Source: Lachnospiraceae bacterium (GTDB taxonomy: Bacteria; Bacillota; Clostridia; Lachnospirales; Lachnospiraceae). Taken from it: a DNA stretch of 23,426 nucleotides. Numbering within the stretch: position 1 is the stretch's first letter; every line of letters starts with the position of its first letter. Positions 1 through 23,426 of this stretch are shown here, piece by piece. Position numbers and translations under genes: made by a program. The notes beneath the pieces were generated by a model, which was given only the letters and a program-made list of their open reading frames with translations, was not told the origin of the DNA and ran no database searches. The stretch covers positions 1 through 23,426 of the forward strand of contig JAFVAA010000925.1 of assembly GCA_017476305.1 (NCBI GenBank), read 5' to 3'.

Positions 1-19
1 GAAATGGGGGTACAACAAA

Positions 20-514
20 ATGGCAACAGAAAAAGAACCAAAAAAGATCATAACATTCCTGGTATCTGAGTGTGGGGAATTTCACAACTATGGGGATTTT
101 TATGAGAACATCAAAACAATAGAACAGGCAAAACGACTTTATGAGAGGATTGATCCGGACAGGCTCAGTGCAATACCGGCAATCGGTATCCGGATACACA
201 CCGAAGGGACACCGGAGTATAAGGATGTGGAGTGGGATTTCTATTCGGGAAACCGGATCGATCTTGATATGTTAGAGTATCTTCCTCAGTTCACGGAATG
301 CCCGGAGGCGATGGCGGCATTAAAACAGCTTATGGATGCTTTCCCGAACGCAAATATATGTGGAAAATTGCCGGATGTATCGGAACCGGCAAAAGAAAAA
401 GCCTTTTCGTATGGTGCGGATGCATTTGAGGCACATCAGAAAAAGGAGAAATCGGCAGGATCAGGCAGGGAAACAAGAGGAAAGGTCGCAAGTACAGAAA
501 AAAAGAGCAGATAA
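20..514 (+). CDS. Conserved accessory protein of probable conjugative-element origin
   Basis: Encodes 164 residues of unknown function. The first ~110 residues form a compact domain starting ITFLVSECGEFHNYGDF, with a later DLDMLEYLPQF segment. From memory, this pattern (hydrophobic strand, ECxEFH, then an IPAIGI-IHT stretch and an aspartate-rich strand) resembles small domains found alone or inside large polyvalent proteins of Firmicutes conjugative elements; no catalytic residues are recognisable. The C-terminal ~40 residues are charged, rich in Lys, Glu and Ser, and probably disordered. The ATG at 20 follows a GGGGG run at 6-10, an acceptable ribosome binding site. A strong intrinsic terminator follows directly, so this is the last gene of its transcript. 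The family assignment is recollection, not a search result. Confidence 0.75.
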   Translation: MATEKEPKKIITFLVSECGEFHNYGDFYENIKTIEQAKRLYERIDPDRLSAIPAIGIRIHTEGTPEYKDVEWDFYSGNRIDLDMLEYLPQFTECPEAMAALKQLMDAFPNANICGKLPDVSEPAKEKAFSYGADAFEAHQKKEKSAGSGRETRGKVASTEKKSR

Positions 515-519
515 TAGAA

Positions 520-564
520 AGGCAGGCACACCGAGGTAGGGGATTGGGTGTGTCTGTCTTTTTT
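520..564 (+). terminator. Intrinsic terminator after the 20-514 gene
   Basis: A 13-bp stem pairs 520-532 with 547-559 (AGGCAGGCACACC against GGTGTGTCTGTCT, two G-U pairs), with a 14-base loop and a T run at 559-564. It sits six bases after the stop codon. Confidence 0.85.
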
Positions 565-617
565 ATTAAAATCTCTCTATTTGCTGACGATATATATTAT
601 AAAGAGGAGGTTGTGGT

Positions 618-1256
618 ATGACAATAAATAGTGTGATAAATGGAAATGCTTTTAGCAGTATTGCTAATATACGGAAACAGGCTGATGCGATTAAACAGCG
701 TGCAGAAGCTGCACGTAAAGTACGAAACGATGAACAAGAGAAAACAGGATTGATCCAAAATCCGGATACCGGCGAGATGGTGGAAATTTCGTCTATTTCA
801 GAGGAACAGCGGGAAAGATGGAATGACAGAGCAGAGATGAAAACGATAAGCCTCAATGATGCGTACATATTGTTTATGGCGGCTGATCCTCATGCGGAGG
901 AAGTGGAAGAAAATAAGGCTTTAGCAGCTAAAGCGGCAAAAATGCAAGAAAAAATGATGGCAGGAAAAGAACTGACAGGAGAAGAAAAAAACTTTTTGAA
1001 GGAACATTTTCCCGAACTTGCAGCAATGGCTGACCGTATGGAACAAGAGGCTAAGCAACTCGAAAAGAGTTTGCAGGGCTGCAAATCAGAGGATGAAGAA
1101 CGTCAAGTATATATGGACGCAAAAATGAGGATTATGAGCGGAACGAATAAAGAAGATGGTTCTATTCTATTTTTGTCGGCTGCTATTGATAAAGCATATT
1201 CACGGCATACAAAGAAAGGTTCTTCTTCTAACAACCAAATTGACCTTTGGGCATAA
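618..1256 (+). CDS. Hypothetical coiled-coil-rich protein
   Basis: Encodes a 212-residue protein that I do not recognise. It is highly charged and almost entirely helical in appearance. A Lys/Arg/Glu/Ala-rich stretch lies at about residues 15-40. A central region at about 90-165 has long runs of Glu, Lys, Ala and Met typical of coiled coil. A more polar C-terminal part ends in NQIDLWA. There is no signal peptide or membrane segment and no cysteine cluster. The ATG at 618 has an excellent ribosome binding site (AAAGAGGAGG at 601-610). It stands alone, between a terminator upstream and an AT-rich region downstream. Proteins of this composition are common among accessory genes of Lachnospiraceae; nothing in the sequence gives a role. 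Confidence 0.75.
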   Translation: MTINSVINGNAFSSIANIRKQADAIKQRAEAARKVRNDEQEKTGLIQNPDTGEMVEISSISEEQRERWNDRAEMKTISLNDAYILFMAADPHAEEVEENKALAAKAAKMQEKMMAGKELTGEEKNFLKEHFPELAAMADRMEQEAKQLEKSLQGCKSEDEERQVYMDAKMRIMSGTNKEDGSILFLSAAIDKAYSRHTKKGSSSNNQIDLWA

Positions 1257-1309
1257 CAAATAAAGGATGATTTTCAGAGTGATAATTTCAATCATTATAA
1301 GTCATATCG

Positions 1310-1351
1310 CAAAAAACACATCTATATGAGATTTCATAAATATGTTTTTTG
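1310..1351. terminator. Possible bidirectional terminator between convergent genes
   Basis: CAAAAAACA(C)AT at 1310-1321 can pair with ATGTTTTTTG at 1342-1351, with one bulged base. The arms are AT-rich and give a T run on either strand. It lies between the end of the 618-1256 gene and the end of the reverse-strand repressor remnant, as expected for a shared terminator. The stem is weak in GC, so confidence is low. Confidence 0.35.
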
Positions 1352-1380
1352 TTTTGTCAATGAAATGATGAGACATTAAA

Positions 1381-1599
1381 TCATTGCGGGTATCGCTTTT
1401 TCGTATTGGTCTTTCCCACAATGTAATCTATGCTTACATCATAGTAATCAGAAAGTTTCATCAAAAGATCGATTGGTATGGAACGGATGCCTTGTTCATA
1501 TCTTCTGTAAACTTCTCTCTGGCAGCCGAGAAGTTCCGCAATCTCTTGCTACGTTTTATCTTGGTCGATTCTTAAATCTTCAAGTCTTTGAAATTTCAT
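1381..1599 (-). pseudogene. XRE-family repressor interrupted by an amber codon
   Basis: Read on the reverse strand from ATG (1599-1597) to TGA (1383-1381) this is a 72-codon helix-turn-helix gene. It begins MKFQRLEDLRIDQDKT, meets TAG at codon 17 (1551-1549), then continues in frame as QEIAELLGCQREVYRRYEQG, ending SIDYIVGKTNTKKRYPQ. That is the standard Cro/CI fold of small Clostridia repressors, which usually have a glutamine codon at this point, so a single CAG-to-TAG transition explains it. A ribosome binding site (GCGAGG) precedes the ATG. It is divergent from the 1740-2297 gene, with a palindrome between them. It could be a pseudogene, a sequencing error or a suppressed amber; the rest of the frame is undecayed, so the lesion is recent or artificial. 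Confidence 0.8.
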
Positions 1600-1666
1600 A
1601 GCAAACCTCGCTTTTACATCATTTCTTAATGCTATATATTAACAAAGCCTTGCAATTTTATGTTCA

Positions 1667-1690
1667 ATATGCTACTATATGGTAGCATAT
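1667..1690. promoter_or_regulatory. Palindromic operator between divergent genes
   Basis: A 24-base inverted repeat, ATATGCTACTAT followed directly by ATGGTAGCATAT, has a single mismatch between half-sites. It sits between the reverse-strand XRE gene and the 1740 start, where a Cro/CI-type repressor would control both promoters. That the broken repressor binds here is inferred from position. Confidence 0.6.
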
Positions 1691-1739
1691 ATAAAATGAT
1701 ATATTTAGTTGCATTTATAATATTTTGAGGAGGAAGAAT

Positions 1740-2297
1740 ATGGATAATCAAATGGAAAAAATATTCATGGAACGTATTGACGCATTGGATGGCAAACTAA
1801 ATGAGGATGCCGAGTATGTGCGTTACGGAGAACAGTATCACTATTGGATGGAAGAATTAAAAAATTTGATAAAAAGGAATCATGAGGATAAAGAGATATT
1901 GATGCGGCTGGATGAGGCGGTAGGTAATTACAGCAGCAGATACGGTGAGGTTCTTTACAACTATGCTTTTCATGACGGCTTGGAAGTAGGAATGAACCAT
2001 GAAGATTACAATGGTAAAGATGACAGGAAATTCTGCACCCTGAGTGTGGAAGATATGATACATTTGATTTATATATATGATGCCTATAATATTCTATGTG
2101 ATACTCTCGTTGGCACAGTGTTAGCACCAGGGATGCGTGACGGGATTATAGGTGCTTTTAGCAGGATTCATACTGTTGTCGAAAAACATATTTCGCCAAA
2201 GTTAAAAAATGGAGATAACGCGGTAGGACATCAGATTTTGGATGATACTACGAAGGAGCCGGAAGAACGTGCGAAAATACTTATGGAAATAAATTAA
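1740..2297 (+). CDS. Hypothetical protein, possibly DUF6809-like
   Basis: The start is set at ATG 1740 because AGGAGG (1728-1733) lies just upstream; a TTG at 1725 in the same frame would place that ribosome binding site inside the gene. The product is 185 residues, acidic and helical, with no membrane segment or signal peptide. The first ~85 residues (an N-terminal helix, a YRxxxxxYxYWMEEL-like second helix, then LDEAVGNYSSRYGEVLYNYAFHDGLEVGM) resemble in layout the short helical proteins annotated DUF6809 in Firmicutes; this is recalled, not searched. The remaining ~100 residues are unfamiliar. It is divergent from the broken XRE gene and probably controlled through the palindrome at 1667-1690. 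A strong terminator ends the unit. No function is known. Confidence 0.7.
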   Translation: MDNQMEKIFMERIDALDGKLNEDAEYVRYGEQYHYWMEELKNLIKRNHEDKEILMRLDEAVGNYSSRYGEVLYNYAFHDGLEVGMNHEDYNGKDDRKFCTLSVEDMIHLIYIYDAYNILCDTLVGTVLAPGMRDGIIGAFSRIHTVVEKHISPKLKNGDNAVGHQILDDTTKEPEERAKILMEIN

Positions 2298-2321
2298 ACG
2301 AACAACAGAAGTACTATCGTT

Positions 2322-2371
2322 AAAAAGTGCAGATTCCTAAAATGTTTTTGGGGATATATCTGTACTTTTTT
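2322..2371 (+). terminator. Intrinsic terminator after the 1740-2297 gene
   Basis: AAAAAGTGCAGAT at 2322-2334 pairs with ATCTGTACTTTTT at 2358-2370 (13 bp, one G-U), giving a U-rich 3' side that continues into TTGTTTT. Confidence 0.8.
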
Positions 2372-2435
2372 GTTTTATAAAGTAAATATATGAAAGTTAA
2401 AATAATATTAAATTTTCATAAAATACGCATTTATC

Positions 2436-2464
2436 TTGCATATTCCGATAAAACATGATATGAT
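2436..2464 (+). promoter_or_regulatory. Sigma-A promoter upstream of the kinase operon
   Basis: TTGCAT (2436-2441), a 17-base spacer and TATGAT (2459-2464). This is the best promoter in the 537-base gap before HK1. Transcription would begin near 2471, leaving a leader of about 360 bases to the HK1 start that contains a terminator-like hairpin. Confidence 0.6.
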
Positions 2465-2574
2465 AATGTAGATTATTTGTACTCGGACGCACTTTTTGTG
2501 TTGCGTTTCGATTGTTAAATGGTGTAGTTAAAAAGAAAGAAATGTATGAATTTTGTTAAAATAAATAAAAAGGA

Positions 2575-2603
2575 TTGACAAAGAATGTGAGGTAGTTGAC
2601 AAT
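2575..2603 (+). promoter_or_regulatory. Second candidate promoter in the leader
   Basis: A consensus -35 TTGACA (2575-2580) with a weak -10 GACAAT (2598-2603) at 17 bases. A second TTGACA overlaps the -10 (2596-2601). The start point would fall on the (GACA) repeat. Weaker than the promoter at 2436-2464 because of the poor -10. Confidence 0.4.
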
Positions 2604-2607
2604 GTTT

Positions 2608-2630
2608 GACAGACAGACAGACAGGCAGGC
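2608..2630 (+). repeat. Short (GACA)4-GGCA tandem repeat
   Basis: Four perfect GACA units (2608-2623) followed by GGCA and GGC. The repeat lies just downstream of the candidate -10 at 2598-2603, where unit gain or loss would change the transcript start or leader. Confidence 0.7.
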
Positions 2631-2669
2631 GTAGAGACTGCCCTTAATTTGTTATACATTTTTCATGTG

Positions 2670-2714
2670 AACCATTTATGGGGAGGTAATTATTTCTTCC
2701 GTAAATGGTTTTTT
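2670..2714 (+). terminator. Leader terminator or attenuator before HK1
   Basis: AACCATTTATGG (2670-2681) pairs with CCGTAAATGGTT (2699-2710), 12 bp with one G-U, followed by T (2709-2714). It lies downstream of both candidate promoters and 121 bases before the HK1 start. It would therefore end a short leader RNA unless read through. A small hairpin GGCAG (2624-2628) / CTGCC (2638-2642) precedes it. I do not recognise a known riboswitch class here. Confidence 0.65.
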
Positions 2715-2834
2715 ACATTGTAGTTAGTGAAATAAAGATAACAGTAAATGCACATTTGATATGAGAATGGTGAGTTTAAGAGGCATAAGCGGTCATCGCT
2801 ACGCCACGGTAGTAGTTCGAGTTGGAGGTTCATT
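2715..2834 (+). other. Unassigned 3' part of the HK1 leader
   Basis: About 120 bases with no reading frame of note. It ends in the GGAGG (2824-2828) that serves HK1. A GC-richer patch (about 2780-2815) contains only weak, short pairings such as CTAC/GTAG. No convincing promoter was found here, which supports transcription from upstream. Confidence 0.4.
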
Positions 2835-5800
2835 ATGAGAAATACAATATGGAAAACTCAGATCAGGCGATTCATGGCACTCTTGCTGTGTTTTGTACTG
2901 GCTGTAATCTGTGCTGAGCCAATCAGTGCATCTGCGGTCGATAGTGCGAAAAAGACTGTGCGGGTAGGCTGGTTTGATTCAGCTTTTAACACGATTGATC
3001 AATTCGGACGCAAATCCGGTTATGCCTATGAGTATCAGCAGAAAATTGCTGCGTATTCAGGGTGGGATTATGAGTATGTGACCGGAAGCTGGCCGGAGCT
3101 GTATCAAATGCTGATAGATGGAGAGATTGATCTTTTATCTGATGTCTCTTTCACGCCGGAACGGTCGGAGCGCATGCTGTTTTCTGCCCAGCCTATGGGG
3201 ACGGAGACATATTATATCTATATTTCCCCGGAAAGCAGCAGTGGCATTTCCTATGAGGATTTAAGTTCTCTGAACGGAAAAAGAGTCGGTGTTAACAAAG
3301 ACAGCGTACAGAAAGATCTTTTTTTGGATTGGATCAAGGAACACCATATTCAAGTGGAAATGGTGGATCTTGTTACTGATGAGGACGAATCCGTTGATAT
3401 GCTTTTAAGCGGTGAGATTGATGCCTATGTCGGACTTGATGTTTACGGAGGATTTTGGAATATTCTCCCGGTCTGTAAAATCGCATCCTCGGATTATTTC
3501 TTCGCGGTCAGCAAATCCCGGACCGAGCTTCTTGAGGAGCTGGATGCTGCCATGAGCCGGATTCAAGATGAAAACAGATATTATAATGAGCAGCTTCAGG
3601 GAAAGTATTTCGATGCGGCCAGTTCCAGCCTGTATCTCACTCCGAGCGAGCGAACCTGGCTGGCTGACCACGGAAAGGTTCGGGTGGGTTATCGTGACAA
3701 CTACCTTGCCTTTTGCGCGGCAGATCCGGAAACGGGTGAGCTTACAGGTGCATTGAAGGAGTATCTGGATTATGCATCCCGCAGCATTGAGGGCGGTGAG
3801 CTTACCTTTGAGCCTATTGCCTTTCCAACAACGGAAGATGCGTTGAAGGCTCTGAAAAACGGTGAGATAGACTGTGTTTTTCCTGTGATTCTCACGCCTT
3901 ATGACGGAGAGCAGGAGGATCTCCTGGCTGTTTCGACACCGATAGAAAGTGAAATGTATGCTGTGGTGAGGACTTCCGACAGGAGTGATTTTTCCTTAAA
4001 CGGAGAGGTCGCCGTTGCGGTGAACAAGGGAAATCCCAGCTATGAAACCTTTTTGATGGACAACTTCCCGGATTGGGAGCGCGTCTATTTTGAAACCAGT
4101 GAAGACTGCCTGCGAGGAATCTCGGAGGGAGAGGCTGACTGTATCCTCATGAGCAATTATCGCATCGACAGGATCACGGCACTTATGGAACGGTACAAGT
4201 TATCTGCCCTGTCCACCGGTACCGACATGGTGGAATATTTTGCCGTACAAAGGGAAAACGGTGAGTTGTATTCCATCTTGAACAAGGCAACCTCGCTTGT
4301 CCCGGCTTCCGTTGTCAATGCGGCACTGACACACTATTCTTTTGTGGAACAGAAAGTCACGCTGGCAGAATTCCTGAAAAACAATATGCTGTCAGTACTT
4401 ACCGTTTTTGGCATTGTTCTGGCTGTGATTTTGGCACTTCTCCTCCGAAGCAGGCGTTCCGAACGCAAGACACGCAGTGCGCTCGGCAGAATTGAGGAGT
4501 TGAACGGAGAGCAGGAAAAACGTCTGGAAGAGATTGCGGCGTTGAATACAGAATTGGAGAAAAGCCAGGAGAATCTCCGGCACGCGCTGGCTGCTTCGGA
4601 GCAGGCCAGCCGCGCAAAAAGCTCATTCTTAAGCACAATGTCCCATGAGATCCGCACACCTATGAACGCCATTATCGGGCTGAACAGAATTGCCCTGGGG
4701 GATCCTGACCTTTCCCCGAAGGTCCGGGAGCATCTGGAGAAGATGGATGGCAGTGCGAAACACCTGCTGGGGCTAATCAACAACATCCTGGATGTGAGCC
4801 GGATCGAAAGCGGTCGCATGACTTTGACCAAAGAGGAGTTTTCTTTCAGCAAAATGCTGGAACAGATCAACACCATGATCGGTGCACAGTGTCAGGAAAA
4901 GGGGCTGCAATACGACTGTACGATGACGGGCCAGGTCGGCGAGTATTTCGTGGGTGACGAGATGAAGCTCAAGCAGGTATTCATCAACATACTGGGAAAT
5001 GCAGTGAAATTTACAAATGCACCCGGGCAGATTACTTTCACTATCGAACAGACTGCAATATTTGAGAATCAGGAAACCCTGCGCTTTGACATTCAGGACA
5101 CCGGTATCGGAATTGACAAGGAGTATCTTCCCAGAATTTTTGACGCTTTCACACAGGAGGACCAGACTGCCACAAATCGGTACGGTGGCACCGGACTCGG
5201 TCTGACTATCACCAAGAATATCGTGGAACTGATGAACGGTACGATATCTGTGGAGAGCACCCAGGGTGCGGGCAGCACCTTTACCGTACAGATCACGCTG
5301 CAAAGGAGTGAGAAGAAGGAGCCTCCCGCAGTGGGGCCAAGTCCTGATACATACAGGGTGCTGATTGTAGATGACGATCCTGTGGCCTGCGAACACGCCA
5401 GGCTGGTCCTGGACGAGGTGGGCATTACGTCAGATGTCTGTGTGGATGGCGAAGATGCCATACGGCAAATCGGTCTGCACCAGGCCAGGCAGGAACCCTA
5501 TAACCTGATCCTCGTGGACTGGAAGATGCCGGAAATGGACGGACTGACCTTGACACGTGAGATCCGTAAACTCTATCATGGCGACGCTGCTGTGGTCATT
5601 CTTACAGCCTATAATTGGGAGGATATTGCAGATGAGGCTCTGGATGCCGGAGTGGACAGCTTTCTATCAAAGCCTCTGTTCCCTACCACCGTTATGCAGC
5701 AGTTCGCAAAGGTAATGCAAAGCAGACTTGACGGTCAGGGGGAGGTTCACCGGACAGAGCTTTCCGGCAGGCACATCCTGATGGCTGAGGATGTGTTCAT

Positions 5801-6146
5801 CAATGCTGAGATTCTGAAAGAAATTCTCTCCATGAAAGAAATGGAAACTGAGCATGCAGAAAATGGTCAGGCTGCGGTGGAAATGTTTTCCGCCTCAGAG
5901 ATTGGTCACTTTGATGCAGTGCTGATGGACATCCGAATGCCTGTCATGGACGGACTGGATGCCGCCAGAGCAATCCGTGGGATGGATCGGCCGGATGCCA
6001 AAACAGTCCCGATCATAGCATTGACGGCCAACGCCTTTGACGAAGATGTGCAGCGTTCCCTACAAGCGGGCATGAACGCACACCTGACCAAGCCTGTAGA
6101 TCCGGACCGCCTTTATGACACTATAGAAAGATTGATTCAAGATTAA
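2835..6146 (+). CDS. Hybrid histidine kinase with two periplasmic-binding-protein sensor domains (HK1)
   Basis: A 1103-residue BvgS/EvgS-like membrane kinase. A signal peptide (about 1-34) leads into two SBP_bac_3-type solute-binding domains outside the membrane: about 41-265, opening VRVGWFD, and about 285-505, opening VRVGYRDNY. One transmembrane helix (about 518-539) and a coiled-coil linker follow. HisKA has His604 in SHEIRTPMN; the ATPase has Asn722, DTGIGI at 755 and GGTGLGL at 784. Two receiver domains follow, with Asp895 (LVDWKMP) and Asp1032 (LMDIRMP). SBP_bac_3 domains usually bind amino acids or similar polar solutes, so an amino-acid sensor is likely, ligand unknown. The ATG at 2835 has GGAGG at 2824-2828. 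There is no DNA-binding output or HPt domain. It heads a co-directional kinase array. Confidence 0.93.
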   Translation: MRNTIWKTQIRRFMALLLCFVLAVICAEPISASAVDSAKKTVRVGWFDSAFNTIDQFGRKSGYAYEYQQKIAAYSGWDYEYVTGSWPELYQMLIDGEIDLLSDVSFTPERSERMLFSAQPMGTETYYIYISPESSSGISYEDLSSLNGKRVGVNKDSVQKDLFLDWIKEHHIQVEMVDLVTDEDESVDMLLSGEIDAYVGLDVYGGFWNILPVCKIASSDYFFAVSKSRTELLEELDAAMSRIQDENRYYNEQLQGKYFDAASSSLYLTPSERTWLADHGKVRVGYRDNYLAFCAADPETGELTGALKEYLDYASRSIEGGELTFEPIAFPTTEDALKALKNGEIDCVFPVILTPYDGEQEDLLAVSTPIESEMYAVVRTSDRSDFSLNGEVAVAVNKGNPSYETFLMDNFPDWERVYFETSEDCLRGISEGEADCILMSNYRIDRITALMERYKLSALSTGTDMVEYFAVQRENGELYSILNKATSLVPASVVNAALTHYSFVEQKVTLAEFLKNNMLSVLTVFGIVLAVILALLLRSRRSERKTRSALGRIEELNGEQEKRLEEIAALNTELEKSQENLRHALAASEQASRAKSSFLSTMSHEIRTPMNAIIGLNRIALGDPDLSPKVREHLEKMDGSAKHLLGLINNILDVSRIESGRMTLTKEEFSFSKMLEQINTMIGAQCQEKGLQYDCTMTGQVGEYFVGDEMKLKQVFINILGNAVKFTNAPGQITFTIEQTAIFENQETLRFDIQDTGIGIDKEYLPRIFDAFTQEDQTATNRYGGTGLGLTITKNIVELMNGTISVESTQGAGSTFTVQITLQRSEKKEPPAVGPSPDTYRVLIVDDDPVACEHARLVLDEVGITSDVCVDGEDAIRQIGLHQARQEPYNLILVDWKMPEMDGLTLTREIRKLYHGDAAVVILTAYNWEDIADEALDAGVDSFLSKPLFPTTVMQQFAKVMQSRLDGQGEVHRTELSGRHILMAEDVFINAEILKEILSMKEMETEHAENGQAAVEMFSASEIGHFDAVLMDIRMPVMDGLDAARAIRGMDRPDAKTVPIIALTANAFDEDVQRSLQAGMNAHLTKPVDPDRLYDTIERLIQD

Positions 6147-6177
6147 GTAATTGGAAAGATTTGATTGGAGGTTAAAG

Positions 6178-9100
6178 ATGAATCGTGATAGGAACGGTGC
6201 CACGCCGCACGGGCCACGCATTCGTGCGATTAACATAGTGAGTGCATTGTTTGCCATCTTGATCGCAGTTCTTCTTATCCTGTCGTCACGCTGGTTTGAT
6301 AAAGCGTATGAGGATGCGAGAGGAGCCACGGAGAAATATGTCACCTCAGAGATGGCTGCTACGATGCTCAAACAGAGTTCTGACAATCTCACGACGCAGG
6401 TGCGTTTATATACAATTACACAGGATCCCGACTATCTCCGTGCTTATTTTGCGGAGGTGGCGACATCGAATCGTGAGAAGGCGGTTGAAACGCTGCATCA
6501 GTATCTTTCCGATACGGAGGCTTACGGCGATTTGGAAAATGCGCTGGAAAACTCCGTGGAACTGATGGAACGGGAGTACTATGCGATGGTGTTGGTTTTG
6601 GACGCAACCGATGGTCAGATAGAACCCGGCATGGAGGCTCTGGAAACTGTCAAGCTGACCGCAAAAGATCAAAGCCTCGATGCATCAGAGAAGCTCGCCC
6701 TGGCAATCACGCTCACACATGGGGAAGAATATCAGCGGTATGACAGCAAGATTGACGAGTATGTGAATCTATGCGTCGAGAGTCTGCGCATGGATCAGGA
6801 AAAGGAGCAAAGCGAGAGTGTTTTAGCGTTAGCACGTATGAGGATAAACCAATATGTGTGTGTACTGTTTCTTGTGATCGCCATTCTTTTACAAGGTATA
6901 TTGACGAATATATATATTGTCCGTCCTATTGATGGGAGTGTGAAGCTTCTCTCCGAGGATCAGTCGCTTATGCTGCGTGGCGCCTATGAGATTCAGTATC
7001 TTGAAAGTGCTTACAACAGTATGTATGAACAGAAACTTGAACGTAAAGAGCAGGAGCAGATCCTTTATGACAGTATGCTTGAACATTTTAATTCCATCTC
7101 GGATGAAAGTCTGACCGTCATCCGGTCGAACATGACGACAGGGTTAATTGAGGAAATCAGGGGGCATGACCTCTATCCGTCTGATTATGTGGGCAATACG
7201 ATAGCTGCCTATGCCCAAAGCCGTCTTGATAACCTCCTTGTCGAGGAGGACAAGGAAATTTACACACAGACCTTTGATATGGAAAAATTGGTCGAGCGCA
7301 GTGCACGTGGGGAAGGTGCTGCGACGATGGTAGCATTTACCCGCCGTCCGTCAGGCAGACAGTGTTTTGTCAAATATTCCGGCTCGGCGAGCCGGAATCC
7401 TTTGACGGGCGATGTGGATGCATTCGGTACGGAGACGGAATATAATTATGAAATGGTAAACGAAGTGCTTGACGGGAAGGTTCTTGCCGAGCAGTATGAT
7501 ATGATCGCCTATCTGGTGAGCGGATACTATGGTGTGACGATCGGGGATGCGACGAGTAAGAAACGGGGAAGTATTTTCCCAAAAGAGCCGAGCGGGATTT
7601 ATACAGATTATATCACAGATCAGGTACTGCCCGTCCTGGTGGGGGATGAGAAGGAAAAGGAGAAGACTTGTAAGGCGTTATCCTTTGAAACAATAGAGAG
7701 TGAGCTGCTTGAAAACGAGCCTTACATAGTAGATGTTGACTGTGAGATTGATGGAGAAATATTCAACAAGCGGTTCATGTATTATACCGTGGATCGGGAA
7801 AAACATTTTTATATGCTCCTAAAATCTGACATTACAGACGTACTGCGCAAGCAGAGAGAACATAATGAGTTACTTGCAGATGCACTTTTTGAGGCGGAAC
7901 AGGCGAATATTGCAAAAACAGCATTCCTGTCCTCAATGAGCCATGAGATACGAACTCCGATGAATGCGATCATAGGTCTTGACAGTATTGCATTAAAGGA
8001 TCCTGACATTTCAGAACAAACGAGAGAATATCTGACAAAGATAGGTGGCAGCGCAAAGCATCTGCTGAACCTGATAAATGACATATTGGATATGAGCCGG
8101 ATCGAGAGCGGCAGGATGGTTCTTAGCAATGAGGAGTTTTCGTTCCGCGAGATGCTGGAACAGATTAACACCATGATCAACGGGCAATGTCAGGATAAGG
8201 GACTTTCCTATGATTGTCGGATTTTAGGCTTGGTGGATGATTACTACATCGGCGACGATATGAAGCTGAAGCAGGTTCTCATCAACATCCTCGGAAATTC
8301 CGTCAAGTTCACACCGGAAGGCGGTACGGTGTCCTTTTCTGTGGAGAAAGTGGCACAGTTTGAGGATAAGGCGACGATGCGCTTTGTGATGAAAGATACC
8401 GGCATCGGAATGGACAAGGAATATCTGCCGAAAATTTTTGAGGCGTTCTCGCAGGAGGATTCCGGTAAGGCAAACAAGTATGGCAGTACGGGGCTGGGTA
8501 TGGCGATTACAAAAAACATCGTGGAGATGATGAATGGCGACATTGCGGTGGAAAGCGAAAAAGGCGCAGGTACCACATTTACTGTGACAGTTACCTTAAA
8601 AAAGACGGATAAAAAGGCAGGCTATGCGGACAACATACGACCACAGGATATGCGTATCCTTGTAGTCGATGATGACGAGGTTGATTGTGAACATGCACGT
8701 CTCATTTTGGGGGAGATAGGAATTTCTGCAGATGTAAGTTTAAGTGGTACAGAGGCAATCGAGAAGGTAAGGCTTGCTCACGCAAGGCAGGAGTCTTATA
8801 ATCTGATTCTCGTAGACTGGAAGATGCCAAAACAGGATGGGATCGAGGTAACAAGAAAAATCAGGGAGATTGTGGGGGACGATTCTGCCATCATTATTCT
8901 TACGGCATATAGTTGGGATGATGTGAAGGAGGAGGCACTTGAGGCAGGTGTAGACAACTTTATGGCAAAGCCACTGTTTGCAACCGGAGTATTGGATGAA
9001 TTTCAGGCAGCTATTCAAAAGAAGAACATTGGAAAGCCAGAAGAAGTACACCGGGCGGAACTTTCCGGGCGGCGTATCTTACTGGCGGAGGATGTGATGA

Positions 9101-9444
9101 TCAATGCGGAAATCATGAAAGAGCTCCTTGCCATGCGTGAAATGGAAGTGGATCATGCGGAGAACGGGCAGCTTGTACTTGAAATGTTTGAAAAAAGTGA
9201 AGAAAATTATTATGACGCAATCTTAATGGATGTTCGTATGCCTGTGATGGATGGGCTTGCAGCGACGCAGGCGATTCGTGCACTCTCTCGTCCTGATGCA
9301 AAGGCAGTACCGATCATCGCCATGACGGCAAACGCCTTTGATGAAGATGTGCAGCATTCCCTACAGGCGGGCATGAACGCACACCTGTCAAAGCCCGTGG
9401 AGCCGGAGCATCTGTATGAGACATTAGAGACTTTGATTCAATAG
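6178..9444 (+). CDS. Membrane hybrid histidine kinase with helical extracytoplasmic sensor (HK2)
   Basis: The start is set at ATG 6178 because GGAGG (6167-6171) precedes it; the upstream TTG at 6151 lacks a site. The product is 1088 residues. Transmembrane helices at about 17-38 and 226-246 enclose a ~190-residue helical domain resembling four-helix-bundle chemoreceptor sensors. A cytoplasmic block at about 292-553 (VIRSNMTTG, SRNPLTGDV, FYMLLKSDITDVL) looks like two PAS-type domains and is shared with HK3. HisKA follows with His589 in SHEIRTPMN, then the ATPase (DTGIGM, STGLGM), REC1 with Asp880 in LVDWKMP and REC2 with Asp1018 in LMDVRMP. It lies 31 bases after HK1 and 19 before a ferredoxin. 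The signal is unknown, and no output domain other than REC is present. Confidence 0.92.
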   Translation: MNRDRNGATPHGPRIRAINIVSALFAILIAVLLILSSRWFDKAYEDARGATEKYVTSEMAATMLKQSSDNLTTQVRLYTITQDPDYLRAYFAEVATSNREKAVETLHQYLSDTEAYGDLENALENSVELMEREYYAMVLVLDATDGQIEPGMEALETVKLTAKDQSLDASEKLALAITLTHGEEYQRYDSKIDEYVNLCVESLRMDQEKEQSESVLALARMRINQYVCVLFLVIAILLQGILTNIYIVRPIDGSVKLLSEDQSLMLRGAYEIQYLESAYNSMYEQKLERKEQEQILYDSMLEHFNSISDESLTVIRSNMTTGLIEEIRGHDLYPSDYVGNTIAAYAQSRLDNLLVEEDKEIYTQTFDMEKLVERSARGEGAATMVAFTRRPSGRQCFVKYSGSASRNPLTGDVDAFGTETEYNYEMVNEVLDGKVLAEQYDMIAYLVSGYYGVTIGDATSKKRGSIFPKEPSGIYTDYITDQVLPVLVGDEKEKEKTCKALSFETIESELLENEPYIVDVDCEIDGEIFNKRFMYYTVDREKHFYMLLKSDITDVLRKQREHNELLADALFEAEQANIAKTAFLSSMSHEIRTPMNAIIGLDSIALKDPDISEQTREYLTKIGGSAKHLLNLINDILDMSRIESGRMVLSNEEFSFREMLEQINTMINGQCQDKGLSYDCRILGLVDDYYIGDDMKLKQVLINILGNSVKFTPEGGTVSFSVEKVAQFEDKATMRFVMKDTGIGMDKEYLPKIFEAFSQEDSGKANKYGSTGLGMAITKNIVEMMNGDIAVESEKGAGTTFTVTVTLKKTDKKAGYADNIRPQDMRILVVDDDEVDCEHARLILGEIGISADVSLSGTEAIEKVRLAHARQESYNLILVDWKMPKQDGIEVTRKIREIVGDDSAIIILTAYSWDDVKEEALEAGVDNFMAKPLFATGVLDEFQAAIQKKNIGKPEEVHRAELSGRRILLAEDVMINAEIMKELLAMREMEVDHAENGQLVLEMFEKSEENYYDAILMDVRMPVMDGLAATQAIRALSRPDAKAVPIIAMTANAFDEDVQHSLQAGMNAHLSKPVEPEHLYETLETLIQ

Positions 9445-9463
9445 GATTTGGGGCGAGGGTAAT

Positions 9464-9661
9464 ATGGATAGAGATATTGACATAGATGAGCATAGGTGTT
9501 TGGCTTGTGGAACATGTATTAAGTCTTGTCCTATGGAAGCAATACATATTTGGAACGATCGTTATGCAATGGTAATCAGCCACAAATGCAATAGATGTGG
9601 GAAATGTATAGCAGCCTGTCCGGTAAAATGTATTAGCAGGCAAAATAATAAAAGTTCGTGA
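9464..9661 (+). CDS. 2x[4Fe-4S] ferredoxin-like protein inside the kinase array
   Basis: A 65-residue protein with two classical cluster motifs, CLACGTCIKSCP (about 12-23) and CNRCGKCIAACP (about 42-53), spaced as in bacterial 2[4Fe-4S] ferredoxins. All eight cysteines are present, so two clusters are expected. The usual function is low-potential electron transfer in the cytoplasm; no partner oxidoreductase is encoded nearby. It sits 19 bases after HK2 and 15 before HK3 on the same strand, so it is almost certainly co-transcribed with kinases. A role in supplying a redox signal to them is attractive but only inferred from position. GCGAGGGT (9453-9460) is the likely ribosome binding site, close to the ATG. 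Confidence 0.9.
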   Translation: MDRDIDIDEHRCLACGTCIKSCPMEAIHIWNDRYAMVISHKCNRCGKCIAACPVKCISRQNNKSS

Positions 9662-9676
9662 AAGGAGATACGGGCA

Positions 9677-12600
9677 ATGAAAAGATTTCAGACCAATTTC
9701 TATGAAAAATTGTTTGGGGCCTTAGATAATAATGCAGTGATGATGCAGGTGGAGGAAGATGGTACTTATTATCCAATTTGGTGTTCCAATGAATTTACGG
9801 AAATGATGGAAGGGACACAGGAGGATTTTATCCGTATGGAGAGCGGTGGCACGATGAAAACTATTCATCCGGATGACCATGAGGATGTTGCCTACCTTTT
9901 CAAGCATCATAAGGCAAAGGACGGTTCAAACAGCCTGCAGATCCGTAAATATACGGCAAAGGGAAATGAAATTTGGGTAAATGTCCATTATGCCTTTGTT
10001 GTGGAGGATGGCGTACAGTATGCGTACTGCAATTACTCTGATATTACGGCAATCAAAAGACGGGAGGAGATTGCGGAAATAGCCCGAAAGGAACGGGAAT
10101 CCATAAGGGTTCTGCATGATATGATGAATTCAGGACCGTGGTATATGGATTTTGACGAAAATGGGGAAATGACCGGTGTTACATGGACAGCTACATTCCG
10201 CAGGATGGTAGGATATAAGGATACAGAGGATTTCCCCGACAGGCTGGAATCCTGGTCCGATCTGTTGCATGAGGACGACAGGGAGCGAGTCTTAAAGGAA
10301 TATTACGATACGATCAAAGATTACACAGGACAGAAAATCTATGATGTTGAGTATCGGCTGTTGACGAAAGACCGTGGTTTTCGATGGTTCCATGCGATTG
10401 GTCAGCTTTCACGTCGTGAAGACGGCTCTCCGGTCACTTATGTCGGGATGTTTATTGATATTACAGACCAGAAAGAGTTAGAGCAGAAGCTGGCAGAGCG
10501 TGAGCAGGAACAGGTTCTTTACAACAGTATGATGGATCAGTTCAATACGATTGCGGATGAAAGCCTCACCGTCATCCGTTCTAACATGACGACGGGACGG
10601 ATTGAGGAAGTCAGGGGACGCGATCTCTATCCGTCAGATGTTGCAGGTAATTCCATAGAGGCTTATGCCAAAAGCCGTTTAGAGAACCTCCTTGTGGAAG
10701 AAGACAGAAGATTATATACAGAGATTTTTGATGCGGAAAACCTTCTGAAGCGCAGTGAGAGCGGGCAGGGACCGGCGACAATGGTGGGCTTTAGCAAGCG
10801 TGCTTCCGGGAAACAGTGTTTTGTCAAGTTCTCCGGGAGTGTAAGCCGTAATCCGTTGACAGGAGATGTGGCTGCGTTTGGAATTGAAACGGAATATAAT
10901 GCCGAGATGGTAAATGAGGTACTGGATGAGAAAGTGCTTGCCAGACAGTATGACATGATTACTTATATTGTCAGCGGATATTATGGAGTAACGATTGGCG
11001 ATGCGGAAAAAATAGAAAAGGGAAGCATTTTTCCGAGGGAGCACAGCGGTGTCTACATGGATTATATCAAAGATCAGGTAATACCGGTTGTGGATGGCAC
11101 GGAGGAAGAAAAGGAGGCAATGCTGCATTCCCTTTCTATGGAAACCATTGAAGAAAAATTATTGGAAAGTGAACCTTATACTGTTGATGTGACCTGTAAC
11201 ATGGATGGAGAGATTTATAATAAGAGATTTATGTTCTACACCGTGGACAGAAAAAAACGCTTTTATATTTTATTAAAATCTGATATGACTGATGTTTTAC
11301 GGGAGCAGAGGGAAAGAAACGAACTGCTGGCAAACGCTTTACATGAGGCAGAGCAGGCGAATGTGGCAAAAACAGCATTTTTAAGCTCTATGAGCCATGA
11401 GATCAGAACGCCGATGAATGCGATCATCGGCCTGGACAGTATCGCCTTAAAAGATCCTGATGTGCCGGAACGGACAAGGGAGTATCTGACAAAGATCGGT
11501 GGAAGTGCCAAACATCTACTGAACTTAATCAACGATATTCTGGATATGAGCCGTATTGAAAGCGGACGTATGACGATCAAGCATGAGGAGTTTTCTTTCC
11601 GTGAGATGTTAGAGCAGATTAACACCATGATTCACGGTCAGTGTCAGGATAAGGGACTTAGTTTTGATTGCAGGATTAACGGACTTGTTGATGATTACTA
11701 TATCGGGGATGATATGAAATTAAAGCAGGTCATCATCAATATCCTGGGAAATGCCGTGAAATTCACACCGGAGGGCGGTACGGTTTCCTTTATTGTGGAG
11801 CCGGTTTCTCAGTTTGAAGATAAGGCTACGTTTCGATTTATTATGAAAGATACCGGAATCGGAATGAGTAAAGAATACCTGCCTAAAATCTTTGATACAT
11901 TTTCACAGGAGAATTCCGGCACAACAAATAAGTACGGAAGTACAGGCTTAGGGATGGCGATCACGAAAAATATTGTGGAAATGATGAACGGCGATATTAC
12001 CGTGGAAAGTGAAAAGGGAGTAGGCTCTGCCTTTACGGTTACCGTAACATTGAAAAGGACGGATAAGAAAGCGGAAGACACCGAGAAAATCCGTCCGCAG
12101 GATATGCGGATACTTGTGATTGATGACGATCCGATTGCCTGTGAACATGCGAAGCTGATTTTAGAAGAAGTCGGCATCGTGGCAGACAGCAGCTTAAGCG
12201 GTGCAGAAGCCATAGAAATGGTAAAGCTGCATCATGCAAGGCAGGAATCGTACAATCTGATTCTCGTAGACTGGAAGATGCCGGAGCAGGATGGTATCGA
12301 AGTCACAAAAAGGATCCGTGAGATTGTAGGCAATGATTCTGCGATTATTATCCTGACTGCGTATAGCTGGGATGATGTCATGGAGGAGGCACTTGCGGCA
12401 GGGGTGGACAGCTTTATGGCAAAGCCTTTGTTCGTATCCGGTATTATTGATGAGTTCAGTCAGGCGATCCAGAAAAAAGATATAGGGAAAATCAAAGAAG
12501 AACACCGTGCGGACTTGAACGGAAAGCATGTTTTAGTGGCAGAGGATGTGATTATCAATGCGGAGATTTTAAAAGAAATCCTGGGAATGAAAAATGTGGA

Positions 12601-12910
12601 TGTGGATCATGCGGAAAACGGTCAGATGGTCGTGGATATGTTTGCGGAAAGTCCGGAAAACTATTACGATGCCATTCTTATGGATGTACGGATGCCGGTC
12701 AAGGACGGGCTGGCTGCTACGGCAGAAATCCGTGCATTAGACAGACAGGATGCAAAAGAGATCCCGATCATAGCGATGACGGCAAACGCCTTTGATGAAG
12801 ATGTGCAGCACTCATTACAGGCAGGAATGAACGCACATCTGTCGAAACCGGTGGAGCCGGAGCATCTGTATGAGACGTTGGAAACATTGATTCGGGAGGA
12901 CAAAAAATGA
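9677..12910 (+). CDS. Cytoplasmic PAS-containing hybrid histidine kinase (HK3)
   Basis: A 1077-residue soluble kinase with no signal peptide or membrane helix. PAS1 spans about 18-130 and PAS2, a PAS_3-like domain ending GMFIDITDQKELEQ, spans about 145-268. The sensor block shared with HK2 lies at about 276-538. HisKA has His574 in SHEIRTPMN. The ATPase carries NILGNAVKF, DTGIGM and STGLGM. REC1 starts near 810 with Asp865 in LVDWKMP; REC2 starts near 951 with Asp1003 in LMDVRMP. From the shared block to the C-terminus it is a close paralogue of HK2, so one arose by duplication with replacement of the N-terminal input. AAAGGAGA (9661-9668) precedes the ATG. Its stop overlaps the HK4 start in ATGA, implying translational coupling. 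It would sense a cytoplasmic cue, type unknown. Confidence 0.92.
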   Translation: MKRFQTNFYEKLFGALDNNAVMMQVEEDGTYYPIWCSNEFTEMMEGTQEDFIRMESGGTMKTIHPDDHEDVAYLFKHHKAKDGSNSLQIRKYTAKGNEIWVNVHYAFVVEDGVQYAYCNYSDITAIKRREEIAEIARKERESIRVLHDMMNSGPWYMDFDENGEMTGVTWTATFRRMVGYKDTEDFPDRLESWSDLLHEDDRERVLKEYYDTIKDYTGQKIYDVEYRLLTKDRGFRWFHAIGQLSRREDGSPVTYVGMFIDITDQKELEQKLAEREQEQVLYNSMMDQFNTIADESLTVIRSNMTTGRIEEVRGRDLYPSDVAGNSIEAYAKSRLENLLVEEDRRLYTEIFDAENLLKRSESGQGPATMVGFSKRASGKQCFVKFSGSVSRNPLTGDVAAFGIETEYNAEMVNEVLDEKVLARQYDMITYIVSGYYGVTIGDAEKIEKGSIFPREHSGVYMDYIKDQVIPVVDGTEEEKEAMLHSLSMETIEEKLLESEPYTVDVTCNMDGEIYNKRFMFYTVDRKKRFYILLKSDMTDVLREQRERNELLANALHEAEQANVAKTAFLSSMSHEIRTPMNAIIGLDSIALKDPDVPERTREYLTKIGGSAKHLLNLINDILDMSRIESGRMTIKHEEFSFREMLEQINTMIHGQCQDKGLSFDCRINGLVDDYYIGDDMKLKQVIINILGNAVKFTPEGGTVSFIVEPVSQFEDKATFRFIMKDTGIGMSKEYLPKIFDTFSQENSGTTNKYGSTGLGMAITKNIVEMMNGDITVESEKGVGSAFTVTVTLKRTDKKAEDTEKIRPQDMRILVIDDDPIACEHAKLILEEVGIVADSSLSGAEAIEMVKLHHARQESYNLILVDWKMPEQDGIEVTKRIREIVGNDSAIIILTAYSWDDVMEEALAAGVDSFMAKPLFVSGIIDEFSQAIQKKDIGKIKEEHRADLNGKHVLVAEDVIINAEILKEILGMKNVDVDHAENGQMVVDMFAESPENYYDAILMDVRMPVKDGLAATAEIRALDRQDAKEIPIIAMTANAFDEDVQHSLQAGMNAHLSKPVEPEHLYETLETLIREDKK

Positions 12911-14955
12911 ACAGTAATATGATGGATTCGATTGATCAGATCGGCAATAATATGCCGGGTGGATTTTTCGTATATCTGGCAGAGGGCGACGAGGAAGTGA
13001 TTTATGTCAATGATGTTGTGCTTGACATCTTTGGCTGTAAATCGTTTGAGGAATGGAAGGAGCTCACCGGAGGCACATTTAAGGGAATGGTGCATCCGGA
13101 GGATGTAGCTCTGATGGAGGAGTCGATTGCGCTACAGGTATCGTCAAATAAAAAAGAACTGGACTACATTGAATACCGCATTATAAGGAAAGACGGTGAA
13201 GTCCGCTGGGTGGACGACTATGGCAGGCTTGTCCATACGGAGGAATACGGGGATGTTTTCTATGTGCTGCTTAGGGATATTACGGATATGCACACAGACC
13301 GTGACGAAAACCGTCGCAGGGAGGATGTGATAGAAGGACTTAGTGCGGATTATAAATCGATCTATCTTGTAAACCTTGATAGCGGGGATATGATGCCCTA
13401 TCAGTTGGAACACAGTTATTTTGGTAAAATAGCAAAAGAGATATATGAGGAGGATCTGAAAAAAGCCGATTGGAAAACGATCCCCCCGATCTATGCTGAA
13501 AGATATGTCATTAAAGAGGACAGGGAGCTTTTTCTGAAAGAAATGCAGTCGCAAAGGATCAAAGAGCGGCTTTTAGAGAAAAGTGCATATACCGTGAATT
13601 ACCGGAGTATAGAAGACGATGGAAATATCGCATATATCCAGATGTCGATTGTTCCTGTTCATAATGATTCGCTGCACCGCTACGCTGTGATGGGATTTCG
13701 TGATATTACGGAGCAGATCATGGCTGCACAGAAGGAAGTGGCAGATAAGCTGAATATGGAAATGGCGTTAGAAAGGGAGAAGCACGCAAATGAGATCAAA
13801 TCCTCCTTTTTATTTAATATTTCTCATGACATCCGCACACCGATGAATGCGATCGCAGGTTTTACCGGTCTGGCAAAACGGCATATAAATGAGCCGGACC
13901 GTCTGGAAGAATACCTTGATAAAGTAGAGGAATCCAATCATTATCTGTTGTCACTGAACGATGACCTTCTGGAAATGAGCCGCCTTGACTATGGCCGTAT
14001 CGAAGTCAGGGAAGAGGTCTGCGATCTGCGGGAGGAGCTTAATATCGTGATTGATATGTTCCGGGCACAGGCGGAGGAAAAACAGATCACCATTTCAGAG
14101 GATTTTGAAATTCAGGAACAGAAGGTATATGTGGATGCCTCCCGTTTTGAGAGGATCATGGGAAATCTGCTCAGCAATGCAGTAAAATTTACACCAAATG
14201 GCGGAAAGGTAAAAGTGGCTGCGAGGAAAAAACAGGTTTCTGATTCCGGATATGCCCGGTTTGAGTTTACGGTTGCCGATAATGGAATCGGAATGTCGGA
14301 TGAGTTCATGAAACGCATCTATGAGGCGTTCGAGCGGGAGGAAAGCTCTACAAAAACGGGGTACTCCGGAACAGGCCTGGGGCTTTCCATCACAAAACAG
14401 CTTTTGGATATTTTGGGAGGATCGATCACGGTCAACAGCAAAAAGGGCGAAGGCTCTACTTTTATTGTAAACTTTCCGCTAAAGTTAGCAGATGGAAAGC
14501 AGGAAAAAAGCGCAGAAGATATAGTACCTGAAGAAACATCAAAGGAGACAGGGGAACATCGGATCTTATTAGTAGAGGATATAGAGATCAACCGGATGCT
14601 TGCCGAAACTCTTTTAACAGAAGAAGGGTTCTTAGTCGATTCCGTGCCGGATGGAAGTGATGCCGTAGAGGAGATCAGGAATCATCCGGAATGGTACTAT
14701 GACCTGGTTTTGATGGATATACAGATGCCGGTCATGAATGGCTATGAGGCGACGAGACTGATCCGGGCAATGGGAAGAAAGGATACGGCGGTGTTGCCAA
14801 TCATCGCATTAAGTGCGAATGCCCGTGATGAAGATAAGCGGATGAGCATGGAAAGCGGGATGAATTCCCATGTGGCAAAGCCTTTTGATATGGATCATCT
14901 GCTTAAAACAATCAATGAACATATCGGGGAAAGTAAGAAAAGCAGGGAAATTTAA
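12907..14955 (+). CDS. PAS-containing hybrid histidine kinase with a single receiver (HK4)
   Basis: A 682-residue soluble kinase. A PAS_3-like domain lies at about 15-130 (MVHPEDVALME, YRIIRKDGEVRWVDDYGR, LLRDITDM). A second, more divergent PAS-like region lies at about 140-272, ending VMGFRDITEQ. HisKA has His307 in SHDIRTPMN, and the ATPase has NLLSNAVKF, DNGIGM and GTGLGLSI. One receiver at about 551-672 has Asp604 in LMDIQMP. Unlike HK1-HK3 it has one REC, and its kinase core (SHDIRTPMN, FEREESST) is nearer HK5 than HK1-HK3. The ATG overlaps the HK3 stop by four bases, so it is probably translated by coupling from HK3. The C-terminus is a short charged tail. Confidence 0.92.
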   Translation: MNSNMMDSIDQIGNNMPGGFFVYLAEGDEEVIYVNDVVLDIFGCKSFEEWKELTGGTFKGMVHPEDVALMEESIALQVSSNKKELDYIEYRIIRKDGEVRWVDDYGRLVHTEEYGDVFYVLLRDITDMHTDRDENRRREDVIEGLSADYKSIYLVNLDSGDMMPYQLEHSYFGKIAKEIYEEDLKKADWKTIPPIYAERYVIKEDRELFLKEMQSQRIKERLLEKSAYTVNYRSIEDDGNIAYIQMSIVPVHNDSLHRYAVMGFRDITEQIMAAQKEVADKLNMEMALEREKHANEIKSSFLFNISHDIRTPMNAIAGFTGLAKRHINEPDRLEEYLDKVEESNHYLLSLNDDLLEMSRLDYGRIEVREEVCDLREELNIVIDMFRAQAEEKQITISEDFEIQEQKVYVDASRFERIMGNLLSNAVKFTPNGGKVKVAARKKQVSDSGYARFEFTVADNGIGMSDEFMKRIYEAFEREESSTKTGYSGTGLGLSITKQLLDILGGSITVNSKKGEGSTFIVNFPLKLADGKQEKSAEDIVPEETSKETGEHRILLVEDIEINRMLAETLLTEEGFLVDSVPDGSDAVEEIRNHPEWYYDLVLMDIQMPVMNGYEATRLIRAMGRKDTAVLPIIALSANARDEDKRMSMESGMNSHVAKPFDMDHLLKTINEHIGESKKSREI

Positions 14956-14976
14956 CATAATGAGGGGGGACAGTTT

Positions 14977-17900
14977 GTGAAAAAGAATGATGATGAAAAG
15001 GATGGAAGCAGTTCAGGACTTGGACAGTATCTTTCGCCATTTTCAGTATGGGCGTTGTCTTTCGGATGTGCGGTAGGCTGGGGTTCATTTGTGATGCCGG
15101 GTACGACATTTTTACCGAAGGCAGGTCCACTTGGAACGGCACTCGGTATTTTGATCGGAGCAGTTGTCATGTTCATTATAGGCATGAATTATCACTATCT
15201 GATGAATAAATATCCGGATGCAGGGGGGACGCTTACTTATTCCATTAAAACATTCGGTTATGATCATGGTTTTTTAAGTTCGTGGTTTCTTATTTTGGTT
15301 TATATTGCTATCATTTGGGCAAATGCGACCGCACTTGCCCTGATTGCCAGAAATCTTTTTGGTGGATTGTTTCAGTTTGGATTTCATTATCAGGTTTTGG
15401 GCTATGATGTTTATTTGGGAGAAGTTTTACTGACGATGGCAGCAATCCTTTTGCTTGGATTCGTCTGTATCCGTGGAAAAAGGCTGGCAGTAGGGCTGCA
15501 GACAGTATTGGCACTGGTTTTGTTCTTTGGAGTAGTGATCTGTGCTTATGCCGTGATGAAAGTCCATCATGGTGGAATAAGCAGTATGGCACCGGCTTTT
15601 TCTGCGGATTTGAAACATCCGGTCAGGCAGGTTTTTTCGATTGTTGCATTGTCACCGTGGGCGTTTGTGGGTTTTGAGTCTGTTTCAAATTCTACGAAAG
15701 GTTTTAAGTTTTCAGTCAAAAAATCAATATGGATCATGTCAGCGGCACTTGTCTGTGGAACTATCGTTTATGTCCTGCTGACACAGATGGCAATCATGAT
15801 CCTGCCGGAAGGATATGCGGATTGGACGGATTATATTGCCGATTTGGGAAATTTGAGCGGACTTCCGGGACTTCCTACCTTTTTCGCTGTTCATGCTGCT
15901 ATTGGACAAAAGGGAATCTTTCTCTTAGGGGTTGCGGCAATGGCGGGAATTGTTACGGGGCTGGTTGGAAACTATATTGCAGCCAGCAGGCTGTTATATA
16001 CAATGGCAGAGGATAATATTCTGCCAAAGTGGTTTGGAAAATTGAATGAGGACGGAAGTCCGAAAAATGCATTTCTGTTCCTGATGGCGATTTCATTACC
16101 AATTCCATTTTTTGGAAGGACGGCGATAGGCTGGATTGTGGACGTGAATACCGTGGGTGCTACGATTGCTTATGGTTATACCTCTGCTGCGGCTTTTGTA
16201 AATGCCAAAAAGGAAAAGAACTTAAAAGTACAGATAACAGGATTTTTGGGCCTTGTAATGTCGGTGGTATTTTTCTTTTATTTTATGGCGTTGTCCTCCG
16301 GCGCAATGGCTACGGAATCTTATCTGATTCTTGAGTTTTGGTGTATTTTAGGATTTGTATATTTCCGGTATATGTTCGGCAAGGATAAAGACAGGCGGTT
16401 TGGAAAATCTACCATAGTGTGGATCGGATTTCTGTTTTTGATCTTTTTTACTTCCCTTGTATGGGTAAAGCAGGCAACGGATGACATGACGGAGATCGTG
16501 GTACATAATATCAGCGGATATTATGAGAGGAATAATCCGGATCAGGACATGGGGCAGATCATGGATGCTGAAAAATATATGGCTGAGCAGCTAAAGGAGG
16601 CTGACCGTGTGCATACACGGAACAGTATTATCCAGATGGGGCTGAATGTGATCGCTCTTGCCATTATGTTCAGTATTTATTCAACGATGTCCAGACGTGA
16701 AAAGCAGATGGAGGTTGAAAAGTACCAGGCGGAGGAAAGCAGTAAGGCAAAGGGGGCTTTTCTGTCAAATATGTCACATGATATACGAACCCCCATGAAT
16801 GCGATTATAGGGTATATCAATCTGGCGGAGAGGGATGGGAATAACCTGCCTAAAATGCAGGAATATCTTGCAAAGATAAAAACTTCCAGCCATCATCTTT
16901 TGGCACTGATCAATGATGTACTTGAAATGAGCCGTATCGAAAGCGGCAAAATGGATTTAGAGCCGATAGCGGTTGATCTAAAGAAAACATTGATGGAAGT
17001 ACAGGATATGTTTTCAACACAGATGGAGGAAAAGAATATCCATTTTCGTGTGGATGTATCCCATGCAAAGAGAAGTCTGGTATATTGTGATAAGAACCGT
17101 TTGAACCGGGTACTCTTAAATCTTTTAAGCAATGCCTATAAATTCACGCCGGAGGGTGGAAATGTTTCTGTATCCTTATGGCAGATTGACGATGGGGATA
17201 AAGAGTATGGAAGATATGAACTCCGTGTAGCGGACAGCGGGATCGGTATGACAAAGGAGTTTGCCGCAAAAGTTTTTGAGGCATTTGAAAGAGAGAGGAC
17301 TTCCACGGTCAGCGGTATTCAGGGAACGGGACTTGGCATGGCGATCACAAAGAGCATTATTGACCTGATGGGTGGCACAATCGAAGTCAATACGGCTCCG
17401 GATGCCGGAACGGAATTTGTGATCCGTGTGAGATTTAAGCTGCAAGAGGGGAATGCTGTTTCCTCTGAAGATACAGTGGGAGAGGATGATATTCAAAGTC
17501 TTGCACCGGATTTTTCCAAAATGCGTCTGCTCTTAGTGGAGGATATGGAAATCAACAGGGAAATTGCCTATGAAATCCTTTCAAACATGGGTTTTGCTGT
17601 TGAAATGGCTGAAAACGGAAAAGAGGCAGTCGATAAAGTGAGGGAATCCTCGCATGGCTATTATGATGCCGTGCTGATGGATATACAGATGCCGGTCATG
17701 AATGGATATGATGCCACAAAAGAGATCAGGAAACTGGAGGATTCGGAACTTGCAAAAATTCCTATTCTTGCCATGACAGCGAATGCGTTTTCTGAAGATG
17801 TCAGAAGGGCAGAAGATGTCGGCATGAATGGGCATATAGCAAAGCCGATCAATCTTGAGGATTTGCAGGAGAAATTAAAAAGTGTCTTTTCGGAAAAGGG

Positions 17901-18323
17901 TATCGCTGCCCAAAAGGAAGAACATCATGCAGATCTGACCGGAAAGCGTATTCTTCTGGCAGAAGATGTTTTCATCAATGTGGAAGTGATGAAAGAAATA
18001 TTAGGAATGAAGGGGATGGAGGTAGATACAGCGGAGAATGGTAAAATTGCCGTAGAATTATTTTCCGAACATACGGAAAATATTATGATGCGATACTCAT
18101 GGATATGCGGATGCCGGTTATGGGCGGTGCGGATGCGACCTCTGCTATACGCTCTATAGAGCGGGAGGATGCAAGGAATATCCCGATCATCGCACTTACA
18201 GGAGATGCGTTCAATGAAGATATGAAACAGTATATGGAGGCGGGATTGAATGATTATCTGACAAAACCTGTCGATCCGGATAAACTCTATGAAACATTAG
18301 AAAAGTGGATCCGTGATGAGTAG
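14977..18323 (+). pseudogene. APC-type permease fused to a hybrid histidine kinase (HK5), frameshifted in the last receiver
   Basis: Opens with GTG 14977 after GAGGGGGGA (14962-14970). Residues ~20-495 form a multi-helix APC-superfamily amino-acid transporter: GWGSFVMPG (34-42, the broken first helix), GFESVSN, and the loop RLLYTMAEDNILPKWFG from Arg338. An external loop (~496-550) and one more membrane helix (~552-572) lead to HisKA with His601 in SHDIRTPMN, an ATPase (DSGIGM, GTGLGM), REC1 with Asp902 in LMDIQMP, and REC2 from ~991. The first frame ends at 18159 in unrelated sequence; the rest of REC2, including its LMDMRMP aspartate (18102-18104), continues in the -1 frame to 18323. One base is missing near 18078-18083 relative to the ENYYDAILMD pattern of HK2 and HK3. 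The permease may serve as the ligand detector, as the SLC5 domain does in CbrA. The kinase, ATPase and first receiver remain intact. Confidence 0.85.
18076..18086 (+). other. Frameshift site in the HK5 terminal receiver
   Basis: The first frame reads GAA AAT ATT ATG; the paralogues predict GAA AAT TAT TAT GAT. Loss of a single T (or A) restores the frame. No canonical slippery heptamer is present here (G GAA AAT does not fit X XXY YYZ), so programmed frameshifting is unlikely. A genuine deletion or a sequencing error is more plausible. Confidence 0.7.
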
Positions 18324-18363
18324 GCTGTTAAAAAAGAAAAAGTCGTGGAAAGTTCGTTTTTTA

Positions 18364-18392
18364 TTGCTTTATGTGTCATAACGTGATATACT
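18364..18392 (+). promoter_or_regulatory. Sigma-A promoter of the HTH/transglutaminase/WYL unit
   Basis: TTGCTT (18364-18369), a 17-base spacer and TATACT (18387-18392). The start point would be near 18399, immediately upstream of the palindrome at 18404-18418. Confidence 0.65.
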
Positions 18393-18403
18393 TAATATAG
18401 AAA

Positions 18404-18418
18404 TACTCCAATGGAGTA
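18404..18418. promoter_or_regulatory. Perfect palindromic operator TACTCCA-A-TGGAGTA
   Basis: Seven-base arms are perfectly inverted around one A. It lies just after the predicted transcription start and before the AAGGAG (18423-18428) of the HTH gene, so a bound protein would block elongation or initiation. The small HTH protein encoded next is the obvious candidate binder (inferred from position). Confidence 0.65.
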
Positions 18419-18433
18419 CAAAAAGGAGCAGTT

Positions 18434-18649
18434 ATGACACATAATGAATTATTAAAATTAGCAAGAAAGAAGTCTGGAATGTCACAGTCAGAGTTTGCAG
18501 GATATTTTCAAATGCCGAAGAAAACCTTGCAGCATTGGGAATTAAGCGAGCGGAAAGTACCGGATTATCTTCTTCGGCTGATGCTCTACAAGCTTGAAAT
18601 GGAGGGGCTTGTGAGCGGGTTGCAGGAGATGATGGATCAGGAGGATTGA
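18434..18649 (+). CDS. Small XRE/HTH DNA-binding protein
   Basis: A 71-residue protein, essentially one helix-turn-helix domain: LARKKSGMSQSEFAGYF forms the first helix and turn, MPKKTLQHWELSERKVP the recognition helix region, followed by a Leu-rich helix and an acidic tail. This layout is that of short Cro/CI-like or antitoxin-like regulators of Clostridia. No toxin-like partner is recognisable next to it. The ATG at 18434 has AAGGAG six bases upstream, behind a clear promoter and palindromic operator, so negative autoregulation is likely. The next gene begins 36 bases downstream. Confidence 0.85.
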   Translation: MTHNELLKLARKKSGMSQSEFAGYFQMPKKTLQHWELSERKVPDYLLRLMLYKLEMEGLVSGLQEMMDQED

Positions 18650-18685
18650 CATCATACAGGCATGAAAGAGAGGGGGCTGGTCACG

Positions 18686-19759
18686 ATGAAGAAAACGGGT
18701 TGGATATTTGTAGTCATGGTGCTTTTTCTGGCACTTCTGCCAACAGGAAATGCAGAGGCAAAGACACAAAAATGTAAATTATCGGCTACCAAAAAGACAA
18801 TGATTGTCGGGAAAAAGAGCACGATACGGCTGAAAAAGGCGGGAAAAGTCAAATGGAAGTCAGATAAAAAAGCAGTCGTTGATGTAAAGAAGAAAGCCGG
18901 GGGAAAAGCGGTTCTTTATGCAAAGAAAAAGGGAAAGGCGACCGTGACGGCGGTATATAAAGGGAAGAAATACCGATGTAGAGTGACAGTAAAGGCAAAA
19001 AAGAAACAATCAAAGGCAGATGAAAGCAGTTCTGCGCAGGCAGACAAGCCGGTCCTCAATGCAAAAGAAATTTCCCTTTATTACCGGTCAGATACATATA
19101 GTGACATTCTCCCGGCAGATTCTTCCCACCAGAACACGTTCCGTTTCCGGGTTTCCGGCACGAAAAAGGAAGTGAAGAAGTGGGAGCTTTTGGGAGAGGA
19201 TGTCTGGTGCTTTACGATCACGCAGTACGGCAAGGTCACGATGCTTTATGGAAAGATCTATGGGGAGCCGGATGCAGTGGTCACGGTAAAGGCTACCCTC
19301 ACAGACGGGAAAGTCCTCACGGCTGAGATAAAGGGTTACAATGAAACGAATCTTTATTTAGATACGTTATTTCAAAAGTTTGCAGACGAAAATATCACTT
19401 CCGGCATGACAGAAAAGGAAAAGGCAGACAGGGTAGCGGCATATATCGGGGAAATTTCCAGGTATGACCTATATAACTATGACTGGAGGGAGATATTTTT
19501 ACGGGGCAGGGGTGACTGTATGGCAAGCCGTTATGCAGTGGAGGAACTCTGTCGGTATATCGGGATAAAAGCGCAAGGCTGTGCGAGCAATAAAGAGCAT
19601 GGGAGGACCGTAGTAAAAGCGGATGGAAAATATTACATCTACACGACGGGGTATGATGAACCGGTGCCGAGAAGCTATACAGTCACGGAAACAACTTATG
19701 AGAAGCTGACAGATTCGGCAAAGGAGCTTGGGATCTGGATGGGGTATTTTGACAGATAA
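18686..19759 (+). CDS. Secreted Big_2 / transglutaminase-like protein
   Basis: The start is set at ATG 18686, giving MKKTGWIFVVMV at the front of a signal peptide with GAGAGGGGG upstream; an in-frame ATG at 18662 would add eight residues ahead of the signal. The product is 357 residues. A signal peptide of about 26 residues (cleavage near AEA) is followed by a very lysine-rich Big_2-like Ig domain (about 30-105), a polar linker, a beta-rich middle domain (about 120-225), and a transglutaminase-like C-terminal domain. That domain has Cys278 in RGDCMASRYAVEELC, His305 in KEHGR and Asp324 in GYDEP, a plausible Cys-His-Asp triad. It probably acts at the cell surface on protein or peptidoglycan crosslinks; the substrate is unknown. 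Its stop overlaps an upstream ATG of the WYL frame by one base. Confidence 0.85.
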   Translation: MKKTGWIFVVMVLFLALLPTGNAEAKTQKCKLSATKKTMIVGKKSTIRLKKAGKVKWKSDKKAVVDVKKKAGGKAVLYAKKKGKATVTAVYKGKKYRCRVTVKAKKKQSKADESSSAQADKPVLNAKEISLYYRSDTYSDILPADSSHQNTFRFRVSGTKKEVKKWELLGEDVWCFTITQYGKVTMLYGKIYGEPDAVVTVKATLTDGKVLTAEIKGYNETNLYLDTLFQKFADENITSGMTEKEKADRVAAYIGEISRYDLYNYDWREIFLRGRGDCMASRYAVEELCRYIGIKAQGCASNKEHGRTVVKADGKYYIYTTGYDEPVPRSYTVTETTYEKLTDSAKELGIWMGYFDR

Positions 19760-19797
19760 TGGCTGTCTTCCCATCCGGCAGAAAAAGAGGGCAGGCT

Positions 19798-20793
19798 ATG
19801 AGCAAGGAGGAAAACAAAGGAAGGATATTATTTCTTCTTGACTATTTGAGGAAAGAAACAGACGAACAGCATACACTCTCAACACAGGAGATCATGGATG
19901 CGGTCACGGCGGCGGGCTACTCTGCCAACCGCCGGACAGTCAGGGATGATATTGACGTATTACTGGATATGGGCATTGATGTTATCCAAGCAAAGGCCGG
20001 GCACAGCAATTCCTTTTTTATCGGTGCGAGGGAGTTTGAGCTTGCCGAGATCAAGCTGCTCATAGATGCGGTATCTTCCGCAAGGTTCATCGGTCCCGGA
20101 AGGAGCGGGGAACTGATCCGCAAACTGTCCGGCATGACAAGCAGGCATCAGGCGGAGGGACTGGAGAGACGTGTTTATACGAGCGAGAGGATCAAGGCAG
20201 ACAATCCGGCAGTCTATTATACGGTAGACCAGATTTTCCGGGCGATAGACGAAAACAGGAAAGTAAGTTTTCAGTACATAGAGTTTGATGCAGACAAGAA
20301 AAAGATGCTCCGCAATGGTGGGGAAAGATACATAAACAGTCCGTATGCTTTGGAATGGAATGAGGATTATTACTACTTGATCGGCTACTCAGAGAAAAGG
20401 GGGCGGGTACTGACGTTCCGGGTAGACCGTATCACAAAGCTGCGGATACTGAAAGCGGAACGGATACCGGAGCCGGACGGCTTCTCCGTGGCAGACTTCA
20501 CGAAAAAAGTATTTGAGATGTATGACGGAGAGGAAACAGAGGTCACGCTCCTTTGTGAGAATACAGTAATGAAGTATCTGATCGACCGGTTCGGTGAGGA
20601 CATCAGAACGGAGAGGGCATCTGAAAGCCGGTTCCTGGCTAAAGTATGGGTAAGTGCGAGCCGGACTTTTTACGGGTGGGTATTCGGGTTTGTGGGACAG
20701 ATACGGATCATGGGACCGGAGAACGTCAGGGCAGAGTATGAGGAAATGGCAAGGACGGCTCTGGAATTGACAGCAGGAGGACAAGATATATAA
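19798..20793 (+). CDS. WYL-domain transcriptional regulator
   Basis: The start is set at ATG 19798 (MSKEENKGRILFLLDYL) with AAAGAGGG just upstream; an earlier in-frame ATG at 19759 overlaps the previous stop codon and lacks its own site. The product is 331 residues. A winged HTH_11-type DNA-binding domain spans about 1-65 (STQEIMDAVTAAGYSANRRT, then RDDIDVLLDMGIDV). A WYL domain lies at about 145-225, with the hallmark YALEWNEDYYYLIGYSE and FRVDRIT. A WCX-type C-terminal extension continues to about 325. WYL proteins bind ligands, often nucleotides or nucleic acids, and control stress, defence or mobile-element genes. It is the last gene of the unit starting at 18434, followed by a terminator at 20851-20885. 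Its target is unknown. Confidence 0.9.
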   Translation: MSKEENKGRILFLLDYLRKETDEQHTLSTQEIMDAVTAAGYSANRRTVRDDIDVLLDMGIDVIQAKAGHSNSFFIGAREFELAEIKLLIDAVSSARFIGPGRSGELIRKLSGMTSRHQAEGLERRVYTSERIKADNPAVYYTVDQIFRAIDENRKVSFQYIEFDADKKKMLRNGGERYINSPYALEWNEDYYYLIGYSEKRGRVLTFRVDRITKLRILKAERIPEPDGFSVADFTKKVFEMYDGEETEVTLLCENTVMKYLIDRFGEDIRTERASESRFLAKVWVSASRTFYGWVFGFVGQIRIMGPENVRAEYEEMARTALELTAGGQDI

Positions 20794-20850
20794 GGAACGG
20801 AAAAAGGCATGGATAAAGGGCTTGCAGGGCTTTGAAATACGGGTTAAAAG

Positions 20851-20886
20851 ATTAACTGGTCAAAATTTCGACCAGTTAATTTTTTG
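20851..20886 (+). terminator. Strong intrinsic terminator after the WYL gene
   Basis: A perfect 11-bp stem, ATTAACTGGTC (20851-20861) with GACCAGTTAAT (20870-20880), an 8-base loop and then TTTTT (20881-20885). It separates the WYL unit from the LexA-like unit. Confidence 0.92.
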
Positions 20887-20889
20887 GTC

Positions 20890-20918
20890 TTGCAAAACGC
20901 TTGTTCGGGTGGTATGAT
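20890..20918 (+). promoter_or_regulatory. Sigma-A promoter of the LexA-like gene
   Basis: TTGCAA (20890-20895), a 17-base spacer and TATGAT (20913-20918), with a start point near 20925. The spacing is ideal and the operator lies just downstream. Confidence 0.75.
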
Positions 20919-20931
20919 GTACTTGTCTAAA

Positions 20932-20947
20932 AGAAACGAATGTTTCT
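20932..20947. promoter_or_regulatory. LexA-like operator AGAAAC-N4-GTTTCT
   Basis: A perfect inverted repeat with six-base arms and a GAAT spacer, close to the transcription start. The geometry resembles the Gram-positive LexA (DinR) box GAAC-N4-GTTC but with an extra A (GAAAC). Autorepression by the following S24-type repressor is the natural reading. Confidence 0.65.
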
Positions 20948-20972
20948 GATAGGTAGAAAGGGAGTGTGATTT

Positions 20973-21587
20973 ATGAGGCACAAATCGAAAAAGCTGATGG
21001 ATTCCATAGTAGCCTATGTGGACTCTTATCATGGGAAGAACGGGTGCTTTCCGTCCACAAGTGAGATCGCCACATCGCTTGGGGTAGTGAAAAGCACGGT
21101 CTATAAATATCTTGTCGCTATGGACGAGGACGGTGTGGTCATCTATGACGGCAGGAGGATATTGACGGATTCCATCAGGCAGAAGCAGGACGGAATGAAG
21201 ATGGTGGATATGAGGGTGCTTGGGGGCATTGCCTGCGGCACTCCGCAGGCGGAACATGAGTACACCGAGGACACCATACCGCTGCCGGCTGCTTATTTTG
21301 GAAAAGGGGATTTTTTCATTCTCCGTGCAAAGGGCGATTCCATGACCGGCGCCGGGATAGATTCCGGCGATCTTGTCGTGATCCGCAGGCAGGAATACGC
21401 AGAGGAAGGTCAGATCATTGCCGCTTTAGCGGGGGAGGAAAAAGAAAGCACGTTGAAACGGTTTTTTCTGGATAAGGAGAATAAAAGAGTACGGCTGCAC
21501 CCGGAAAATCCTACGATGGAGGACATCTATACAAAGGACTGTATCATTCAGGGCGTGGCTGTCCATGTGGTTAAAAAGCTGGAATAA
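20973..21587 (+). CDS. LexA-like S24 repressor
   Basis: A 204-residue protein. The N-terminal winged HTH (about 1-65, with TSEIATSLGVVKSTVYKYL) matches the LexA DNA-binding fold. The C-terminal S24 self-cleaving peptidase domain has Ser123 in AKGDSMTGAGI and Lys162 in ESTLKRFF, the catalytic Ser-Lys pair. The cleavage region reads LGGIACGTPQ, giving Cys88-Gly89 where classical LexA has Ala-Gly; UmuD is known to cut at Cys-Gly, so activity is plausible. It should repress its own promoter at 20932-20947 and be inactivated by RecA filaments after DNA damage. It could be the host LexA or, more likely given the neighbouring zinc-ribbon and sigma-like genes, an element-borne repressor coupling mobilisation to SOS. 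The ribosome binding site is AAAGGGAG about eight bases upstream. Confidence 0.88.
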   Translation: MRHKSKKLMDSIVAYVDSYHGKNGCFPSTSEIATSLGVVKSTVYKYLVAMDEDGVVIYDGRRILTDSIRQKQDGMKMVDMRVLGGIACGTPQAEHEYTEDTIPLPAAYFGKGDFFILRAKGDSMTGAGIDSGDLVVIRRQEYAEEGQIIAALAGEEKESTLKRFFLDKENKRVRLHPENPTMEDIYTKDCIIQGVAVHVVKKLE

Positions 21588-21634
21588 AAAAGAACCGGTT
21601 GGGGAAAGGAATCGGTCAGAAGGAGGTTTTTAGC

Positions 21635-21904
21635 GTGGCAGAAACAGCGAACACATATTATGTGACCTGTCCGATATGCAGGAACGAATTATTTAAGACG
21701 ACATTTACGAGTATGGAGATGGTCTGTCCAAAGTGCCATAATGACCTGTCGATCTATGTGGTCGGCGAGGCGGTGCTTGTGACAAAGAAGAAATCACACA
21801 GCCTGTTCGATCAGGCAGTCAGGAAAAGGCTGATGGCATATCAGCAGGTGTTTTTACAGAAAGAAACAGAGCAGACAGAACTATTGGAAAAAATTGATTT
21901 ATGA
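21635..21904 (+). CDS. Small zinc-ribbon protein
   Basis: The start is set at GTG 21635 because AAGGAGG (21620-21626) lies eight bases before it; a TTG at 21599 in the same frame has no site. The product is 89 residues. A zinc-ribbon has two CPxC knuckles, VTCPICRNELF (near residues 11-14) and MVCPKCHNDL (near 32-35), followed by a beta strand and a charged C-terminal helix rich in Gln and Glu. The helix segment SLFDQAVRKRLMAYQQV suggests a protein-protein contact surface. It begins 47 bases after the LexA-like stop and is probably co-transcribed with it. Function is unknown; small zinc ribbons are frequent in the regulatory ends of conjugative elements. Confidence 0.75.
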   Translation: MAETANTYYVTCPICRNELFKTTFTSMEMVCPKCHNDLSIYVVGEAVLVTKKKSHSLFDQAVRKRLMAYQQVFLQKETEQTELLEKIDL

Positions 21905-21928
21905 GATACCGGGCTTTGCCGGATGTTA

Positions 21929-22012
21929 GAGGCTCTGCCTGCCCGTATGTAACCGCTGGCGGTCATGGCGACCAAGAGTGGAGCATACAGCAGGGGCAGG
22001 CGGACAAGCCTC
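21929..22012 (+). ncRNA. Candidate structured RNA (or DNA cruciform) element
   Basis: Long complementary pairing encloses the segment: GAGGC (21929-21933) with GCCTC (22008-22012); GCCTGCCC (21937-21944) with GGGCAGGC (21994-22001); and, continuing, GTATG (21945-21949) with CATAC (21984-21988), leaving a five-base bulge. Inside is GGTC (21961-21964) / GACC (21970-21973). An interrupted helix of 18 base pairs is unlikely by chance. It lies in a gene-free stretch after the zinc-ribbon gene. I do not recognise the family. It might be an RNA or a single-strand DNA structure of a mobile element. Confidence 0.45.
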
Positions 22013-22033
22013 TTTGACAATTTCATAGAATGA
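21965..22033 (+). CDS. Possible 22-residue small peptide
   Basis: ATG 21965 opens a short frame starting MATKSGAYSRGRR and ending LFDNFIE at TGA 22031-22033. It is in the same frame as the zinc-ribbon gene and has a basic then acidic composition like a real peptide. There is no good ribosome binding site (GCGG only), and it overlaps the 3' half of the structured segment, so it could equally be chance. If translated it might act as a leader peptide. Confidence 0.25.
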   Translation: MATKSGAYSRGRRTSLFDNFIE

Positions 22034-22265
22034 GGCGACCGGTCACAAGCGGCGAGGGGACCAGGAGAGTTTCGAGGCAAGCACCGGGAGCCAAGAGTTT
22101 GAGTGCGGCATATTCTTCGGCAGCAGGGGGAAATGATCCCGCTCAGGATCGTTTGGATTTTGAGTTGTTGTAAAGATGCCGTCCCACGACTGGATTTGAC
22201 CGTCATCACTGTCCACACACGGAAGGCAGGAGCTTTTCGGTGGAGGATATATGCTGCATCATCAG
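22034..22265 (+). other. Gene-free stretch between structured elements
   Basis: No reading frame here has a good start site and protein-like composition. Small pairings occur: the palindrome GACCGGTC at 22037-22044, and GGTC (22041-22044) with GACC (22059-22062). It may be part of one large non-coding transcript reaching from about 21910 to the T run at 22394-22400. Confidence 0.35.
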
Positions 22266-22400
22266 GAGCCGGGCAAAACGAAAGCAGTTTTACCTCACAG
22301 GTAAAGGAAGAATGGAGAATATCCCGATGGGGATTCCGTTTCATTTCCTTTTATCTGTACGGGTATTATTTGCGTATCCGTTTTGCCCGGCTCTTTTTTT
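22266..22400 (+). terminator. Large structured terminator-like element
   Basis: A perfect 15-bp basal stem, GAGCCGGGCAAAACG (22266-22280) with CGTTTTGCCCGGCTC (22379-22393), is followed by seven T (22394-22400). The 98-base interior holds two hairpins: TTTACCT (22289-22295) / AGGTAAA (22299-22305) and ATCCC (22321-22325) with GGGAT (22330-22334). The architecture suggests the 3' end of a structured non-coding RNA rather than a plain terminator. Confidence 0.65.
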
Positions 22401-22470
22401 GTGCAAAAATACTGGTGGTATCTGTCAATTATGATGCCGGTCACAGGCGGAACAATCGAATAAACGGTGG

Positions 22471-22530
22471 AAAGGCTGCTTTCGTTTTGCAGGCTCCGGA
22501 AAGGAGTCTGTATGCGTGAGCAGCCTTTTT
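22471..22530 (+). terminator. Second nested-hairpin terminator or attenuator before the sigma-like gene
   Basis: AAAGGCTGCT (22471-22480) pairs with AGCAGCCTTT (22519-22528) and leads into a T run ending at 22530. Nested within is CAGGCTCC (22490-22497) / GGAGTCTG (22503-22510) around a GGAAA loop. It lies 70 bases before the sigma-like start, so it could attenuate that gene. Confidence 0.6.
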
Positions 22531-22599
22531 ACAGGTGCCGATCTCCATGAGCTTCTGATTTTGAAACTTATCAATTTTCAAGATCAGGAGGAAAAAATC

Positions 22600-23082
22600 A
22601 TGGAGTTTAATGTGGCAAAGGAAAGACTGAAATTTTTTGCGGAGCAGGACAAGCTGGCAAGGGAGTATAGAAAAGCCGGCATGACAGAGGAACAGATCAA
22701 AGTGATGTTTGATTATGACTATGAAGCGTTCAAGAAAGAGAGGGTTTTCTGTGAACACAATATCCCGCTCACTCAGAAAGGATTCGGTGGGAAGGATACC
22801 CAGATGGATGAATCCGATATGGTGTATTTGAATATGGAGAAATTTGTGGCAAAGACAGATACATACAATCCGGCTGACAGATACGGATGGGTTGAGAAAG
22901 TTGAAAATCCAAAATTGTATGAGGCATTGAAAAGCCTCTCGGAAAAAGAAGTTGAGCTTTTGGCACTTCATTTCATAGAGGGCTATACACAGACAGAAAT
23001 AGCGAAAATTCGGGGAGTTTCGCAACAATCATTGGCCAAGAAAATCCGTAAGCTGAAAAATTTTTTGAAAAAATTTTCATAG
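22600..23082 (+). CDS. Sigma-70 region-4 type protein of mobile-element origin
   Basis: The start is set at ATG 22600 with AGGAGG at 22586-22591; an earlier GTG at 22516 in the same frame falls within the terminator hairpin. The product is 160 residues. An acidic, helical N-terminal part (about 1-105) contains no recognisable region-2 motif. The C-terminal ~50 residues form a sigma-70 region-4 HTH: LSEKEVELLALHFIEGYT then QTEIAKIRGVSQQSLAKKI. Proteins with only this domain are common in Tn916/Tn1549-type and related conjugative elements, where they sit among regulatory genes near the integration module. They may guide RNA polymerase or act as plain DNA-binding regulators. No partner anti-sigma factor is seen. 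It ends in a Lys/Phe-rich tail (LKNFLKKFS). Confidence 0.85.
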   Translation: MEFNVAKERLKFFAEQDKLAREYRKAGMTEEQIKVMFDYDYEAFKKERVFCEHNIPLTQKGFGGKDTQMDESDMVYLNMEKFVAKTDTYNPADRYGWVEKVENPKLYEALKSLSEKEVELLALHFIEGYTQTEIAKIRGVSQQSLAKKIRKLKNFLKKFS

Positions 23083-23307
23083 GGGGTTGTAATTTGGCCT
23101 CTCCCGGCGTCTATGCAATGGAAAGGGATAAAACTTTTCCGTGACAACTGAATAGGACACGCATATCCCGCGATTTTCCGTTTCGCCGTTTCTTCTGCCG
23201 GATTTCTGGAGAGAAAGAGGGCAGGGGAGGCGGTGGCTGGATCCCATTTCGTGCGATGACGCTTCTGCAAGATTCATCTTGTTGTCTGTGAAGGAGCTGA
23301 GCAGAGG
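23083..23307 (+). other. Gene-free stretch after the sigma-like gene
   Basis: No convincing gene on either strand. It opens with GGGGTTGTAATTTGG directly after the stop codon and holds a weak hairpin, GGAAA / TTTCC, around 23119-23142. An AAGGAG at 23291-23296 may serve the frame that follows. Confidence 0.35.
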
Positions 23308-23426
23308 GTGCAGCCTACCGGTGTGGCAACCGGGGATAATGAGCGGATGGCGCACCCGGATTTCAGAGTAGAACTCACTTCCGGAGAGTGGCGACTTGCA
23401 GATGGTATCTGGATGGACATGATACC
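23308..23426 (+). CDS. Possible start of a gene running off the window end
   Basis: GTG 23308, 11 bases after AAGGAG, opens a frame that stays open to the end: it begins VQPTGVATGDNERMAH (start residue read as Met) and continues with VELTSGEWRLADGIW. The composition is protein-like and the frame has no stop for 39 codons. An in-frame ATG at 23347 is an alternative start. I do not recognise the product. The segment also has pairings, GGGTGC (23306-23311) with GCACCC (23352-23357), so a non-coding role cannot be excluded. Confidence 0.4.
   Translation, partial: MQPTGVATGDNERMAHPDFRVELTSGEWRLADGIWMDMI

Follow-up and report, generated by a model that had tools for sequence, protein, structure and literature searches.

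Where could five sensor kinases send their signals when Pfam finds no HPt, GGDEF, EAL, HD or DNA-binding domain encoded between them? This is the question raised by a row of genes on a contig of a Lachnospiraceae bacterium of the gut. The window, i.e., the whole stretch of DNA that was analyzed (23,426 nucleotides), holds the following features, with domains assigned by Pfam unless stated otherwise:

2298..2834, + strand: intergenic stretch 5' of K1, with a promoter-like site at 2575-2603 (10/12)
2835..6146, + strand: K1, two SBP_bac_3 domains, HisKA, HATPase_c and two receivers; A-type
6151..9444, + strand: K2, membrane-bound input without a Pfam name (membrane helices by eye), a mid module of ~270 aa, HisKA, HATPase_c and two receivers; A-type
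9464..9661, + strand: ferredoxin of 65 aa with two 4Fe-4S motifs, between K2 and K3
9677..12910, + strand: K3, PAS-PAS, the mid module in common with K2, HisKA, HATPase_c and two receivers; A-type
12907..14955, + strand: K4, PAS input, HisKA, HATPase_c and one receiver; B-type, with an ATGA overlap with K3
14977..18159, + strand: K5, amino-acid permease (APC) domain, HisKA, HATPase_c, receiver 1 and the start of receiver 2 until a frame break; B-type
17530..17877, + strand: K5 receiver 1, intact
18099..18323, + strand: remainder of K5 receiver 2, in another frame

An earlier, sequence-only reading had described five head-to-tail kinases on one strand with gaps of 31 bases or less, one ATGA overlap, a ferredoxin as the only interruption, nine receivers (one of them broken) and no regulator or other effector in between, and all of this was reproduced. 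The ORF calls gave successive gaps of 4, 19, 15, -4 (the ATGA) and 21 bases, and Pfam identified eight intact receivers in K1 to K5 (2+2+2+1+1) and a ninth one that is divided between two frames. The host genome contains 46 HisKA matches in 4.0 Mb, and five of these standing in a row are more than chance, judged from genome counts alone. If the array is co-transcribed, its promoter likely lies within 2298..2834; the site at 2575-2603 gives no evidence of function, since promoter-like sites in positions 1-20000 were at shuffle level (42 found against 39.1 +/- 6.3 expected). Promoter and terminator scans of the window did not rise above shuffles, Rfam and tRNA scans of it returned no matches, and the ORF at 1725-2297 had no NCBIfam match.

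All five proteins combine HisKA, HATPase_c and a receiver in one chain, which places them among hybrid histidine kinases of the HisKA class, and none has an HPt match in Pfam, so that the kinases lack an HPt of their own. The NCBIfam matches listed for each kinase (25 per kinase) were all below the cut-offs. The phospho-His, the N, G1 and G2 boxes and the receiver Asp, Thr and Lys, at positions that we take to be these motifs, are invariant in 13 aligned A-type rows including K1-K3; K4 and K5 retain them as well, with the exception of a Ser at the receiver Thr of K4. The cores had been called similar, which holds within K1-K3 (64-87% identical to one another) but not for K4 and K5, a distinct group with 45% identity to each other and 35-42% to K1-K3. 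Likewise, the claim that every input differs is only partly correct: K2 and K3 share the module of ~270 aa, which has no Pfam name, and are 77% identical over K3 residues 263-1075 (87% in the core). Of the two double-PAS inputs proposed, that of K3 was recovered by Pfam, whereas K4 has one PAS by Pfam and a second by eye; the membrane helices of K2 were also seen by eye, and its N-terminal input had no Pfam match.

The near-identical cores of K2 and K3 could point to an array-level complex, in which mixed kinase dimers integrate signals ahead of phosphotransfer as in RetS-GacS, and interactions between the GacS and RetS kinases are described in the portion of the literature available (PMC5992135). 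However, 87% identity is only permissive for mixed dimers, and the divergence of the K4 and K5 cores from K1-K3 makes such dimers across the two classes unlikely. We consider a complex of this kind quite unlikely.

The ninth receiver is interrupted within K5, where profile positions 1-46 match at 17950-18087 and positions 41-110 match at 18078-18299 in a different frame. A truncation that meaningfully alters K5 signaling would fit the position of this break inside receiver 2, as well as the K5 counterpart in L013 (a MAG from another genus), which stops after receiver 1 (979 aa). Against this, P0006, a K5 relative of 1115 aa with 99% identity across the first 480 residues, carries both receivers whole, as does the host's own K5 paralog on contig C266. 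The split therefore looks strain- or assembly-level. Additionally, a match on host contig C477 likewise continues across stop codons close to where the contig ends, which makes sequence errors in the host MAG plausible, and a functional truncation seems highly improbable. The idea that only the window has receiver 2, as a fusion scar, was rejected because C266 and P0006 both carry it. Close relatives of K5 with the same APC-kinase fusion are numerous.

The sequence-only reading had proposed looking for the same gene order in other genomes. L013 carries the array as one run, so the order is not confined to this genome, an outcome that the reading had named as refuting, but K5 precedes K4 there (K1-K2-K3-K5-K4) and the ferredoxin of the window has no match in it. 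Identity to the L013 counterparts is 89.7% for K1, 87.4% for K2, 64% for K3 (84% over the first 131 residues) and 70.5% for K4. In a GTDB-wide pattern scan, which detects close relatives only, full-length K2 was found only in L013, and the other 42 loci matched parts of it. The K2 input occurred in 2 of 28 genomes of the genus, the host's included, and the other match was 31% identical; the array is thus not a genus trait.

These comparisons bear on whether the kinases belong together at all, as the row could have grown by tandem duplication and input swapping, leaving independent orphan kinases with separate unlinked partners and an adjacency without signaling meaning. The K2 and K3 cores with their different N-termini would fit this, as would the K3, K4 and K5 paralogs standing alone on contigs C625, C924 and C266, and the unequal identity to L013 (87-90% for K1-K2, mostly 64-70% for K3-K5) indicates that parts of the array evolved apart. 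On the other hand, the array has been retained in two genera with tight spacing, same-strand runs of at least two such kinases occur in 13 of the 43 loci, and both kinase classes cluster in other genomes with the same partners, which are described below. Independent kinases are therefore unlikely in our judgment. There was no sign of a duplicate array in the host; C625, C266 and C924 show no second adjacent kinase on these short contigs.

An unlinked HPt had been suggested as the recipient of the signals, and this suggestion was supported by HptS, a stand-alone HPt family of ~113 aa that adjoins relatives of the A-type or B-type kinases and a receiver-c-di-GMP enzyme in some other Lachnospiraceae. 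The host carries one HptS away from the array (G000:C863). This protein of 122 aa scores 30.6 bits with Pfam Hpt against a cut-off of 24.6 and has no NCBIfam match, and its gene is flanked by genes named by eye as spoVT-like and hup-like. Among the ORFs of 44 host contigs, it scored 82.8 bits (E 5.9e-23) against a model of nine relatives that excluded the host copy, and the next ORF scored 36.1, while its identity to ten other HptS proteins is only 26-34%.

In the relatives, the neighbors of HptS point to c-di-GMP. Kinases flank or precede it in the orders A-HptS-A (L049) and A-B-HptS (L024), and a REC-GGDEF-EAL protein (RGE) joins them as A-RGE-HptS in L135 and, among loci that were picked, as RGE-A-HptS-hybrid (L204 and L207), RGE-A-HptS (L209), RGE-HptS-kinase (L214), kinase-HptS-RGE (L215) and RGE, HptS and four hybrids together (L216). 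RGE, an A-type kinase and HptS thus share one cluster in L135, L204, L207 and L209, whereas the window holds kinases only, with HptS unlinked. HptS lies within ~5 kb at no fewer than 12 of the about 150 A-type places listed, and 9 of the 20 weaker HptS loci have no signaling neighbor. What we take to be the EAL catalytic residues are invariant in five of five sequences. As a separate observation, GGDEF proteins encoded next to HptS can carry K2-like inputs as well.

The output could instead be DNA-binding or chemotactic, with the kinases acting on unlinked DNA-binding receivers or HptS serving a chemotaxis-type pathway. The host does encode REC-AraC and REC-OmpR-type regulators (of three proteins tested by Pfam, two were AraC-type and one was OmpR-type), and CheB genes occur in four HptS loci. 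Nevertheless, an RGE sits directly beside HptS in 18 of the 30 top loci, and 21 of the 28 non-kinase receiver proteins of HptS loci tested with Pfam are c-di-GMP enzymes (REC-GGDEF-EAL, REC-GGDEF or REC-HD). The other seven comprise four CheB and one lone receiver in chemotaxis-like clusters, and one further lone receiver and one OmpR-type protein on the opposite strand in L212. Such an output appears very unlikely.

For the host itself, a REC-GGDEF protein on contig C477 is perhaps the target of HptS. A REC-bearing RGE was not found in the host genome (79% complete), and a close RGE is absent from the L013 genome, where only a more distant REC-GGDEF-EAL protein occurs elsewhere (L148, E 1.7e-140). 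Host contig C309 encodes, on one strand, an HD-GYP end, an HPt other than HptS, a GAF-GGDEF protein and an A-type kinase.

Across 299 genomes of the family, A-type kinases were present in 117, HptS in 159 and both in 107, while 37 of the 41 genomes with RGE also had HptS; these counts used thresholds set by us, scored at most 4-15 candidates per genome, compared these families only with one another and ignored kinship, and kinase-rich genomes may hold all parts. B-type kinases occurred in 176 of the 299 genomes (150 also with HptS), a model too broad for specificity.

Altogether, we read the five kinases as the sensors of a c-di-GMP phosphorelay in which many inputs feed one HPt, HptS, and give this reading a probability of about 0.56 on the strength of sequence comparisons. 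Each kinase would sense a different cue (K1 by its pair of solute-binding domains, K2 by its membrane-bound domain, K3 and K4 by PAS and K5 by its amino-acid permease), autophosphorylate and hand the phosphate to its own receivers. One kinase receiver would then pass it to HptS, encoded elsewhere in the genome, and HptS to the receiver of a c-di-GMP enzyme, which in relatives is REC-GGDEF-EAL or REC-HD. A single operon would set the amounts of the five sensors together, and one messenger pool would read nutrient and other cues.

Several known systems resemble parts of this relay. In RpfC-RpfG, a hybrid kinase signals to a REC-HD-GYP phosphodiesterase; the likeness lies in a hybrid kinase with a REC-HD output, and the difference in the HPt, which is part of RpfC and a separate protein here. 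In the Pseudomonas aeruginosa HptB network, according to the available text of its description, the orphan hybrids PA1611, ErcS' and SagS act on HptB and HptB on HsbR, with the HsbD cyclase, and c-di-GMP is affected (PMC5085249). Several orphan hybrid kinases would likewise share one stand-alone HPt with a c-di-GMP link here, as judged from sequence only, and the host has two marks of such a fan-in, hybrid kinases lacking an HPt and a stand-alone HPt. The arrangement had been called unusual, which applies to the single row, as the HptB kinase genes are scattered over different loci, but not to orphan hybrids sharing one free HPt (PMC5085249, in the same text). The receiver partner HsbR, moreover, acts on an anti-anti-sigma factor as its kinase/phosphatase, whereas the receiver partners in relatives here are mostly c-di-GMP enzymes themselves. 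The best reading is thus a Clostridia version of the HptB fan-in, which would work like HptB and is not classed as HptB. According to the portions available, GacS/RetS/LadS similarly brings kinases with different inputs to one output (PMC5992135, PMC4866733, PMC8175716), by means that include kinase-kinase contact, which for the array is only a possibility. The transporter-kinases CbrA and CrbS (SLC5/STAC) parallel K5 in having a transporter as kinase input, as far as the accessible text describes them (PMC7096432, PMC9100948); that of K5 is an APC amino-acid permease (PF13520) and not SLC5.

The sequence-only interpretation is thus partly supported, and signals of the array probably converge on c-di-GMP-setting enzymes through a small unlinked go-between protein. 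There is about an even chance that this reflects a widespread c-di-GMP phosphorelay of Lachnospiraceae, in which expandable banks of double- and single-receiver hybrid kinases feed one small free HptS and a receiver-c-di-GMP enzyme. In that case, the window would show the relay at an extreme, with a cassette of five sensors that is separated from its HPt and has in part been exchanged between genera. The available text of the open-licence literature yielded no account of a module like this in Lachnospiraceae. To our knowledge, no output has been assigned to many of the hybrid kinases in Clostridia from gut and rumen. If the link between A/B-type kinases, HptS and c-di-GMP holds, it would provide a common, testable output for a large part of these orphan kinases, and the array would represent a natural experiment in the addition and swapping of sensors on one relay.

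The five hybrid histidine kinases of the array (K1-K5; ORFs of 1103, 1097, 1077, 682 and 1060 aa) span 2835-18159 on the + strand, with spacings, a 65-aa ferredoxin included, of 4, 19, 15, -4 and 21 bases, which bears out the sequence-only reading of tightly packed, head-to-tail kinases interrupted solely by a ferredoxin. Pfam identified HisKA and HATPase_c in all five, along with eight intact receivers and a ninth interrupted by a frame break near 18087, in agreement with the nine receivers, one broken, counted previously. Double PAS inputs, previously read twice, were found in K3, and K4 showed one PAS stretch. The inputs assigned by Pfam are:

K1, + strand: two SBP_bac_3 domains
K2, + strand: input without a Pfam match
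K3, + strand: two PAS domains
K4, + strand: one PAS stretch
K5, + strand: APC permease

As previously claimed, no effector domain was found between the array kinases, and the genes 3' of the array (a small HTH, a WYL regulator, a LexA-like S24 protein and a sigma-70 region-4 protein) look unrelated to it. The two-cluster ferredoxin (9464-9661), between K2 and K3, is without a counterpart in the sister array described below and is possibly a redox partner or a passenger. A 190-aa protein 5' of K1 (1725-2297) gave no Pfam, NCBIfam or PHROG match; its paralog lies on host contig C36 (L115:2478-3041), where a free receiver and a protein with an HPt are also encoded.

The kinases were divided into A-type (K1-K3) and B-type (K4-K5) because their cores are set apart by identity, at 64-87% within the A-type, 45% between K4 and K5, and 35-42% between the classes. 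In other genomes, two receivers are typical of A-types and a single one of B-types, the exceptions being one-receiver kinases with an A-like core (L214, L215) and a two-receiver K5 paralog on C266. Same-strand runs of at least two A/B kinases were observed in 13 of 43 loci, all retrieved with K2 as query and thus containing an A-type by design, and in 8 of the 13 an A-type was immediately followed by a B-type. The host genome (G000) holds at least ten such kinases (K1-K5 and those on C309, C625, C34, C266 and C924). On C810, a 729-aa protein (L089:375-2564) carries tandem K3-type mid modules (two strong matches, one partial), with no kinase core match within the ORF.

P0006, a 1115-aa relative that is 99% identical to K5 over its first 480 residues and perhaps comes from the same species, carries two receivers; the frame break in K5 probably arose in this strain or in its assembly. 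The C266 paralog (L093), which stands alone and runs off the contig start, is 79% identical. The permease part of K5 matched 3104 proteins at E <= 1e-30 (8000 scored), and 120/120 among the matches listed carry HisKA and HATPase_c by precomputed annotation; the APC-kinase fusion is common.

Recurrence of the gene order elsewhere was seen in locus L013 (MAG RGIG4856, roe deer rumen; G177 in the family scan, which assigned it to another genus), where the array forms a single run with K4 and K5 exchanged, K1-K2-K3-K5-K4, with gaps of -4, 94, 36 and -4, a one-receiver K5 and no ferredoxin match. Protein identities to the window were 89.7% (K1), 87.4% (K2), 64% and 84% (K3, two pieces), 66% (K5) and 70% (K4), and it is reasonable to infer that K1-K2 may have passed between genera. 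Genes for a MobA/MobL relaxase and then a serine recombinase (L201:9577-13274), ~2.8 kb behind the L013 array, suggest that the region is mobilisable or was an insertion site.

A candidate for the unlinked HPt anticipated by the sequence-only reading was located on host contig C863, a stand-alone member of the ~113-aa HptS family. The host totals were 103 REC, 46 HisKA and 20 HPt matches, many of the HPts being fused to other hybrid kinases. Since C863 was itself a row of earlier HptS models, it was scored with a model of nine relatives only, yielding 82.8 bits (E 5.9e-23), with the runner-up among 1134 host ORFs at 36.1 bits. An HPt match was found in 12 of 15 genomes with array relatives, with clear HptS in nine (L126, L128, L129, L132, L134, L135, L137, L138, L139) and additionally in the genome of L049; four more small HPts matched weaker, at 38-63 bits (L127, L130, L133, L136). 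In a PDB profile search with HptS, HPt and CheA-type chains matched weakly, the best hit being a chain named BRIC1 at 1.4e-07, which is consistent with an HPt fold.

Across 299 genomes (298 genera; self-chosen thresholds), HptS was detected in 159, A-type kinases in 117 and both in 107 (Fisher p 5e-29), B-types in 176, shared with HptS in 150 (p 5e-45), and REC-GGDEF-EAL proteins (RGE) in 41, shared with HptS in 37 (p 1e-7), with few candidates scored per genome (up to 15, 5, 6 and 4) and p-values that ignore kinship and lack an unrelated control family. A-types were found in 36 of the 41 RGE genomes, and HptS was absent from 10 A-positive and 4 RGE-positive genomes. HptS lay within ~5 kb for 12 of ~150 A-type places among those listed, so most A-type kinases, the window's included, are unlinked to it.

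In some relatives HptS adjoins A-/B-type kinases and/or RGE (L024, L049, L135, L156, L166, L168), as it does in L204-L207, L209 and L214-L216, selected because coordinates looked close; RGE of L203-L216 were identified through similarity, not Pfam. Among the best 30 HptS loci (+/-1.5 kb, frames often clipped at the edge), which include the host's own and G177, both part of the model, RGE adjoined HptS in 18; a split GGDEF-EAL frame was seen in one, a kinase only in three, a GGDEF ORF in two and REC-GGDEF in one (L155, the L013 genome), and five, the host's included, had no recognisable signalling neighbour. Within up to +/-6 kb of 20 weaker HptS loci, a hybrid kinase and/or receiver effector was found in 11 and neither in nine. 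K2-like inputs on GGDEF proteins adjoining HptS (L138/L142, L139) and within long RGE proteins (L144, L147) provide a further tie of the kinases to c-di-GMP. The L144 and L147 proteins combine REC-GGDEF-EAL with a K2-like input and another GGDEF, and are possibly two-way c-di-GMP enzymes equipped with a sensor in the membrane. In G121 (L159:520-1842) a flagellin gene immediately precedes HptS, a hint that motility may be an output.

By Pfam, c-di-GMP enzymes made up 21 of 28 non-kinase receiver proteins of HptS loci, a set that leaves out several small receivers. These comprised five REC-GGDEF-EAL (first batch, in which one further neighbour was a GGDEF protein lacking REC and another gave no match), one REC-GGDEF (second), ten with REC and HD_5, two also with GGDEF (third; three from picked loci, the L236 protein 2 kb off), and five with REC and HD_5, two also with GGDEF (fourth). 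The others were two CheB, two lone receivers and one OmpR-type on the opposite strand (fourth) and two CheB (fifth). Because of CheB among the neighbours, some weaker HptS loci (L219, L221, L222, L229; L221 with CheA as well) were placed in chemotaxis clusters, and a free HPt may also serve clusters of this type.

No receiver-bearing RGE was found in the host, the best match (E 1.9e-108) being without REC. In the L013 genome, the gene divergent from HptS encodes a REC-GGDEF, and a distant REC-GGDEF-EAL (L148) lies elsewhere. The best host match to the former, on C477, is 50% identical, has the GGDEF motif and is broken near the contig end. On one strand, C309 carries an HD-GYP end (HD_5, 64.6 bits), a 146-aa HPt (30 bits to the HptS model), a GAF-GGDEF protein and its A-type kinase. 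Eight host receiver proteins chosen by length or motif comprised five REC-HD and three REC-GGDEF, and three controls two REC-AraC and one REC-OmpR type, indicating that c-di-GMP is a common but not the sole receiver output.

Most likely, phosphate would pass from sensor to kinase, to the kinase's own receiver, to HptS and then to the REC of a c-di-GMP enzyme. According to PMC5085249, HptB of P. aeruginosa gets phosphate from three orphan hybrids; the relay proposed here would likewise be many-to-one, with one HPt serving many kinases, to which the array would contribute five co-expressed inputs.
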